From Bacillota bacterium (GTDB taxonomy: Bacteria; Bacillota; Clostridia; Oscillospirales; CAG-382): a DNA stretch of 64,000 nt. Below the pieces are notes generated by a model. The model worked only from the letters and a program-made list of their open reading frames with translations, was not told where the DNA came from and searched no databases. Of this stretch, positions 1 through 64,000 are shown piece after piece. Both the position numbers and the translations under genes were made by a program. The stretch lies in contig JAKPGJ010000049.1 in assembly GCA_029550965.1 (NCBI GenBank), positions 1 to 64,000 on the forward strand. Reading direction: 5' to 3'. Every line of letters starts with the position of its first letter. The stretch's first letter is position 1.

Positions 1-248
1 ATCGCAGACAGATAAGAGAAACTCGAACCGTAATAAAGCGGAATTTTTCTTCCGGTTACCAGGATAAAGCATAATGTTGCCAGACCGCTGGCGAAAATGG
101 TGGTTGAAACGTGGAAACCTGTAATCAACGCAACGGTTACCGTGGCCGGGAACATGACGATTACCTGTTGAAGCGCGTAAAGAAGCAGTTTCACAGGGGA
201 TGGACGCTCGTCCGGTAGATAGCCGATTGTTTGATTCTGCTTGTCCAT
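1..248 (-). CDS. pyrP: Uracil permease (NCS2 family), N-terminal fragment cut by the window edge
   Basis: Reading leftward from an ATG at 248, about 82 residues are present before the window ends. They begin MDKQNQTIGYLPDERPSP and continue into a hydrophobic segment containing LLYALQQVIVMFPATV and a second one ending near LVTGRKIPLYYGSSFSY. This opening matches the NCS2 uracil:proton symporter family (UraA/PyrP), a plasma-membrane importer of uracil. A ribosome site (AAAAGGAG on the minus strand, about 255-262) sits just upstream. The gene follows pyrR by 31 bases in the same direction, the usual pyrR-pyrP order, so it should be under the pyrimidine attenuator upstream of pyrR. The C-terminal part lies outside the window. 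Confidence 0.88.
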   Translation of the reverse strand, partial: MDKQNQTIGYLPDERPSPVKLLLYALQQVIVMFPATVTVALITGFHVSTTIFASGLATLCFILVTGRKIPLYYGSSFSYLSA

Positions 249-279
249 AAATGTAAATCTCCTTTTGTTTTAGAATATT

Positions 280-816
280 CTATTTTTGATAAATACAAAC
301 GTTCGTCTCGCCGTCGTACTCTTCCATATGTACGACGATGACTTCGCTCAACGAGGTGGGCAGATTCTTGCCGACATAGGTTGGCTTGATGGGAAGTTCA
401 GCATGGCCTCTGTCAATCAGAACCGCAAGCTCCACTTTCGCAGGGCGTCCAAGCTGTATAACCGCTTCCAGTGCCGCACGCGCGGTTCTGGTGGTAAAGA
501 TAACGTCGTCTACAAGAACGACCTTTTTCCCGACAACCGAAAACGGGACTTTCGTCGCGTTGAGCACCGGCTCTTTGGCGATTGTCGTCAAATCGTCCCG
601 GTATAACGTAATGTCCAGCTCGCCGACGTCGATGTCCGCATTCTCAATCAGCTTGATGTTTCTCGCGATTCTTTGCGCGATTGGAACGCCTCTTGTCTTG
701 ATGCCGATCAGACAAAGGTTTTCCGTGCCGTGATTTTTCTCAACAATTTGGTGAGAAATCCGCATCAGCGCACGGCTGACATCTGACTCGTTCATAACTT
801 CCGATTTAAACTGCAT
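280..816 (-). CDS. pyrR: Bifunctional pyr operon attenuation regulator / uracil phosphoribosyltransferase PyrR
   Basis: The 178-residue protein has the length and the PRPP-binding motif of PyrR: VVLVDDVIFTTRTA at residues 99-112, followed by the typical LIDRGHAELPI segment. In Firmicutes PyrR binds pyr leader RNA when UMP is high and favours transcription termination; it also has weak uracil phosphoribosyltransferase activity. The start at 816 is preceded by GAGG (about 825-828) and lies 15 bases after a terminator hairpin that forms part of a recognisable PyrR leader (831-926). The uracil permease gene follows directly. No other pyr biosynthesis gene is visible here, so this looks like an autoregulated salvage/uptake unit. 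Confidence 0.96.
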   Translation of the reverse strand: MQFKSEVMNESDVSRALMRISHQIVEKNHGTENLCLIGIKTRGVPIAQRIARNIKLIENADIDVGELDITLYRDDLTTIAKEPVLNATKVPFSVVGKKVVLVDDVIFTTRTARAALEAVIQLGRPAKVELAVLIDRGHAELPIKPTYVGKNLPTSLSEVIVVHMEEYDGETNVCIYQK

Positions 817-830
817 AGCCGAATCCTCAC

Positions 831-862
831 AAAAAAATGACCTTGTCAGCAGACAAGGTCAT
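831..862 (-). terminator. Attenuator terminator of the pyrR leader
   Basis: On the minus strand an 11-bp perfect stem (ATGACCTTGTC / GACAAGGTCAT, arms 852-862 and 837-847, 4-base loop) is followed by seven T residues. It lies between the PyrR-binding element and the pyrR start codon. The 5' arm can pair instead with GCAAGGTTAT from the binding element (898-907; ten pairs including G-U), giving a mutually exclusive antiterminator. This is the classical arrangement for pyr attenuation. Confidence 0.85.
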
Positions 863-901
863 ACCAATGCCATAGTATGATACATCATGATGTATGAATA
901 A

Positions 902-926
902 CCTTGCCGGCAGCTCTGTACCGCGC
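902..926 (-). promoter_or_regulatory. Putative PyrR-binding RNA element (anti-antiterminator)
   Basis: The transcript reads GCGCGGUACAGAGCUGCCGG followed by CAAGG. It resembles the PyrR-binding loop, in which a CAGAG core is closed by a stem and followed by GGCAAGG. The 3' GCAAGG part overlaps the antiterminator arm that pairs with the attenuator's 5' stem. PyrR-UMP binding here would block the antiterminator and permit termination. The core departs from the commonest AGAGAGG form, so this is assigned by position and partial consensus. Confidence 0.65.
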
Positions 927-948
927 TTAAAAGTTATTTGTTTTCATT

Positions 949-977
949 ACTGTATCACAGATTGAAACAGAAAGCAA
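949..977 (-). promoter_or_regulatory. Sigma-A-type promoter for pyrR-pyrP
   Basis: On the minus strand, TTGCTT (972-977) and TACAGT (949-954) are 17 bases apart. Transcription would start around 940, just before the PyrR-binding element. Confidence 0.6.
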
Positions 978-1020
978 TACCTTTTTTCGCAAAACCTAAA
1001 ATTTTTTTCAGCGGCTATCT

Positions 1021-2469
1021 TTACGCCATCGCCAACTGCTTTATTCTTTTGCGTTTTTCGATTGATTTTAGAACAAAACCGATTGCCAGCAAAATAACGC
1101 CCAAAACCGCCGCAACCGCGCTGACGACGGTTAGAACACCGACGATCGGTTCGGCGAACTGAACGATAAACTCTGTCGGGAAGTAGGACGACAGCCAGGA
1201 AAGAAGGTATTGATATAATACCGAACACACGAATATCACGATGCCTGCGGCCGCGACGGGCGCGCCGGTGTAGAACAGGGCGTATGATATCCGTTTATTG
1301 ATCAATCCCAACGCAACGGCAATCAGGATAATCAAAACGATCAGCACTGCGATAAACCAATCCGAGCAGAAGAACCGGATCAGCGCGTATCCGAAAGAAT
1401 CCTCGGCGCCGGTGATGCTCTTTTCCGAAAGCAGATCCAGCAGTTCTTCGTTGTTCTCCTCGAGATACTTCTGCATATATTTGTAATCCACTTCGAGCAG
1501 CTGAATGCCGATGGTTTTCTCGATGATTTCCTCATGCTCTTTCAAAAAGCCGATAATTTCGGAAGCGTCCACCAGTTTTTCCTGACTGCCCGAGCGCAGA
1601 ATCTCGACCGCTTTCGATGACTTTTTCGCCAAAAATCCCTGAAAATCCAGTCTGTCGATCAGTTTTTCCACTTCGCTCAAAGAGATCGGGTTCACCAGCT
1701 CTCTTTGGTCGATCATGCTGTAAACGGCTTCCGCCAGCGTGGCGTTTTCGGGAATATCCTTGCCGTATTTTTCGGCTAAGGTTTTAAGCCCGATGATGCC
1801 GTCGGCTTTGATTTCCTTATATTCTACGTTGTTAAAAGCCGCCTTGAGCCGGTCTTCGGTAAAGGCGAACCGGATAAACAACTGCGAAATCAATACGACG
1901 GAAAAAGCAAATAAAAACAGCGATAAAAGAACCGAGCATACGGCCTGCACCGCGCCGGGGCTTTTTTTCTTTTTCAACTCGGCTGCGTCCGCGATCATAA
2001 GGTCTGGAAAAGGCTGCGTCAAAACGCTCTGCGCGGGCGCGCCCTCGTCCGTTTCAAACTCTTTGGGCCTGAACTCAAACGCCTGCTCCGCGGCCGGCGT
2101 TTGTACTTTCTGTTCCGCCGGTTCCGCGCCCGCTTCGGGGACGGTTTTTTCTTCGTTGACTTCAGCCGGGACTTCTTCTGGCTGACCGGCTTCTTCCGCA
2201 TTGCCGGTTTCCATGATATCGACGCTTTCTTCGGCAACGATTATCTCATCGGGAACGACTATGACGCGATCAACCGTATCCGAAGGATTCTGCGCGCCGG
2301 CTTCAGCTTCGGCGATATCCTCCGGCGGTTTTGCTTCGCCGGACTGTGCAGGAGCGGTCTGCGCTTCCGTTTTCGTCTGCATCTCCCGCGGCTTTTTTAA
2401 TTTCGTGCCGCAGTTGCTGCAAAACACGTCCTCGTCGTCCGTCCTGTATCCGCAATTATGGCAATACAA
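1021..2469 (-). CDS. Zinc-ribbon membrane protein of unknown function
   Basis: The 482-residue protein opens with a zinc ribbon: two CxxC pairs, CHNCG at 3-7 and CSNCG at 17-21. An acidic Glu/Ala/Pro-rich linker follows to about residue 160, then a hydrophobic segment near 178-205. A mostly soluble stretch leads to three further membrane segments in the C-terminal third (around IAVLIVLIILIAVALGL, GIVIFVCSVLYQYLL and VLGVILLAIGFVL). This layout is common in uncharacterised Firmicutes membrane proteins with a cytoplasmic N-terminal zinc ribbon. The start lies 12 bases after the glycerate kinase stop, suggesting co-transcription without indicating a role. I do not recognise a specific family for the rest of the protein. 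Confidence 0.75.
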   Translation of the reverse strand: MYCHNCGYRTDDEDVFCSNCGTKLKKPREMQTKTEAQTAPAQSGEAKPPEDIAEAEAGAQNPSDTVDRVIVVPDEIIVAEESVDIMETGNAEEAGQPEEVPAEVNEEKTVPEAGAEPAEQKVQTPAAEQAFEFRPKEFETDEGAPAQSVLTQPFPDLMIADAAELKKKKSPGAVQAVCSVLLSLFLFAFSVVLISQLFIRFAFTEDRLKAAFNNVEYKEIKADGIIGLKTLAEKYGKDIPENATLAEAVYSMIDQRELVNPISLSEVEKLIDRLDFQGFLAKKSSKAVEILRSGSQEKLVDASEIIGFLKEHEEIIEKTIGIQLLEVDYKYMQKYLEENNEELLDLLSEKSITGAEDSFGYALIRFFCSDWFIAVLIVLIILIAVALGLINKRISYALFYTGAPVAAAGIVIFVCSVLYQYLLSWLSSYFPTEFIVQFAEPIVGVLTVVSAVAAVLGVILLAIGFVLKSIEKRKRIKQLAMA

Positions 2470-2481
2470 AGCGATACCTCC

Positions 2482-3606
2482 CTATCTTTCTTTTACCGTT
2501 TTTATAAGCGTAAAAATGTTCCGTACCGTATCGTATAAATCCCTTTCCGCGCGGGACGGGTCAAACGGGGCCGCGTAATGAACCGCGGAAAACGCGGCGG
2601 AAACGCCCTTTTCAAATACGGCTTCGTAGCCGTCCTCAAGCTGCCCCGCGATCAGGATGAGAGGTATGCCGTACTGACCAGCGGTTTCGCCGATTCCGCA
2701 GATGACCTTGCCGTTCGCGGTTTGTTTGTCAGCCTTGCCCTCTCCGCTTATTATATAGTCGGCGTTTTGTATGATTCTGTCAAACTGAATGGTTTTTAAT
2801 AATAGCTTGATGCCGCTTTCGATTTTTACGTTTAAAAATCCGGCAAGTCCGGCGCACATGCCGCCCGCTGCTCCGCCGCCTTTCAGGTTCAGAACATCGC
2901 TGCCGGTACATGCCCGAATGCATTCCGCAAAACGGCGCAGGTTGCCGTCCAGCCGCTCGAAATCCGCGCCGGTCACGCCTTTCTGTCCGCCGTAAACATA
3001 CGTCGCGCCCTCCCGGCCGCACAACGGGTTCTCCACATCGCAGGCGATGGTGAAAGCGCACTCCTTGAGGGCGGGATGCATAGAATCGGTTTCGATTTTA
3101 AATAATTCAGCGAGCCCGTTTCCGTTCGGCTTGATCGGTTCGCCCGCCTTGTTTAGGAAACGCACGCCCAAAGCCGCCAGCGCGCCGACGCCGCCGTCGT
3201 TGGTCGCGCTTCCGCCGAGCCCTATGATAAAACGCCGGCAGCCCTTTTCGATCGCGTCCAAAATCAACTCGCCGGTGCCGAACGTCGTCGCTTCGCCGGC
3301 GTTCTTTTCCTTTATTAGCGTCAGCCCGGAAGCCTGCGCCATTTCGATCACCGCGGTTTGGTCGGGCAGAATAGCGTACGCCGCTTCAACCTTTCCGAAA
3401 TCGGGCGATGTTACGGTTGCCCGCGCCATCCTTCCGCCCAGCGCGGCATAATACGCTTCCGCGGTGCCCTCGCCGCCGTCCGCGATGGGCACGCAGACAA
3501 CCTGCGCGTCCGGAAAGACCGCTTTGACAGCTTTTTCCGCTGTCCTGCACGCCTGCATGCTGGTCAGGCTTCCTTTGAATGAGTCAAACGCCGCTACTAC
3601 CTTCAT
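2482..3606 (-). CDS. glxK: Glycerate kinase
   Basis: The 374-residue protein is full length for the type I (GarK/GlxK) glycerate kinase family, which phosphorylates D-glycerate with ATP and feeds lower glycolysis. Diagnostic segments are the N-terminal AFDSFKGSLTS at 5-15, IADGGEGTAEA near 41-51, TFGTGELILDA, and IGLGGSATNDGGVGAL near 128-143. The 2-kinase versus 3-kinase product cannot be decided from these motifs. It precedes the zinc-ribbon gene by 12 bases and is divergent from the MFS gene at 3777. The gene symbol is by family, not by proven orthology. Confidence 0.93.
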   Translation of the reverse strand: MKVVAAFDSFKGSLTSMQACRTAEKAVKAVFPDAQVVCVPIADGGEGTAEAYYAALGGRMARATVTSPDFGKVEAAYAILPDQTAVIEMAQASGLTLIKEKNAGEATTFGTGELILDAIEKGCRRFIIGLGGSATNDGGVGALAALGVRFLNKAGEPIKPNGNGLAELFKIETDSMHPALKECAFTIACDVENPLCGREGATYVYGGQKGVTGADFERLDGNLRRFAECIRACTGSDVLNLKGGGAAGGMCAGLAGFLNVKIESGIKLLLKTIQFDRIIQNADYIISGEGKADKQTANGKVICGIGETAGQYGIPLILIAGQLEDGYEAVFEKGVSAAFSAVHYAAPFDPSRAERDLYDTVRNIFTLIKTVKER

Positions 3607-3719
3607 AATATCCCGCTAAAATTCATTATTGTTCAATAAATGTTTGCTTTATTGTATCATATTCATTCATAAAAATAAAGAATAAAATTTCGATTTTCAT
3701 GAAAAATGATACATCGTTC

Positions 3720-3748
3720 TTGAAAATAACGGCAATACATGGTATAGT
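3720..3748 (+). promoter_or_regulatory. Sigma-A-type promoter for the MFS/GDPD transcript
   Basis: TTGAAA (3720-3725) and TATAGT (3743-3748) are separated by exactly 17 bases. They lie 28 bases before the MFS start codon, which has its own AGGAG at 3765-3769. Confidence 0.75.
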
Positions 3749-3776
3749 GAATAAAGTATTTTACAGGAGTATATGC

Positions 3777-5068
3777 ATGAAACTAAATTACAAGCGCACG
3801 TTTCTGATCGGCTTTGCTTTTCTCTCGATTTCAGCTTTCTGGCAACTTTATGACGGCATTGTTTCCCTGATGCTGAAAAACACGTTCAGCTTCGGAGACG
3901 CGCTGACGGGCTTTATTTTGGCGCTGGACAACATCCTTGCCATTTTCCTTTTGCCACTGTTCGGTACGTTGTCGGACAGAACCAAGACGCGATTCGGCAA
4001 AAGAATGCCCTATATCGTCATCGGAACCGCTGCGGCGGTTGTCTCCATGATGTTCCTGCCCTACGCGGACAAGACGCAAAACCTTACGCTGTTTCTGGTT
4101 TCTTTAGGCGTCGTTCTTTTCGCGATGAGTACATACCGCTCCCCCGCCGTGGCTTTGATGCCGGACCTGACCCCGAAACCGCTGCGCTCGAAAGCGAACG
4201 CGGTCATCAATCTGATGGGCGCGGCCGGCGTGGGGTTTGCGCTGGCGATGACCGCGCTGCTCGTGAAGTCCGAGAACGGAAAAGCCGACTACACCTATGT
4301 TTTCGCGTCGGTCGCCGCCGTTATGGTGATTTCTATCGTCGTTCTCGTTCTTACGATCAACGAAAACAGGCTTGCCGCGGAAATGGCGGACGAACTCAAA
4401 GACGATGCGGTTGACGAGGAAAAAGCAGACCCCGGCAAGAAGCAAAAACTGCCGCGCGACGTTTTTAAAAGCCTTGTATTTTTGCTGTCCTCCGTTTTTT
4501 TATGGTTTTTTGCGTACAACGCGGTTTCCTCTACTTATTCGCGCTATATTAGTTCTGTATTCGGCATTACGGACGGCGGTTTTGCGAAAAGTCTGCTGAT
4601 CGGAACGGTCGCCGCGGTCGTCAGCTATATCCCGATCGGTATTTTTCAAGCAGGCTGGGCAGAAAAAAGATTATATTAATCGGGCTGATTACGATGACCG
4701 CCGCGTTTACGGTCGCGAGTTTTATCAACAGCTACAATGCCGCGATGTATCTCGCGCTGGTCGCCGTCGGATTCGGCTGGGCTGCGATTAACGTCAACTC
4801 CTACCCGATGGTTGTCGAGATGAGCAAGGGCTCGGATATCGGACGATATACCGGACTGTACTATACCTTTTCGATGTCCGCGCAGGTTGCGACGCCGATT
4901 CTTTCCGGTTTGCTAATCGATTATCTGCCGATTGGATATAAAGTGTTATTCCCCTACGCCGCCGTTTTTTCCGCGCTTGCAATTGTGACCATGTGCTTTG
5001 TCAGACACGGCGACGCGAAGCCGGAACAGAAAAGCAGTTTGCTGGAACACATAGGCGGGGACGACTAA
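3777..5068 (+). pseudogene. MFS sugar transporter (SLC45/GPH-like) interrupted by a single-base frameshift
   Basis: The start is the ATG at 3777, seven bases after AGGAG; an in-frame upstream ATG at 3699 has no such support. The N-terminal part has a GTLSDRTKTRFGKRMPYI loop typical of SLC45/GPH-type sugar-proton or sugar-cation symporters, and several membrane spans. The frame stops at 4679 after GIFQAGWAEKRLY. The remainder is read in another frame and reaches a stop at 5066-5068. Adding one T to the run at 4642-4646 changes the junction to GIFSSRLGRKKIILIGL, the expected cytoplasmic loop and next helix, and gives one 430-residue protein. As written the gene is broken. Sequencing or assembly error is as likely as real inactivation, since both halves are otherwise well preserved. 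Substrate unknown; a glycoside or sugar is plausible from the family and the mannosidase downstream. Confidence 0.85.
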
Positions 5069-5875
5069 ATGTGGGCTTTGCTTGTAGTTCTATTCGTCTG
5101 TTGCATATACCTTTATCTGATAAAGCCGAACCGGCGCAGAGCGGAAGCGGCCTTTTTCGCAAAGCAGATGTACGCGCACAGAGGTTTGCACGACGATGAG
5201 AACGGCATACCGGAAAACTCGCTGCCGGCGTTTAAGCACGCGATGGAAAAAGGGTACGGCGTCGAGCTGGACGTTCAGCTGACCGCCGATAATGTTCCGG
5301 TGGTTTTCCACGACGAGAATCTTCTTCGCATGTGCGGCGTTGACAAAAACGTACGCGAGGTCACCTGTCAAGAGCTAAAAGAATACAGACTGAAAAACAC
5401 CGAGGAAAGAATCCCGCTTCTGACCGAAGTCCTCGAGCTGCTCGGGCAAACCCCGATTCTCTGCGAAATTAAGACCTACCCGAACAAAAACCTTGCGGTC
5501 TGCGCGGCAGTCGCCGACACGCTGAAAAAGCACAACTGCAGCGTATGTATCGAGAGCTTTAACCCGCTGGCGGTGCGGTATTTTAAGAAGCATATGCCCG
5601 AGATCGTCCGCGGACAGCTGTCGATGGATTTTTCAAAATCAGACGCCGGCATATCGCCGCTTACGAAGGTTTTGCTGCAAAACCTGCTCTTTGACTTTTA
5701 CGCAAAGCCGGACTTTATCGCTTTCCAGCATACGGATAAAAAATGCTTTTCTTTTTCATTGTGCAGAAAGCTGTATCAGCCGTTCTGCTTCGCCTGGACA
5801 GTGATTTCTCCTGCCGAAGCAGAAAAGGCGAAACCCTATTTCGATACGGTTATTTTTGAAAGATACTTACCCTGA
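5069..5875 (+). CDS. Membrane-anchored glycerophosphodiester phosphodiesterase
   Basis: The 268-residue protein starts with one transmembrane helix (about residues 2-19, ALLVVLFVCCIYLYLI). A GDPD domain follows with YAHRGLHD near residue 31, ENSLPAF, and VELDVQLTADNVPVVFHDE. These supply the catalytic His pair and the metal-binding Glu/Asp of the family. Such enzymes hydrolyse glycerophosphodiesters from phospholipids or teichoic acids to glycerol 3-phosphate and an alcohol. The ATG directly follows the TAA of the MFS gene, so the two are co-transcribed. The second family His is in VVFHDE. The catalytic domain is on the C-terminal side of the single helix; whether it faces the cytoplasm cannot be settled from the sequence. 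Confidence 0.9.
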   Translation: MWALLVVLFVCCIYLYLIKPNRRRAEAAFFAKQMYAHRGLHDDENGIPENSLPAFKHAMEKGYGVELDVQLTADNVPVVFHDENLLRMCGVDKNVREVTCQELKEYRLKNTEERIPLLTEVLELLGQTPILCEIKTYPNKNLAVCAAVADTLKKHNCSVCIESFNPLAVRYFKKHMPEIVRGQLSMDFSKSDAGISPLTKVLLQNLLFDFYAKPDFIAFQHTDKKCFSFSLCRKLYQPFCFAWTVISPAEAEKAKPYFDTVIFERYLP

Positions 5876-5891
5876 CGGAAAGGAAAATCTT

Positions 5892-6836
5892 ATGCTTAAA
5901 AAGAATATCATCTCTACGCTTTTAATATCTGCCCTGCTGCTGGCCGGCTGCGCGAATAATGGAGAAAACGGCAGCGCGAGCAGCGCGCAAAACGAAACTT
6001 CATCCGCAGAGAGCGAGGTTGCAGAAGTGAGAACGCCCGATTTCACAAACCTGACATACGACAACGGTTCCGGCAGAATGGGCGATACAGACGGACCGGC
6101 GTATGTCGTATATTCTAAAAAAGGATTCAACAAAGCGACGGTCGACATCCGCTTAAGCGCCGTGGAAGTCAAAAACGTCAAAAAGAACAACCGGTTCGTC
6201 AACGCGTACATCTTCCTCGGCATCGACGTTTACGACGCCAACGGCTATTGGATTAACTGCGCCGACGCGGGTTTGTGCTATTCCGGCAGAAACGGATACT
6301 GGCATTTGTTCTATAACATCTATAAGCCCAAGACCGAAGGCGCGCAGAGCTGGTATGAATCCAAAGTCAAACTTGACGCCAGCCACGACTACCGTCTGAT
6401 TCTGGATTCCTCCGAAGAGGACAAAAAAGTAATCATTACCATCTATGACCTGACCGACGACAAGGTTGCGGACAGCAAGGAGTTCGGCATCGCGCATTCG
6501 CTTGCCAGCGGAGCGAACACCTCGTTTCTCCAGAATTACGCGCTGGACTACCCCGAGGATGTCAAGTTCGACACGAAAGGAAACCCCTCGGCGAACGATT
6601 GGGTTGAAATCACGCTTTTTAACACCGATCAGGGTCTTTATATGAAAAACGTCGAGATTACCCGAGCGACCCTGGCAAACGGCGACAACGAGGTTGACTG
6701 GACGGAGGAACATACGTCGAACAGAGCAATGTGGCCCGATAAAAACATCGCGATTGACTATGAGGTCGTGAAGGTCTATAAGGAATCCTTTGATAACGCG
6801 TTCACGGTCACGTTCGACATGAACAGAAGAAAATGA
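5892..6836 (+). CDS. Secreted lipoprotein of unknown function
   Basis: The chosen start at 5892 gives a lipoprotein signal peptide, MLKKNIISTLLISALLLAGC, with a LAGC lipobox (Cys20). The longer in-frame start at 5856 would place charged residues before it. The mature part begins with an Asn/Ser/Glu-rich linker, then a region rich in beta-type sequence with many aromatic residues and Asp/Asn (for example NGYWHLFYNIYKP and VDWTEEH), suggesting a beta-sandwich or glycan-binding fold. This is inference, as no known family motif was recognised. It sits 16 bases after the GDPD gene and its stop overlaps the next start by ATGA, so it belongs to the same transcript. Confidence 0.75.
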   Translation: MLKKNIISTLLISALLLAGCANNGENGSASSAQNETSSAESEVAEVRTPDFTNLTYDNGSGRMGDTDGPAYVVYSKKGFNKATVDIRLSAVEVKNVKKNNRFVNAYIFLGIDVYDANGYWINCADAGLCYSGRNGYWHLFYNIYKPKTEGAQSWYESKVKLDASHDYRLILDSSEEDKKVIITIYDLTDDKVADSKEFGIAHSLASGANTSFLQNYALDYPEDVKFDTKGNPSANDWVEITLFNTDQGLYMKNVEITRATLANGDNEVDWTEEHTSNRAMWPDKNIAIDYEVVKVYKESFDNAFTVTFDMNRRK

Positions 6837-7327
6837 GCGGTATGTTTGTGATAAAAGAGAATCTGCCGTTCGGAGAGAACTATCTTTCATACACCCTTTC
6901 CGAAGACGCGGCCGAATGCTTTATGATTTTTACCGGCGAAGCATCCGATGAAAACAAGGTCAAACTCAATCAGATTCTTGCGGAGCGGTACGGCGTCGTG
7001 AACAGCGTTTTCGGAATCCGGCCTGCCTACGAAATTGTGAGAATCACCGCCGGACGCTGGCATTGCCCGAAGTGCGGCGTCGATATCGTGCAGAGCAGCG
7101 CCGATTTGACGCGTTTTTCGGTCATTACCGCCGACGGCGATGTCATGGGCGAGGTATACAGGCAGGACGTCGCCGACGTCGTGCAGACAATGCAGCTGCT
7201 GAACGCCGGCGGATGCCCGGTCTGCGAAAGCTGGGACGACGGGGTCGGCAACCGGTGTTCCTCCGTCGGCTGGGGCAAAGCCGAATTTTTCTATAAAAAC
7301 TGCAGACTGATAACAAAAAAGAATTGA
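6833..7327 (+). CDS. Small protein with two Cys pairs, unknown function
   Basis: This 164-residue cytoplasmic protein has no signal peptide or membrane segment. It has two CxxC pairs, CPKC near residue 77 and CPVC near residue 130, followed by another Cys, so a zinc site is likely. The region between the pairs is predicted to be mixed alpha/beta. The start codon overlaps the lipoprotein stop (ATGA), implying translational coupling with that surface protein. I do not recognise the family. Confidence 0.65.
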   Translation: MSGMFVIKENLPFGENYLSYTLSEDAAECFMIFTGEASDENKVKLNQILAERYGVVNSVFGIRPAYEIVRITAGRWHCPKCGVDIVQSSADLTRFSVITADGDVMGEVYRQDVADVVQTMQLLNAGGCPVCESWDDGVGNRCSSVGWGKAEFFYKNCRLITKKN

Positions 7328-7352
7328 AAAATAGAAGTTTGCGTGTTAGATT
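7324..7352 (+). promoter_or_regulatory. Possible promoter before mntP
   Basis: TTGAAA (7324-7329) overlaps the preceding stop codon and is followed after 17 bases by TAGATT (7347-7352). The -10 is imperfect. The interval to mntP is only 67 bases and shows no manganese riboswitch fold. Confidence 0.4.
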
Positions 7353-7394
7353 AAAAGAACGTATTTTTGATAAGAAAGGCGATTTTTTCGCAAA

Positions 7395-7973
7395 ATGACG
7401 CTTTACGACCTGTTTTTTCTATCCGTCGCGCTGGCGATGGACGCGTTCGCGGTATCGGTATGCAAAGGATTTACGTTACGGAAAATCAATTTCGGCAATG
7501 CCGTCACCGTCGGTTTATATTTCGGCGTTTTTCAGGCCATAATGCCGTTTTTCGGGTTTCTGCTCGCCAACCTTTTCAGCGAACAGATACAGGGTTTTGA
7601 CCATTGGGTGGCGTTTGTCCTGCTGGGCGCGCTCGGCGTTAAAATGATCATCGAGGCCGTTCAGGAAAAAGAAGAATGCTGCGATATGGACTGCGGCAGT
7701 ATCCGCTTTCGGGTCATGCTGCCGCTCGCGGTCGCAACCAGCATCGACGCGCTTGCCGCGGGCATTACGCTGCGGCTGAAAGGAAACGTCGATATTCTGG
7801 CGGCTATTGCCATCATCGGCGTCGTCACCTTTATCATCTGCGCGCTCGGCGTCTGGATCGGCCACATCTTCAGCGTAAAATTTCAGAAGAAGGCGGAAAT
7901 CGCCGGCGGCGTCATTTTGATCCTGCTCGGCGTTAAAATACTGTTGGAGGATTTGGGATTTATTTCTTTTTAG
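7395..7973 (+). CDS. mntP: Manganese efflux pump MntP
   Basis: The 192-residue protein has six predicted membrane helices and the two MntP signature repeats: SVALAMDAFAVSVCKG near residues 10-25 and VATSIDALAAGITL near 115-128. Each carries the conserved acidic residue used in Mn(II) export. The central loop holds a Cys pair (EECCDMDC), which is unusual but lies in the variable cytoplasmic loop. No yybP-ykoY type leader is visible in the short upstream interval. It sits between the lipoprotein group and the mannosidase, with no functional link apparent. Confidence 0.94.
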   Translation: MTLYDLFFLSVALAMDAFAVSVCKGFTLRKINFGNAVTVGLYFGVFQAIMPFFGFLLANLFSEQIQGFDHWVAFVLLGALGVKMIIEAVQEKEECCDMDCGSIRFRVMLPLAVATSIDALAAGITLRLKGNVDILAAIAIIGVVTFIICALGVWIGHIFSVKFQKKAEIAGGVILILLGVKILLEDLGFISF

Positions 7974-7994
7974 CAGAATTGCGGGTGAACAGTT

Positions 7995-10900
7995 ATGGAC
8001 GTATATTACCGGTATATCGAGAAGGTTCTGTCGCTGCTGAAAAACAGCATTGTCGCAGTGTCGAAACCTGTCGAAAATATTTTCTATAAAGAATGTTCCT
8101 ATAAAACCGGAAGCGGTCTTCCGGCAATCGACGACGCCTTTCGCCCGTTCGGCGCCGGCGAGCGCTGGGCGGACAAGCCGGATACGCACGCGTGGTTTTA
8201 TTTTCAAATTAACATTGATAAGGCGGAACCGCCCTATTATTACGAACTGGCGGTCGACACCGAGCTGGACGGCTGGAACGTGTATAACCCGCAGTTTCTG
8301 GTCTATATAGACGGAAAAGCGGTTCAAGGGCTGGACACCAACCACCGCAGCCTGCCTTTGGACGTTTGCGGCGAAGCGGAAGTATATATCTACGCCTACA
8401 GCGGTTCGATGGCAAAGAATCTGCTTTTAAACGCAAGGATAAATATAATAGACCAAGAAGTCGAACGGCTGTACTACGACATCCTTGTCCCTTATGAGGT
8501 TTTAAAGTTTACCGAAGAGGACGCGAAAGAATACGCCGACATCCGGCGCTATCTTTTAAACGCGGTCAATATGCTCGACCTGCGCGAGCCGCTCGGAGAA
8601 GGCTTTAAAAACTCTGTCCGGCAGGCGGCCGCGTATTTGCATGATGCGTTTTACAGTACTTTAAAGGAAAATCCCGCCAGTGCTTTTTGCGTCGGGCATA
8701 CGCATATCGACGTCGCCTGGCTGTGGACGCTCGCCCAGACGAAGGAAAAAGCGCAGCGCACCTTCTCTACGGTCTTAAAGCTGATGGAAAAATACCCGGA
8801 TTTCGTATTCTTCGGCAGCCAGCCGCAGTTATACGCATACGTCAAAGAAGAAGCGCCGGAAATCTACGAGCGCATCAAAGAGATGGTAAAGGTGGGGCGC
8901 TGGGAACCCGAAGGCGCGATGTGGGTGGAAGCGGACTGCAATCTGACCAGCGGCGAGAGCCTTGTCCGGCAGATTCTGTTCGGAAAGCGCTTCTTTAAAG
9001 AAGAGTTCGGCATCGACAGCAAAATCCTCTGGCTGCCCGACGTTTTCGGCTACTCGGCAGCATTGCCCCAAATCTGCCAAAAAAGCGGAATCGACTATTT
9101 TGTCACCAGCAAAATCTCCTGGAACGACACGAACAAAATGCCGTACGACGCCTTTTTCTGGAAAGGTATCGACGGCACCAAGATATTTACCTACTTTCTG
9201 ACCGCGCAGGACAAGGAAAAAGGCAGAAAGCCGGTCAACTACACGACCTACGTTTCCACAACCGACCCTAAACACCTTGCCGGCGCGTACGAGCGCTTCT
9301 CCCAGAAAGAACTGACCGACGAGGTGCTTGTCACCTTCGGCTGGGGCGACGGCGGCGGCGGACCGACCAAGAAGATGCTGGAGATTGCGGAGCGTCAAAG
9401 AAAAGGCATGCCGGCCTGCCCGAATGTAAAATACGGCAGAGTCATCGACTTTTTAAACAACTTATATCACAACGTCAAGGACAAGCCCTATCTGCCCGAA
9501 TGGGCGGGCGAGCTGTATCTGGAATATCACAGAGGCACCTACACCTCCGCGGCGCGGAACAAGAAGTACAACCGCAAAAGCGAGCTTTTATACCAGAACG
9601 CCGAACTGCTCTCCAGCATCGCGAAAAATCTGACTGCGCTCCCCTATCCTGCAGCGGCGCTGTCCGACGGCTGGCGTACGATCCTTATCAACCAGTTCCA
9701 CGATATTCTTCCCGGTTCTTCGATACCGGAAGTGTATCGGGAAAGCGAGCAGCAGTACAAAACCATTCTGAACACCGCCGATTCTATAATCCAAAGCGCG
9801 TATCAAAGCATTGCCGACAACATCAGCACGGACGGCGGAATTCTGGTGTTCAACCCGCACTCCTTTGTCGGCAGCGATATCGTTATGGTCGACGGCAAAG
9901 CGGTGTTCGCAGAGAATATCCCGCCGAAAGGCTACAAGGTCGTTCAGCCGGCAGAGAAGCTGAGCGAGGTTATTCTTAACGGCAAAACCATTGAGAACCG
10001 CTTTTTTATCATAGAATTCGACGAAGCGATGCAGATTAAGTCCCTTTTTGACAAGCGGGCGAACCGGCAGGTTATTGCAGAAGGACAGCGCGGCAACGTG
10101 TTGCGCGTGTATGAGGACCTGCCCTTCCAGTACGACTGCTGGAATCTTGAGATTTACCACAAGGACAAAAGCTGGGTTGTCGACGACGTTGCGTCCGTTG
10201 AGGAAGTAAGAAACGGCGCGCGCAGCGGATTTCGCGTGGTCCGGCGCTTTATGTCCTCCACGATTACGCAGAACGTCTGGCTGTACGACGATATCGACCG
10301 CATCGACTTTGAAACCGAGGCAGACTGGCAGGAGGTCAATCTGATATTAAAAGCCGAGTTTACGCTGGACATTAACGCGGACAGCGCGGTTTACGACATA
10401 CAGTTCGGACACACCCGCCGACCGACGCACTGCAACACGAGCTGGGACCAGGCGAAGTTCGAGGTCTGCGCACAGAAGTACGCCGATTTGTCGGACTACG
10501 GCTACGGCGTCAGCCTGATAAACGACTGCAAGTACGGCTATGACATCCACGGAAACACGATGAAGATTTCGCTGATAAAGTGTTCGAAATACCCGAACGA
10601 GTTTATCGACAAGGGAACGCATACCTTTACGTACAGCCTGTTCCCCCATCCCGGCGACTTCCGCGCCGCGGGAACCATCCGGCACGCATATTATGTAAAC
10701 CAGCCCATGACGGGCATGCGCGTGGGTAAGCGTGCGGGCGTCCTGCCGGAAAGTTATTCCTTCGTAAGCTGCGACAAAGAAAACATCGTGATTGAAACGA
10801 TAAAACAGAGCGAGGATGGCGACGGAATCGTACTGCGCATGTACGAGAGTTTCAACATGCACACGGACGCAACACTCACGTTCGGTTTTGAAGCGGAAAA

Positions 10901-11021
10901 GGTTTTCCTTTGCGATTTGCTGGAGAACGAGCTCGAAGAACTGCCGGTCAGAAACGGCGGCGTCCGTCTCCATGTAAAACCGTTTGAAATCATAACAGTA
11001 AAGGTTAAGGATAGAAAATGA
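7995..11021 (+). CDS. Alpha-mannosidase, glycoside hydrolase family 38
   Basis: This is a full-length cytoplasmic GH38 enzyme of 1008 residues without a signal peptide. The zinc site opens with GHTHIDVAWLW (His235, His237, Asp239), and the probable nucleophile is Asp349 in WLPDVFGYSAALPQI. The N-terminal lobe (about 1-200) and the long C-terminal beta domain match the intracellular mannosidases that remove alpha-linked mannose from imported oligosaccharides. A clean ribosome site (GGGTGA) precedes the ATG. The stop overlaps the isomerase start by ATGA. With the two genes that follow it makes a route from mannoside to fructose 6-phosphate. The linkage preferred cannot be read from sequence. 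Confidence 0.95.
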   Translation: MDVYYRYIEKVLSLLKNSIVAVSKPVENIFYKECSYKTGSGLPAIDDAFRPFGAGERWADKPDTHAWFYFQINIDKAEPPYYYELAVDTELDGWNVYNPQFLVYIDGKAVQGLDTNHRSLPLDVCGEAEVYIYAYSGSMAKNLLLNARINIIDQEVERLYYDILVPYEVLKFTEEDAKEYADIRRYLLNAVNMLDLREPLGEGFKNSVRQAAAYLHDAFYSTLKENPASAFCVGHTHIDVAWLWTLAQTKEKAQRTFSTVLKLMEKYPDFVFFGSQPQLYAYVKEEAPEIYERIKEMVKVGRWEPEGAMWVEADCNLTSGESLVRQILFGKRFFKEEFGIDSKILWLPDVFGYSAALPQICQKSGIDYFVTSKISWNDTNKMPYDAFFWKGIDGTKIFTYFLTAQDKEKGRKPVNYTTYVSTTDPKHLAGAYERFSQKELTDEVLVTFGWGDGGGGPTKKMLEIAERQRKGMPACPNVKYGRVIDFLNNLYHNVKDKPYLPEWAGELYLEYHRGTYTSAARNKKYNRKSELLYQNAELLSSIAKNLTALPYPAAALSDGWRTILINQFHDILPGSSIPEVYRESEQQYKTILNTADSIIQSAYQSIADNISTDGGILVFNPHSFVGSDIVMVDGKAVFAENIPPKGYKVVQPAEKLSEVILNGKTIENRFFIIEFDEAMQIKSLFDKRANRQVIAEGQRGNVLRVYEDLPFQYDCWNLEIYHKDKSWVVDDVASVEEVRNGARSGFRVVRRFMSSTITQNVWLYDDIDRIDFETEADWQEVNLILKAEFTLDINADSAVYDIQFGHTRRPTHCNTSWDQAKFEVCAQKYADLSDYGYGVSLINDCKYGYDIHGNTMKISLIKCSKYPNEFIDKGTHTFTYSLFPHPGDFRAAGTIRHAYYVNQPMTGMRVGKRAGVLPESYSFVSCDKENIVIETIKQSEDGDGIVLRMYESFNMHTDATLTFGFEAEKVFLCDLLENELEELPVRNGGVRLHVKPFEIITVKVKDRK

Positions 11022-11704
11022 AACGCTCAGAGATTAACGCGATTATGCGCGAAGCAATCGCTTTTATCAACAAAATGAACTTCAAGCTCCCGCCTTTTGC
11101 GTATTTTACGCCGGAGGAATGGAAAACCAAGGGTCACGAGTACGACGAAATCCGCAACAATATGCTCGGCTGGGATATTACCGACTACGGTCACGGCGAT
11201 TATGACAAAATCGGTCTTTTTCTGTTCACGCTGCGCAACGGCAACCTGAAGGACAAAAACTGCAAAAAGACCTACGCCGAGAAAATCCTGATTTCCAAAG
11301 AGAACCAGTACAGCCCGATGCACTTCCACTGGAACAAGATGGAGGATATCATCAACCGCGGCGGCGGCAATCTGATGATTCAGGTGTATAACGCGACCGA
11401 GGACGACGGGCTGGCGGACACGCCGGTCGAGGTGATGCTGGACGGCTGCAGAAAGGTGGTTCCCGCCGGAACCGTGCTTCGGCTTACGCCCGGCGAGAGC
11501 ATTACGCTTCCGCCCCGCCAGTATCACGCTTTCTGGGCGGAAGAAGGGCACGGCATGGTGCTCATCGGCGAGGTGTCGATGGTCAACGACGACAACACGG
11601 ACAACCGCTTCTACGAGCCGCAGGGACGCTTTCCGACCATCGAAGAGGACGAATCTCCGCTGTATCTTCTCTGCAACGAGTATCCCGCGCCCGACAATGA
11701 TTAA
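11018..11704 (+). CDS. D-lyxose ketol-isomerase (probable D-mannose isomerase)
   Basis: The 228-residue protein is a cupin of the D-lyxose isomerase family. The metal site is visible as HFHWNKMED (His102, His104, Glu109) with His170 in PPRQYHAFWAE. Characterised family members interconvert D-lyxose and D-xylulose and also D-mannose and D-fructose with Mn(II). Its start overlaps the alpha-mannosidase stop by four bases, and a fructokinase follows 61 bases later. Context therefore favours mannose-to-fructose isomerisation here (inference). It shows no similarity to phosphomannose isomerase in the region inspected. Confidence 0.9.
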   Translation: MKRSEINAIMREAIAFINKMNFKLPPFAYFTPEEWKTKGHEYDEIRNNMLGWDITDYGHGDYDKIGLFLFTLRNGNLKDKNCKKTYAEKILISKENQYSPMHFHWNKMEDIINRGGGNLMIQVYNATEDDGLADTPVEVMLDGCRKVVPAGTVLRLTPGESITLPPRQYHAFWAEEGHGMVLIGEVSMVNDDNTDNRFYEPQGRFPTIEEDESPLYLLCNEYPAPDND

Positions 11705-11710
11705 AAAAAT

Positions 11711-11731
11711 TGTGAGCCGTAACGGCTCACA
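11711..11731 (+). terminator. Hairpin between isomerase and fructokinase genes, possible weak terminator
   Basis: TGTGAGCCG / CGGCTCACA forms a 9-bp stem with a TAA loop, followed by only four T residues and preceded by seven A residues. It may attenuate or process the transcript rather than end it, because the kinase continues the same pathway. Confidence 0.5.
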
Positions 11732-11765
11732 TTTTGCGATGATTGACTGATTAGGGGAACTTACC

Positions 11766-12626
11766 ATGAAAATATTAGCGTTTGGCGAAATACTCTGGGA
11801 CATATTCGGCGACAAAAAGGAAATCGGCGGCGCGCCCTTCAACTTCGCGGCGCACGCGGCGAAACTGGGCACGGACGTATCTATGGTTTCCGCGCTCGGC
11901 AGCGACGAACTCGGAAAAAACGCGCTGACATTTGTTCGGAAATACGGCATCCGTAACGATTATATCGCCTTCACCGATAAACCGACCGGCTTTTGCAAAG
12001 TCACGCTTTGCGGCGAAAAGCCGCGCTACGAACTGGTGACCGGCGTCGCATACGATTACATTCCCTGCCCCGCTGTCTGCGGTCCGTATGACGCGTTTTA
12101 TTTCGGCACGCTGGCGCAGCGGAACTCCGCCTCGCGCGCTACGCTTGAAACGCTGCTGAAGAGCGTGAACGCGGCGGAAGTTTTCTTTGACATCAACATC
12201 CGTCAGAACTTCTATTCAAAAGAGATCGTCGAAAACAGCTTAAAGCATACGACCATTCTGAAAATCAGCAGAGAGGAAATGCAGGTTTTCGCCGAACTGG
12301 GGATTGCCGACGCTTCCTCACCGGAAGCGCTTTGCGTTTCGCTTGCTAAAAAATACCCGATTCAAATAATAATTGTCACACTGGACAAAGACGGCGCGCT
12401 TTTATACACAAAAGAAGGCTTTCTTTATTCAAGAAAGCCGGAGAGCAGGGTTGTTTCCACCGTTGGCGCCGGCGACAGCTTTTCCGCCTGCTTTTTGGTG
12501 AACTTCCTGAACGGCGCAGACCTCGAAACCTGCCTGGACAGAGCGGTGATTTTAAGCGACTATGTCGTCACTAAACTCGGCGCCGTGCCGGAGTATGAAG
12601 AAGGGCTGAAAAACCGAATCGTATAA
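11766..12626 (+). CDS. PfkB-family sugar kinase, probable fructokinase
   Basis: The 286-residue protein has the two PfkB signatures: an N-terminal GEILWDIF...GGAPFNFAAHAAKLG substrate-binding region (about 7-38) and a C-terminal VSTVGAGDSFSACFLV motif with the catalytic Asp (near 240). The GGAPFNFA form is typical of fructokinases. Phosphorylation of the fructose made by the preceding isomerase would give fructose 6-phosphate. AGGGG lies eight bases before the ATG. A hairpin separates it from the isomerase but no promoter is obvious, so partial read-through is expected. Confidence 0.88.
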   Translation: MKILAFGEILWDIFGDKKEIGGAPFNFAAHAAKLGTDVSMVSALGSDELGKNALTFVRKYGIRNDYIAFTDKPTGFCKVTLCGEKPRYELVTGVAYDYIPCPAVCGPYDAFYFGTLAQRNSASRATLETLLKSVNAAEVFFDINIRQNFYSKEIVENSLKHTTILKISREEMQVFAELGIADASSPEALCVSLAKKYPIQIIIVTLDKDGALLYTKEGFLYSRKPESRVVSTVGAGDSFSACFLVNFLNGADLETCLDRAVILSDYVVTKLGAVPEYEEGLKNRIV

Positions 12627-12767
12627 CGCCAAAAAGCGCCGTCCTGCGTTACCTATCCGACGGTTCGTTTCCCGACGTTATGATTCGCGCCGTCCGGAAT
12701 TGGTTTATTTTTAATGAATTTCGCTTTTATAAAATGCAGCATCGAACGCCGATATTTTGCAGTTCCT

Positions 12768-13610
12768 TTAACCGGCAGTTTCTTCCATTTCAAGGTATTG
12801 TTCTTCATAGAGCGAGATTTCCGTAACATCGCTCAAGTCGGCATAATATATAATCTCGCTTTTTGTGGCTTCTACAACAAGCGTAGACGTATAACGGCTG
12901 TTGTACAGTATCTTCCGGTCTTTCGGAACATGGTTCGCGATGAACGCATCGTTATACTTCGAGTATTCACGTTTGATGATACTTCTTCTGGCTTCTATAT
13001 ACTGATCGATTATATCGGGATCGTTGCCGTTTTGCGAATACTCAGAATTGTACGGGTCAAAACCGGTTTCGTCCCTTATCATCTGTTCCAGAGCGGCTGC
13101 ATTCAAATCTTTCAGCCAAAGCCAGACCGTGATGACCTCGTCATCGGAAATGCTGTTCAGCTTCGCCCGCAGCGCGGCGTTTATTTTGCCGGATAATTCT
13201 ACAGGCGCGTCGTCCGGCATATTATTCGGCGTGTTAACCGGCGGGACGTCGGGCGTTTGGTTCGGTTCGTTGTCCGGCGCGCTTTCCGGCGTTTTGTTTT
13301 GCTTGTCGTCCGGATCGGCCGGCGTTTTTTCGGGAATGTGATTGGGCGTTTTATCCGGCGTGTTGTTTTGCGTCACGCGCGGCGTGTTATCCGGCGCGGC
13401 GTCCGGCGTTTTGCGCGGCGTGTTATCCGGCGCATTATCCTGTGCGTTATCGGTTTCTGCGTCGGAGATTTTCGCATCGAGCATTATCGAATCGTTCGTT
13501 TGGGCGTAGGAAGGTCTCCCGTTTGCCGTCCCCATCGTGAGCAATACTGCGGCGAGACCCAGGCAAACAGCCAAACAGCGGAAACCTGCCCTTCTGATTT
13601 TGTCAGTCAT
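12768..13610 (-). CDS. Secreted protein with a proline/threonine tetrapeptide repeat tract
   Basis: The 280-residue protein begins with a basic stretch and a hydrophobic helix ending near GTANGRPSYAQ, consistent with a signal peptide. Residues about 55-137 form a low-complexity tract with proline at nearly every fourth position (units such as DNTP, RKTP, DAAP, NNTP, DKTP). At DNA level this is a degenerate 12-base repeat. The C-terminal ~140 residues form a globular domain (DDEVITVWLWLKDLNAAAL, then RSIIKREYSKYNDAFI and a beta-rich end) seen in uncharacterised secreted proteins of Clostridia. The tract probably acts as an extended wall-spanning linker. Function unknown; no anchor motif is visible at the C-terminus. 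Confidence 0.7.
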   Translation of the reverse strand: MTDKIRRAGFRCLAVCLGLAAVLLTMGTANGRPSYAQTNDSIMLDAKISDAETDNAQDNAPDNTPRKTPDAAPDNTPRVTQNNTPDKTPNHIPEKTPADPDDKQNKTPESAPDNEPNQTPDVPPVNTPNNMPDDAPVELSGKINAALRAKLNSISDDEVITVWLWLKDLNAAALEQMIRDETGFDPYNSEYSQNGNDPDIIDQYIEARRSIIKREYSKYNDAFIANHVPKDRKILYNSRYTSTLVVEATKSEIIYYADLSDVTEISLYEEQYLEMEETAG

Positions 13611-13643
13611 CTTATTCTCCTTTCTTCGTTGCGGCGCGTGTGC

Positions 13644-14656
13644 TTAAGAATAATCAACCTGCACTTTGCCCCACAACCGCTCGGCGGCGTCTGAAATATG
13701 CTTTTTATCCGCGCTGCTCAGCGACTCAAACAGCGTAACCAGCAGTTTGTTTTTCGTCTTCTTCCATTTGCCGACCACCCGGCCGTTGTAAAGAAGCGCG
13801 GGCATAACGATTCCGGCAAGGTTGAAGATGCCGCGCAGATGCTCCGGCGGCAGGAACAGGCTTTCCTGCTTCTCGTATCCGAGCATCAGCGGGTCAAACC
13901 CGGCTAAGAAAACGCAGCGCGGAATATCCGGCGTGCTGCTTTCTGGTTTTGGAATGTAATAATAAGTCTTGTTTTCCGCTTCCAGCGCGCGTAAAGGCAG
14001 GCGCGCCATTTTTTCTTTAATGATTTTCTGCGGCATGCCCAGAAAGTAGGCTGCGTCCTTTATCGTTGCCGGCCCGTAATGGGTAAAGTAGCGGCGCGCA
14101 ATCTCCAGCAGCGCTGCGTCAAAATCCACCGGTTCAAAAGGCGGGCACAAGCGGAGGATTTTCTTCTCCTGCGCGACGTAGCAGATTTTGCCCTGCTCCG
14201 CCAGTTCGCGAATCGTGCCGCCCCACGGGTGAAACACATAATCGGCTTCGGCATCCGTCATTCCGGCCGCGTAACATTTCTCCTTCAGCGCTTCTCTTTC
14301 ACAAACGCCGTTTTCGATCAACCGTAAAATCAGGTCTGCAAAATACTTTTTGCGCTCTTCCGTTATGTCGCGGGTTATCTGCCAGTAGTTGATTTTCTGG
14401 CCGGGCAGCAGCAGCCCGAGATCGTCTTCATGGATTACGTGGATGGTTCCGCGGATGACCGACCAGGTTTTTACAACGCCGTCGTCCCATTTGTCCGGGG
14501 AGAGTTCTTCGTCACAGCGTATGAAAAGCGGTGAAAAGCGTTGCTAAAAAACGGCGCCTGCAGCCCGCACAAGCCGCTAACTACGGTTTTCTTATCCGCC
14601 TTGCGGGTGAGAAACTGGTTTTCAAGAATCATTGCTTTTAACGTATCGCGATCCAT
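13644..14656 (-). pseudogene. AlkZ-like winged-helix DNA glycosylase family gene, frameshifted
   Basis: The first 61 codons from the ATG at 14656 give MDRDTLKAMILENQFL...GLCGLQAPFFSNAFHR, the usual start of the AlkZ/YcaQ (winged-helix, HTH_42) family, then run into a stop at 14471. The rest is open in another frame: CDEELSPDKWDDGVVKTW, then IRGTIHVIHEDDLGLLLPG, continuing to the stop at 13644. One extra T in the T4 run of the coding strand (plus-strand A run at 14524-14527) joins the two parts into about 337 residues, the normal family size. AlkZ-type proteins excise bulky or crosslinked bases. The frameshift is seen directly; whether it is biological or a base-calling error is undecided. Confidence 0.8.
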
Positions 14657-14733
14657 AAAAGATTTTTAATCCTTTCATAGTAAAATACTTTTCAAACGAT
14701 TGTTTCGTTGCAGTGATTTTTAATTTTTATAAA

Positions 14734-14802
14734 AAAAGCATATTTGGCGTAAGCGTATTATGGAATTGTAAAAAACCATAATCGAAACCCAAATATGCTT
14801 TT
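14734..14802 (-). terminator. Long-arm inverted repeat ending the LuxC operon
   Basis: Arms AAAAGCATATTTGG (14734-14747) and CCAAATATGCTTTT (14789-14802) are perfect 14-base complements. A nested TTATGG/CCATAA pair lies inside the 41-base loop. On the minus strand the structure is followed by a run of seven T residues, so it can serve as a terminator downstream of the LuxC gene. The long structured loop is atypical. Confidence 0.6.
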
Positions 14803-14842
14803 ATAGAATCGCCGCCGCGGTCAGCGTCGCGTCTTATGATAA

Positions 14843-14913
14843 CTCTCTTTTACCTCTTACTTCTTCTCTCTTATCTCTTACTTCTTACTTCTTCCCTCTT
14901 ACCTTTTACTTAC
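14843..14913. repeat. Degenerate heptamer array (YYTCTTA), copy 1
   Basis: About nine to ten imperfect units of YYTCTTA (CTTCTTA, TCTCTTA, CCTCTTA) cover this stretch, with occasional one-base slips. The same unit forms a longer array at 56654-56808. The right edge runs into the last codons and stop of the LuxC gene at 14899. Confidence 0.85.
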
Positions 14914-16095
14914 CGTAACTTCCCTCGACATACTTCTGATAAGGTCGTATCCGTCCCAAATCAGGGAAAAATCCATGGTCTTTCCGATCGGAACGACGCG
15001 GTCGACGCCTTTCGGACGGAACGTATCAACAAAGCGCTCTATTTCCGCCGGATCGACGCCGTAATAGGACAGCGTCTGGAGTTTATCGCCGCAGAGCGGA
15101 AGGATCTCTTCAAGATTTTCCGCTTTATATTCGAGAAAGTAGCCGCAGCTGTCCAGATAATCCATCAGGTTCTCGTTCAGGCTTTCCACCCGGACGCGAA
15201 GAATCAGGTTGTCAACGCTCTCCTGCCTGCGCGCGCCCTCATTTGCCGCGGCGAGCTTATATAGGGCGGCGAGCTTCGCGACCGCGCGCGCCGGCTGCAA
15301 AGCGTATTTTTCCTTTACGACCGGATACAGGTTATCCCAAAACTCCGCTTGCGCTTTTGCAACGTTTTTGCCCATCCAGACAACGACGCGCGGCGAGGTG
15401 CAGGCGTTCTGGTCGGACAAGTAGGTATCGTTGTAAAAGTTTTGCGCGATTATGTGTTTGTTGTCCGCTTCAAGGTATTTGTCCGCGTTGATGACGCACA
15501 TAGAATACCGGTCGGCAAAGCAGATTTCGTTCGCGCGGGGTTTGAGCGGCGCTTTGCGGATTTCCGCAATCGTATTGTCCCCGCCCCAAATTACGCGCGT
15601 GTCGCACTTTCGCGACAGATAAGCGTTTATTTCCTCGCTTCGCTCGTACCGCACAAGGCAGATATAAGGCCTGACCGCTTCTGTAAGCGACCGGTTGATT
15701 GTTTCGCAGATTATGTCAACCTGCTCAAAATCTTTCGAGGGCAGACGAACGATGTTCGCGTTTCCGGCAAGCAGTCCGGCGACCAGCGAATAGGCAAAGT
15801 TGACCGCCACGTTGGAGGGTGCGATGTGGAACACGACACCCCTGCCAAGCCGGTTGGCTACGTCCGCGTACGGTTTCTTTAGCGATTCGACCGACGCTTT
15901 CCGGCACCAAAACGCGAAGGTGGCGACGTCGGGATACCGCTTTGTCCTTTGGTCCGCGGACAAAGTCTTTGAAAATGCGGATAAAAACTCGATGACGGTG
16001 CTGTCAAAAATCCGAAAGGGCGGCAGTTTGTCGATGTTCTCTAAAATCTCGGCGCTGCCTACCAAAAAGGCGAGTTTATCTGAAATTGACCGCAT
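14899..16095 (-). CDS. LuxC-type acyl reductase (aldehyde-forming)
   Basis: Start at 16095 gives a 398-residue protein beginning MRSISDKLAFLVGSAEIL, in line with the LuxC family; the longer frame upstream reads through the LuxE coding end. The family nucleophile is Cys232 in SDQNACTSPRVVVW. NAD(P)-binding features precede it (GVVFHIAPSNVAVNFAYSLV, about 106-125). LuxC enzymes take an acyl group from an acyl-protein (LuxE) and reduce it to an aldehyde. It overlaps the LuxE gene by 20 bases and ends the operon. No luciferase genes are present, so the aldehyde must serve another purpose. The last codons (S-K-R-stop) lie inside a heptamer repeat. Confidence 0.87.
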   Translation of the reverse strand: MRSISDKLAFLVGSAEILENIDKLPPFRIFDSTVIEFLSAFSKTLSADQRTKRYPDVATFAFWCRKASVESLKKPYADVANRLGRGVVFHIAPSNVAVNFAYSLVAGLLAGNANIVRLPSKDFEQVDIICETINRSLTEAVRPYICLVRYERSEEINAYLSRKCDTRVIWGGDNTIAEIRKAPLKPRANEICFADRYSMCVINADKYLEADNKHIIAQNFYNDTYLSDQNACTSPRVVVWMGKNVAKAQAEFWDNLYPVVKEKYALQPARAVAKLAALYKLAAANEGARRQESVDNLILRVRVESLNENLMDYLDSCGYFLEYKAENLEEILPLCGDKLQTLSYYGVDPAEIERFVDTFRPKGVDRVVPIGKTMDFSLIWDGYDLIRSMSREVTVSKR

Positions 16096-17161
16096 ACGTA
16101 TCGCTGCACCCCCTGATTTCGGCGTTTTTGAGCCTGCCGATGACCTTGAAGTATTTGCCCTTCCTGCCGCACGGACAGTCGTCCTCGCCGAGAATAACCC
16201 CTTCGTCCTCGGTGAGCAGCGAATGTCCGGGGTAGGATTCCGGCAGCATGGAGACAACCTGAATAATGCCCGGCTCGCCGAATCCGCAGGGTGAAAAATC
16301 CGCCGCCCGGCGGGTGACGACGTCCGAGAAAATGCTTGCGTGCAGGTGTCCGCGCTCGCATTCCATATAAATGCACCCGGTCTGCTCGACCATGCCGTAG
16401 TAGTCGTGGATGCTGGTTAGCCCGCAGACTTCATGGAGTTTTCTGTTAAACTCGTCATGGGAAACCGCCTCGTTGACCAGCTTCTTCCAGCCGCCGCCGT
16501 GAATCAGGATTCCGTCGGATAAATCCAGCCTGCGGTTAAGCCGTACAAGCTCTTTATAAAAATGCTGCCATATCATAAAGGTAAAGCCAAAAAGCAAAAT
16601 CTTTTTCCCCTGATGCTTTTCTAAGAACGCTTCGACCGCTTTGATATTTAGCTTCATCTCGTCGTCAAGCGCGTAAGCCTTGTCAGCGCCGAAGATGGAA
16701 AAGCCCAAGATGCCGGCGCCGCGCGCCGAGAACATCGCGCGGTCCTTGATGACCGACGGGCTGTCGATGATCAGCATCGGCATTCTGGAGGAACCGGTAA
16801 AATCGGACACGATTTTCACAAGCGTTTTCTGCTGGTTGCCGGCGGTCTTTTTATCAAGGTAAGTTTTCGAAACCGCCTGTCCGGTGGTGCCGGAAGAAGT
16901 CATGACCTTGAAAATCTCGGACCTGTCCACGCTGATAAGGTCTAACTCCTTAAACAGGCTGACCGGCAGAAAAGGAATGTCGTAATAAGTCTTGATTTGC
17001 TCCGGTTTTACGCCTACGGCGTCCAGCATTCTTTTGTACGGCCCGCACTGTTCATAGTGAAAAGCGGTAAGCCGGATAAGCCGTTCGGACAGCAGCTTTT
17101 CCTTTTCTTCTCTGCAGAGCGAATAGGGCGCTATTTTGAGTATCTCCTCGTAATCAATCAT
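16076..17161 (-). CDS. LuxE-type acyl-protein synthetase
   Basis: The ATG at 17161, seven bases after GGAG, gives 361 residues starting MIDYEEILKIAPYSL. The protein has the adenylating core of the LuxE family: TSSGTTGQAVSKTYLD near 87-102, an IHGGGWKKL stretch, YYGMVEQTGCIYME, and a late Cys-containing DDCPCGRKGKYFKVIGRLKN. Family members activate a carboxylate with ATP and hold it as a thioester for LuxC. It is translationally coupled at both ends (8 bases over the AMP-ligase, 20 over LuxC). The substrate is not necessarily a long-chain fatty acid, because homologues also occur in polysaccharide loci. Confidence 0.87.
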   Translation of the reverse strand: MIDYEEILKIAPYSLCREEKEKLLSERLIRLTAFHYEQCGPYKRMLDAVGVKPEQIKTYYDIPFLPVSLFKELDLISVDRSEIFKVMTSSGTTGQAVSKTYLDKKTAGNQQKTLVKIVSDFTGSSRMPMLIIDSPSVIKDRAMFSARGAGILGFSIFGADKAYALDDEMKLNIKAVEAFLEKHQGKKILLFGFTFMIWQHFYKELVRLNRRLDLSDGILIHGGGWKKLVNEAVSHDEFNRKLHEVCGLTSIHDYYGMVEQTGCIYMECERGHLHASIFSDVVTRRAADFSPCGFGEPGIIQVVSMLPESYPGHSLLTEDEGVILGEDDCPCGRKGKYFKVIGRLKNAEIRGCSDTYAVNFR

Positions 17162-18563
17162 AAAACTTCTCCAACGCGGCATAGAGTGTTTTCCCCGATT
17201 CGTTCTTGGGGATCGATTCGATATACTTCACCCGGAAAGCAAGACGGTTCAGGTTCAATTTCTCCTCTAAGAAGTTCTGGACCTCTTTTTCTTTGGTTTT
17301 GTCGGTAATAAACACGACCATTTCGTCGTCTTTTCCGGCGCAGGCGGCGTCCATATCGCCAAAGCCGCTCTTGATAAGCCGCTCGGTTTCATCCAAGTTG
17401 ACGCGGCTGCCGAATATCTTTAAGAAGCGCTTCTTGCGTCCCACAATGTAGTAAAATCCGTCTTTGTCCCGCCTCGCCATGTCGCCGGTGATAAGCACGC
17501 CGTTTCTTTCGTCGCCTTTGGCGAGGTCGCCGCCGCTTTCCGCGTAGCCCAGCGTGACGTTCGCGCCTTCGTAAACCAGCTCGCCGACCGCTTCGGGCTC
17601 GGTTATTTCGTTCCCGTCAGCGTCAATCAGTCTGAACTTTCCGCCCGGAATGGCGATGCCCATGCTGCCAACTTTTGCCAGCGCGTATTCAGGCGGCAGG
17701 TACGCCATTCGCGCGGTCGCTTCGGTCTGCCCGTACATCACGATGAATTTCCTGCCGGTTTCCGCCGCGTACTCGGCGAACTTCCTGTGCAGTTCGGGCG
17801 ACAGCTTTCCGCCAGCCTGCGTCATGGTTCGGAGCGACGGCAGGTCCATGCGGAAGAATCTGAGCTTGTCGAGCATTTCGTAAATATACGGCACGCCGCC
17901 GAACGAGGTGGCCTTATAATCTCTGAACTGCTGCCAGAACTCTTTCTGCATCAGCGTTTTCTGCGTCAGAATCATCGATGCGCCGACATACAGATGCGTG
18001 TTTATAATCGACAGCCCGTATGTGTAGCTCATCGGCAGTGTCGTGATGGGGCGCTCGGTTTCGTCAAGGTCTAAATACTGCGCGATCGACTTGGTATTTG
18101 CCTGTATATTCTGATAGCTCTGCCGAACCAGCTTCGGGCTGCCGGTCGAGCCGGAGGTGGTCAAAAGCAGCGCGAGTTCGTCATACAAAGGGAATACTTT
18201 TTCGTAAGGCGTTTTTAACAGTGCGTAGCCGTTCGATTCGTACGCGACGGAATACCCGAACTCGTTCTTCATGCGCGCGGGCAGCCAGAGGTAATCCGGC
18301 TTGTAGCTTTCGATGAGGTTGTTCAGCAGCATCCTGTCAAGATGCGCATCCAGCATGACCGGGACAATTCGGTTGTTGAGAAACGCGACGTATCCGAGCA
18401 GAGAGCCGTACTCGTTGGAACACAGGTTAAAAACCAAACAACGGTCTTTTACTTTTTCCGCCAGCTTTTGCGAATCATGCAAAAGAGCCGAATACGGGAT
18501 TTTCTCGCCGTATTCGATTATGACCGCTGTGTTGTCCTTAAACTGATTCAATCTCCACATCAT
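17154..18563 (-). CDS. AMP-dependent acyl/aryl ligase, probably loading the adjacent carrier protein
   Basis: The 469-residue member of the adenylate-forming family has the P-loop-like LLLTTSGSTGSPKLV, the YGQTEATARMAY motif, the hinge region with TGDMARRDKDGFYYIVGRKKRFLKIFG, and the C-terminal catalytic Lys in NESGKTLY. The C-terminal domain is short. It starts inside the end of the carrier-protein gene (26-base overlap), the strongest clue that it charges that carrier. A DltA-like aminoacyl role was considered but there are no dltB or dltD partners. Substrate acid unknown. Either ATG at 18563 or 18560 could be used. Confidence 0.85.
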   Translation of the reverse strand: MMWRLNQFKDNTAVIIEYGEKIPYSALLHDSQKLAEKVKDRCLVFNLCSNEYGSLLGYVAFLNNRIVPVMLDAHLDRMLLNNLIESYKPDYLWLPARMKNEFGYSVAYESNGYALLKTPYEKVFPLYDELALLLTTSGSTGSPKLVRQSYQNIQANTKSIAQYLDLDETERPITTLPMSYTYGLSIINTHLYVGASMILTQKTLMQKEFWQQFRDYKATSFGGVPYIYEMLDKLRFFRMDLPSLRTMTQAGGKLSPELHRKFAEYAAETGRKFIVMYGQTEATARMAYLPPEYALAKVGSMGIAIPGGKFRLIDADGNEITEPEAVGELVYEGANVTLGYAESGGDLAKGDERNGVLITGDMARRDKDGFYYIVGRKKRFLKIFGSRVNLDETERLIKSGFGDMDAACAGKDDEMVVFITDKTKEKEVQNFLEEKLNLNRLAFRVKYIESIPKNESGKTLYAALEKFYD

Positions 18564-18783
18564 ATTTTTTTAATATATCCTTGCCCTTTTCAAAGGAACT
18601 GAAATCGATGATGTCGTCGGTGTCCATCATGATTCCAAAGGCGTCCTCAATCGCGGAGACCAAACTCATATGTCCGATCGAGTCCCACGCTTTGATTTGC
18701 TGATACTCCAGGCCTTCCACTTCGCTCTCGCCGATGCCGAAAGTGGTTGTGAATGCGTTGATGTATTTCTCAAGATTTGTCAT
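18538..18783 (-). CDS. Acyl carrier protein, specialised
   Basis: The 81-residue acidic protein has the phosphopantetheine site in KAWDSIGHMSLV, with Ser35 as attachment residue, and four predicted helices. The motif DSIGH differs from the DSLD of housekeeping AcpP and is typical of carriers dedicated to a special pathway. Its ATG overlaps the transketolase subunit stop (ATGA) and the next gene, an AMP-ligase, starts inside it, so the three are co-translated. No acpP lies in the plsX-rnc region of this window. Confidence 0.92.
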   Translation of the reverse strand: MTNLEKYINAFTTTFGIGESEVEGLEYQQIKAWDSIGHMSLVSAIEDAFGIMMDTDDIIDFSSFEKGKDILKKYDVEIESV

Positions 18784-19754
18784 TGTTTTCTCTCCAAACT
18801 GATCAGTACTTTTTCCGCAATCTGCTTTCCGGTCAGGCCGTACTGCTCGAGCAAATACGGATAGTCCGCCGCGTGGCAGTAGCAGTCCGACATTCCGATC
18901 ATCAATTGAGGCGGTCTGTGCGCTTGGCCCGCAAGCGCTTCCGAGACCGCGGAACCCAGGCCGCCGATTACGCCGTGCTCCTCGACGGTGACAATCAGCT
19001 TCGCCCCGCGCGCCGCGTTGACCGCTTCCATATCCAGCGGCTTAATCGTGTGCATATTGACGACCCTGCAGGAAACGCCCTGCTGCGCGAGCAGTTCGGC
19101 GGCTTGCAGGGAATGATAGACCATTGTGCCGGTCGCGATGACGGCAACGTCGCTTCCGTCGCGAAGCGTCACCGCTTTGCCGACTTCAAACGCGTAATCC
19201 TCTTTGTAAACCGACGGATTGTTCATGGCGCCCGTCAGGCGCAGGTAAACCGGCCCTTTTATTTTTGCCGCGGCGAGCGTGGCTTTGACGGTTTCGGCGC
19301 AGTCGGCCGGCGAGAGCACGACGATGTTCGGAATCGCGCGCATTACGGCGATGTCCTCAAAGCTCATATGCGTCGCGCCCAGAATGCCGACGGATAGCCC
19401 CGCGGTAAGCCCGACCAGCTTGATGCCCAGCTTCATATAGCCCATGTTCACTTTTACCTGATCGGCGCTGCGCAGCGACGCGAAGGCCGCGTACGTCGTC
19501 GCGAAGGGGGTAAATCCCTCTTTCGCAAAGCCCGCGGCGACGCCGACCATGTTCTGCTCGGCTATGCCGAGGTTGTACAGCCTGTCCGGGAAAGCGGATT
19601 TGAAGCGCTCGAGCCCGGAAAAAAAGGTCAGGTCGGACGTCAGGATGACGACCTTGTCGTCGATCGCCGGCAGTTCCAGCGCGGCAAGACCGAAAGCGCC
19701 GCAGGAGCCAAGTCTGGACCACATACGGATATTGGAGGGGGTAAAATCAATCAT
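18780..19754 (-). CDS. Transketolase, C-terminal (pyrimidine-binding) subunit
   Basis: The 324-residue protein covers the pyrimidine-binding and C-terminal domains. The TPP-activating Glu is Glu66 in NLGIAEQNMVGVAAGFA, followed by the YAAFASLRSADQV and GLSVGILGATHMSFEDIA blocks. Together with the preceding gene it equals one full transketolase split in two. Split transketolases are common in Clostridia for the pentose phosphate pathway, but embedding between an SDR and a carrier-protein/LuxCE module implies a pathway-specific carboligation (inference). It overlaps both neighbours by four bases. Confidence 0.93.
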   Translation of the reverse strand: MIDFTPSNIRMWSRLGSCGAFGLAALELPAIDDKVVILTSDLTFFSGLERFKSAFPDRLYNLGIAEQNMVGVAAGFAKEGFTPFATTYAAFASLRSADQVKVNMGYMKLGIKLVGLTAGLSVGILGATHMSFEDIAVMRAIPNIVVLSPADCAETVKATLAAAKIKGPVYLRLTGAMNNPSVYKEDYAFEVGKAVTLRDGSDVAVIATGTMVYHSLQAAELLAQQGVSCRVVNMHTIKPLDMEAVNAARGAKLIVTVEEHGVIGGLGSAVSEALAGQAHRPPQLMIGMSDCYCHAADYPYLLEQYGLTGKQIAEKVLISLERKQ

Positions 19755-20572
19755 GCCGTCACCTCCGCCATTGCCTGCTCGTACTGCTGCTGCGACAGCC
19801 TGCCGTTGTGCCAGTACGGGTTGTTTTCCATAAAGGATACGCCTTTGCCCTTAACGGTCCGCGCGATGACCGCATACGGCTTGTCTTTCTTAACCGACAG
19901 CGCTTCCAGCAGCTGTTCGACCGAGTGTCCGTCTACGCTGACAGCGTCCCAGCCGAAGCTATTCCATTTGTAAACAAGCGGCTCGATTGATAGAATATCG
20001 TCGGTCGGTCCGTCGTACTGCAGACGGTTCTCGTCAATGATGACGGTCAAATTGCTGAGTTTGTAATGCGAAGCGGACATGGCGGCCTCCCAGACCGAGC
20101 CTTCGTTGCATTCGCCGTCGCCGAGCAAAACGAAAACGCCGGAGGTTTCGTTGCCTTTACGTTTCAGCGCCAGCGCCGTGCCGACGCCCAAAGAAAGCCC
20201 CTGTCCAAGGCTTCCGCTCGAAAACTCAATGCCCTTCTCCGGATTCATCGAAGGGTGTGCGTATAAAAAAGTTTCGTTCTTTTTAAAAGTCATCAGTTCA
20301 TCATCGGTAATCATGCCGATTTGCTTTAGCGCGGCGTACTGCGCCATCACGCCGTGCCCTTTGCTCAAAATAAAGCGGTCGCGCGCTTCGTCGGTCGGGT
20401 TTTGAATATTAAACTTCATCACGCCGAGATAAAGCGCCGCCATAATCTCTATCATAGACAGCGCGCCGCCGACGTGCGCGCCGTTGTTGCCCGCGTTGTA
20501 GGTCATTCTGATGACGTCCTTTCGCATCTCTTTGGACGCCGCAAGGCATTTTTTTATAATATTCTGATCCAT
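19751..20572 (-). CDS. Transketolase, N-terminal (thiamine diphosphate-binding) subunit
   Basis: Start at 20572 gives 273 residues beginning MDQNIIKKCLAASKEMRKDV; the longer upstream frame is a shadow of the SDR gene. The thiamine diphosphate/Mg motif runs from GDG at 151-153 to Asn182 (TVIIDENR). SKGHGVMAQYAAL (70-82) and SSGSLGQGLSLGVG are typical of this half. Its start shares one base with the SDR stop (TAATG) and its stop overlaps the second subunit by four bases. It must work with the adjacent subunit. Confidence 0.93.
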   Translation of the reverse strand: MDQNIIKKCLAASKEMRKDVIRMTYNAGNNGAHVGGALSMIEIMAALYLGVMKFNIQNPTDEARDRFILSKGHGVMAQYAALKQIGMITDDELMTFKKNETFLYAHPSMNPEKGIEFSSGSLGQGLSLGVGTALALKRKGNETSGVFVLLGDGECNEGSVWEAAMSASHYKLSNLTVIIDENRLQYDGPTDDILSIEPLVYKWNSFGWDAVSVDGHSVEQLLEALSVKKDKPYAVIARTVKGKGVSFMENNPYWHNGRLSQQQYEQAMAEVTA

Positions 20573-21309
20573 TACGCCGATCCTCCGTCGACTCTTATGA
20601 CCTGCCCGTTGATAAACGAAGCGTCGTCCGAAGCAAGAAAGAGCGCGGCTTTCGCGATTTCCTCCGGTTTTGCGAGCCGTTTCATCGCCGAGCTTTCCAC
20701 CATTTCTCTGCCCGCTTTTTCCTCCATTTGCGCCGCCATGCCGGTATCCGTCAGTCCCGGCGCGATTGCGTTGACCCGAATGCCGTGCTGGGCGACTTCG
20801 GACGCGAGCGTTCTGGTCCATGCCATCAATGCGGCTTTGGAAACGCCATACGCGCTGTTCCCCGGCTTTAAATCCAATCCGGCAATCGAGCCGAGGTTAA
20901 TTATGCAGCCGGACCTCTGACGCGTCATGATTTTGAGCACCAGCTGGGTCAGCTCCATCGCGGAGAATAGGTTGATTTCGAAAACCTCTTTGATTTTCGA
21001 TACCGGCGTCATGCTGAACAGCCCGCCGTGCGCGACCCCGGCGTTGTTGATTAAGATATCGATTCTCGTTTTGTTCTGATAAAACGCTTTGAATACCGCT
21101 TTCATTGCTTCGGTATCCGTCATATCGAAATACACGGGCGTAATGGAAACGCCGTATGTTTCGGCAAGACTTCGCATTTCCGCATCAAACGCGTCGTTCT
21201 TCTTGCGGGCGTGCGCGATAATCGAAGCGCCGCCGCGCGCGAACGCCTCGACCATGGCTCGTCCGATGCCTCTGTTTGAACCAGTTATGAAACACACCTT
21301 GCCGGTCAA
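20572..21309 (-). CDS. Short-chain dehydrogenase/reductase (FabG-like)
   Basis: A strong AAGGAGG (plus-strand 21318-21324) lies eight bases before a TTG at 21309. This gives a 245-residue protein starting (M)TGKVCFITGSNRGIGRA; the longer frame from 21357 begins with another TTG but lacks a ribosome site and the usual SDR N-terminus. The cofactor motif TGSNRGIG, NNAG, and the catalytic Ser plus YGVSK are all present. It resembles 3-oxoacyl-ACP reductases but could act on any keto group. Between a sugar aminotransferase and a transketolase, it may reduce a ketone made by the pathway (inference). Confidence 0.88.
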   Translation of the reverse strand: MTGKVCFITGSNRGIGRAMVEAFARGGASIIAHARKKNDAFDAEMRSLAETYGVSITPVYFDMTDTEAMKAVFKAFYQNKTRIDILINNAGVAHGGLFSMTPVSKIKEVFEINLFSAMELTQLVLKIMTRQRSGCIINLGSIAGLDLKPGNSAYGVSKAALMAWTRTLASEVAQHGIRVNAIAPGLTDTGMAAQMEEKAGREMVESSAMKRLAKPEEIAKAALFLASDDASFINGQVIRVDGGSA

Positions 21310-21363
21310 CGCTGTTTCCTCCTTTATAAACGTCTCGCAGGAAAACCTTTTCCGCAAAACGCC

Positions 21364-22500
21364 CTATTTCGTCACATAGTCAACCACGCATCGGATGACG
21401 GTCTGAACATCCTCGCGCGTCAGTCTTAAATGCATGGGCAGCGAAATGACGTGGTCGCTGACATACGCCGCTTTCGGACAGGTTCCCTTCGCGTACGAAT
21501 ACATCCGGTATTGCGTGTTGTCCACGTAATGAACGCCCGGATAAATCTCATGCTCGTTAAGGTAAGCCATCAGGCCGTCCCGGTCCTCGACGATAATCTG
21601 GAACAGGTGGCGCGAGGACTCGCAGTTTTCTGGAACCTCGACCAGCTTGATTTTGTCGGGATACGGCTTGAAGCCTTCTGCGTACCATTCCGCAAGCTGC
21701 CTGCGGTAGGCGTTATCTTTATCCAAATGCGGCAGCTGCGCGAGCGCAATGGCCGCCATGACCGCGTTTCCGTTGTACTTGTATCCGACATACTCGACGT
21801 CGTACTTCCATTTATACGCGCCGTTCGCGTTGACCGAGCGGGCGTAGGTGTCTTTGTTGATGCCCAGCCAGGCCTTCTTGCGCGCGACCGCGTCGCAGTC
21901 CGCGTCTTTAAAGCAGATCATGCCGCTGTCGCCGGTCGGAAGGTTCTTGACCGCCTGAAAGGAATAAACGATTACGTCCGCTTCCTTGCCGGCCGTCTCG
22001 CCGTTGATGCGGGTTCCCGCCATGTGCGCCGCGTCTAATATCAGCTTTAAGCTGCGCTTTTTGCAGATTTCCACGATTTTGTCAAGGTGGCCGGCGTTGC
22101 CGCCCATGCCGACAAACATGACCGCTCTCGTCTTTTCCGTAATCCGTTCCTCGACGCTGGCGGGGTCAAGGCAGAGCGTGTCGTCAACATCCGCGAAAAC
22201 CGGTTGTAAGTTGGAAAGAAGAATAGCATGGTTGGTGGAAACGAAGGTCAGCGGCGTGGTGATGATTTCGTCGCCGGCCGCCCAGCCGTACTTCTCTTTG
22301 AAAATCTCCACCGCAAGGTTTAATCCCGCCGTCGCGGAGTTCAGAAAGTACGCGTGCGGAAGCCCTGTGTATTCCTTCCATTTATCCTCAAACTGAACGG
22401 TCATGTATCCCATGCCTGTCCAGCCTTTTTCCAGACACAGCCGGATATTCTCAAGACATGCGTCCACATCAAACGTCGGAACAAACAATTGTATCGCCAT
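21364..22500 (-). CDS. DegT/DnrJ/EryC1/StrS-family PLP aminotransferase
   Basis: The 378-residue protein is full length for sugar aminotransferases of this fold. It has LNSATAGLNLAVEI near residue 53, the Asp/His of LILDAAHMAGTRI near 155-167, and the PLP-binding Lys185 in SFQAVKNLPTGDSGM. The active-site neighbourhood (FQAVKN where SFHATKN is usual) is slightly divergent. Family members aminate keto-sugars of nucleotide sugars at C3 or C4. It directly follows rfbB, whose product is dTDP-4-keto-6-deoxyglucose, so an amino-dideoxy sugar is a reasonable product; another keto substrate made by the transketolase branch is an alternative. Confidence 0.9.
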   Translation of the reverse strand: MAIQLFVPTFDVDACLENIRLCLEKGWTGMGYMTVQFEDKWKEYTGLPHAYFLNSATAGLNLAVEIFKEKYGWAAGDEIITTPLTFVSTNHAILLSNLQPVFADVDDTLCLDPASVEERITEKTRAVMFVGMGGNAGHLDKIVEICKKRSLKLILDAAHMAGTRINGETAGKEADVIVYSFQAVKNLPTGDSGMICFKDADCDAVARKKAWLGINKDTYARSVNANGAYKWKYDVEYVGYKYNGNAVMAAIALAQLPHLDKDNAYRRQLAEWYAEGFKPYPDKIKLVEVPENCESSRHLFQIIVEDRDGLMAYLNEHEIYPGVHYVDNTQYRMYSYAKGTCPKAAYVSDHVISLPMHLRLTREDVQTVIRCVVDYVTK

Positions 22501-22530
22501 TTTTATGGTTTCCTTTCAAACGCGCCGGTC

Positions 22531-23550
22531 TTATCGGCGCGCGTACATTCTTTCGTAATAGTTTTTATATTCGCCGGCGAGAATGTTCTCCCACCAGGAA
22601 CGGTTGTTAAGATACCACTGCACGGTTTTCTGAAGGCCGTCCTCAAACTCGGTCTGCGGCGACCAGCCCAGCTCGCTTGTGATTTTGGTGTTGTCGATCG
22701 CGTACCGCAAATCGTGTCCGGGGCGGTCGGCGACGAAGGTGATCAGGCTCTCCGGCTTGCCGAGAATTTTTAGGATCAGCTTGACAATCTCGATGTTGGA
22801 TTTTTCATTGTGCCCGCCGATGTTGTACACCTCGCCCGCTCTGCCGCTGCGCATGACAAGATCGACTGCGGCGCAGTGATCCTCGACGTACAGCCAGTCG
22901 CGGATATTCTCGCCCTTGCCGTAAACCGGAAGGCTCTGGTCGTTTAGCGCCCGCGTAATCATCAGCGGGATCAGTTTTTCCGGAAAATGGTACGGGCCGT
23001 AGTTGTTCGAGCAGCGGGAAATCGTAACCGGAACCTGATAGGTTCTGTAATACGCCAGCGCCAAAAGGTCTGCCGCCGCTTTGCTCGCCGAATAAGGCGA
23101 CGAAGCGCGCAGCGGCGACGATTCGGTAAAGAACAGGTCTTTTCGGTCTATCGGCAGGTCGCCGTAAACCTCGTCGGTCGAAACCTGGTGAAAGCGTTTT
23201 ACGCCGTACTGCCGGCAGGCGTCCAGCAGGACCTGCGTGCCGAACACGTTCGTATGCAGAAAAACACCCGGATTCTCAACCGAGCGGTCGACGTGGCTCT
23301 CGGCCGCGAAGTTCGCGACGATGTCGAACTTCTCTTCCTCGAATAGCTTGAAAACGCACGCTCTGTCGGTAATATCGCCCTTTACGAACCGGAAGCTCGG
23401 ATGATTGAGCGCGCTCTCCAGATTCGCAAGATTGCCCGCGTACGTCAGCGCGTCAAGGCAGACGATTCTGTCATCGGGGTGGTTTTTCAGTTGATAGTAT
23501 ATAAAATTACTGCCGATAAAACCGGCGCCGCCGGTAACCAGTATATTCAT
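22531..23550 (-). CDS. rfbB: dTDP-glucose 4,6-dehydratase
   Basis: The 339-residue extended SDR has the NAD motif TGGAGFIGSNFI at residues 6-17, the DEVYGDL substrate segment, YSASKAAADLL with the catalytic Tyr/Lys, and SRCSNNYGPYHFPEKLIPL typical of RmlB. It converts dTDP-glucose to dTDP-4-dehydro-6-deoxyglucose. It is nine bases downstream of rfbC in the rfbA-rfbC-rfbB order. No rfbD (final rhamnose reductase) is present in the window. Confidence 0.97.
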   Translation of the reverse strand: MNILVTGGAGFIGSNFIYYQLKNHPDDRIVCLDALTYAGNLANLESALNHPSFRFVKGDITDRACVFKLFEEEKFDIVANFAAESHVDRSVENPGVFLHTNVFGTQVLLDACRQYGVKRFHQVSTDEVYGDLPIDRKDLFFTESSPLRASSPYSASKAAADLLALAYYRTYQVPVTISRCSNNYGPYHFPEKLIPLMITRALNDQSLPVYGKGENIRDWLYVEDHCAAVDLVMRSGRAGEVYNIGGHNEKSNIEIVKLILKILGKPESLITFVADRPGHDLRYAIDNTKITSELGWSPQTEFEDGLQKTVQWYLNNRSWWENILAGEYKNYYERMYARR

Positions 23551-23559
23551 AAAAACACC

Positions 23560-24117
23560 TTATTCAGCGTAAATAAAGTTGCAGTCGCTGTCCTTTAAAA
23601 ACGGAGCGTTCCTATCCTTTTCCGAAAGAATCGGGTCGGCAATCTTCCAGTCCACGCCGATTTCCGGGTCGTCGAAGCGGATGCTGCGGTCGTGCTCCTT
23701 GCTGTAAGGATTGTCGCATTTATACTCGAACTCGACGTTGTCGGTCAGCGTCAGAAAACCGTGCGCAAACCCGCGCGGAATAAAAAGCTGCAGTTTGTTC
23801 GCCGCGGAAAGGATTACCGATACCCATTTTTTGTAGGTCGGCGAGCCTTTTCTTAAATCAACCGCGACGTCCAAGACCGCCCCGGCGGTGCAGCGGACCA
23901 GCTTCGCCTGCGCCATCGGGTCTATCTGAAAATGAAGCCCGCGCAGCGTGTCTTTTTTCGCCGTAAAGCTGTGATTGTCCTGCACGAAATGCGCGTCGAT
24001 TCCCAGTTTTTTCAGTTTTTCATAGGACCACGACTCCATAAACCAGCCGCGGTGGTCTCCAAAAACATCCGGTTCGATAAGATACACGCCCGGTATTGCC
24101 GTTTCTGTCTTTTTCAT
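23560..24117 (-). CDS. rfbC: dTDP-4-dehydrorhamnose 3,5-epimerase
   Basis: The 185-residue cupin carries the RmlC signatures DHRGWFMESWS (about 21-31), FVQDNHSFTAKKDTLRGLHFQ with the catalytic His region, and FIPRGFAHGFLTLTDNVEF. It epimerises C3 and C5 of the 4-keto-6-deoxy sugar. It lies 20 bases after rfbA. Its presence without rfbD suggests that the L-configured 4-keto intermediate goes to another enzyme or that rfbD lies elsewhere. Confidence 0.96.
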   Translation of the reverse strand: MKKTETAIPGVYLIEPDVFGDHRGWFMESWSYEKLKKLGIDAHFVQDNHSFTAKKDTLRGLHFQIDPMAQAKLVRCTAGAVLDVAVDLRKGSPTYKKWVSVILSAANKLQLFIPRGFAHGFLTLTDNVEFEYKCDNPYSKEHDRSIRFDDPEIGVDWKIADPILSEKDRNAPFLKDSDCNFIYAE

Positions 24118-24137
24118 CTATGTAGAATGCCTCTTTT

Positions 24138-25022
24138 TTAATATATGATTTTTCCTTCCGCAACTTTTTTCAGATGCTCGCCGTAAGGCGATTTTCCGTA
24201 TAGTTCAGCGGAAGCGAGCAGTTGTTCTTTGTCAATCCAGTTGCGCAGATAAGCGATTTCCTCCGGCGCGGATATTTTTACGCTCTGCATTTTCTCTATC
24301 ATCTGCACGAACGCGGACGCTTCGATCAGGCTGTCCATCGTGCCCGCGTCTATCCAGGCAAATCCCCTGCCGAGAATAATGGCTTTCAGGGCGTTATGCT
24401 GCAGATACAGCTCGTTGATCGCGGTTATCTCGAGTTCTCCGCGCTCGGACGGCCTGATACGCTTCGCGAATTCCACTACGCGGTTGTCATAAAAATAAAG
24501 TCCGGTGATGCAGTAGTTGGATTTCGGCTTTTTGGGTTTCTCCTCAACCGAGAGCACCTCGCCGTTTTCTCCGATTTCCATTACGCCGAACCGTTCGGGG
24601 TCGTTTACGTAATGCCCGAATATCGTCGCGTAACCGTTCTTCGCGTTTTCTACGGCCGTCTGCAGCTTGCTCCCCAGCCCGTTGCCGTAAAAAATATTGT
24701 CGCCCAGTATCATCGCGCACATATCGCCGCCGATGAATTCTTCGCCGATGAGAAACGCCTGCGCGAGCCCGTCGGGCGAAGGCTGCACCGCGTAGGAAAG
24801 GTTGATTCCGAACTGTTCGCCGCTGCCGAGCAGCCTTTTGAAGTTCGGGATGTCCTCCGGCGTGGAGATGATTAAAATATCCCGAATATTGGCAAGCATC
24901 AGCGTGGAAAGCGGGTAATAAATCATCGGCTTGTCGTAAACAGGCAAAAGCTGTTTTGACGTGACCTTTGTCAGCGGATAAAGCCTTGTCCCCGCGCCGC
25001 CTGCAAGTATGATTCCTTTCAT
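24138..25022 (-). CDS. rfbA: Glucose-1-phosphate thymidylyltransferase
   Basis: The 294-residue nucleotidyltransferase has [26 protein letters not shown] at its N-terminus (positions 8-33 contain the GxGTRL-x-P-x-T and K-x-LLP motifs), [12 protein letters not shown] near 109-120, and [21 protein letters not shown]. This is the RmlA family. It makes dTDP-glucose from glucose 1-phosphate. It is the first gene of the operon running to LuxC at 14899, with a TATAAT box about 45 bases upstream. Confidence 0.97.
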
Positions 25023-25063
25023 CCTAAAATACCTTCTTAACGCATCGTTCGTTGCAACGACTT

Positions 25064-25092
25064 ATTATACTTTATTTTATCGCATTTTATCG
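25064..25092 (-). promoter_or_regulatory. Likely promoter of the rfbA-luxC operon
   Basis: A perfect TATAAT (25064-25069, minus strand) lies 42 bases before the rfbA start in an AT-rich leader. The -35 at 17-base spacing is only GATAAA, so the promoter may be weak or need an activator. Confidence 0.5.
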
Positions 25093-25146
25093 CGCCGCTC
25101 AATACTTTTTTAAAAATTTTATTTATCTTTTACATTACTTTTAAAT

Positions 25147-26661
25147 TTATATTTCTCTTCTAAAAACCGTCCGCAGGAAGTAGGCGCGCAGATCGGAGAG
25201 GAACTCTCTTTCAAACAAAAGCGTCGTAATCAGAATATACAGCGCGCTGAGCAGCATCGCGGCAGCCGCGGCGGTCAGCCAGTTGACGACGCTTGGCGTT
25301 TCGATCGGGAAATAAACGCTTGCCAGATATGCCGCGAAAATGCCGGCCGCGGAAATCGCAAGATGCTTGTACATCTTCTCGGTCTGCAGATACGGAACCA
25401 GTCGTTTGATTTTATAGTGCTGGTAGATAAAGTTTGCGGCATAGAACACGATTAAACCCGTGATAATCAGCGTGTAATCAATCGCACCCAGCGCGAAGGA
25501 AAGCGCGATCGAAACGACCGCGGTGACCACCGGCTGCGCCCAGGTTTCCCGAAAGAAGCCGAACGTGGAAACGGCGATATTATAGGGGATCCGGTAAACG
25601 GAAACCATGCTGTAAACCACGATTAAAACCGCAAGGCTGGCGTTGATGTAATCCGCGTCGTCGACGCTGGACGTATAAAGGGTTACAAAGGGGACGAGCA
25701 GATACATCGTGCACATATACAATAAGGTGTTGAACATGGTAAAGATATACTGAAAGAAGCAGAAAACGCGGTTGATGTTCTTTTGATCCCCGCTGGCAAT
25801 CAGATTGCCGAATCCCGGCGCGAACGACGAATACAGCGCGTTTCCGATTAAGGCCAGCGACGAGGAAACCAGCGTGTAGACGTTGAAGATGCTCGCCTGA
25901 ATAAACTCGCCGTACAGAATCATCATGATGACGGACGGAGAAGCCGCGACCGCGCTGTGCGAAACTTCGTTCGCAAGCGAATAGTTTCTGCCCGGTATTT
26001 TGGATAGTGTTGTGTTCTTTTTTTTCGGTATTTTATCTTTGTAGTATTTCGCAAAACAGCTTTTTAGGTATGCGATTTTCACAATACAGCCGGCAAAGTA
26101 CCAGACAAACATCCAGATAAAGGTCAGCCGCAGATAGATGGTCAGAAACAAAAGCGAATAATAAATTGTCTGCTCGATGAGAGAAGCGATCGAGATGATG
26201 TATTTTCGCTGGTCGGCCGTAAACATTATCCGAAACTTCGCGGTAAACAGAAGGTCAAGAAAGCTCCTGAACCCCAATAATACGAACGAAAGAAATATCA
26301 AAAACGGGCTTATGCCGGAAGTTACGATAAACGCGGTGACGACGGCGCCCGCGAGCATTATGATCAAAAACAGGAACGCGATTCTTTTGAAGAAGTTCTC
26401 GGCCGCGGATAGCTTTTCGCCGATTTCCTGATAGTTGTTCTCGGCGACCGGCTTATAAAGCGAAAAGACCGCGGCGGTGCTCGCGCCCGCTTGAAGCAGG
26501 AGCATAATGTTAAGGATTTGGGTGATGGTCGCGGAAAGCCCGTTTACCTCGGAGCCGTAATATAGCAAAATCATTCTTGGCGCGAAAAATCCAAGAATAA
26601 TGGTTGCCGTATAAAACGCGATGTCCCATATAAAGTTTTTGATGGCTGAACTGCTTCTCAT
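25147..26661 (-). CDS. Polysaccharide flippase (MOP superfamily, Wzx-like)
   Basis: The 504-residue protein is almost entirely hydrophobic, with about 12-14 membrane segments and no signal peptide. It is in the size range of Wzx/MATE-like lipid-linked oligosaccharide exporters. It has its own consensus promoter at 26702-26730 and precedes rfbA by 124 bases, so it appears as a separate transcript serving the same locus. No glycosyltransferase or polymerase gene lies next to it in the window, so the substrate is not identifiable. It differs from the SpoVB-like protein at 34938. Confidence 0.85.
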   Translation of the reverse strand: MRSSSAIKNFIWDIAFYTATIILGFFAPRMILLYYGSEVNGLSATITQILNIMLLLQAGASTAAVFSLYKPVAENNYQEIGEKLSAAENFFKRIAFLFLIIMLAGAVVTAFIVTSGISPFLIFLSFVLLGFRSFLDLLFTAKFRIMFTADQRKYIISIASLIEQTIYYSLLFLTIYLRLTFIWMFVWYFAGCIVKIAYLKSCFAKYYKDKIPKKKNTTLSKIPGRNYSLANEVSHSAVAASPSVIMMILYGEFIQASIFNVYTLVSSSLALIGNALYSSFAPGFGNLIASGDQKNINRVFCFFQYIFTMFNTLLYMCTMYLLVPFVTLYTSSVDDADYINASLAVLIVVYSMVSVYRIPYNIAVSTFGFFRETWAQPVVTAVVSIALSFALGAIDYTLIITGLIVFYAANFIYQHYKIKRLVPYLQTEKMYKHLAISAAGIFAAYLASVYFPIETPSVVNWLTAAAAAMLLSALYILITTLLFEREFLSDLRAYFLRTVFRREI

Positions 26662-26701
26662 TGATTGTTCCTTTATCGCAAACCGTAATGTGAACTATTA
26701 G

Positions 26702-26730
26702 AGTATAGCACAAATATAACCGCCGGTCAA
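26702..26730 (-). promoter_or_regulatory. Sigma-A-type promoter for the flippase gene
   Basis: TTGACC (26725-26730) and TATACT (26702-26707) on the minus strand are 17 bases apart, about 40 bases before the start codon. Confidence 0.72.
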
Positions 26731-26787
26731 TCGAATTGATGCATCGGAACTGTTACGGTTTTTTATCCTTATTTTTGCAAAACGAAC

Positions 26788-26810
26788 GGCTGCCTGAAAG
26801 TCAGGCAGCC
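26788..26810 (-). terminator. GC-rich hairpin after groEL
   Basis: A perfect 10-bp stem GGCTGCCTGA / TCAGGCAGCC with a three-base loop lies 17 bases after the groEL stop. The better T run (ATTTTTT) follows on the plus strand; on the minus strand it is only GTTCGTTTTG. It probably still ends the groESL transcript. Confidence 0.65.
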
Positions 26811-26827
26811 ATTTTTTGCTTTTTATA

Positions 26828-28492
<1,665 letters not shown>

Positions 28493-28638
28493 TTATTACG
28501 AACGGTAAACGGTATATGGAATTGTATTTCAAAAAAATACATCAGATGCCCCGCAATAGGACAGCTGAGTCTTGCGAGGTTGAAATCATCCAAATCCCTT
28601 GAAATCATCTAACCAACATATTCGTTTCGCTATTTTTT

Positions 28639-28938
<300 letters not shown>

Positions 28939-28967
28939 TTAATAGAAACTTATTATTTTTCTGGTAT

Positions 28968-28996
28968 ATTTTACTTATATTTGTTAAAAATGTCAA
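28968..28996 (-). promoter_or_regulatory. Sigma-A promoter of groESL
   Basis: TTGACA (28991-28996) and TAAAAT (28968-28973) are 17 bases apart on the minus strand, a near-perfect housekeeping promoter upstream of groES. Confidence 0.85.
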
Positions 28997-29016
28997 CTAC
29001 CATTTATTAATTTTTT

Positions 29017-30144
29017 TCACGTCTTAAAATACTGGTAAAATCCGCATTTTATCATACCGTTGTAGAGTTTTCTGACTTTATCGGCCCGTTTTCCGTAATA
29101 CTTTTCGAACTCCTCGTCCGCGCTGATTATATATTTTTGCCAGCGCGGAATTTTTTCCAAAAATTTCTCACCCATCAATTTCGCCAGTTCCCGCGCGCTC
29201 ATCTGGTCGCCCATGCGCTCGCCGTAAGGCGGGTTTGTGACAATGGTTCCCCTGGCGTCCGGATACGGCGGTTCGAAGTTTTTGATGTCGCGGACCGCGA
29301 AATGGATAAAATCCATCCCGGCGCGGGACGCGTTATTTTTGGATATTTCGACGCACTTCGGGTCTATGTCGTAGCCGAATATCTCGGTGTACGGCGGGGT
29401 TACAGCGGTGCGGGCTTTTTCGCGCGCGTTTTGCCACGACGCCTTATGAACAAACGGAAACTGCTCGGCGGCGAAACTGCGGTTCAATCCGGGAGCAGTG
29501 TTTGTGACCAAAAGAGCCGCTTCAATCGCGATCGTGCCGGAGCCGCACATCGGGTCCACGAGGATAACATTTTCCCTCGGCCGCGACAGGGTTACCATCG
29601 CCGCCGCCAGGGTTTCGCGCAGGGGCGCCAAATTCTCCTCTTTGCGGTAGCCGCGCTTGTGCAGGGTTTCTCCGGTCGTGTCAATCATAAGAGCGGCTTT
29701 ATTATTCAAAATAAAAAACTCTATTTGATATTTTATTCCGTTTTCCGGAAATTGTTTCATTTTATACACATTTGAAAGCCGGTCGATCACCGCTTTTTTT
29801 ATGATCTTTTGGCAGTCGGGAATCGAAAACAGCTTGGATTTGATCGAGTGGCCTTTTACGGGGAAAGCGTCGTTCCTGCCGATAAAGTTTTCCCACGGCA
29901 GCGCCTTTGTCCCCTGATACAAGTCCTCGAAGGTAAGCGCCGTGAAATCGCCCAGCTTGATCAGCACCCGCTCGGCGTACCGGAAGAATACGTTGCAGTC
30001 CGCAACGCAGTCGCCCGCTTTTTCGTCCGGCGCCGTAAAGGTCACCCTGCCGTCGATGGTTTCGATTCTTTTATATCCCAACCGGTCGATATCCTCGCCC
30101 ACGAACTTTTCAAGCCCGAACAGGCAGGTAGCAACAAAATCCAT
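29017..30144 (-). CDS. THUMP-domain class I rRNA (guanine-N2)-methyltransferase, RlmL N-terminal type
   Basis: GGAG six bases before the ATG at 30144 sets the start, giving 375 residues (MDFVATCLFGLEKFVGEDI). The N-terminal ~150 residues are the THUMP RNA-binding region. The SAM-binding core has VDPMCGSGTIAIEAAL near 205-220, GYDIDPKCVEISKNNA, and the catalytic TNPPYGERM near 300-308. This is the YpsC/RlmL-N family that modifies a 23S rRNA guanine; the exact base is inferred from homologues. A bidirectional terminator separates it from hpf, and no strong promoter is evident in the short gap. Confidence 0.9.
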   Translation of the reverse strand: MDFVATCLFGLEKFVGEDIDRLGYKRIETIDGRVTFTAPDEKAGDCVADCNVFFRYAERVLIKLGDFTALTFEDLYQGTKALPWENFIGRNDAFPVKGHSIKSKLFSIPDCQKIIKKAVIDRLSNVYKMKQFPENGIKYQIEFFILNNKAALMIDTTGETLHKRGYRKEENLAPLRETLAAAMVTLSRPRENVILVDPMCGSGTIAIEAALLVTNTAPGLNRSFAAEQFPFVHKASWQNAREKARTAVTPPYTEIFGYDIDPKCVEISKNNASRAGMDFIHFAVRDIKNFEPPYPDARGTIVTNPPYGERMGDQMSARELAKLMGEKFLEKIPRWQKYIISADEEFEKYYGKRADKVRKLYNGMIKCGFYQYFKT

Positions 30145-30168
30145 AACAATCTCCAAATATATTCACGA

Positions 30169-30194
30169 AAAATGCGGCTATATAGCCGCATTTT
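30169..30194. terminator. Bidirectional palindromic terminator after hpf
   Basis: AAAAT-GCGGCTAT-ATAGCCGC-ATTTT is a perfect 26-base palindrome with A and T tails on both sides. It lies 30 bases after the hpf stop and just before the rRNA methyltransferase gene. Confidence 0.8.
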
Positions 30195-30223
30195 ATAGGA
30201 TAGCGATTAAAAATCAAATTCCT

Positions 30224-30745
30224 TTAATCCAGCGGTTCGATCAAACCGTAATCGTTCTCTTTCCGTTTGTAGACGACGTTCAAATTGCCCGTCTCGGCGT
30301 TTTTGAAAAGGAAAAACGAGTGCGACAGCAGATTCATCTGCAGGATTGCCTCTTCAACCGTCATGGGGATGATGTCGAACTTCTTGACCTTGCTGATCTT
30401 TAACTCGTCCTCAACCTCTGTTTTCTCTTCCGGAGTAAAGGTGTCTTTTTTGATGTAAATCTTTTTCTCGAGTCTGGTGCGGTTCTTTCTGATCTGACGC
30501 TCGATGACGTCCACCGCTCTTTCGAGCGCGCTCAAATAATCGCGGTCAACTTCCTCGGCTCTGAAAATCGCACCGTTGCGGTTAATGGTAAGTTCTACCC
30601 TTTCGCCATTTTTCTGAGAAGCCAAAGTAACCGCCACTTCGGTATCCTCAGGGAAAAACTTGTCGAGCTTTTTCAGCTTCTTCTGAAGCCACGCTTTTAC
30701 TTCGTCGTTCACGGTAAACTTTCTTGCGATAATCCTGGTAGTCAT
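30224..30745 (-). CDS. hpf: Ribosome hibernation-promoting factor, long form
   Basis: The 173-residue protein joins the N-terminal RaiA/HPF domain (ARKFTVNDEVKAWLQKKLKKLDKFF, 7-31) to the C-terminal dimerisation domain, recognisable by VKKFDIIPMTVEEAILQMNLLSHSFFLFKN and NVVYKRKENDYGLIEP. Long HPF alone dimerises 70S ribosomes into inactive 100S particles in stationary phase. It has its own consensus promoter (30794-30822) and a terminator, so it is a single-gene unit. Confidence 0.97.
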   Translation of the reverse strand: MTTRIIARKFTVNDEVKAWLQKKLKKLDKFFPEDTEVAVTLASQKNGERVELTINRNGAIFRAEEVDRDYLSALERAVDVIERQIRKNRTRLEKKIYIKKDTFTPEEKTEVEDELKISKVKKFDIIPMTVEEAILQMNLLSHSFFLFKNAETGNLNVVYKRKENDYGLIEPLD

Positions 30746-30793
30746 AACCGTTTCTCCTTTGCTATTTGATGTTAGGGTACCTACCTTACTTGT

Positions 30794-30822
30794 ATTTTAA
30801 CATAACTTACCATGCATGTCAA
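30794..30822 (-). promoter_or_regulatory. Sigma-A promoter of hpf
   Basis: TTGACA (30817-30822) and TAAAAT (30794-30799) are 17 bases apart on the minus strand. The -35 lies within a few bases of the fumarase stop codon. Confidence 0.82.
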
Positions 30823-30825
30823 GTT

Positions 30826-31662
30826 TTATAGAATTATGTCCGCGTGTCGTGTCACATGGCAGGAAATGTTGACCGCCACCGGCAGCGACGCGATATGCGT
30901 CGGGTAGCTCTCGATGTTGACGCCGAGCGCGGTGGTCCTTCCCCCCAGCCCCTGCGCGCCGATGCCGGTATTGTTGACCGCTTCGAGTATCTTTTCGGCA
31001 AGCCGATTGTGCCTTCCGTTGTCGCTGCCGATGGGACGCGCCAGCGCCTTTTTCGCCAGCACGCAGGAGTAGTCGAAGGTTCCGCCGAGACCGACCCCGA
31101 TGACAATCGGCGGACAGGGGTTGGCGCCGGCGAGCCTTACGGTTTCGACCACGAAATCGACGATGTCTTTCTCGGTCGCGGAGGGCGCGAACATCTTTTG
31201 CCTGCTCATGTTCTCGCTGCCAAAGCCTTTGGGCAGGGCCGTCAGCTTTATCCGGTCTCCGGCGACCAGTTCCGTATATAGTATAGCCGGGGTGTTGTCG
31301 TCGGTATTCACCCGCTCGATGGGATCGTTGACGACCGATTTGCGCAGATACCCCTCCCGGTAAGCCTGACGCACGCCTTCGTTGACCGCGTCGCGGAAAA
31401 GACCGCCCGTGATAGACACTTCCTGACCGATTTCGGCAAAAACCACCGCCATTCCCGTATCCTGACAGATCGGAATGTCGTCGTTGCGCGCGATGTCGGC
31501 GTTCTCCTCGAGCAGGCAGAGTATGTTCTTCGCGGTTCCGTTGTCTTCCTGCTCTTTGTATTCGCGGATTTTCCTGAGCACGTCGTCCGGCAGAACATAG
31601 TTTGCCTTTATAAAAAGCTGCCTGACCGCAGCGGTGATTTCTGAAACGTCAACGGTTCTCAT
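30826..31662 (-). CDS. Fumarate hydratase, class I, alpha subunit (TtdA/FumA-N type)
   Basis: TAAGGAAGG before the ATG at 31662 sets the start, giving 278 residues beginning MRTVDVSEITAAVRQLF. The family's cluster-ligand and core motifs are present: DIPICQDTGMAVVF near 62-75, CPPIVIGVGLGGTFDYS, and ARPIGSDNGRHNRLAEK. This subunit binds the labile 4Fe-4S cluster and, with a beta subunit, interconverts fumarate and malate (or dehydrates tartrate). The beta gene normally follows immediately, but here the next gene is hpf on its own promoter, so the partner must be elsewhere or lost. Confidence 0.9.
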   Translation of the reverse strand: MRTVDVSEITAAVRQLFIKANYVLPDDVLRKIREYKEQEDNGTAKNILCLLEENADIARNDDIPICQDTGMAVVFAEIGQEVSITGGLFRDAVNEGVRQAYREGYLRKSVVNDPIERVNTDDNTPAILYTELVAGDRIKLTALPKGFGSENMSRQKMFAPSATEKDIVDFVVETVRLAGANPCPPIVIGVGLGGTFDYSCVLAKKALARPIGSDNGRHNRLAEKILEAVNNTGIGAQGLGGRTTALGVNIESYPTHIASLPVAVNISCHVTRHADIIL

Positions 31663-31703
31663 ATTGCCTTCCTTATGTCGTTTGAATTTTTGCTTATTCA
31701 TAA

Positions 31704-31728
31704 CAAAAAGGGTGATTTTCATCACCCT
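31704..31728 (-). terminator. Terminator after the yabR-like gene
   Basis: On the minus strand AGGGTGAT-GAAA-ATCACCCT, a stem closed by a stable GAAA tetraloop, is followed by five T residues. It ends the divIC-yabR transcript and lies 42 bases before the fumarase start. Confidence 0.85.
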
Positions 31729-31733
31729 GTTAT

Positions 31734-32150
31734 TTATTGTCTGTGTCCTCTTTTATAGCCGGCGCCGCGCTTTGCCTGCATGCCTTTTTTCAGGTCGGAC
31801 ATTTTTTCCTCGCTGATAAGTTTAAATCTGTGCATCATGTCCTCAAAATCCTTCGGAGCCATTTCGCGCTTCGCAAAGTAGTCCGCCGGCGAGCCGACGT
31901 TCTCTTTCTTTTTGAGTTCGTCCGCCCGTCTGATGGAAAGAGCGATCCTGCCCTTCTCGTCCACAGAGAGTACGACAACCTCGACCTCCTGATCGAGTTT
32001 TAAATACGCGTTGATATCGCTGACAAAATCTTTGGAAATTTCGGATATGTGGACCAATCCGGCTTTTCCGTCCTCGAGTTTGACAAAAGCGCCGAACTTT
32101 GTGATTCCGGACACTTTTCCTTTGACTACCTTGCCGACTTCTAACTGCAT
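31734..32150 (-). CDS. yabR: S1-domain RNA-binding protein, YabR-like
   Basis: The 138-residue protein has one S1 domain at its N-terminus (VGKVVKGKVSGITKFGAFVKLEDGKAGLVHISEIS, about 5-39). A charged tail follows, ending KKGMQAKRGAGYKRGHRQ, which is typical of YabR in Firmicutes. It follows divIC at the end of the yab cluster and is closed by a GNRA-loop terminator. Its RNA target is not known. Confidence 0.9.
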   Translation of the reverse strand: MQLEVGKVVKGKVSGITKFGAFVKLEDGKAGLVHISEISKDFVSDINAYLKLDQEVEVVVLSVDEKGRIALSIRRADELKKKENVGSPADYFAKREMAPKDFEDMMHRFKLISEEKMSDLKKGMQAKRGAGYKRGHRQ

Positions 32151-32186
32151 AAAAAATTAGGTTTCCTCCGTTATGCTATCATGAAT

Positions 32187-32471
32187 TTAATTTGGTATAT
32201 TATTATGAAAAATGATCTCGTTTGGTTTGCGAAATCCGAACTTCTCTCTTGCGACCCTTTCAATGTACTCGTCGGTCAACGGCGTATCAAGGCGCATCTG
32301 GATTTCTTTTATATTATCTTCGACTTCAGCAATTTCCGCGTCAAGCGCCGCTTTTCGATCTTTGAGTTCTTTTAGTTCAAACTGCATGTTGATAACGGAG
32401 GCGATCAGAAAAAGAATAATAACAGCAAAAGCAAATTTCACAATCGTGTTGCTTCTGTAATGCTTGCTCAT
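32187..32471 (-). CDS. divIC: Septum formation initiator DivIC/FtsL family protein
   Basis: The 94-residue protein has a short cytoplasmic N-terminus, one membrane helix (about 12-30, VKFAFAVIILFLIASVINM), a coiled coil (FELKELKDRKAALDAEIAEVEDNIKEIQ), and the short C-terminal motif ERVAREKFGFRKPNEI. This is the DivIC layout. It joins the FtsL-DivIB complex at the division septum. Position after yabQ and before yabR agrees with Bacillus gene order. Confidence 0.92.
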   Translation of the reverse strand: MSKHYRSNTIVKFAFAVIILFLIASVINMQFELKELKDRKAALDAEIAEVEDNIKEIQMRLDTPLTDEYIERVAREKFGFRKPNEIIFHNNIPN

Positions 32472-32555
32472 TATAACTCCTTTCCTTTCTTTTAAACGGA
32501 ACCGTTCCGTTCTGCCCTTGCTGCACCGCAGTCAGAAGTCAGCAATATAAAAAGA

Positions 32556-33002
32556 TTATGTTCTTAAGAGTCCAAAGCCTTTTCCGGCTCTTTTGATGTA
32601 GACGGCGCATCTTGCGTAGGTGAAAATCTGTTTATAGCAGTTGTAAACTGCAGTCGCGATTCTGTTTCTTACTTTTTTCAATATCGGCGAGACAATCGAA
32701 TAGACCTTTTCGCACACCGCTTTCGTAAATTGGCCGGCCGTAAAATAGTATATGCAGAAACCGCCGATGCTGCCCAGGAAAGCGTAGGCGCGCATCATTC
32801 CGAACGAATAGTTGTAAAACAATATCATGAACGATACCGCGCATATCAGGCAGAATGCCAAATCCTCAAAGAAAATGACGATTTTGTTCCGCAGAAAAAA
32901 CATTCTGGACACTCTGAAGCAGTCGTAAATCAATCCGAGTACGGCGCCGTTTACAATCGAGGCAAAAAACAGGATAAAGTGCAGCCCGTAATCTGTCTCC
33001 AT
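32556..33002 (-). CDS. yabQ: Spore cortex biosynthesis protein YabQ
   Basis: The 148-residue protein has about four membrane segments in its first 100 residues (LHFILFFASIVNGAVLGLIYDCFRV is the family's opening). A basic C-terminal tail follows. YabQ homologues are needed for spore cortex formation and sit in the mother-cell membrane. The ATG directly follows the yabP stop (TAAATG), so both are expressed from the sigma-E-like promoter upstream of yabP. Confidence 0.9.
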   Translation of the reverse strand: METDYGLHFILFFASIVNGAVLGLIYDCFRVSRMFFLRNKIVIFFEDLAFCLICAVSFMILFYNYSFGMMRAYAFLGSIGGFCIYYFTAGQFTKAVCEKVYSIVSPILKKVRNRIATAVYNCYKQIFTYARCAVYIKRAGKGFGLLRT

Positions 33003-33272
33003 TTACTTAATAAACCTGCCCAACAGAGATTTTTTCTTCGTGTTCTGCTCGAAATATACGACCGCGTCAATCATGCCGGAGATTACGACCTCTCCTTCCT
33101 GAAGGGAGAGCTTGGTTACAGTCAGGTCGCTGCCGCTCACGTTTAAAAGCTTGTCGCCGATGGAAAGCGTCACCATTGTGTCGTCAAAGCTGACAACCTC
33201 TTCCACCGAAGTAATCGAGATAATCGTGCGGTCGGTCATCGTGACGGTATGTTTCGTGGTGCTGCTGTTCAT
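33003..33272 (-). CDS. yabP: Sporulation protein YabP
   Basis: The 89-residue protein belongs to the YabP/YqfC family of small soluble sporulation proteins. It opens with a strand-rich region (HTVTMTDRTIISITSVEEVVSFDDTMVTL), then a turn and SGSDLTVTKLSLQEGEVVISGMIDAVVY, and ends with a basic tail. It directly precedes yabQ and is preceded by a candidate sigma-E promoter (33316-33344). In Bacillus it is made in the mother cell; its molecular role is unknown. Confidence 0.93.
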   Translation of the reverse strand: MNSSTTKHTVTMTDRTIISITSVEEVVSFDDTMVTLSIGDKLLNVSGSDLTVTKLSLQEGEVVISGMIDAVVYFEQNTKKKSLLGRFIK

Positions 33273-33315
33273 ATATACTCTCCTCTCAAACGAAAAAAAG
33301 CTATCCGATCGTTAC

Positions 33316-33344
33316 ATTATATGAGAAGGAGAAAATATATATGC
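33316..33344 (-). promoter_or_regulatory. Candidate sigma-E (mother-cell) promoter of yabP-yabQ
   Basis: On the minus strand GCATATA (33338-33344) and CATATAAT (33316-33323) are separated by 14 bases. This closely matches the sigma-E pattern of a KCATATT-type -35 and CATACAAT-type -10. It lies 44 bases before yabP. No TTGACA-type element sits at the matching position. Confidence 0.55.
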
Positions 33345-33364
33345 GGTTTTTATGCTTTTTACGG

Positions 33365-33610
33365 CTAAGATAGTAAAACTTCGTACATTTCAGACGCGTT
33401 CGCCTTTTTAGCGTGTTCGTCGATGGAAAGCACCTTAAACTTTGTCGTGCGGTTTCCGTATTTAATTTCGATAATGTCGCCGATTTTCACTTCGTACGAC
33501 GCCTTGGCGGGTCTGCCGTTTACGGTGACATACGAATTGTCGCAGGCCTCGTTCGCAACTGTCCTGCGCTTGATGATTCTCGAAACCTTTAAGTATTTGT
33601 CTAATCTCAT
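33365..33610 (-). CDS. rqcP: S4-domain RNA-binding protein RqcP (YabO/Hsp15 family)
   Basis: The 81-residue protein is a single S4 domain: MRLDKYLKVSRIIKRRTVANEACD followed by VTVNGRPAKASYEVKIGDIIEIKYG. It matches YabO/RqcP, which in Firmicutes works with RqcH on stalled 50S subunits to add C-terminal alanine tails. It lies between hup and yabP in the conserved order. Confidence 0.95.
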   Translation of the reverse strand: MRLDKYLKVSRIIKRRTVANEACDNSYVTVNGRPAKASYEVKIGDIIEIKYGNRTTKFKVLSIDEHAKKANASEMYEVLLS

Positions 33611-33660
33611 AATTTTTTGTCGTAATACAGTTTACCGGACCAATATAAATATTGATTGAA

Positions 33661-33684
33661 TCGGGGACAGGTTGTCCTGCCCCC
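33661..33684. repeat. GC-rich palindrome in an AT-rich gap, REP-like
   Basis: CGGGGACAGG-TTGT-CCTGCCCCCG forms a 10-position stem with one A-C mismatch, in an otherwise AT-rich interval. Short inverted TTCAA/TTGAA sequences lie to its right (33699-33717). It has no T run directly after it in either direction, so a repeated extragenic palindrome is as likely as a terminator for hup. Confidence 0.45.
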
Positions 33685-33744
33685 GGATGTAATACCAATT
33701 CAACAAAAGAAAATTGAATCAGTATAAAAGCAGTGAAAAGTAAT

Positions 33745-34020
33745 TTACTTATTGACAGCGTCCTTCAAAGATTTTCCTGCTACGAAAGCGGGAACCTTGG
33801 AAGCGGGAATTCTGATTTCTTCCTTTGTCTTGGGGTTGCGGCCGATTCTCTCTGCTCTTTCTTTTACCTTAAAGGAACCAAATCCTGCGATCTGAACCTT
33901 GCCGCCGGTTGCCAACTCGTTCTCAATTGCTGCAAATACTGCGGATACGGCTGCGTCTGCTTCCTTCTTCTTAATATTTGCGCGCTCCGCCACTATTTCA
34001 ACTAAAGTCGCTTTGTTCAT
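33745..34020 (-). CDS. hup: HU family DNA-binding protein
   Basis: The 91-residue protein is a standard [53 protein letters not shown] with the DNA-binding arm (about 45-75), and the helical tail [11 protein letters not shown]. It compacts DNA as a dimer. It has its own strong promoter (34061-34089) and lies between mazG and rqcP, interrupting the Bacillus yabN-yabO order as it does in many Clostridia. Confidence 0.98.
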
Positions 34021-34060
34021 AATGAACTCCTTTCAATATTTAATATCGGTTGGTGCGCTT

Positions 34061-34089
34061 ATTATATCACTATTTTTATCCATAATCAA
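34061..34089 (-). promoter_or_regulatory. Sigma-A promoter of hup
   Basis: TTGATT (34084-34089) and TATAAT (34061-34066) lie 17 bases apart on the minus strand, about 40 bases before the hup start, which has AAAGGAG. Confidence 0.82.
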
Positions 34090-34159
34090 TAGTTAAATTC
34101 ATTTTTTTTGGTTTTTTTTGCGCATTTTCAACGCTTTTATGGCGGTTCTTAAAACATTT

Positions 34160-34972
34160 TTAATGCTTCGATCGCTTCCATAACGCTTCCTTGGTTTCCC
34201 GGTCGGCGGAAGCGATGTCTATCCCCTGTTCGACGGCATTTTTCTCGACTTCGGCGAACCGCTCGATAAACTTTTCGTTCGCTCTGTAAAGCGCTTCTTC
34301 GGCGTCAACCTTGCTCAGCCGCGCCACGTTGACAACGGCCAGCAGAAGGTCGCCGATCTCTTCGCCGATTCTCTCTTTGCTGCCCGTTTTGATGGCTTCC
34401 TCGACCTCGGCGACTTCTTCTTTCACCTTGGTCAGCGCGTCCGCTGAATCGTCGAAATCAAAGCCGATTTTCGCGCCTTTTTCTCCGATTTTATGCGCGC
34501 GCATCAAAGCGGGAAGCGCTGGCGAAATGCTGTTCATCGCCTCGGCGCTTGTTTTGACCTTTTTGGTTTTGTATTTGATCGCGTCCCAGTTTTTGAGCAC
34601 CTCGGCGCTGCCGGATACCGACACGTCGCCGAAAACGTGCGGGTGCCGGATGATCAGCTTTTTGCACAGCTCGTCGATGACGCCGCCGATGTCAAACTGA
34701 GCTTCTTCCTTTGCCATCTGGGCGTGGAATACCACCTGCAGAAGCAGGTCGCCCAGCTCTTCGCGCATTAAGACAAAGTCTTCCCTATCAATCGCTTCGA
34801 TGACTTCGTAGGTTTCTTCGATGAGGTTTTTTCGAATGCTTTTGTGCGTCTGCTCTCTGTCCCAGGAGCAGCCGTTCTCGCTGCGCAAAAGCGCCATTAT
34901 CCTGCACAAATCGTCAAAACCGTAACGTTCTTTGCTTTTAAGCTCCTGAATTTCCGTTATTTCCTTGCTCAT
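34160..34972 (-). CDS. mazG: Nucleoside triphosphate pyrophosphohydrolase MazG
   Basis: The 270-residue protein has the two MazG repeats. The first carries CSWDREQTHKSIRKNLIEETYEVIEAID and REELGDLLLQVVFHA (about 35-85); the second KVKEEVAEVEEAI and IGEEIGDLLLAVVNVARL (about 180-220). Each shows the EExxE...D metal-binding pattern. It hydrolyses NTPs to NMPs as a house-cleaning enzyme. It corresponds to the C-terminal part of YabN without the methyltransferase domain, and starts 35 bases inside the end of the flippase gene. Confidence 0.96.
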   Translation of the reverse strand: MSKEITEIQELKSKERYGFDDLCRIMALLRSENGCSWDREQTHKSIRKNLIEETYEVIEAIDREDFVLMREELGDLLLQVVFHAQMAKEEAQFDIGGVIDELCKKLIIRHPHVFGDVSVSGSAEVLKNWDAIKYKTKKVKTSAEAMNSISPALPALMRAHKIGEKGAKIGFDFDDSADALTKVKEEVAEVEEAIKTGSKERIGEEIGDLLLAVVNVARLSKVDAEEALYRANEKFIERFAEVEKNAVEQGIDIASADRETKEALWKRSKH

Positions 34973-36647
34973 ATTTTCCCGCGCTGTCCTTCAGCCAGCC
35001 CTTTCTGATAAATAAATCGCACAAGTAATTGCCTTTCGGCAGAAGCCTTACCTCGTTTGGCGTGATTCCCTTGACAAGCAGCAGCAGAAACGCGTACAGA
35101 AGCACCGAGCCGACGCCCGTTATGAGCAGAATCACAAGGCTCGCCAGCCTGCCGTCGGGATTGTCGAACAACCGATACAGCAGCCTGTAAGACGCAAAGC
35201 AGAAAACGCCCGTAACCAGCGAGCATGCCAAAGGCTTGAGGTAAAGCCGTTTTGGGGAGAGTTTTAGGTTCTGCGTTTTCCTTAAAAAACGCATGTTGAA
35301 ATACAAAGAAATCATATAGCAAATCACCGACGCTGCCGGCGCTCCGAAAATGCCGATCGGTTTGACGGCGGTCAGGCATACTTCGAATATCGTCAGGAAC
35401 AAAACGCCGATGCCGACCGAAATCATCGGATAGCCGGGCTTCCCGACCGCCTGCAGAAGCGCGGTCGTCGTCGATAGAATCGAGATGAAGAAGATTCCGA
35501 TCGCAAGTATGCTGAGCGCAGGCGCCGCGATGTCGATGGGCATAACGGTGTTTCCGTTCGGCATGGTAATTGGACTGCCCCACTTCGCGCCATAAATCAG
35601 GGCGATGCAGGGTTTTGCGAGGATAAACAGGCATATGGAACTGGGAATGGCGATGATGCCGCTGATCCGAATCGACGTGATTATGTAGCCGTTCGCCTGT
35701 CTGCGCCTGTTTAAGGCGAGCGCGCCGGCTACCGCGGGCAGTATGGAGATCGCGATCGGATAAACCAGCGTGGAGGGCAACAGGTCCGATATGGATATCG
35801 CGAGCGCCGTATAGGCGGCATACAGCGACTCGGCCGTCTGTTCCGAAACGTCTGTGGCGATCAATACCTTCTTAATAATCAGCGTATCCAAAAACTGCGA
35901 CAAATATAACGCGGACGACGTAATGGTTACCGGGAGCGCGATAATCGCCAGCTTTTTGGCGATCTGCCGATAGCGCATGGTAACGCTGCTTTTATCGGCG
36001 ACATAGTCGCGCTTGGAATACTTCTTGTAAAGGATTAAAAAGAGCATGCTGCACGCGGTTCCGATGGTAAGGCCGAGGATGGCGAAAGCCGCCTGCACCT
36101 TTACCGGATACCCCATCTGCCGCGCCCAGATGGTAGCGCCCAAACCGATGACCATTTTCAGGAACGCTTCGATAAACTGCGAAATCGCGGTCGGATACAT
36201 ATTGCGCAGACCCTGAAAATAGCCTCTGAAAGCGGAGGTGACGCATATAAAGAACAGCGTCGGCGCGATCACCTTCATCGCCAGCACCGAGTCGGCGTGC
36301 TCCGACCAGACCGCGATGGGCTCGGCGTACAGGTACAAAAACAGCGTGCAGACGATGCCGACGACGCCGAAAACGAAAACCGCCATTTTCAGAATGCGCC
36401 GGGTCTCCCGCCGCCTGCCCTTTTCCGCCGAAGCCGCAACGGTTCGGGATATCGCGACCGGGAGTCCGGACGTCGAAATCATAAACAGCATCGCGTAGAT
36501 CGAATACGCGGCGGTGAAGATGCCCATTCCGTCGCCAAGAATGTTGGTCAGCGGAATTTTATACAAGACGCCTATTAACTTCACCAATAAATTGGAAACC
36601 GATATAATCGCGGCTTCTCTGACAAAGCTTTTTTGTCTCTGCGACAT
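34938..36647 (-). CDS. SpoVB/YabM-like MOP flippase
   Basis: The 569-residue integral membrane protein has about 14 hydrophobic spans and the SpoVB/YabM opening AAIISVSNLLVKLIGVLYKIPLTNILG (about 12-38). Relatives move lipid-linked precursors for cell-wall, spore-cortex or polysaccharide synthesis. Its position just before mazG equals that of yabM in Bacillus. It overlaps mazG by 35 bases. The exact lipid substrate cannot be told from sequence. Confidence 0.9.
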   Translation of the reverse strand: MSQRQKSFVREAAIISVSNLLVKLIGVLYKIPLTNILGDGMGIFTAAYSIYAMLFMISTSGLPVAISRTVAASAEKGRRRETRRILKMAVFVFGVVGIVCTLFLYLYAEPIAVWSEHADSVLAMKVIAPTLFFICVTSAFRGYFQGLRNMYPTAISQFIEAFLKMVIGLGATIWARQMGYPVKVQAAFAILGLTIGTACSMLFLILYKKYSKRDYVADKSSVTMRYRQIAKKLAIIALPVTITSSALYLSQFLDTLIIKKVLIATDVSEQTAESLYAAYTALAISISDLLPSTLVYPIAISILPAVAGALALNRRRQANGYIITSIRISGIIAIPSSICLFILAKPCIALIYGAKWGSPITMPNGNTVMPIDIAAPALSILAIGIFFISILSTTTALLQAVGKPGYPMISVGIGVLFLTIFEVCLTAVKPIGIFGAPAASVICYMISLYFNMRFLRKTQNLKLSPKRLYLKPLACSLVTGVFCFASYRLLYRLFDNPDGRLASLVILLITGVGSVLLYAFLLLLVKGITPNEVRLLPKGNYLCDLFIRKGWLKDSAGKYEQGNNGNSGA

Positions 36648-36678
36648 TTACGAATGCCTTTCTGCGCTGTATCGCAAT

Positions 36679-37542
36679 CTAAACTTTTATAAACTCCTGC
36701 AAAAGCGAATTCTTCGGCACATATGATGCGGGAATCGGCTCGACCTTCGTCAGCGTTTCCATCAGCTTTTCGGCTTCCGGTTTGTGAACGCTGTCGATCG
36801 GCAGCTGCGAGAGCACCTCGATCGCAGGCGCGGCGAGCACCGCCTGCTCGTACGGGAAATAGGTGTTGATTTTTATGTCCGATGTATCCTTAAACGCTTC
36901 GATGGATTCCAGCTCGTTGTGTTTTACCTTGTCCCACTGGCAATAGGTGGCTTCCGCGTCGCTGCCCCTGTAGTAATAATCGCGCACCAGTCTTCTGATA
37001 AATCTTGGGTCGCCGCCCTGCTGGTCGTCGGCGTTCAGGTAAATCTTGTACATTTTCGATTCGGTTCCGGCGACCCCTTCAAACAGCAGCGGGTTGAGCG
37101 CGTGAAGCCCTTCGATGATCGCGACTTCGGTCGGGTCGAGCACAATCTGCTCGTAATTGTCGATGCGGCGCTGGGTGATAAAGTCAAACCTCGGCACCTG
37201 CGCCTCTCTGCCCCGAATCAGGTTCATAAGGCACTCTTTTATCAGTCCGACCTCCAAACTGTTGATGGTCTCGATATCCCTTGTGCCGTCGGGCAGATAA
37301 ACGCTGTCCTCCTTGTTCCTGTAAAAATCGTCAAGGCTGATGGTATGCGTATGCCTTCCGCAGGCGGTAATCAGCTGCGCCAGCTTTTTGGTCGTGGTAG
37401 TTTTGCCTGCGCAGGAACCGCCCGTTATAAGGACAATTCTGATCTCGTAATCCCTGCAAATATATTCCGCGATTTTTTCCAGCGTGTTTTCATACAGCTT
37501 TTCGTCGTTTTCGATTCTATGATAAATCTCTCTCTCGTTCAT
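36679..37542 (-). CDS. Uridine kinase-like P-loop kinase
   Basis: The 287-residue protein has a Walker A motif TGGSCAGKTTTTKKLA near 41-56, the SLDDFYRNK segment, VAIIEGLHALNP, and the lid-type RRLVRDYYYRGSDAEAT. This is the uridine kinase/phosphoribulokinase family. It is longer than Udk (about 210) and lacks the usual N-terminal domain with TGS of some variants, so nucleoside specificity is not certain. It overlaps the hemZ stop by four bases. Confidence 0.82.
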   Translation of the reverse strand: MNEREIYHRIENDEKLYENTLEKIAEYICRDYEIRIVLITGGSCAGKTTTTKKLAQLITACGRHTHTISLDDFYRNKEDSVYLPDGTRDIETINSLEVGLIKECLMNLIRGREAQVPRFDFITQRRIDNYEQIVLDPTEVAIIEGLHALNPLLFEGVAGTESKMYKIYLNADDQQGGDPRFIRRLVRDYYYRGSDAEATYCQWDKVKHNELESIEAFKDTSDIKINTYFPYEQAVLAAPAIEVLSQLPIDSVHKPEAEKLMETLTKVEPIPASYVPKNSLLQEFIKV

Positions 37543-39059
37543 AAACTTTTTAATCCCTCTTCCTGAAAGAAACGCCGAATCGTATCCTCTCCGATGCCCG
37601 ACAAAGTCTGTTTTTCGCTCGGATAAAGGTACTCAAACGGATACTTCGGGAACGCGATGCGCTCGATCCGCTCTTTGTCGGGCGAGACGATTTTCGTAAT
37701 CGCGCCGGCGCCGCAGGCGAAGACGGTGGAACATTCCTCCATCATCAACACGTTATACAGATTCTCGTAGCCCGCTTTGGCGTAGCCGGTGTTCTCGGCG
37801 TTTCCGACCGTATTCTTCTGCCGGTACAGATAATACGGATAATACCCGCCGGCAGTCAATTTATCATAAGCATATGCAACACACTTTTTGGCTGTTTCTC
37901 CCGCCGGGTCGTACAGCGTTTCCGGGTCAAAACGAAGCTCCGCGGCGTTTTTTATGCTCAACGTATGAACGGTGATATTCTCAAAATCCAAAGCCATCAC
38001 GTCGTCAAGGCTTTTTGCAAAGCCCTCCTCGGAATCGCCGGGAAGTCCGGCGATCAAATCGGCGTTGACGCAGGCAAAGCCGGCTTTTTTCGCGATTTCC
38101 GCGGCTTCAAAGAACTGACCCACCGTATGCATCCGGCCGATTCTTTTAAGGACGCGCTCGCTGGTGCTCTGCGGGTTGATGCTGATTCTTGTAACGCCGT
38201 AGGATTTGATCAGGTTCAGCTTCTCCGCCGTGACGGTGTCCGGTCGGCCCGCTTCAAAGGAATACTCCCGCAGGTCGGAAAAATCAAAGGAGGAATACAC
38301 GCAGCCCAATAAATCTGAAAGCCGGCTGTTTTCCAGCATCGAAGGCGTTCCGCCGCCGATGTAAATGGCTGTCAGCTTAAAGCCCAACTCTTTGATCAAA
38401 GCGGCGGTTTTTATAATATCCGATTTCAGTTTAACGATATATTCCGGAATCAGGCTGAACAGCTTTTTGTTCGCGTAGGAAACAAACGAGCAGTACTCGC
38501 AGCGCGTCGGGCAAAACGGTATGGAAATATAAAGCCCGCAGGCATTGCTGTCAATGCCCGTGAGCATATCGATTTCTCTGAGCGCCGTGTTGACGGAAAG
38601 CTCGGCTTTCTGCGGCGAAACGCTGTAATCGTCGGTAAACAGCCGTCTGACCGCATCCGCGCCGTATCCTTTTTCGAGATAGTACTTCGCCCGTTTGACC
38701 GGACGCAGGCCGGTAAGATACCCCCACGGCAGTGAAAAGCCGAAGAGCTGCTTGCCCGCTTTTAAAAACGCTTTTCCGACCGCAAGCGCGGCGAAAAACT
38801 CGTCGTCCGCTTCGATCACCGGAACGTAGCCATCCGTTGTGAATTCGGCCTCGCCGAACCTGCCGCCGGACTCGAGCCGAACCTTCGCTTTATAAAAACT
38901 CGTATTGTCTGAACCAACCTTTTCCAATAAAAAATATGCTGCGTTTGTACTCGCGTCATCCTTCGGCGGAAACTTCTCGCCCGGAAAGTACAAAACGCAC
39001 ATGGTCTGAAAGTAGTAGGGATTGAAAAAAGGGGTTCTGTTGTCTATAAAAAGTTTCAT
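37539..39059 (-). CDS. hemZ: Radical SAM oxygen-independent coproporphyrinogen III oxidase-like protein HemZ
   Basis: Start at 39059 (overlapping the dtd stop by ATGA) gives 506 residues; the in-frame extension upstream is a shadow of dtd. The N-terminal ~150 residues are the HemZ-specific domain ending in FSLPWGYLTGLRPVKRA. The radical SAM core has the cluster ligands in CPTRCEYCSF (CxxxCxxC) and IYIGGGTPSML. HemZ converts coproporphyrinogen III without oxygen in some Firmicutes; others in the family are haem chaperones. No other haem gene is in the window. Confidence 0.92.
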   Translation of the reverse strand: MKLFIDNRTPFFNPYYFQTMCVLYFPGEKFPPKDDASTNAAYFLLEKVGSDNTSFYKAKVRLESGGRFGEAEFTTDGYVPVIEADDEFFAALAVGKAFLKAGKQLFGFSLPWGYLTGLRPVKRAKYYLEKGYGADAVRRLFTDDYSVSPQKAELSVNTALREIDMLTGIDSNACGLYISIPFCPTRCEYCSFVSYANKKLFSLIPEYIVKLKSDIIKTAALIKELGFKLTAIYIGGGTPSMLENSRLSDLLGCVYSSFDFSDLREYSFEAGRPDTVTAEKLNLIKSYGVTRISINPQSTSERVLKRIGRMHTVGQFFEAAEIAKKAGFACVNADLIAGLPGDSEEGFAKSLDDVMALDFENITVHTLSIKNAAELRFDPETLYDPAGETAKKCVAYAYDKLTAGGYYPYYLYRQKNTVGNAENTGYAKAGYENLYNVLMMEECSTVFACGAGAITKIVSPDKERIERIAFPKYPFEYLYPSEKQTLSGIGEDTIRRFFQEEGLKSL

Positions 39060-39499
39060 AATTCCTTCGTGTTGATAATCATCGTGACGGGACCGTCGTT
39101 GAGCGCGGTAATCTTCATGCTCGCGCCGAAAACGCCGGTCTGAACCGGCAGCTTCTGACCGATCAGCTCGATCAGCTTTTCGTAGTATTCTCTTGCTTTT
39201 TCCGCGTCCGCCGCGGCGGTAAAATCCGGACGCCTGCCGCGTTTTACCGATCCGCACAGCGTAAAGTTGGAGATCACCAAAACGCCGCCGCCGACGTCCG
39301 CGGTGGATAGAGATATTTTTCCGTTCTGGTCTTTAAATATGCGCATGCCGGTGATTTTCTCGGCGGCTTTGAGCAGGTCGCGCTCGGTATCGTCCTGCTC
39401 GACGCCGACAAAAACCAACAGTCCTCTATCTATTTTACCCGAAGTAACTCCGTTTACAACACATTCCGCGCCGGCAACGCGTTGTACGACTATTTTCAT
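39056..39499 (-). CDS. dtd: D-aminoacyl-tRNA deacylase
   Basis: The 147-residue protein is a standard DTD: MKIVVQRVAGAECVV at its start, LLVFVGVEQDDTERDL, LVISNFTLCGSVKRGRRPDFT with the active-site SQxTL-like segment altered to SNFTL, and the C-terminal NDGPVTMIINT. It removes D-amino acids from tRNA. It follows relA by 45 bases and is coupled to hemZ. The Gln-to-Asn change in the usual SQFTL motif is notable but occurs in a tolerant position. Confidence 0.95.
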   Translation of the reverse strand: MKIVVQRVAGAECVVNGVTSGKIDRGLLVFVGVEQDDTERDLLKAAEKITGMRIFKDQNGKISLSTADVGGGVLVISNFTLCGSVKRGRRPDFTAAADAEKAREYYEKLIELIGQKLPVQTGVFGASMKITALNDGPVTMIINTKEL

Positions 39500-39544
39500 A
39501 AGAAATCCTCATCTTGCATACGCGATGTCTCTGCACAACGCCGC

Positions 39545-41746
39545 TTACAGCGTTCCTCTGGTGACATCCCGTACGTTTTTAACTTTTTTAAGTCCCTGAA
39601 TGATGTTGTTTAAGTGGTTCAAACCGCTGCATTTGATGCCGGCGGTAATAATCATTTCTCCGGCGTTCTCCCGGGTGCTCAGCGAAGTGACCGGGATTTT
39701 CATGTCGCTCAGCGCGACCGAAACGTCGGCGATGATTTTGGGCGTGTAAATCGCGTATATGTTGAGCACCGCTTCGAAGTTGTTGAACACATGCTGGTCA
39801 ACCTGCTTGGACCACGAAGCGACGACCCATCTGTCCTTGTCCTCTACCCGCTTCAGGCCCGCCTGCGCGTTGGGACAGTCGTACTTATGAATCGAAACGC
39901 CGAATCCCTTTGTGATAAAGCCGATGATATTGTCGCCCGGCAACGGATTGCAGCATTTCGCAAACTTGACCGTACAGCCCTCGACGCTGTCGATAATGAC
40001 GCTCTCCGCGATGTTCTTGCCCTTGCGCTCGTGGCGCGCGGTCTTTTCGACGATGGTTTCGTTGACATGCTCCTCTTCCGCGGGCGCAACAACTCTGAAA
40101 AATTCCTCTTTCAGCTTGGGCGCAATCTTGGAAATGGACATGCCGCCGTAGCCGATGTTGTTGTAAAGGTCGTCCGCATCCGGCAGTCCCATTCGGTTTG
40201 CGATGTTTTTGACGATCTCGGTTCTCTGCGCTTCGGAAAAGCTCCTGCCGTAGCGCTTGAGCTCCTTGTCGATCTCCATCTTGCCGACGATGATGTTTTC
40301 CGCGCGCATTTCGCGCTTGAAATACTGGCGAATCTTGTTGCGCGCCTCGGCGGAGCGGACGATTTTCAGCCAGTCTCTGCTCGGTCCTTTGGAAGACGAG
40401 CTTGTTAGAATCTCGACAATCTGTCCGGTCTGAAGCACCGTGTCGATGTTGACGATGTTTCCGTTGACTTTGGCGCCCACCATTTTGTTTCCGACCTCGG
40501 AGTGGATGGCGTACGCGAAGTCAATCGGCGTGCTGCCGCTGGGCAGGTTGACGACGTCGCCTTTCGGCGTAAAGACGAATATTTCGTCCTCGAACAAATC
40601 TATTTTCAGCGGCCGGAAGAACTCTTCCGGGTCGTCGATATCCTTTTCGGTTTCAAGCAGCGTATGAATCCACTGCAGTTTCTGGTCGATCAGCGCTTTC
40701 GCCTGCTCGCCGGACTTATACTTCCAGTGCGCGGCGAGACCGTACTCGGCGACCTGGTGCATTTCCCAGGTGCGAATCTGCACCTCGAACGGAATACCCT
40801 CTTTGCTCATGACCGTGGTATGCAGCGAGCGGTAGAGGTTCGGCTTGGGGTTGGAGATATAGTCTTTGAATCTTCCCGGAATGGAATTGAACCGTTCGTG
40901 GATAATGCCCAGCACCGTATAGCAGTCAAGCTCGGTGTCCACAATCACTCTGAGCGCGTAGAAATCGTAGATCTCGTCAAAGCTCTTGTTCTGGTTATAC
41001 ATCTTTTTATAGATGCTGTAAATGGTCTTGACCCTGCCCTCGAGCTTGAATTTGATGCCGTACTCGTTCAGGCTTTCCTCGACCATCCGCGTCGCTTTTT
41101 CGAGAAAGTTCTTGTTTTCGCCGAACCTTCTTTCGGTGTCTTTTTTTATCTCCTCGTATCCGATCGGATCGAGGTATTTTAACGCAAGATTCTCAAGCTC
41201 CTGCTTGATTTTCTGAATACCGAGGCGGTGCGCGAGCGGCGCGTACACATGCATGGTCTCTAAAGCGATCAGACGCTGTTTTTCCGGCGAGCGGAAACTC
41301 AGCGTGCGCATGTTGTGCAGCCGGTCGGCGAGCTTGATGAAAATAACGCGCAAATCCTTGGACATCGCAAGGAACATTTTGCGCAGGTTCTCGATGCTCT
41401 CCTCCTGCTTTGTCTCAAAAGGAATATGAATCAGCTTGGTGACGCCGTCCACGATGTCGGCGATATCCGCGCCGAACTCCTTTTTTAAAACGGCGTAATC
41501 CACCTTGTCGCAGCAGTCTTCCAAAATATCGTGCAGGAGCGCGGCGCAGATCGATTCCGTATCCAGCTGCAGGTCCGCGACAATTTCCGCGACCGCGACC
41601 GGATGGACAATGTAGGGATCGCCGGAAATTCTCTTCTGACCAGCATGCATCTGCTCGGCGAAATGATATGCTTTTTTTATTTTTTCAATATCGTAGTAAC
41701 CGCTTTTGCTTAATCTGTCGAGCAAAGCATCGAAGCTATGTTCCAT
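39545..41746 (-). CDS. relA: Bifunctional (p)ppGpp synthetase/hydrolase RelA/SpoT (Rel)
   Basis: Start at 41746 gives 733 residues (MEHSFDALLDRLSKSG). Domains in order: HD hydrolase (HPVAVAEIVADL, LLHDILED; about 35-185), the synthetase (YDFYALRVIVDTELDCYTVLGIIHERF), TGS (IFVFTPKGDVVNLPSGSTPIDFAYAIHSEVG), the zinc-finger-like CCNPLPGDNIIGF segment, and a C-terminal ACT domain. Both enzyme halves keep their active-site motifs, so it should make and degrade (p)ppGpp. It lies between recJ and dtd, a common order in Clostridia. Confidence 0.97.
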   Translation of the reverse strand: MEHSFDALLDRLSKSGYYDIEKIKKAYHFAEQMHAGQKRISGDPYIVHPVAVAEIVADLQLDTESICAALLHDILEDCCDKVDYAVLKKEFGADIADIVDGVTKLIHIPFETKQEESIENLRKMFLAMSKDLRVIFIKLADRLHNMRTLSFRSPEKQRLIALETMHVYAPLAHRLGIQKIKQELENLALKYLDPIGYEEIKKDTERRFGENKNFLEKATRMVEESLNEYGIKFKLEGRVKTIYSIYKKMYNQNKSFDEIYDFYALRVIVDTELDCYTVLGIIHERFNSIPGRFKDYISNPKPNLYRSLHTTVMSKEGIPFEVQIRTWEMHQVAEYGLAAHWKYKSGEQAKALIDQKLQWIHTLLETEKDIDDPEEFFRPLKIDLFEDEIFVFTPKGDVVNLPSGSTPIDFAYAIHSEVGNKMVGAKVNGNIVNIDTVLQTGQIVEILTSSSSKGPSRDWLKIVRSAEARNKIRQYFKREMRAENIIVGKMEIDKELKRYGRSFSEAQRTEIVKNIANRMGLPDADDLYNNIGYGGMSISKIAPKLKEEFFRVVAPAEEEHVNETIVEKTARHERKGKNIAESVIIDSVEGCTVKFAKCCNPLPGDNIIGFITKGFGVSIHKYDCPNAQAGLKRVEDKDRWVVASWSKQVDQHVFNNFEAVLNIYAIYTPKIIADVSVALSDMKIPVTSLSTRENAGEMIITAGIKCSGLNHLNNIIQGLKKVKNVRDVTRGTL

Positions 41747-41794
41747 AAGTAAAATCCTACCCCGGCAATCAAACACCGTAATCCGTCTAATGGC

Positions 41795-43888
41795 CTATTC
41801 ATAAAAATTCTTCTGCTTTATCTTTTTTAAAAGCGCCGATTCGTCCAAATTAATCTTTTTGACAACGGGCAGAAGCTCGACTTCGAAAATGTCGTTTCCG
41901 CTGCCAAGATATTTGATTTTGAGTATTCTCTCCTGCGACAATACGTCAAGAATGATTCTTGCTTTGCAGGTGTTCATCTCATGATTTTCGTATGTACTGA
42001 TCTGCCTGCAGACCGAAACCAATGAAAGCCTTCTGTTCTGCGCGTTGAGCTGCCTTTTTAAAAACCGGAAAACGGTTCTGAAGTCCGCCAGCGTGGGCAT
42101 CGCGTAGTCCGGCAGCTTTTCGTGGTTGTTTTCGTCGCAGATTTTTTCGTACAGAAGGTCTATGCTCTTGTTGGCGTCAACCACGACTTTGACCGCTCTT
42201 ATCAGCAGCTGCGGCGTGCGGACGCCCATATACTCGTTGATGTCCACAGAAAAGGCGATGTCGCAGACATCCCCGGGGAACAGGCTGACGCCCGACTGCA
42301 TGGAACCGAAGTATATGGCGCTGAGCTCTTGGCCTTCCTGCGTCGGCTCGAGCGGACGCAGCTTCAACCGCGTATGTTTTCCGCCGGCAAGCGACGTAAT
42401 CTCTGAAATAACCACATTCCGCATCACAAAAATCGGAACCGGGTTCTGCAAGCCGAACGGTTCGAGCATCTGTATCTCCTCGATGCTCTTGAGGTTAATC
42501 TCGTCGAACGTGACCTCGCAGTCAACATCGACGGTCAGAACGCTGTCCTGTTCGGGCAGGTTCGCTTCCGAATAATCGTTGATTCTTTCGCGGAACTCAT
42601 CTATCTTGTCGGCGCGAATAGAAAGCCCGGCCGCCAGCTCGTGCCCGCCGTACTCGATTAAGAGGTCGCTGCAGAACGCCAGCGCGTTCATAATCGAAAA
42701 GCCCTTGATGCTGCGGCCCGAACCTTTTCCGATGCCGTCGCTTACCGAAAACAAAATGCAGGGAAGATTGTATTTTTCCGAGATTCTCGACGCGACGACG
42801 CCGATGACGCCCTGATGCCAGCCTTCCGAGCAAAGAACAATGAATTTCTTTCCGCTCTTTCCGCCGGAAATCATCTCGATGGCCTGTCCGAAAATCTCCT
42901 GTTCGGTATTCTGTCTGATTCTGTTGATCTCGCAAAGTTCCGACGCGATTTGGCACGCGATCGTCTCGTCTTTCGCAAGCAGAAGCTCAACCGCTTTGGA
43001 GGCCGAAGCGATGCGTCCCGCCGCGTTGATTCTCGGCGCCAGAATATATCCGACCGTCGAGGATACGATTTTCCGCGGTTTTCCGTTTCGGATAACGCCC
43101 GACTGCTGCATGAGCGCGTACAGCCCCGGATAGGACGTGTTCTCCAGCTTCTTCAAGCCAAGGCTTGCGATGTATCGGTTCTCGTCAACAATCGGCATAA
43201 CGTCCGCGATGGTTCCGATCGCCGTTATCTCGGCGTAATCGCTGCAGATTTTGTCGGAAGCGCCCTCAAGCGCGCACAGCAGCTTGAACACTACGCCGAC
43301 GCCAGCAAGATGCGTAAACGGGTATTCGGAATCCTCTCTGTGCGGGTTAATTACAGCAACGCAGTCCGGCAGCACCTCTCGGCAGCTGTGATGGTCGGTA
43401 ATAATTATATCCATGCCGAGGCGTTTGGCATAGACCGCTTCCTGAATCGCGGTGATGCCCGTGTCAACCGTTATCAGAAGATCCACTTTCCCCGAAAGCC
43501 GCTCGATTACGGGTATGCTCAAGCCGTAGCCTTCGGTTATTCTTTCGGGAACATAATAGCAGCAGTTCGCTCCTTTTCTGCGAAGATACGTATAAAGGAT
43601 TGTTGTGGCGGTTACGCCGTCCACGTCGTAATCGCCGTAAATGCAGATTCTTTCATGCTTTTTCAACGCCTGCTGGATGCGCCATACGGCTTTTTCCATA
43701 TCTTTGAGCAAAAAAGGATCATGCAGCCTGAAATTGTCTTTTTGGAGAAATTTCCTTGCTTTCTCCGGCGTGTCAAATCCCCTGATGTACAAAAGCTTTG
43801 CCGTAATCGGAAGTATTCCAAGCTCTCGCTGGAGAACGGCGCATTTTTCGCTGTCTGTCTTCTGCACTACCCATTTTCTTGTATACAT
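41795..43888 (-). CDS. recJ: Single-stranded-DNA-specific exonuclease RecJ
   Basis: The 697-residue DHH-family nuclease has the motifs ICIYGDYDVDGVTATTILY (about 80-98), LITVDTGI, IIITDHHSCREVLPDC, the RINAAGRI segment, and the DHHA1 GGHELAAGLSI. The long C-terminal extension (about 560-697) includes an OB-type region. RecJ degrades 5' single strands in recombination and mismatch repair. GGAGGCGG precedes the ATG. Confidence 0.97.
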   Translation of the reverse strand: MYTRKWVVQKTDSEKCAVLQRELGILPITAKLLYIRGFDTPEKARKFLQKDNFRLHDPFLLKDMEKAVWRIQQALKKHERICIYGDYDVDGVTATTILYTYLRRKGANCCYYVPERITEGYGLSIPVIERLSGKVDLLITVDTGITAIQEAVYAKRLGMDIIITDHHSCREVLPDCVAVINPHREDSEYPFTHLAGVGVVFKLLCALEGASDKICSDYAEITAIGTIADVMPIVDENRYIASLGLKKLENTSYPGLYALMQQSGVIRNGKPRKIVSSTVGYILAPRINAAGRIASASKAVELLLAKDETIACQIASELCEINRIRQNTEQEIFGQAIEMISGGKSGKKFIVLCSEGWHQGVIGVVASRISEKYNLPCILFSVSDGIGKGSGRSIKGFSIMNALAFCSDLLIEYGGHELAAGLSIRADKIDEFRERINDYSEANLPEQDSVLTVDVDCEVTFDEINLKSIEEIQMLEPFGLQNPVPIFVMRNVVISEITSLAGGKHTRLKLRPLEPTQEGQELSAIYFGSMQSGVSLFPGDVCDIAFSVDINEYMGVRTPQLLIRAVKVVVDANKSIDLLYEKICDENNHEKLPDYAMPTLADFRTVFRFLKRQLNAQNRRLSLVSVCRQISTYENHEMNTCKARIILDVLSQERILKIKYLGSGNDIFEVELLPVVKKINLDESALLKKIKQKNFYE

Positions 43889-43933
43889 GCTGCCGCCTCC
43901 TTATCAGTATTTTTATTGATCCGTAATATCTTT

Positions 43934-45223
43934 TTATCCTGCTTCCTGTGTGGCAACCTTGATCGTATAGCTGCCGTAAGCGTAGACGCCGGCGATACCC
44001 TCGGTAAACGCGAAATCGACGTAGGCAACCTCGTTGCCTTTTTCGTCTTTAAACACCTTATCGGCGCTGACCGAAGCGATGATGTTTTTTACGGTCATGT
44101 CTTTAAGGGTATCCCGGTTGCCGACGACCGTGACCGTTACGCCCTCGACCGCTTTCACGGCGGTGCCGGAACTGTCCGGAATCCCGCTTATTTGCGACGA
44201 CGGGATAAAGAAATACTTGGTCGTGACGTTCGGGATTCTAATCTCCGCCGTCAGCAGCGCCTCTCCGCTTTCGTTGGTCACGCCCGCGGGCAGAAGCGCG
44301 CTGTAATACGCTGTAACGGTGTTTTTGACCGCCATGTTCAGCGACGTTTCATCGACCTTGAGCGTGACCTGATCGATGCTGTCGATTAAGTCGATGAGGC
44401 CGGAAATGGTGAGCGTTTCTCTTGAAAGCTGAATCACCGCGCTCTCCGCGGGAAAAACGCCGCCGGTGAACTGCACCCGGATCGGCACGGTTTTTTCTTT
44501 ATATACGTCGATGTAAACGTACGCCTGATTCGCGGCAAGTTTGACATATTTGTTCGTAACGATTCTGCCGTCGTCGTATTTTAAATAAATCGGTCCGTAC
44601 GCGGAAATCGGCGCTGTTACGTATCCGAGCGCGACGTCGACATAGGCGGCGCTGATGCGGTTCAGCTCGGTCGCCGGGCCTTCGACGGCGATTACCACCG
44701 GGTTTACGTTGGCTTCGCCGAGCTTTATCCCGTTCGTCAGCGTATAACTGCCGTAAACGGCGTTTACCGGCACGGTTTTTATTAAAAACTCATCGATGAA
44801 CAGCGTGACGGTTTTGATTTTCATTTCCGCCACCGCGGTGCCGTTCGGCGTCTTGACGTTGATGGGCAAAGTCACTTCCCCGGCGGTCTGGACCTGTGAA
44901 ACATCCACGGTCGCTTCGAGGTCTTCCGCGTCAATCTCGTTCAGCACTGTCCTTCTTCCAGAAATGGTGACCGAAATCAGCATATCCAAATCGTCCGCAA
45001 CCGAAAACCGCTTGTTCGCGCTCAGTTCTTCTGCGCCGACGATCTTGACCGGCACGTTTGAAATCGTACGCTCAAAAATCGTGCTGTCGTATCCGATTGC
45101 ATACAGCCATAAAAGCGCGGCGCCGACAAATGCGGCGACCAGAATCAGATAATAGTATGGTTTTTTCTTTTTGATCGGCGGCAGCACAAGCTGCTCGCCG
45201 GTTTTCGGCATATTCTTATCCAT
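43934..45223 (-). CDS. cdaR: CdaR-type YbbR-repeat regulator of diadenylate cyclase
   Basis: Start at 45223 (MDKNMPKTGEQ) is preferred over a TTG two codons upstream because AGAG lies nine bases before it. The 429-residue protein has one N-terminal membrane helix (YYYLILVAAFVGAALLWLYAIG) and several extracytoplasmic YbbR repeats (about 60-420). In Firmicutes CdaR binds and modulates the membrane cyclase CdaA, whose gene is just upstream (38-base gap). GlmM, the usual third gene, is not in the next position. Confidence 0.92.
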   Translation of the reverse strand: MDKNMPKTGEQLVLPPIKKKKPYYYLILVAAFVGAALLWLYAIGYDSTIFERTISNVPVKIVGAEELSANKRFSVADDLDMLISVTISGRRTVLNEIDAEDLEATVDVSQVQTAGEVTLPINVKTPNGTAVAEMKIKTVTLFIDEFLIKTVPVNAVYGSYTLTNGIKLGEANVNPVVIAVEGPATELNRISAAYVDVALGYVTAPISAYGPIYLKYDDGRIVTNKYVKLAANQAYVYIDVYKEKTVPIRVQFTGGVFPAESAVIQLSRETLTISGLIDLIDSIDQVTLKVDETSLNMAVKNTVTAYYSALLPAGVTNESGEALLTAEIRIPNVTTKYFFIPSSQISGIPDSSGTAVKAVEGVTVTVVGNRDTLKDMTVKNIIASVSADKVFKDEKGNEVAYVDFAFTEGIAGVYAYGSYTIKVATQEAG

Positions 45224-45267
45224 CGGCAATTCTCTTTTCTGATATAGTAAAGCCGCTGCGAAGGGTG

Positions 45268-46146
45268 TTATTTTTTGTTGTTTTTCTTATGCCCGAACCT
45301 GCTTTTCACCTTGTCGGCGATGGCGTTCGTTTCTTCCGTAATCAAAAGGTTTGTCAGCTTTTCCTCCAAGGTCTTGCGCGAGAATCCGCGCTTGAGATCG
45401 CCGTCCACCGCTACGGAAATAATACCGGTTTCCTCCGATATGATCAGCACGACCGCGTCCGAGTTTTCGCTCATGCCGATGCCGGCTCTGTGACGGGTGC
45501 CGAGCTCCTTGACGATGTCGTTGTTCGTCGACAGCGGCAGGAAACAGCCCGCGGCGTACACGCGTCCTCCGCGGATGATCACCGCGCCGTCATGCAGCGG
45601 CGCTTTGTCGTAGAAGATATTTGACACTAAGAACGACGAGGTCTGCGCGTCGATAATGGTGCCGGTACGAATCACGTCGCCCAGCTTGGTGCCGCGCTCG
45701 AACACAATCAAAGCGCCGGTCTTGGAGTTCGAAAGGCTTTCCGCCGCGACGCAGATTTCGGAAATGCAGCTGCGCAGAATCGCTTCCTCGTCCCTGTCCA
45801 GCTTGCCTTTGAAGCCTTTCAGCGACTCGCCGCCCATTTTCTCAAGCGCGCTGCGCAGCTCGGGCTGGAAAACGATAATCAGCGCGATTAAGCCGACCGA
45901 GAATACGTTGGTCAAAATGAAATTCAGCGCGCGCATCTGCAAAAGATCGCTGAGTACCAACAGAATAATAAGGAAAACAATACCCATCAGCAGCTTGCCC
46001 GCGCGCCTGTCGCGGACAAACTTCATCGTGTAATACAGAATAAACGCGACGATGATAATATCGACCACGTCGATGGGCTTAATCGTTCGGGTCAGCGTCT
46101 TGATATATTCAATATATTCGGTCAGCTTTTCGAGTAGATTGTTCAT
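45268..46146 (-). CDS. cdaA: Membrane diadenylate cyclase CdaA
   Basis: The 292-residue protein has three N-terminal membrane helices (about 30-95) and a DAC domain with the catalytic DGA at 186-188 (PLHDGAVII) and RHR at 218-220 (GTRHRAG). It makes cyclic di-AMP from two ATP, a messenger controlling potassium and osmolyte balance and essential in many Firmicutes. It is followed by cdaR. glmM is absent from this neighbourhood, unlike in Bacillus. Confidence 0.97.
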   Translation of the reverse strand: MNNLLEKLTEYIEYIKTLTRTIKPIDVVDIIIVAFILYYTMKFVRDRRAGKLLMGIVFLIILLVLSDLLQMRALNFILTNVFSVGLIALIIVFQPELRSALEKMGGESLKGFKGKLDRDEEAILRSCISEICVAAESLSNSKTGALIVFERGTKLGDVIRTGTIIDAQTSSFLVSNIFYDKAPLHDGAVIIRGGRVYAAGCFLPLSTNNDIVKELGTRHRAGIGMSENSDAVVLIISEETGIISVAVDGDLKRGFSRKTLEEKLTNLLITEETNAIADKVKSRFGHKKNNKK

Positions 46147-46241
46147 GGCACTTTCCGTTTCTGCAGCCGCTCGGTTATTTTTTCTTATTAGAGTATTGTA
46201 TCACAGCTGCGCTTTCATTGTCAAGTTTGGAGCGGTTCAAA

Positions 46242-46838
46242 CTAATATCTGAAAATCATGGCAAACTGCTTTAAAGCGTTGCCGCGGTGGCTGACGTTGT
46301 TTTTTATTTCGATCGGAAGTTCCGCGAACGTTTTGCCGAGCGGCGGGAAGTAGAACACCGGGTCATAGCCGAACGACCCGCTCCCCCTTCTCTCGGTCAG
46401 AATAACCCCCTCGCAGACGCCTCTTGCCTGAATGGACCTGCCGTCCGGATAGCAGGCGCTGATGACGCTGACGAAGCGGGCCGTCCGCTTTTCCATCGGA
46501 ACGCCCTCCAGCTCTTTTAACAGCTTGTCGATGTTGTCGCTGTCCGAACAGCCCTCGCCCGCGTAGCGGGCGGAATAGATGCCCGGCCTGCCGCCGAGAT
46601 AATCCACTTCCAGCCCGGAATCGTCGGCGATCGCGATCAACCCGGTCGCTTTACAGACCGCGCTCGCTTTTTTATGCGCGTTCCCCTCGAAGGTTCCGGC
46701 GTCCTCTATAATCTCCCCGGTAAATCCCGCCTGCTTCATGGTTATGATTTCAAACTTTCCCGGGAAAAACTTTTCAAAAAAGCGGGACATTTCGATTACT
46801 TTATGGTTGTTGTTCGTAGCCAATACGATTGTTTGCAT
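46242..46838 (-). CDS. rdgB: Non-canonical purine NTP pyrophosphatase (RdgB/HAM1)
   Basis: The 198-residue protein shows IVLATNNNHKVIEM at its N-terminus, ADDSGLEVDYLGGRPGIYSARYAG (72-95), GSFGYDPVFYFP near 155-166, and the C-terminal SHRGNALKQF. These are the ITP/XTP-binding motifs of the HAM1 family, which removes deaminated purine nucleotides from the pool. It follows ftsY by 18 bases. Confidence 0.96.
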   Translation of the reverse strand: MQTIVLATNNNHKVIEMSRFFEKFFPGKFEIITMKQAGFTGEIIEDAGTFEGNAHKKASAVCKATGLIAIADDSGLEVDYLGGRPGIYSARYAGEGCSDSDNIDKLLKELEGVPMEKRTARFVSVISACYPDGRSIQARGVCEGVILTERRGSGSFGYDPVFYFPPLGKTFAELPIEIKNNVSHRGNALKQFAMIFRY

Positions 46839-46856
46839 AACGACCGACCGTCTTTT

Positions 46857-47771
46857 CTACTCGTTTTTATTGAAAAACGCCCGTACAAACTGGTCCGCGT
46901 CAAAGGGCTGCAAATCCTCGATTCCCTCGCCGACGCCGATAAACTTGACCGGAATCCCCAGCTCTTTTTTTATCGAGAGGATAATTCCGCCCTTCGCGGT
47001 GCCGTCCAGTTTGGTGAGCACGATGCCAGTGATGTTTGCGGCTTTGCCGAACTCTTTCGCCTGCATCAAAGCGTTCTGCCCGGTAGAAGCGTCCAGCACC
47101 AGCAGGGTTTCTCTGGCGCAGCCGGGCAGCTCGCGGTCAATAACGCGGTTGATTTTCGCCAGTTCTTCAATCAGGTTCTTTTTATTGTGCAGCCTTCCGG
47201 CGGTATCGACAATCAGCACGTCGCAGCCCTGCTTTCTTGCCGCCGCAGCCGCGTCGAACACGACCGCCGCGGGGTCGGCGCCCTCGCTCTGCTTAATCAG
47301 CGGCACGCCGCAGCGGTTTGCCCAGATTTCAAGCTGCTCGATCGCCGCCGCGCGGAAAGTGTCCGCCGCCGCGACCATAACCTTTTTGCCGCTATTTTTG
47401 AGGTTATTGGCGATTTTGCCGATGGACGTGGTCTTGCCCACGCCGTTGACGCCGATGACCAAAATGACCGACAGGCCGTCGCCCAGGTTCAGCGGCTCGC
47501 CTTCTCCGACGGTCTTTTTAAGGATTTCAACGAATTCCTCCCGCGCCGCGCTCGTCTCCTTGATTTTCTTTTCCTTCAGCGCCGACCGTAAATCATCGAC
47601 AATCGCCTGCGCGTTGGCGGCGCCGACATCCGCCATAATCAGAATGTCGCACAGTTCCTCAAAGAAATCGTCGTCCACCTTGTCGTAAGACGAAAACAGA
47701 TTGTCGATCGGCGTCAGCAGAGCGTTTTTGGTCTTCTGCAGGCCCGCTTTCAGTTTCTCAAAAAATCCCAT
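46857..47771 (-). CDS. ftsY: Signal recognition particle receptor FtsY
   Basis: The 304-residue SRP GTPase has an N domain (about 20-90) and a G domain with GVNGVGKTTSIGKIA, VMVAAADTFRAAAIEQL, IVDTAGRLHNKKNL and VLTKLDGTAKGG. It lacks the long acidic A domain, as is usual in Firmicutes. It docks ribosome-nascent chain complexes to the membrane. Its ATG directly follows the smc stop (TAAATG), the conserved smc-ftsY order. Confidence 0.97.
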   Translation of the reverse strand: MGFFEKLKAGLQKTKNALLTPIDNLFSSYDKVDDDFFEELCDILIMADVGAANAQAIVDDLRSALKEKKIKETSAAREEFVEILKKTVGEGEPLNLGDGLSVILVIGVNGVGKTTSIGKIANNLKNSGKKVMVAAADTFRAAAIEQLEIWANRCGVPLIKQSEGADPAAVVFDAAAAARKQGCDVLIVDTAGRLHNKKNLIEELAKINRVIDRELPGCARETLLVLDASTGQNALMQAKEFGKAANITGIVLTKLDGTAKGGIILSIKKELGIPVKFIGVGEGIEDLQPFDADQFVRAFFNKNE

Positions 47772-50700
47772 TTATCTTGCGTACTCCTTTATGTGTTCCT
47801 CAATCTTGGCGATATTGAGTTTGATATAATCCGATATGCCCTTTTCCCGCATGGTGACGCCGTAGAGCGTGTCCGCGACTTCCATGGTTCCCCTGCGGTG
47901 GGTGATCAGGATGTACTGAGTTTTGTCGCTGTTGTTTTTAATATATTCGGCAAATTTCGCGACGTTGATTTCGTCCAGTGCGCTCTCGATTTCGTCGAAA
48001 ATGCAGAACGGCGCCGGATTTATTTTCTGCAGCGCCAAATACAGCGCGATCGCCGAGAACGACTGCTCGCCGCCCGACAGGAGCGATATGCTCTTGACGC
48101 TCTTTCCCGGCGGCTTGATGATGATGTCGATGCCGCACTCCAGCGGGTGCTCGGGGTCTGTCAGCTCGATCCGCGCGCTGCCGCCGCCGAACAGCTCGAC
48201 GAACACGTCGCCGAACGCCTTGTTGATCTTCGCAAAGCAGGTAAGGAAGGTTTCCCGCATCTCGGTGTTCAGCTTCGCAATCGCGCTGTCCAGGCTCCTG
48301 CGGGTCTTGTTGAGGTCGTCGACCTGCGCTTTCAAAAAGTCGTACCGTTCCTTTTCCTGCCTGTATTCCTCAACCGCGTTTACGTTGATGCTGCCCATCG
48401 CGCGGATTTTGTTTTTGAGCGATGCGAGCCTTGAGGGCGCTTTCTGCATTTTCTCCGGCGGGAGCCTGTACGGCTGCGCCGACGAATAGGTCAGCTCGTA
48501 CTCGTCCCAGAGCTTTGCCGTAATATCGTCGTAATCCGCGTTCAGCTTCGTCTGTCTTGCTTCCATAGCGGTGTAGCGTCTGAACGCTTCCTCTTTTTCG
48601 GTCTGCGCCTGTTTGACGGCGGCGCGGATGTCGTTTGTCTCCTTTTCGATTTTCTCGCGCTTTGCAAGCAGCGCCTGCATCTTGGCGTCATAGCCGCTGA
48701 TTTCCTCGGCCGCGCTGTTCATCTCGCCGTCTAAAAGCGCGATCTGCTTTTCGCATTCGAAAATCTCGTTTCTTGCCTTCTCGTCCGCCGCCTGCAGTTC
48801 GGTTAAGCGCCGCTTGCCGCTTTCGATGCGCTCGGTCAGCTGTCTGACCTGCTCGCTCTGCTTATCCGCAAAGGCTTTTTTCTCGAGCAAAGCGATGCGC
48901 GCGGCGGTGAGTTTTTCGTAAACGCTTTCCTCTTCCCTGCGTTTCGCTTCCGCCTGCTCTTTCAGCGCGTTCAGCTGCTCTCTGAACGCCGCCAGCCGTT
49001 CGGCGTCTTCCTTGACGGAAGCAAGGTAATCTTCCTTCTGTTTCTTTAACTCTTTTAGCTTCTTCTCGCTCTCGCCGACGCTCAGGACAAGCGCATCGAG
49101 CCGCTTCTTTTCTTCCTCTACGCGGACCGACAGCGTATGTTTGACCGCCGCGGCGTCGTCCAAGGCGGCGCGCTTTTCGCGGATGTCCAGCTCAAACTGC
49201 GTGGTCTGCTCTTCCGCTTCGGCAATCTGCTTTTGCAGATTATACGAAAGCCGCTCGGTTTCGAGCAACGAAGCGTTCTTTTTCTTGATTTCTTCGCTTA
49301 ACCGTTCGATGTCAACCGAACGGGTCAGCAGGCCGACCTTCTTCGCGGCGGAACCGCCGGTGAAGCTGCCGCCCGCGTTGATGACCTGTCCGTCGCAGGT
49401 TACGATCTTTATTTTATAGCCGGTTTTGGCGGCGATTTTGATCGCGGCGTCCATATTGGTCGCGACGATGGTTCTGCCGAGCAGGTCGTCGACGATGCCT
49501 TCGTATTTTTCGTCAAACTTCGCAAGCTCGGAAGCGACGCCGATATAGCCCGGAATGTTTTTGACTTCCGAGACATCGCATTTTCTGCCCTTTACGGTGG
49601 TCAGCGGCAGGAAGGTCGCTCTGCCCGCTTTGTTTTCCTTGAGATATTCAATCGCCGCTTTCGCGTCCTGCTCGTTTTCGACGACGATAAACTGAACCGC
49701 GGCGCCCAGCGCGGTTTCCAGCGCGACGACGTATTCGCCTTCGGTCGAAAGAATCGACGAAACCGTGCCGTGCAGTCCGATCGGCTTGCCGTTCGCTTTT
49801 ATCCTGCCCGCTTTCGCCTGGGATATTACGGTCCGGACGCTGTCCGAATACCCCTCGAACAGCTGCTCCAGACGGGTCAGATGCTCGCGTTTCTGTTCGT
49901 CCGCCGCGACAGCCAGCCGCTTCGCGGTGATTTCTTCTTTTAATTTCTCGTTTTTCTGACGCAGTTCGGCGATTTTCCGCTCGGTTTCCGCGCGCAGATT
50001 TTGCGACTGTTCGTACGCGGACTTCGCTTTCTGCTCTTCTTCAGCCGCTGTCGCAAGCTGGTTTTGCAGTTCGGCGATTCTGTTTTGGGAAGTGGTAATC
50101 TCTGTTTCGGCGTCTTCTTTTGAACGCAAAGCCAGTTCGAGCGAAACGTCGATTTTAGCGCCGGTTGACATAACGCCGGCGTTTTTCTCGAACAGCGCCG
50201 AATACGCCGCGTTTGCTTCTTCCAGCTGTTTTTGCAAAGCGGTGTAGTCTGTGTGAACTTTATCGTACTCGGCTTGTATTTCCTCTGTTTTCCGGCTCGC
50301 CTTTTCCAGTTCCTGCCGGATCTGTTCGCCGTCTTTTACAGCCTGCTCTAAAAGCTCGTAAGTTGACGTAATATCGGCTTCGGCCGCTTTTCTCGCCTGT
50401 TCGTTTTCCTCAAGCGTCCGCTTGTAGTGAAGAATGTCGTTTTGCAGAACCGCCTTTTTGCCCTCGATGCCGCTGCTCTTCTGGCTCGCTTCGCTTTTTT
50501 TGCGCTCGGTTTCCGAAATCTCGCGCGAAATCTCGTAATTCTCGTTGATGGCGCTGTCCAGCGACGCTTCGAGCGACGCGATCTTTTCCTCGCACTGCTC
50601 GAGTTCGTACTTCGCCGCGGAGAACTCGACCGCGCTTTTTTCGAGCTCTTTGCGGATTTCGTCGATTTTATCCAGCCAGAGCGTGATTTCCAATCCCTTT

Positions 50701-51446
50701 TTTTCCTCGGAGAGGATCAGGTACTGTTTGGCGTTTTCGGCTTCTTTTTCCAGCGGGCCGATCCGCGATTCGACCTCGTTTAAAATATCGTTGACTCGGA
50801 CGAGGTTCTGCTCGGTTTCCTTGAGCTTGCGCTCCGCCTCGTTCTTTTTATATCGGAATTTGGATATTCCAGCGGCTTCCTCAAAGATGCTGCGCCGTTC
50901 GTCGCCCTTCTGCGACAACACCTCGGCGATTTTTCCCTGTCCGATCACCGAATAGCCTTCCCTGCCGATGCCGGTGTCGAAGAAAAGCTCGTAAATATCC
51001 TTTAAGCGCACCTGCGTTTTGTTTATGTAATATTCGCTCTCGCCGGTTCGGTAATACTTTCGGGTAATAATGGTTTCTTTGTTGTCGGAAAGCCGGAATT
51101 TGGTTTCCGCAGCTTTCTTCTGTCCGTCCTCGGTTTCGGATGAAGGTTCGCCGTCCGTTTCGCTGTGATATTTATTGTATTCCTCTTCCGTGTCGAAGCA
51201 GATGGATACGTAGCAGTAGTTCGACGGCGGTCTGGTCGCGGTGCCGTTGAAGATGACGTCCTCCATTTTGCTGCCGCGCAGGCTTTTCAGGCTCATTTCG
51301 CCCAAAACCCAGCGGATAGCGTCCGAAATATTCGATTTTCCGCTTCCGTTCGGCCCGATAATCGCCGTAACGCCGCTGTCGAAGGTTATTTTGGTCTTGT
51401 CGGGAAAGGACTTAAAGCCCTGCATCTCTATTGATTTAAGCCGCAC
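47772..51446 (-). CDS. smc: Chromosome segregation protein SMC
   Basis: The 1224-residue protein starts at a GTG. Walker A is GPNGSGKSNISDAIRWVLG (31-49). Two long coiled coils (about 165-510 and 680-1040) flank a hinge (about 515-675, with IGLHGTVSSILS and GRTIVATNMDAAI). The C-terminal ATPase has the LLSGGEQSFSAIALYLAL signature and Walker B FCIFDEIESALDEIN. It condenses and segregates the chromosome with ScpA/B. It is slightly longer than the Bacillus protein, mainly in an insertion near 85-110 of the head domain. It overlaps the radical SAM gene by 19 bases. Confidence 0.98.
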   Translation of the reverse strand: MRLKSIEMQGFKSFPDKTKITFDSGVTAIIGPNGSGKSNISDAIRWVLGEMSLKSLRGSKMEDVIFNGTATRPPSNYCYVSICFDTEEEYNKYHSETDGEPSSETEDGQKKAAETKFRLSDNKETIITRKYYRTGESEYYINKTQVRLKDIYELFFDTGIGREGYSVIGQGKIAEVLSQKGDERRSIFEEAAGISKFRYKKNEAERKLKETEQNLVRVNDILNEVESRIGPLEKEAENAKQYLILSEEKKGLEITLWLDKIDEIRKELEKSAVEFSAAKYELEQCEEKIASLEASLDSAINENYEISREISETERKKSEASQKSSGIEGKKAVLQNDILHYKRTLEENEQARKAAEADITSTYELLEQAVKDGEQIRQELEKASRKTEEIQAEYDKVHTDYTALQKQLEEANAAYSALFEKNAGVMSTGAKIDVSLELALRSKEDAETEITTSQNRIAELQNQLATAAEEEQKAKSAYEQSQNLRAETERKIAELRQKNEKLKEEITAKRLAVAADEQKREHLTRLEQLFEGYSDSVRTVISQAKAGRIKANGKPIGLHGTVSSILSTEGEYVVALETALGAAVQFIVVENEQDAKAAIEYLKENKAGRATFLPLTTVKGRKCDVSEVKNIPGYIGVASELAKFDEKYEGIVDDLLGRTIVATNMDAAIKIAAKTGYKIKIVTCDGQVINAGGSFTGGSAAKKVGLLTRSVDIERLSEEIKKKNASLLETERLSYNLQKQIAEAEEQTTQFELDIREKRAALDDAAAVKHTLSVRVEEEKKRLDALVLSVGESEKKLKELKKQKEDYLASVKEDAERLAAFREQLNALKEQAEAKRREEESVYEKLTAARIALLEKKAFADKQSEQVRQLTERIESGKRRLTELQAADEKARNEIFECEKQIALLDGEMNSAAEEISGYDAKMQALLAKREKIEKETNDIRAAVKQAQTEKEEAFRRYTAMEARQTKLNADYDDITAKLWDEYELTYSSAQPYRLPPEKMQKAPSRLASLKNKIRAMGSINVNAVEEYRQEKERYDFLKAQVDDLNKTRRSLDSAIAKLNTEMRETFLTCFAKINKAFGDVFVELFGGGSARIELTDPEHPLECGIDIIIKPPGKSVKSISLLSGGEQSFSAIALYLALQKINPAPFCIFDEIESALDEINVAKFAEYIKNNSDKTQYILITHRRGTMEVADTLYGVTMREKGISDYIKLNIAKIEEHIKEYAR

Positions 51447-52474
51447 TGTTTTTCTTCCTCGATTTTTAGTATTGGTTGATATATCCGGGTGTTGGCCGTC
51501 TTTACTTTTATGTCCGTCAAATCGTATTTCGCTTTCAGTTCTTTTAACAGCTTCCCGCCGTAGCCGGTCAGCTTGGACTGCTCGCCGTCTTTTACATAAA
51601 CAATTGCTATTTTGCCTTTGCAGTCCAGCCCGCTTAGCATGCCGGCGATGCGGTTATAGTAAAGCCTTGCTTTCACAAGTTCTCCGATAGACGGATGATT
51701 GGCGCCGTATTCGGCTTCCGCAAGGCTCTCGGATGCGTGCAGACCGATTTTGAGCACCTCCACGCCGGCATTTACGAATTTTTCCAAGCATAAAGCGCTT
51801 CGCTCTACGGCTTCTTCGTTCGTAATCGGCCGATACGCGCCGCTTTTGACCATATCGTACAAAGGCGTGTCCCGAAAAACCACGGTCGGGTAAATCCGCG
51901 CGCCGGAAGCGCCCATTTGGATGATTGCGTCCGCCGTCGCCAGCTCGTCTATCGCGGTGGATTCGGGAAGCCCGATCATCATCTGCCCGACCAGACGCAA
52001 TCCGTTCCTTACAATCATTTCTGCGCTTTTATAGGAAATTTCCGCTTTATGTCCGCGCGCGCAGGCTGAAAGAACTCTGTCGCTTACACTCTGAATGCCA
52101 AGCTCGACGTCGGTCACGCCGTACGCTTTTAAAACGGAAAGGATTTCCTCGTCGATATAATCCGGCCGGGTGGAGACGCGGATGCCTTTGATTCTGCCGC
52201 TTTTTACATAGTCGTATCCGGTTTGCAGCAGCGCGATCATGCGCGCGCGATCGATTCCCGTAAAGCTGCCCCCGAAAAACGCCAGCTGCGTTTCGCAGTC
52301 CGCGGGCAAAGTATTTAACGATTCCTCGATTGTTTTGCGCAGCGCCCGCAGTTCTTCTGCCAGCGGCGGCTCTTTCCTGCTTTTGCCGGTGATTTTCACC
52401 TGAGAGCAGAAAACGCAGTTGTTCGGGCAGCCGGAATGCGGAATAAAAAAAGGTATATTGCTATGCATTTTCAT
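51428..52474 (-). CDS. Radical SAM protein (Elp3/YhcC-like family)
   Basis: The 348-residue protein has the radical SAM cluster motif in PHSGCPNNCVFCSQ (CxxxCxxC, near 13-26), LAFFGGSFTGID, the DVELGIQSVSDRVL block, and VGQMMIGLPES. This fits the Elp3-related family commonly placed between rnc and smc in Clostridia, without an acetyltransferase domain. The substrate is unknown. It overlaps rnc by 14 bases and smc by 19, so it is expressed with them. Confidence 0.88.
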   Translation of the reverse strand: MKMHSNIPFFIPHSGCPNNCVFCSQVKITGKSRKEPPLAEELRALRKTIEESLNTLPADCETQLAFFGGSFTGIDRARMIALLQTGYDYVKSGRIKGIRVSTRPDYIDEEILSVLKAYGVTDVELGIQSVSDRVLSACARGHKAEISYKSAEMIVRNGLRLVGQMMIGLPESTAIDELATADAIIQMGASGARIYPTVVFRDTPLYDMVKSGAYRPITNEEAVERSALCLEKFVNAGVEVLKIGLHASESLAEAEYGANHPSIGELVKARLYYNRIAGMLSGLDCKGKIAIVYVKDGEQSKLTGYGGKLLKELKAKYDLTDIKVKTANTRIYQPILKIEEEKQCGLNQ

Positions 52475-53183
52475 CGATTTCGCCGAAAAGAATCAACGCT
52501 TCGCGCGCCGCAAGCTGTTCCGCTTCGCGCTTCGAGCGACCTCTGCCGGTACCCAAAACGTTGGAGTTGAGCTTGACGTTAAACGTAAAATACCGGTCGT
52601 GCGGAGGGCCTTCCTCGCTGACCAGCTCGTACTCTAAAATTTCCTCGGGCGTCTGCTGAACAATCTTCTGCAAAAGGGACTTGTAATCCTCGTTCAAGCC
52701 CGTCGCCGCTTTCTCAATCGGGTTCTTGATTCTGGGCAGAAGGAATTTTCGCGCTTCTTCAATGCCGCCGTCCAGATAAATCGCCGCAAGAAGCGCTTCG
52801 AATGCGTCGGCGATGATGCTTTTTCGCTTCCTGCCTTCCGAAATCAGCTCGCCGTGGCCGAGATACAGGTATTTGCCCAGCTCGATTTCCGACGCAAGCT
52901 CAAACAGCGAGTTCTCGCATACCACGTTCGCGCGCACCCGCGTCAGGATTCCCTCGTTGAAATGGTTGTAGTTTTTATAGATAAAATCCGAAACAATCAA
53001 AGAAAGCACCGAATCGCCCAGGAACTCAAGGCGCTCGTTGCAGGTCACCTTTTCTTTGTGCTTAATCTCGTTGGAATAGGACGAATGGGTCAGCGCCGTT
53101 TTGACAAGTTCCTTATTGTGAAAGGCGTATCCGATTTTCTGCTCCAGCTCTTCAATTGCGGCGGGTTGCTCGTTTTCATGCAT
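52461..53183 (-). CDS. rnc: Ribonuclease III
   Basis: The 240-residue enzyme has the catalytic ERLEFLGDSVLSLIVSDF (about 48-65), the downstream acidic residues in IIADAFEALLAAIYLDGG, and a C-terminal double-stranded RNA-binding domain (about 155-230, DYKSLLQKIVQQ ... GRSKREAEQLAAREAL). It processes rRNA precursors and structured mRNAs. It overlaps plsX by eight bases with no acpP gene between them. Confidence 0.97.
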   Translation of the reverse strand: MHENEQPAAIEELEQKIGYAFHNKELVKTALTHSSYSNEIKHKEKVTCNERLEFLGDSVLSLIVSDFIYKNYNHFNEGILTRVRANVVCENSLFELASEIELGKYLYLGHGELISEGRKRKSIIADAFEALLAAIYLDGGIEEARKFLLPRIKNPIEKAATGLNEDYKSLLQKIVQQTPEEILEYELVSEEGPPHDRYFTFNVKLNSNVLGTGRGRSKREAEQLAAREALILFGEIDENA

Positions 53184-54186
53184 TTTCCGTCACCTTTTTC
53201 ATCTTTTCAATTTCGGCGGCCATTTTGTCGTTTACGCCGCTGGCGTAAAACAGCTTTGCCTGCCGGATCGCCGAATAAATTCCCTTCGCGTCGGAGCTGC
53301 CGTGCGCCTTGATGACCGGCTTTGCGATGCCGAGGAAGGGCGCGCCGCCGTATTCTTTGTAATCCAGCTGCTTCTTTAAAGCGCGCGTGTATTTCAGCGT
53401 TATCAGGCCGGCCAGCTTCGCGACCGGGCTGTAACTGAAAATCTCTCTTATTTTTCTTGTCATGAAGGCGCCCATGCCTTCCATCAATTTCAGCGCGATA
53501 TTTCCGGTAAAGCCGTCGCAGACCACAACGTCGCAGAAGTTGGTCGGCAGGTCCCTGCCCTCGCAGTTGCCGATAAAGTTGATGCTTTGATCGGCCTGCA
53601 GCAGCTTGTGCGTTTCGACATAAAGCTCCGTGCCCTTGGTGTGTTCGGAACCGTTGTTTAGAAGCGCGACGCGCGGATTCTCGATGCCCAAAACGTCTTT
53701 TGCGTATAAAGAACCCATTTTCGCGAACAGCGCCAAAATCTCGGGTGTCGCGTCGGTGTTCGCGCCCACGTCCAGCATGATAAAGGGGTTCTCCAGCTTT
53801 ATGACCGTGCCCAAAGCGGCGCGGCGAACCCCTTTGATTCTGCGGATTTGCAGAGAAGCGGCGGTGAACAACGCTCCCGTGTTTCCCGAGCTGACCAGCA
53901 CGTCGGCTTCGCCGTTTTTCAGAAGCAGCGTAGCAATCGCCATCGAGCTGTCCGCCTTTTCGTTCATGACGCTGGTCGGGCTGTCGGTCATCAGCACGAC
54001 GCTTTTGGATTCCACAAATCTTACGCTTCCGCCGACAGCGTCCGCGGGTATCAACGATTCATACTTTTTGTCGCCGACAAGAATAATTTCAATATCAAAA
54101 TCCCTGGCGGCCTGCAACGCTCCTTCGATGACGACTTCCGGTGAATTGTCGCCGCTCATTATGTCAACTGCTATCCTGATTCTCAT
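53176..54186 (-). CDS. plsX: Phosphate acyltransferase PlsX
   Basis: The 336-residue protein has the PlsX signatures IRIAVDIMSGDNSPEVVIEG, LVSSGNTGALFTAA, and VVCDGFTGNIALKLMEG. It converts acyl-ACP to acyl-phosphate for phospholipid synthesis. It is followed by rnc; in many Firmicutes an acpP gene lies between the two, but not here. The usual DxMGGD opening is DIMSGD, a mild deviation. Confidence 0.97.
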   Translation of the reverse strand: MRIRIAVDIMSGDNSPEVVIEGALQAARDFDIEIILVGDKKYESLIPADAVGGSVRFVESKSVVLMTDSPTSVMNEKADSSMAIATLLLKNGEADVLVSSGNTGALFTAASLQIRRIKGVRRAALGTVIKLENPFIMLDVGANTDATPEILALFAKMGSLYAKDVLGIENPRVALLNNGSEHTKGTELYVETHKLLQADQSINFIGNCEGRDLPTNFCDVVVCDGFTGNIALKLMEGMGAFMTRKIREIFSYSPVAKLAGLITLKYTRALKKQLDYKEYGGAPFLGIAKPVIKAHGSSDAKGIYSAIRQAKLFYASGVNDKMAAEIEKMKKVTENA

Positions 54187-54265
54187 TGTGATTCCATTCC
54201 TTTTTGGCTCTGCCGATCGGTATAATTCATATCAATTTTTTAAACGCGAAACTGCAAGCAAAGAA

Positions 54266-56497
54266 TTACTCCTTGCCCTCTTTCCAGTCGCAGTTCCGGC
54301 AGTAATAGTATTCCTTGCTCTTCTTTTTCAGCACCAGACCGCCGCACTGCGGGCAGCGTCTTTCCTGCGGAATGTCCCAAACCGAGAAGGAACATTCCGG
54401 ATAATTCTCGCAGCTGTAATAGGTCTTTCGGTTTTTGGTCTGCTTCTGCAGAATCCGTTTTCCGCACTCGGGACAGGCGATGCCGGTGTCTTTGTAGTAC
54501 GGCATGGTGGTTTTGCATTCCGGATAATTCCGGCAGGCGAAGAAATAGCCGAACGCGCTTCTGCGCAGCACCATGTCCGCGCCGCAGTTTTTGCATTTTT
54601 CGTCCGCGACGACTTCTTTTTCCTTGTCTTCTTTGCTTTCCTCCGAAACGCTTTCCAGCTTGCGCGTGTTCTTGCACGCCGGATAGTTCGGACAGGCGGC
54701 GAATTTGCCGAATCTGCCCTGCTTGACCACCATGCGCGCGCCGCATTTTTCGCAGATGATGTCGGTTTCTTCCTTCGGAAGCTCAATTTTGACGTCCGAA
54801 AAGTTTTTTTCCGCCTCTTCCAGCTGTCTGCTGAAATCGCCGTAAAACTCCTTGAGAACCGTCACATAATCGACAAGTCCTTCCTCGATTCTGTCAAGGT
54901 CCTCTTCCATCTGCGCGGTAAAGTTGTAGTCCACGATATGGGCGAAAGATTTCTTCATCAAATCGGTGGTCAGAATGCCGAGTTCGGTCGGAACCAGCGA
55001 TTTGCCCTCGCGCTTGACGTAGCCGCGCGAAATGATCGTGGATATGGTGGGCGCGTAGGTGGAAGGTCTGCCGATTCCCTTTTCCTCCAGCGTTTTTACC
55101 AGCGAGCCTTCGGTATATCTGGGCGGCGGCTGCGTGAAGTGCTGTTCGGGGAGAATCTCTTCGACCTTCAGCTTCTCGCCCTCCGCAAACTCGGGCAGCT
55201 TTTTGTTGCTTGTCTCCTCTTCGTCGTCATCGCTCAAGTCCTCGTACAAGGCTTTGTAGCCGAGGAATTTGACGGTCTCGCCGTTCGTGCGGAAAATATA
55301 TTTGCCCGCGGCAAAATCGACGGTAACGGTGTCCAGCAGTGCCGCGCTCATCTGGCTTGCGATGAAGCGGTCCCAGATCAGCTTATACAGCTTATACTGG
55401 TCGGGCGTCAGCTTCGATTTAACCGATTCCGGCGTGATGCTCGGGTCAGAAGGCCGGATCGCTTCGTGCGCGTCCTGAGCGCCCTTCTTTGTTTTATATA
55501 GATTCGGTTCTTTCGGATAGTACTGCTCGCCGTATTTCTCGACGATGAACGCCTTTGCGGCCGCTCTCGCTTCGTCAGAAACGCGCAGCGAGTCGGTACG
55601 CATGTATGTTATTAGACCGTGCGTAATCTTCTCGCCCAGGTTGACGCCCTCGTACAACTCCTGCGCGACCTTCATGGTGCGCTGCGACTGGAAGCCTAAT
55701 CGTCTGTTGGCTTCCTGCTGGAGCGTGGAGGTTGTGAATGGCGGATGCGGGCGGCGGGTTTTGACCGCCTTTTTAATCTCGCGAACGATAAAATCCTTGT
55801 CTTTTACCGCTTCGAGAATTTCCCTGACCTGCTGCTCGTTCTCAAGTTCGATTTTGCCGCTTTCGTCGCCGATAAATTTGGCGTTGACGGAAACGCCTTT
55901 CTCGGTCAGCAGTTTCGCGGCGATGGTCCAGTATTCTTCGGGCACGAAAGCCTTGATCTCTTCCTCGCGCTCGACGATAAGCCTTGTCGCCACAGATTGA
56001 ACTCTTCCGGCGGAAAGACCGTTTTTAATCTTTTTCCAAAGGAACGGACTGATCTTATAGCCGACCAGTCTGTCCATAATCCTTCTTGCCTGCTGCGCGT
56101 CCACCAGGTTCATGTCGATGTCCCGGGGATTTTTTAAGGCTTCTTTGAACGCGTTTTTGGTTAATTCGTTAAACGTAATGCGCTTCGCTTTGCTGCTGTC
56201 CAAATTAAGCGCATTCATGAGGTGCCAGCTGATCGCTTCACCTTCGCGGTCGGGGTCGGTCGCAAGGAGCACTCTGTCCGCCGCCTTCGCTTCCTTGCGC
56301 AAAGCGTTTATCAGCTCGCCTTTGCCCCTGATGTTGATGTATTGGGGTTGGAAGTTGTTTTCGATGTCGATTCCGAGCTTGCTTTTGGGAAGGTCGCGGA
56401 CGTGTCCCTGCGAAGCGGCCACTTTAAATCCCTTTCCGACAAAGCTCTTGATTGCCGGCACCTTGAAAGGTGACTCGATGATGATCAATGTGTTCAT
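54266..56497 (-). CDS. topA: DNA topoisomerase I
   Basis: The 743-residue type IA topoisomerase has a TOPRIM domain (LIIIESPFKVPAIKSF at the start, LLATDPDREGEAISWHL near 80-96) and the active-site Tyr in GLITYMRTDSLRVS near 295-308. Four C-terminal zinc ribbons follow: CEKCG, CKNCG, CPECG and CPQCG, the first three paired with CPNYPAC, CRNYPEC and CENYPEC, the last with CRNC. It relaxes negative supercoils. The opening ESPFKVPAI departs from the common ESPAKAKTI. It follows dprA, a conserved pair. Confidence 0.98.
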   Translation of the reverse strand: MNTLIIIESPFKVPAIKSFVGKGFKVAASQGHVRDLPKSKLGIDIENNFQPQYINIRGKGELINALRKEAKAADRVLLATDPDREGEAISWHLMNALNLDSSKAKRITFNELTKNAFKEALKNPRDIDMNLVDAQQARRIMDRLVGYKISPFLWKKIKNGLSAGRVQSVATRLIVEREEEIKAFVPEEYWTIAAKLLTEKGVSVNAKFIGDESGKIELENEQQVREILEAVKDKDFIVREIKKAVKTRRPHPPFTTSTLQQEANRRLGFQSQRTMKVAQELYEGVNLGEKITHGLITYMRTDSLRVSDEARAAAKAFIVEKYGEQYYPKEPNLYKTKKGAQDAHEAIRPSDPSITPESVKSKLTPDQYKLYKLIWDRFIASQMSAALLDTVTVDFAAGKYIFRTNGETVKFLGYKALYEDLSDDDEEETSNKKLPEFAEGEKLKVEEILPEQHFTQPPPRYTEGSLVKTLEEKGIGRPSTYAPTISTIISRGYVKREGKSLVPTELGILTTDLMKKSFAHIVDYNFTAQMEEDLDRIEEGLVDYVTVLKEFYGDFSRQLEEAEKNFSDVKIELPKEETDIICEKCGARMVVKQGRFGKFAACPNYPACKNTRKLESVSEESKEDKEKEVVADEKCKNCGADMVLRRSAFGYFFACRNYPECKTTMPYYKDTGIACPECGKRILQKQTKNRKTYYSCENYPECSFSVWDIPQERRCPQCGGLVLKKKSKEYYYCRNCDWKEGKE

Positions 56498-56653
56498 ACA
56501 AACCCGTTTCTCCGGCGAATTTCGTTTTTGGTTTTTTAAATTGCTGGAAGGTCGCCGGACCTGATGTCGTTTCTAAGAAAAATTATATACCGATTATAGT
56601 TTTATATTACAACTTTTTGCCGCGCGCGATAAACCGCACGCATCGTCTATCCA

Positions 56654-56808
56654 TACCTCTTACTTCTTACTTCTTATCTCTTACTTCTTACCTCTTACTT
56701 CTTATCTCTTACTTCTTACCTCTTACTTCTTATCTCTTACTTCTTACCTCTTACTTCTTATCTTTTACTTCTTATCTTTTACTTCTTACCTCTTACTTCT
56801 TACCTATC
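56654..56808. repeat. Degenerate heptamer array (YYTCTTA), copy 2, with 28-base higher-order period
   Basis: About 21-22 units of YYTCTTA run with almost no slips. The order CTTCTTA-TCTCTTA-CTTCTTA-CCTCTTA recurs, giving a 28-base superunit. The right end supplies the last codons and TAA stop of dprA at 56800. The rest of the 302-base gap between topA and dprA (56498-56653) is AT-rich with no gene, tRNA or clear promoter. Confidence 0.92.
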
Positions 56809-58014
56809 TCTTCCAATTATATATCTGTTTCCCGCCAAGGAGTTTATTTTACCTTCTATTTCCAATAATGTCAATGCCACTAAAATTTCAGAAACGTCGA
56901 TTTTCAGTCCCACCGCGAGCTCGTCCGGCGTCATCGGCTTGCCGCAGGAGAGGAACGCGAGTATTTTTTTGCCGGTCGAGCCGGTATCGACGACCGGCGA
57001 CGCAATCGAGGGCGGCAGGGTTGATTTGACGCAGACAACCCGCTGCCGGCGCGCTTTTTCCTTGATTTCGTCCTGCAGTCCGGACACTTTTGACCCGTAC
57101 GCCGAAACTTTTGGACCAAAGGAAGCGCAGTTTTCGGTTTTGATTTTGGTCGGATACAACAGCGCCAGCTCGCTGAGAACGTCCAGCGGCGTGGTCGCGG
57201 CTTCGATTCCGGTTTTTATCAGCGAATTGGTTCCGGCGTTGTCGCTGCCGATCGGACCGGGAATCGCGTACACCTTTCTGCCCTGAACCACCGCGTGCCG
57301 GGCGGTGATGAGCGCGCCGCTGTTTTCGCCCGCTTCGGCGATGACCGTCGCCCGGGAAAGCCCGCTGATGATCCGGTTGCGGTTCGGAAAGTCCGCCCTT
57401 GTCCGCGGACAGCCCGGATACATCTCGCTGACGACCAGCCCGGATTCGTACAGGGTATAGAACAGCTTCTCGTTCTCCTTCGGATAAATCTCGTCGATCG
57501 GCGTGCCCAGCACGGCAACGGTGTACCCGTTCGCGCGCAGCGCGCCGCGGTGCGCTTCCGCGTCGATGCCCTTGGCAAGCCCGCTGACCACCACCGCGCC
57601 GCATTTTGCGAAGCTGTACGCGAACTCGTTCGCGACCATTCCGCCGAACGCGGTCATTCTGCGCGTGCCGACAACGGCAATGCAGACCTCGGCGTTCAGG
57701 TTGCGGATGTCGCCCTTGCAGTACAAAACGGCCGGCGGGTTTTGAATTTTCCGCAGAAGGTCGGGGTAAAACGCGTCATGGTACGTGATGATGTGTATGT
57801 CGTTGTTTCTGCATTTCTTGTATATTTCAAACGCGGCGGAAAGGTCCTTTTTTTGCAGTTTCTGCTCGCAGGAAAACTTTCCTTTTAAAAAGGAAAAATC
57901 CTCGCACTCGTAAATCTCCTTCGCGGAAGAAAAACGCTCGAAAAGGTGCATATAAACGCCGCTGCATATGCCGCAGACCGTCTGCAGCCATATATAATAT
58001 ACCGCATTGTCCAT
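56800..58014 (-). CDS. dprA: DNA-processing protein DprA
   Basis: Start at 58014 (MDNAVYYIWLQ), with AAAGGCGG just upstream, gives 404 residues. The Rossmann core has VVGTRRMTAFGG, VSGLAKGIDAEAHRGAL, RNRIISGLSRATVIAEAGENSGALITA, and VYAIPGPIGS. A C-terminal winged-helix-like domain (about 340-400) follows a proline-rich linker. DprA loads RecA onto incoming single-stranded DNA in transformation. The stop codon and last Arg are encoded by the heptamer repeat. Confidence 0.95.
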   Translation of the reverse strand: MDNAVYYIWLQTVCGICSGVYMHLFERFSSAKEIYECEDFSFLKGKFSCEQKLQKKDLSAAFEIYKKCRNNDIHIITYHDAFYPDLLRKIQNPPAVLYCKGDIRNLNAEVCIAVVGTRRMTAFGGMVANEFAYSFAKCGAVVVSGLAKGIDAEAHRGALRANGYTVAVLGTPIDEIYPKENEKLFYTLYESGLVVSEMYPGCPRTRADFPNRNRIISGLSRATVIAEAGENSGALITARHAVVQGRKVYAIPGPIGSDNAGTNSLIKTGIEAATTPLDVLSELALLYPTKIKTENCASFGPKVSAYGSKVSGLQDEIKEKARRQRVVCVKSTLPPSIASPVVDTGSTGKKILAFLSCGKPMTPDELAVGLKIDVSEILVALTLLEIEGKINSLAGNRYIIGRDR

Positions 58015-58051
58015 AGCCGTACCGCCTTTCGCCATTTTCGATTGTTATATA

Positions 58052-58855
58052 TCAGCTGCTCGCTTTTCTTAACTCCCATAAAAGAATTGCCGCGGCGGCG
58101 GAAGCGTTCAGGCTCTCGGTCGCCGACGTCATCGGAATCATCACCGTATTGTCGCACAAACCGATGATTCGCGCGCTGATGCCGCCGCCCTCGTTGCCGA
58201 CGACGAAGCAGTCGCCTCTATTTATGCAAAACTCCCCGAGCGTGAGCGCCGTGGTCCCGAGCGCGGCCGCGAATACGCGTTTTCCGCCCGCTCTGACCGC
58301 GCTTACCGCGGCGGCGAAATCGTCCGCGATATAGACCGCGCTGGAAAAAAGCGCGCCCATGGTCGCCCGGACGGTTTTATGGCTGTAAATGTCCGCGCAG
58401 TCGCTGCTCAGCACGCAGCGGACGCCCAAAGCGGCGGCGGTTCTGAGAATCGTGCCGACGTTGCCGTTGTCGCGGACGGATTCCAAAAATAAAAAGCTTT
58501 CCGTATTGTTTTCCGTCAGCTTTGCGTAATCGTCTTTTAGAAATATTGCGTTGCCATCCAAAAAGGCGGACAGCGTCAGGATGCCCTGCGGCGCCTTCTC
58601 GGTGGAGATTTTTTCGAAAACTTCCCTTGTGACGGTGAAAATCCTGTTCCGGTCTATATTGCCAAGCAGTTCTTTGTATTTTTGCGCCTGGTCAACGCTG
58701 ACAAAAACCGATTCCGGAACATGACCGTGGCGGAGGTACTCCTCCAGCAGATGTACGCCCTCGAAAAAGAAAAGGCGCTGTTTTTCCCTTGCCTGCCTGT
58801 CCCTGAGTTTGACGATATTCTTGATTCGTTCGTTGTTGCGTGACTCAATTAACAT
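58052..58855 (-). CDS. SpoU/TrmH-family RNA 2'-O-methyltransferase
   Basis: Start at 58855 (MLIESRNNERIKNI), after GGAAAGCGG, gives 267 residues and the usual family opening. The SPOUT core has FLFLESVRDNGNVGTILRTAAAL with the Asn-Arg motif and the knot region CFVVGNEGGGISARI and VMIPMTSATESLNASAAAAILLWEL. It methylates a ribose in rRNA or tRNA; the target is not identifiable. The promoter overlaps the end of prmC. Confidence 0.9.
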   Translation of the reverse strand: MLIESRNNERIKNIVKLRDRQAREKQRLFFFEGVHLLEEYLRHGHVPESVFVSVDQAQKYKELLGNIDRNRIFTVTREVFEKISTEKAPQGILTLSAFLDGNAIFLKDDYAKLTENNTESFLFLESVRDNGNVGTILRTAAALGVRCVLSSDCADIYSHKTVRATMGALFSSAVYIADDFAAAVSAVRAGGKRVFAAALGTTALTLGEFCINRGDCFVVGNEGGGISARIIGLCDNTVMIPMTSATESLNASAAAAILLWELRKASS

Positions 58856-58906
58856 GGACCGCTTTCCTTTTTCCATGAAAAAAACGTACTAATATTATAA
58901 TGAATA

Positions 58907-58935
58907 ATAATAGTACGAATGTTTTTTTTTGTCAA
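58907..58935 (-). promoter_or_regulatory. Sigma-A promoter of the trmH-like gene
   Basis: TTGACA (58930-58935) and TATTAT (58907-58912) are 17 bases apart on the minus strand; the -35 includes part of the prmC stop codon. Confidence 0.7.
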
Positions 58936-59783
58936 TATTTTTTTCCCAGCACGACTCTGTCGATTTTGCCGTAGTCTTTGAGCACGGCGACCGAATAGCC
59001 GTTCAGTTCGAGCATCATCGAAACCGGTTTCGCCTGATTGATGCCCACCTCAAAGATGATCGTGCCGTTGTCCTTCAAGATAATTGGCGCGTTCCGGATG
59101 ATTTCGCGGTAGAATTTGAGCCCGTCTTCGCCGCCGTCGAGCGCGGTTTCCGGCTCGAACTGCACCTGCGGGTCGAGCATGGGAATCTGCTCGGTCGGGA
59201 TATAGGGCGGGTTGGAAACAATGAGGTCGAACTTCTTCCCGCTCTGCTCGAACAGCGACAGATAATCCTCCTCGTCCAGCGCGTCGAAACGCTTGACGAC
59301 GACATTGTCCAATGACGCAAGATTTTTTTCGGTATAGGCGAGCGCTTTTCTTGACAGTTCGAGCGCGTAGCCTTTTGCGTTCGGCTTTTCCGACGCGATC
59401 GCGAGCGTGATGCAGCCGCTGCCCGCGCAGATGTCCGCGAAGGTGACTTCGTCGTTTCCAATCACGCCGCAGGCGGCTTTTACGAGAATCTCGGTGTCCT
59501 GGCGCGGGATAAAGCAGCCGCTGCCGACCGCAACCTTCCTGCCGTAAAAATAGCAGTAGCCAAGGACATATTGAACGGGGATGCCTTTCGCAAGCTGGTT
59601 CACCTGCGAAGAGACCTTCTCCGCGATGCTGCTCGGAACGTTCAGATGCAGCATCGCGAGCAGTTCGCCCCGTTCAACACCGAAAGCGTCGCACAAAAGC
59701 AGATCGGTCACCGCGCCGCTCTCGTCCGAGATTATCTCCGAAACCATCATTTTTAATTTCTGTCTGAACTCAGCTATTTTCAT
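58932..59783 (-). CDS. prmC: Peptide chain release factor N5-glutamine methyltransferase PrmC
   Basis: The 283-residue protein has the N-terminal helical domain, the SAM motif FADICAGSGCITLAIA (near 114-129), and the catalytic NPPYIPTEQI (near 189-198). It methylates the GGQ glutamine of RF1/RF2. It starts 14 bases inside the DUF1385 gene, the usual pair; prfA, often the third member, is not present here. Confidence 0.96.
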   Translation of the reverse strand: MKIAEFRQKLKMMVSEIISDESGAVTDLLLCDAFGVERGELLAMLHLNVPSSIAEKVSSQVNQLAKGIPVQYVLGYCYFYGRKVAVGSGCFIPRQDTEILVKAACGVIGNDEVTFADICAGSGCITLAIASEKPNAKGYALELSRKALAYTEKNLASLDNVVVKRFDALDEEDYLSLFEQSGKKFDLIVSNPPYIPTEQIPMLDPQVQFEPETALDGGEDGLKFYREIIRNAPIILKDNGTIIFEVGINQAKPVSMMLELNGYSVAVLKDYGKIDRVVLGKKY

Positions 59784-60861
59784 GAACCGTGCTTTCCTCT
59801 TTTACGTCGTTTTCCTTTGCTTCGGTTGTCGTGTCCGCAGCCTCCTGCGCGCCGGACGCCTGGTTTTTCGCTTCTTCCGGTTCCTCCCGCCCCTCAAGCG
59901 GCGCGACAAAGTCGGGGAACTCGTTCGGAAGCGAAGCCTTCAGCGCGACGACGGCGACTTCGATCATGCCGTCGTCCGGCTCTTTGGTCGTGATTCGCTG
60001 GAACCACAAGCCGGGCGCGACTAATATTCTGATGAACAGGTTGTCGTGCTTTCCGGAAAACCGCAGGATCTCGTAGCCGATGCCGACGATGGGAAAGATA
60101 AGCGGAAGCTTCAAGCAGAATCGGACAAACGGCTGCTCAAAAGAGTCAAGCGGCAGCACGGAGCTGATCACGATGGAAATAATAAGCATCAGGAACATAA
60201 AGGAGGTGCCGCACCGCGGATGGAAGCGGGACTGCTTTCGTACGTTTTCGACCGTAAGCTCCTCGTTGCGTTCATAACAGAAGATGGCTTTATGTTCCGC
60301 GCCGTGGTACTGAAACACCCTTTTGATGTCGGGTATCAGCGAGACGAGCAAAAGGTAGCAAAGGAAGATGACAAACTTCATCAAGCCCTCGACCAGTACT
60401 TTCCACCAGCCGCGCTCCCAGCCGGTAATCGACTGTATCAGGTTGGTCGAACCGATGGGCAGGTAGACAAACAAAAGCATAGCCAGCGCAACGCCCAAAA
60501 CGACGGATAGAACTGAAATAACGCTCATTAACGAAGAGCCGAACTTCCGCTCAAGCCATTTTTCGAACTTGCTCGGCTCCTCTTCCTCCAGTCCGAGCAT
60601 CTCGGTCGAAGCGGTCATGGTCGAAAAAGAAAGAATGAGCATTTCGATAAAATTGACGATGCCGCGTATAATCGGTATTCTAAAGAATTTGACTTTATCC
60701 TTGATCGTCTTCGTTGGTTTTACCCGCGCGACGATTTTTTTATTGTCCAGCCGGCGGACGGCGATTGCGACCGTGCTCTCGCTGCGCATCATGACGCCTA
60801 CCAAAACCGCCTGACCGCCGGTCTTGCCGAGCCTGCAGTTGGTTTCTTTTTTCGTTTTCAA
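59770..60861 (-). CDS. DUF1385 (YqhQ-like) membrane protein
   Basis: The 363-residue protein starts at a TTG eight bases after AAGGAGG. It shows the DUF1385 pattern GGQAVLVGVMMRSES (15-29), YHGAEHKAIFCYE, and RFHPRCGTSFMFLMLIISI, with about four membrane segments and an acidic tail. Proteins of this family are regularly next to prmC, with unproven function. A consensus promoter (TTTACT-N17-TATAAT) lies upstream. Confidence 0.92.
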   Translation of the reverse strand: MKTKKETNCRLGKTGGQAVLVGVMMRSESTVAIAVRRLDNKKIVARVKPTKTIKDKVKFFRIPIIRGIVNFIEMLILSFSTMTASTEMLGLEEEEPSKFEKWLERKFGSSLMSVISVLSVVLGVALAMLLFVYLPIGSTNLIQSITGWERGWWKVLVEGLMKFVIFLCYLLLVSLIPDIKRVFQYHGAEHKAIFCYERNEELTVENVRKQSRFHPRCGTSFMFLMLIISIVISSVLPLDSFEQPFVRFCLKLPLIFPIVGIGYEILRFSGKHDNLFIRILVAPGLWFQRITTKEPDDGMIEVAVVALKASLPNEFPDFVAPLEGREEPEEAKNQASGAQEAADTTTEAKENDVKEESTVHENS

Positions 60862-60923
60862 TCTATTTTCCTCCTTTTATAAAGGAAATGCCAATTTTAA
60901 TATTGATTTATTAATATTTGTGA

Positions 60924-60952
60924 ATTATACTATTTCATGAAAGCAAAGTAAA
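60924..60952 (-). promoter_or_regulatory. Sigma-A promoter of the DUF1385-prmC unit
   Basis: TTTACT (60947-60952) and TATAAT (60924-60929) are 17 bases apart on the minus strand, about 63 bases before the TTG start. Confidence 0.72.
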
Positions 60953-61005
60953 GCTGTTTTTGTAAATTTTATCATTTTCAGGTTTAGAATATAAGGCAGG
61001 TTGCA

Positions 61006-61323
61006 ATGGAATCCAGGCTATTCGTTAAAAACGACAGCGGTTTTGTGTGCGAAAACTGCGGCAGAGCGGTGCCGCCCCTTTCCTACTCATCAAGAAACCA
61101 CTGTCCTTACTGCCTGTGCTCGAAGCACGTCGACATCAACCCCGGCGACAGGCAGTGCGGCTGCGGCGGGATTATGAAGCCGATCGCGGTTACCACCAGC
61201 GCCAAAAAGGGGTTCATCATCACGCACCGCTGCCAGAAGTGCGGCGCGGTAAAGAACAACCGCGCTCAGGCGGACGACGACACGGATCTTCTGATAAAAA
61301 TGACAAATCCTTATAACATCTAA
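61006..61323 (+). CDS. RNHCP domain protein
   Basis: The 105-residue protein has the family hallmark SRNHCPYCLCSKHVD (about 29-43), preceded by CENCG and followed by CGCGG and CQKCG pairs, so it should bind two zinc ions. RNHCP proteins are small and of unknown role. It is followed after 13 bases by a membrane protein gene, with AAAGGAGG between, and is divergent from the DUF1385 gene. Confidence 0.88.
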   Translation: MESRLFVKNDSGFVCENCGRAVPPLSYSSRNHCPYCLCSKHVDINPGDRQCGCGGIMKPIAVTTSAKKGFIITHRCQKCGAVKNNRAQADDDTDLLIKMTNPYNI

Positions 61324-61336
61324 AGGAGGCAACACT

Positions 61337-62416
61337 ATGGAGCAGCCGAACACTGAGCAGGAAAAAATGGAAAGAACCGAGCCGGAACAGACCGAAGCAA
61401 AAAAAGAAGCAGAAAAGCGCTCCTTTGATTTCGCGTACAACGCAAGGCTTATCGCCGCCGTTCTGCTGGCTTTCGCCGGAACGTATTTTACGCTTCCGCA
61501 AAGAGGACTGGTCTCCACCCTGCCTGTTTATGTCGTCGCGATTTTGATTGCGGCGCTTCTCCGTCTGCCGGTATGGCAGAAAGCCGCTTTGTTCGGGGTA
61601 TTCGCGTTTATATTTACGACCGTTTATTATAAAACCGAGTACGCGCTTATCTTTGCGCTCATCTGTATCGTTACGGTTTTGCTGTGTTCGCTGGCCTTTC
61701 ATCTGATGACGAAGAAGAAGGTTCTTACATCCATTATATCCGTCCTTTTAATATTTGTCTGCGTTTTGCCGCACCCGCTGTTGTTCGGCACTTTTCCGCA
61801 GGCGCTGCAGGCGGACAACATGATTCGCGAATATGTATCGAAGCATTACACCAGCGACGAAATCGTGGTTTCCGGCACGGCTTATGATTTTGAAACCGGC
61901 TGCTACAAGGCCACCGTGTACGATGTAAAAGCGCCGATCGAGCGGTATTCCCTGAACGTTTACCGCGCCAAACTGACCGACAGCTTTAAAAGCTTTTCGG
62001 AAATCAAGCTGATGGAAAAAAGAACGATTGAGATTACGGAAGCATTGCGCGAGCGGTTCCCGAACGACAGGTTTTCCGTCAAGCCGCTCGGAATCGTCGG
62101 GTACCCGTTTCAGGATCAGATCAGCCTGAGCGACCCGAACGACTACAACGACAACATGCGCTTTGAAATCCAAGTGCCCGGATATATGTTTAAAGAGGAT
62201 TTTGCGAAAAAAGCCGAAGCCTATTACAACGCGCTCCTGCAGGCAAAGCTGACCTTTCGAGAAGTAGTTTTCATCGGCGGCGGGGACTACCTGAACGCGT
62301 TGAGCGTTTCGGTCCCGTGCGACCTGTTCCCCAAGGATTTCGAAGGACTGATCAAACCCTCCCGCCTGCTGCCTTTAAAGAGCAGCGAAGTGTTTGAAAG
62401 CCTGATATACCAATAA
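61337..62416 (+). CDS. Membrane protein with a large soluble C-terminal domain, unknown function
   Basis: The 359-residue protein has an acidic, Glu/Gln-rich first 30 residues, about four or five hydrophobic helices (about 35-160), and a ~200-residue soluble domain (from EYVSKHYTSDEIVVSG) of alternating strands and helices. No known motif was recognised. It is co-transcribed with the RNHCP gene (13-base gap) and followed by a strong terminator. Confidence 0.75.
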   Translation: MEQPNTEQEKMERTEPEQTEAKKEAEKRSFDFAYNARLIAAVLLAFAGTYFTLPQRGLVSTLPVYVVAILIAALLRLPVWQKAALFGVFAFIFTTVYYKTEYALIFALICIVTVLLCSLAFHLMTKKKVLTSIISVLLIFVCVLPHPLLFGTFPQALQADNMIREYVSKHYTSDEIVVSGTAYDFETGCYKATVYDVKAPIERYSLNVYRAKLTDSFKSFSEIKLMEKRTIEITEALRERFPNDRFSVKPLGIVGYPFQDQISLSDPNDYNDNMRFEIQVPGYMFKEDFAKKAEAYYNALLQAKLTFREVVFIGGGDYLNALSVSVPCDLFPKDFEGLIKPSRLLPLKSSEVFESLIYQ

Positions 62417-62442
62417 AAAACACAAAAATTATTTTTTATAGC

Positions 62443-62471
62443 GAAACACTCGAAAGAGTGTTTCTTTTTTT
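62443..62471 (+). terminator. Rho-independent terminator after the membrane protein gene
   Basis: GAAACACTC-GAAA-GAGTGTTTC, a perfect 9-bp stem with a GNRA loop, is followed by seven T residues. Confidence 0.93.
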
Positions 62472-62591
62472 GCTTGTTTTTAGAATAAGCACGCGCAAGA
62501 TGGCAAAAATAATAACGAAAACATCGGACTAAAAAATCCAAATCCGGTGTTTTGACATATCATATTATCGGAACCTAAGGGGCGTGTTAAT

Positions 62592-62999
62592 TTGAAAGGA
62601 CAACAAACCAACAACAGTATTCGACGGGGCGACATTTTCTATGCAGATTTAAGTCCTGTTGTCGGCTCAGAACAAGGCGGTATTCGGCCTGTTTTGATTG
62701 TTCAGAATGATATCGGAAACCGATACAGCCCTACGGTTATTGCCGCTGCGATCACAAGCCAGACGAGCAAAGCAAGGCTTCCGACACATATCGAAGTGCG
62801 AGGAGAGGTTTTGTCTAATGGCGGATCAAGCGGTCTCGCAAAAAACTCGGTAATTCTGCTTGAACAGATTCGCACCCTGGACAAACGCAGGCTCAAGGAA
62901 AAAATGGGGCATCTTGACGACAAAACAATGCAGATGGTCAACGAGGCTATATCCATAAGTTTCGGTTTAAACGAGGAATTGAATGTTTCGACAGCATAA
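62592..62999 (+). CDS. MazF/PemK-type endoribonuclease toxin (NdoA-like)
   Basis: The 135-residue protein starts at a TTG after AAGGGG. It has [30 protein letters not shown] (11-40) and the ALT-type segment [21 protein letters not shown], followed by [20 protein letters not shown]. These match the chromosomal MazF/NdoA toxins that cut single-stranded mRNA at short motifs. No antitoxin-sized ORF lies in the 120 bases upstream or immediately downstream. It is about 18 residues longer than NdoA at its ends. Confidence 0.93.
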
Positions 63000-63039
63000 A
63001 ACAGGCTCCGAAATACTGTGTACCTTTTCCGAACAACAG

Positions 63040-63077
63040 CTGCGCAGGGAAAATACATATTCCCTGCGCAGTTTTTA
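63040..63077 (+). terminator. Rho-independent terminator after mazF-like gene
   Basis: CTGCGCAGGGAA / TTCCCTGCGCAG, a perfect 12-bp stem with an 8-base AT loop, is followed by five T residues. Confidence 0.93.
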
Positions 63078-63138
63078 TATTGCGTTTTTTCAATTATTAT
63101 GCTATTCTATGCATAATATTTTATAATTGGGGGATTTC

Positions 63139-63891
63139 ATGAGCAAGTTTACGGAAATGGGCAAAAAGCCTCGCAGATTTCGCAGATACATAGGCATTAT
63201 CCTGACCTTTCTTTATATTTTGCCTATAATCATCGGCTTTTCGGTAACGCTTTATTACAAGCTGAACGACGAGATACCTCCGCGATATACCGCATTCTAT
63301 CTCTTATTAGAAGTTTTGCCTTTCATTATGTGCGTTTTGCTGGCTGTAATGATCATCCTGCGCAGTTTTCGGTACATAAGAGCATTATTTAAGAGAATAA
63401 GCTTTATTAAAAGCTTGAAAAGAGTATGCAAAGAGCATGCGTATAAGTTAGAAATCCGCCAAAATCCATATAAATCTATTTTTTTCAGCAGCTCTAAACC
63501 TGTTATCGTAGTTACCACGAATGAGAAAATCTTTGTCGTTTACTTCTTCACCGCGCTCAGAAAGGGCAGCGCGCTGGTATTCTATGATGAGAATTATGCC
63601 GAGTTTTGGCACTATATTATGAGGCAGGTGCCGCCGCTTAAAAGAAGCAAATTCTACAACCTTTCGGATATCACCCTTGAAAACAACGATTTGCCGATTG
63701 AAAAAGTTTTGCTCATAAGCCCAACCCCGTTTCAAATTTACAAAGGGTCGAGCAAAGGCCATGATGTCGTGGACAACAACGAGAAAATGTTCGGCTACAC
63801 CCTGTACGCGGGCAGTGGTTTTTGCAATATGATTGACAGACTGCATATCAAAGTAGAACCCATCAAGATTAAAAGGTACGGCTATCAATGA
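63139..63891 (+). CDS. Two-helix membrane protein of unknown function
   Basis: GGGGG before the ATG at 63139 sets the start (250 residues, MSKFTEMGKKPRRF). Two membrane helices lie at about 18-40 and 53-77, followed by a basic cytoplasmic region and a soluble part with KSIFFSSSKPVIVVTTNEKIFVVYFFTAL. No family recognised. Its stop overlaps the next start by ATGA, so it is coupled to the HAD hydrolase. Confidence 0.72.
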   Translation: MSKFTEMGKKPRRFRRYIGIILTFLYILPIIIGFSVTLYYKLNDEIPPRYTAFYLLLEVLPFIMCVLLAVMIILRSFRYIRALFKRISFIKSLKRVCKEHAYKLEIRQNPYKSIFFSSSKPVIVVTTNEKIFVVYFFTALRKGSALVFYDENYAEFWHYIMRQVPPLKRSKFYNLSDITLENNDLPIEKVLLISPTPFQIYKGSSKGHDVVDNNEKMFGYTLYAGSGFCNMIDRLHIKVEPIKIKRYGYQ

Positions 63892-64000
63892 AAACGCTTT
63901 TTGTTTCCGACCTCGACGGAACCCTCTTTGACAACAGCGCCGAGTTGAGCGAACACACGGTTCAGACCATAAACCGGCTTATCGAAAGCGGTTTGCACTT
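63888..64000 (+). CDS. HAD-family (Cof-type) hydrolase, N-terminal fragment
   Basis: The first 37 residues, cut by the window end, open with MKTLFVSDLDGTLFDNS, the DxDGT nucleophile motif of Cof-type HAD phosphatases, followed by a helix (ELSEHTVQTINRLIESG). These usually dephosphorylate sugar phosphates or cofactors in the cytoplasm. The start overlaps the preceding stop by four bases. Confidence 0.88.
   Translation, partial: MKTLFVSDLDGTLFDNSAELSEHTVQTINRLIESGLH

Follow-up and report, generated by a model that had tools for sequence, protein, structure and literature searches.

A split transketolase linked to LuxC, LuxE and acyl carrier genes in a surface-glycan operon of a Clostridia bacterium

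Gene content of the operon

The window analysed here is a stretch of 64,000 nucleotides from a Bacillota bacterium of the class Clostridia (assembly GCA_029550965.1, contig JAKPGJ010000049.1). Seven genes on its minus strand (14899-21309) encode an SDR reductase, the N- and C-terminal halves of a transketolase (TK-N and TK-C), an acyl carrier protein (ACP), an AMP-ligase, and proteins of the LuxE and LuxC families. This module lies downstream of genes on the same strand for a putative flippase, RmlA, RmlC, RmlB, and a DegT aminotransferase. The flippase-like protein (25147-26661, 504 aa) is a multi-spanning membrane protein with about 10 hydrophobic segments by hydropathy; it has no Pfam or NCBIfam match, and its function is suggested by position only. 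A possible promoter with an extended -10 element (TTGACC-17-TATACT, 26702-26730, minus strand) lies 41 bases upstream of the flippase start, as found by a consensus scan, which is not evidence of function. PADLOC returned no defence match.

The sugar genes were assigned by reading their sequences. They comprise an rmlA-type glucose-1-phosphate thymidylyltransferase (24138-25022, 294 aa), with relatives that adjoin the module in loci L007, L020, L034, and L093; an rmlC-type epimerase (23560-24117, 185 aa), with relatives in L020 and L093; and an rmlB-type dTDP-glucose 4,6-dehydratase (22531-23550, 339 aa), with relatives in several loci. The genome, surveyed one protein family at a time, has no convincing RmlD, the top RmlD-family score (47 bits) being equal to that of RmlB itself. 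The DegT/ArnB-type nucleotide-sugar aminotransferase (21364-22500, 378 aa; Pfam DegT, 272 bits) matches TlmJ best in the PDB (5uid, E 1.5e-45), and its closest locus relatives are in L093 (509 bits) and L020 (492 bits).

A gap of 54 bases separates the aminotransferase from the SDR (20572-21309, 245 aa; Pfam adh_short_C2, 213 bits), which starts at a TTG codon (21309) with GGAGG ahead of it. The SDR overlaps TK-N (19751-20572, 273 aa, predicted to bind ThDP; Pfam Transketolase_N, 132 bits) by 1 base (20572), and TK-N overlaps TK-C (18780-19754, 324 aa; Pfam Transket_pyr, 114 bits, and Transketolase_C, 107 bits) by 4 bases (19751-19754). Further overlaps join TK-C to the ACP (18538-18783, 81 aa) by 4 bases (18780-18783) and the ACP to the AMP-ligase (17154-18563, 469 aa; Pfam AMP-binding, 148 bits) by 26 bases (18538-18563). 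The ligase shares 8 bases (17154-17161) with the LuxE-family acyl-protein synthetase (16076-17161, 361 aa; Pfam, 187 bits), or 29 if LuxE starts earlier, at 17182. LuxE in turn overlaps the LuxC-family acyl reductase (14899-16095, 398 aa, ATG at 16095; Pfam LuxC, 106 bits), a single copy in the genome, by 20 bases (16076-16095).

The ACP has no Pfam match; its AlphaFold model is confident (pLDDT 94), and the PDB matches to this model are nearly all ACPs. Its Ser35, in a DSIGHM motif, is invariant in relatives (43/43), as are Lys458 of the AMP-ligase (45/45) and the catalytic cysteines of LuxE (Cys352, 49/49) and LuxC (Cys232, 55/55). The description in an earlier note of seven genes with overlaps of 1 to 26 bases and intact catalytic motifs is thus borne out by the coordinates and the conserved residues. 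The same note had found no luciferase or Dlt partner, and this holds: the genome contains no luciferase-family protein (the control was positive in 10 of 14 genomes), and the scanned operon proteins include no Pfam match to the MBOAT partner DltB. Nor do the operon genes include a KAS III chain-extending synthase by Pfam. A fatty aldehyde or bioluminescence-type pathway, to which the family names LuxC and LuxE might point, is hardly credible given the missing luciferase, the glycan genes around the module, and LuxC and LuxE scores far below the equivalog cut-offs (47 vs 750 bits and 86 vs 550 bits).

Recurrence of the gene set and relation to a known core

Among the 37 LuxC loci that exceed 14 kb, LuxE is present in all 37, the AMP-ligase in 35, the ACP in 34, and the split transketolase in 21. 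The split transketolase of the module is spread over six phyla, and because the arrangement recurs across phyla it is reasoned not to be due to chance. Named strains with a LuxC locus include Selenomonas ruminantium S137, Prevotella sp. tf2-5, and Curvibacter lanceolatus, which have the transketolase, and Treponema bryantii XBD1002, whose retrieved locus has none. Unrelated genomes keep the genes together rather than scattered, and this recurrent linkage supports the view that they form a functional unit, conserved in loci for surface glycans. Within the same order, seven further genomes among 394 have LuxC, six of them with usable flanks; three of these six loci are glycan-like, with amino-sugar or NeuB genes, and all three carry SDR-TKN-TKC. 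The same-order locus L113 has the gene order of the window, together with DegT and GNAT genes. A Treponema locus (L093) reads DegT-GNAT-ACP-AMP-TE-LuxE-LuxC-SDR-TKN-TKC and also has rmlB-rmlA-rmlC. The reverse test, on 274 Treponemataceae genomes, found a module-type transketolase in 2; in each of these, LuxC lies on that contig too, no more than about 5.2 kb away. LuxC occurs in 10 of the 274, including five similar genomes (G105, G108-G111) where no transketolase lies within about 10 kb and LuxC is apparently outside a glycan locus.

All 21 transketolase loci contain the AMP-ligase and 19 contain the ACP, whereas rmlB is found in only 4. The transketolase therefore tracks the acyl core and not the dTDP-sugar genes, which favours an acyl group over a branched sugar. 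For a branched sugar, the transketolase would attach two carbons to the 4-keto nucleotide sugar made by RmlB, and the acyl genes would act elsewhere. The rmlB gene does lie in the same operon, and thiamine-dependent carboligation onto a keto sugar has a precedent in YerE, for yersiniose; however, the transketolase would have the aminotransferase as a rival for that keto group, and with the distribution of rmlB as it is, we consider this route quite unlikely. A GNAT or PglD-like acyltransferase is present in 15 of the 21 loci. The window operon has no N-acyltransferase, and a search of this genome for a homologue of the L093 GNAT returned none, an empty answer that weighs little. A thioesterase or GNAT between the AMP-ligase and LuxE, as seen in relatives, was also considered for the window, which has neither.

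The core works without the transketolase, since 10 of the 37 long loci lack a ThDP enzyme of any kind. An ALS-like thiamine enzyme occurs in 7 of the 37, in one of them together with the transketolase; it is often paired with NeuB, and for this reason it is not a secure exact substitute for the transketolase. The core is also already known from flagellar glycosylation islands. In Aeromonas group II and Enterobacteriaceae, genes for an ACP, a 3-oxoacyl-ACP reductase, an AMP synthetase, luxE, and luxC are clustered, and their product is described only as a possible liposugar component (PMC7874193, PMC4875605). Compared by family, these are the same five enzymes in a surface-glycan locus as in the window; no transketolase is mentioned there, and the context is pseudaminic acid and flagella instead of dTDP-sugar genes. 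The earlier note knew of no characterised pathway with exactly this set, and two parts are to be told apart here: the five-gene core had been reported, but the addition of the transketolase is new, and the open literature searched held no paper on LuxE/LuxC with a transketolase in glycan clusters.

These observations bear on a reading in which only a tetronate-like core of ACP, AMP-ligase, LuxE, LuxC, and SDR makes a short hydroxyacyl group. A diacid would be reduced in two steps, first to a semialdehyde and next to an alcohol, so that malate, for example, would yield 2,4-dihydroxybutanoyl; the transketolase would act apart from this, providing another small precursor or a second substituent. 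The Aeromonas group II heptasaccharide carries an unidentified 102 Da moiety (PMC7874193), and 102 Da is the calculated residue mass of dihydroxybutanoyl. SDRs are common in transketolase-free loci (12/16), and a malate/lactate dehydrogenase-like gene follows LuxC in 5 of 58 loci plus L113. Against this, in 20 of 26 cases the SDR adjoins the two transketolase genes, and in four loci a LuxE/LuxC paralogue pair, whose LuxC forms a separate clade, comes directly after TK-C. The adjacency and the paralogue pair suggest that LuxC and the transketolase are directly linked in function, and we regard the core-only reading as somewhat unlikely, though a serious contender. The catalytic Tyr154 is present in all 22 transketolase-adjacent SDRs, which cluster in the tree but do not form a single clade. 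In the unrelated locus L102, SDR-TKN-TKC occurs with an ACP and an FkbH-like protein and without LuxE/LuxC, so the acceptor cannot in every case be an aldehyde from LuxC.

A separate clade of split transketolases

What is new here is a clade of module transketolases that keep the ThDP residues and have lost the contacts to sugar and phosphate. The 33 module copies are separate in the tree from the housekeeping split copies. In human numbering, Glu366 is kept in 33 of 33 module copies, the ThDP histidines H37, H77, and H258 in 28 of 28 each, and H110 in 23 of 28; the window enzyme has the equivalents of all five residues. When the 33 module C-halves are compared with 31 housekeeping split copies, H416 and D424 are each found in 0/33 vs 31/31, R474 in 2/33 vs 31/31, and S345 in 8/33 vs 25/31. 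The window TK-C carries H416T, D424L, R474A, and S345F at these positions. Other split-transketolase paralogues also lack H416 and D424, but 9 of 10 keep R474. The best PDB match of TK-N is the split transketolase 6yak (E 9e-70). This Carboxydothermus hydrogenoformans enzyme (6yaj/6yak) resembles the module copy in its two-chain layout and ThDP residues, whereas it keeps the equivalents of H416, D424, and R474.

With most of the residues that normally hold sugar phosphates gone, the module transketolase probably joins carbon chains on a different substrate, and for its clade the substrate cannot be assumed from annotation. Transketolase-family matches throughout both halves would also be expected of a spare pentose-phosphate enzyme that came to lie in a glycan operon by chance. 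The separate clade with its lost residues and the linkage in six phyla make this highly unlikely, and so does a second, better-matching split transketolase on contig 25 of the same genome; the module enzyme is not the sole pentose-phosphate copy. As this housekeeping copy is split too, splitting in itself is no special feature. The loss of sugar- and phosphate-binding residues, the most informative feature of the locus, was absent from the earlier account.

A proposed route to a hydroxyacyl amino sugar

Very probably the gene set makes an uncommon small acid that serves to decorate an amino sugar of the cell surface, and several known systems resemble parts of the set. Tetronate synthesis in Vibrio cholerae O1 is predicted to need WbeL, a protein of 471 aa (PMC3441752). 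In size, WbeL is close to the window ligase, and the rfbKLMN/wbe genes concern a 4-amino-6-deoxy sugar with a short hydroxyacyl substituent, but they are not known to include a transketolase. That region presumably also holds an ACP and the LuxE/LuxC-like RfbN, and we take its alcohol dehydrogenase to belong to a family other than that of the window SDR. The viosamine island of Pseudomonas syringae makes an N-acylated dTDP-4-amino-4,6-dideoxyhexose, as supported by mutants (PMC3927599). It shares a dTDP-sugar aminotransferase, an ACP, and an SDR-type reductase with the window, whereas a KAS III synthase makes the chain and no AMP-ligase, LuxE, LuxC, or transketolase is listed. Like this island, F. 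psychrophilum, with 3,5-dihydroxyhexanoyl on an amino sugar, gives a precedent for ACP-delivered acyl groups (PMC6519341).

On balance, we favour an operon that makes a nucleotide-linked amino sugar with a custom small hydroxyacyl group, formed by acid reduction, C2 ketol addition, and reduction, and attached by N-acylation. Judged by their families, RmlA, RmlB, RmlC, and the DegT enzyme would provide a dTDP-4-amino-4,6-dideoxyhexose. In parallel, a short acid would be activated by the AMP-ligase and carried by the ACP. LuxE and LuxC would turn a carboxyl group into an aldehyde, to which the split transketolase would add a two-carbon hydroxyacetyl unit, and the SDR would reduce the resulting ketone. 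An N-acyltransferase like those adjoining the module in related loci would then transfer the acyl group from the ACP onto the sugar's amino group. A C4 diacid (malate or succinate) as the start would give a polyhydroxyhexanoyl product. We infer the step order, donor, acceptor, product, and target sugar from the gene set. The sequence of acid, aldehyde, C2 ketol, and reduction put forward in the earlier note fits these genes, while an acyl group is favoured over the branched sugar that it also considered. An acid with a single carboxyl group would be a weak point of such a scheme, as reduction by LuxC would leave none for the ACP.

More tentatively, the module enzymes may make up a new carboligase clade, thiamine-dependent and descended from split transketolase. 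They would transfer hydroxyacetyl to an aldehyde that comes from LuxE/LuxC, bears no phosphate, and is probably bound to the ACP, and would so form polyhydroxyacyl groups for surface amino sugars. Treponema denticola flagellin glycan reportedly carries a 2-methoxy-4,5,6-trihydroxyhexanoyl group, which would equal a methylated malate-plus-C2 product; a link to this organism is unsupported, with LuxC in 10 and the module transketolase in only 2 of the 274 Treponemataceae genomes. In some glycan loci LuxC, LuxE, and carrier genes are labelled merely as fatty acid synthesis or liposugar genes, and the module offers them a concrete, testable chemistry. If right, it would add a pathway by which surface sugars acquire hydroxylated acyl groups, and a two-chain carboligase that might take non-phosphorylated aldehydes would be of interest for biocatalysis. 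In mass spectra, polyhydroxyacyl groups of this kind could have been taken for sugars, since the residue mass of tetrahydroxyhexanoyl (162.05) equals that of a hexose and that of trihydroxyhexanoyl (146.06) equals that of a deoxyhexose.

The module and its known counterparts

The module, which had been read as seven overlapping genes, does run in this way at 14899-21309 on the minus strand of the window, with overlaps of 1, 4, 4, 26, 8, and 20 bases. Family searches confirmed LuxC, LuxE, the AMP-ligase, both transketolase halves, and the SDR. One small protein of the module had no match in the Pfam search of window proteins; judged by its predicted structure it is an ACP, since its AlphaFold model has a pLDDT of 94 and its PDB matches are nearly all ACPs.

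The acyl core of the module is already known. Published surveys give a core of ACP, 3-oxoacyl-ACP reductase, AMP synthetase, LuxE, and LuxC for 98 Aeromonas strains (PMC7874193) and similar genes for about 70 Enterobacteriaceae strains (PMC4875605), in both cases described as fatty acid synthesis genes. The Aeromonas core comprises the same five families as the window's ACP, reductase, AMP-ligase, LuxE, and LuxC, and the Aeromonas glycan ends in a 102 Da unit of unassigned identity; by our calculation, a dihydroxybutanoyl residue has the same mass. P. syringae (PMC3927599) and F. psychrophilum (PMC6519341) illustrate the broader principle that ACP-made acyl groups are placed on amino sugars. 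In V. cholerae O1, tetronate acylates the perosamine, a step predicted to need wbeL, whose product has 471 aa. The text consulted on these systems mentions no transketolase, and no report joining a transketolase with LuxC/LuxE in a glycan cluster was found in the open-access literature. As the core has been reported and the transketolase link is absent from the open-access literature searched, the transketolase clade is the new element.

Conservation of the module

Some 85,000 species genomes were scanned for LuxC, which yielded 58 loci, in which ORFs were called and matched to the window proteins, and profiles were built. Genes were labelled by profile match to the window proteins and their neighbours, so that partners may have been missed among genes left unlabelled; the genomes are mostly metagenome-assembled, and many loci are cut. 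Conserved co-occurrence, for which the earlier note had proposed a search, holds among the 37 loci longer than 14 kb: LuxE is found in 37, the AMP-ligase in 35, the ACP in 34, the SDR in 31, and a split transketolase in 21. An acetolactate-synthase-like thiamine enzyme occurs in 7/37, one of these also with a transketolase, thus some thiamine-dependent carbon-joining enzyme is present in 27/37. That enzyme adjoins NeuB, a nonulosonate synthase, in eight loci, mostly without a transketolase (L005, L011, L015, L017, L022, L027, L094, L114). Transketolase-bearing loci of all lengths come from Bacillota, Pseudomonadota, Bacteroidota, Spirochaetota, Myxococcota, and Melainabacteria, and near-window order (SDR-TKN-TKC-ACP-AMP-LuxE-LuxC, allowing for a single inserted gene) occurs in L019, L040, L043, L044, and L113, the last from a genome of the window's order.

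Because the 58 loci were selected via LuxC, less biased checks were added. Among 394 genomes of the window's order, LuxC of this family occurs in seven others, six with usable flanks; SDR-TKN-TKC is present in 3/3 glycan-like loci and 0/3 lower-scoring LuxC loci. Of 274 Treponemataceae genomes, 10 carry LuxC and 2 carry the module-type transketolase, each time beside LuxC. With the first five candidates per genome scored, 398 Bacillota genomes gave one other module-type transketolase above the cut-off. The module was absent from the 63 genomes searched of the window's own family (one weak match only), which suggests that it was gained horizontally.

Transketolase residues and clade

Module copies were aligned with the human enzyme (3mos) and with the split transketolase of C. 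hydrogenoformans, and residues were counted in 33 module copies and 31 housekeeping split copies. In the alignment, catalytic residues of thiamine chemistry are kept in module copies and residues holding sugar and phosphate are lost. H416 and D424 are found in 0/33 module versus 31/31 housekeeping copies, R474 in 2/33 versus 31/31, S345 in 8/33 versus 25/31, and E366 in 33/33 versus 31/31. What each residue does in the human enzyme is established; the argument combines this knowledge with the alignment rather than with a structure of the module enzyme. On a quick tree, module and housekeeping copies fall into two cleanly separated groups (local support 100). Of ten other split-transketolase paralogues of the same class, most also lack H416 or D424; since nine keep R474, loss of all three contacts is for the most part peculiar to the module. 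Most module copies retain R318; the window copy does not, though the alignment is uncertain there. The residue in contact with the C1 hydroxyl of the donor, H110, is retained in 23/28 module copies, and this favours a hydroxyacetyl unit as the putative donor.

Contig 25 of the host genome (2.07 Mb, 97% complete) encodes another split transketolase, which matches the canonical family better than the module copy does. The module transketolase is thus not the only copy; being the only one was part of what the earlier note had set against its own reading. The one further module-type transketolase from the Bacillota search belongs to L102 (G350:C10:121800-141700, 1051-12004), a flagellin-glycosylation locus with module-type SDR-TKN-TKC, in which LuxE and LuxC were not found. 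Beside the trio are FliS, an FkbH-like protein, Maf-like proteins, an ACP, and an acyltransferase of the aminoglycoside-acetyltransferase-like kind (Antibiotic_NAT). L102 shows that SDR-TKN-TKC can also work in a different ACP-based glycan pathway.

The predicted acyl group and its sugar

In the proposed pathway, the AMP-ligase and ACP would activate and carry an acid, LuxE and LuxC would convert it to an aldehyde, the thiamine enzyme would join a C2 unit to this aldehyde, and the SDR, which adjoins the transketolase pair in 20/26 cases, would reduce the resulting ketone. The earlier note had proposed a branched or acyl-derived sugar unit. The chemistry of the gene set argues for an acyl group, as do acyltransferases in related loci: a GNAT or PglD-like acyltransferase occurs in 15/21 transketolase loci, a GNAT lies between DegT and the ACP in the Treponema locus L093, and a GNAT of L113 distantly resembles dTDP-4-amino-4,6-dideoxygalactose acyltransferase. 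Against a branched sugar, the transketolase loci share the acyl core (AMP-ligase 21/21, ACP 19/21) and seldom rmlB (4/21). A lactate or malate dehydrogenase-like gene directly follows LuxC in 5/58 loci (L022, L024, L032, L043, L044) and in L113, hinting that the acids may be 2-hydroxy acids; the L022 gene passes the malate and the L113 gene the lactate dehydrogenase cut-off. Malate would give a predicted 2,4,5,6-tetrahydroxyhexanoyl product, and succinate 4,5,6-trihydroxyhexanoyl.

In 4/58 loci (L010, L012, L023, L042) TK-C is immediately followed by an additional LuxE/LuxC pair, whose LuxC forms a separate clade (100/99). This ties LuxC to the transketolase and suggests two reduction rounds in one pathway; L112, outside the tree, also has the pair. 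LuxE and LuxC are fused in a protein of about 755 aa in L022, L027, L028, L032, and L036 (Bacteroidales) and in L114, the arrangement of V. cholerae RfbN. Three Treponema loci (L088, L090, L092) with LuxE/LuxC, an ACP, a FabA-profile match, and a conserved 439-aa protein are apparently not glycan-related.

Going upstream from the window module, a DegT aminotransferase is followed on the same strand by rmlB, rmlC, rmlA, and a probable flippase, a multi-spanning protein. The gene set is bordered upstream by groEL, as read from the sequence, and downstream by a DNA glycosylase-like gene. Among the operon proteins scanned there was no glycosyltransferase, N-acyltransferase, or MBOAT. The host genome has one LuxC, and a search of it found no luciferase-family protein, in agreement with the earlier note, and no convincing RmlD candidate. 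The presence of rmlABC and an aminotransferase without RmlD points to amination of the dTDP sugar, not to its conversion to rhamnose; the aminotransferase's closest solved relative is TlmJ, which serves a 4-amino-6-deoxy-L-sugar.

Elsewhere in the window, a secreted-looking protein (12768-13610, minus strand) has a charged domain preceded by a long repeat of Pro, Thr, Asp, and Asn (DNTPDKTPN-like), with weak NCBIfam matches only. Consecutive genes at 7995-12626 (plus strand) read as an alpha-mannosidase, a D-lyxose/mannose isomerase-like protein, and a PfkB-type sugar kinase, a possible mannose-to-fructose-6-phosphate route.
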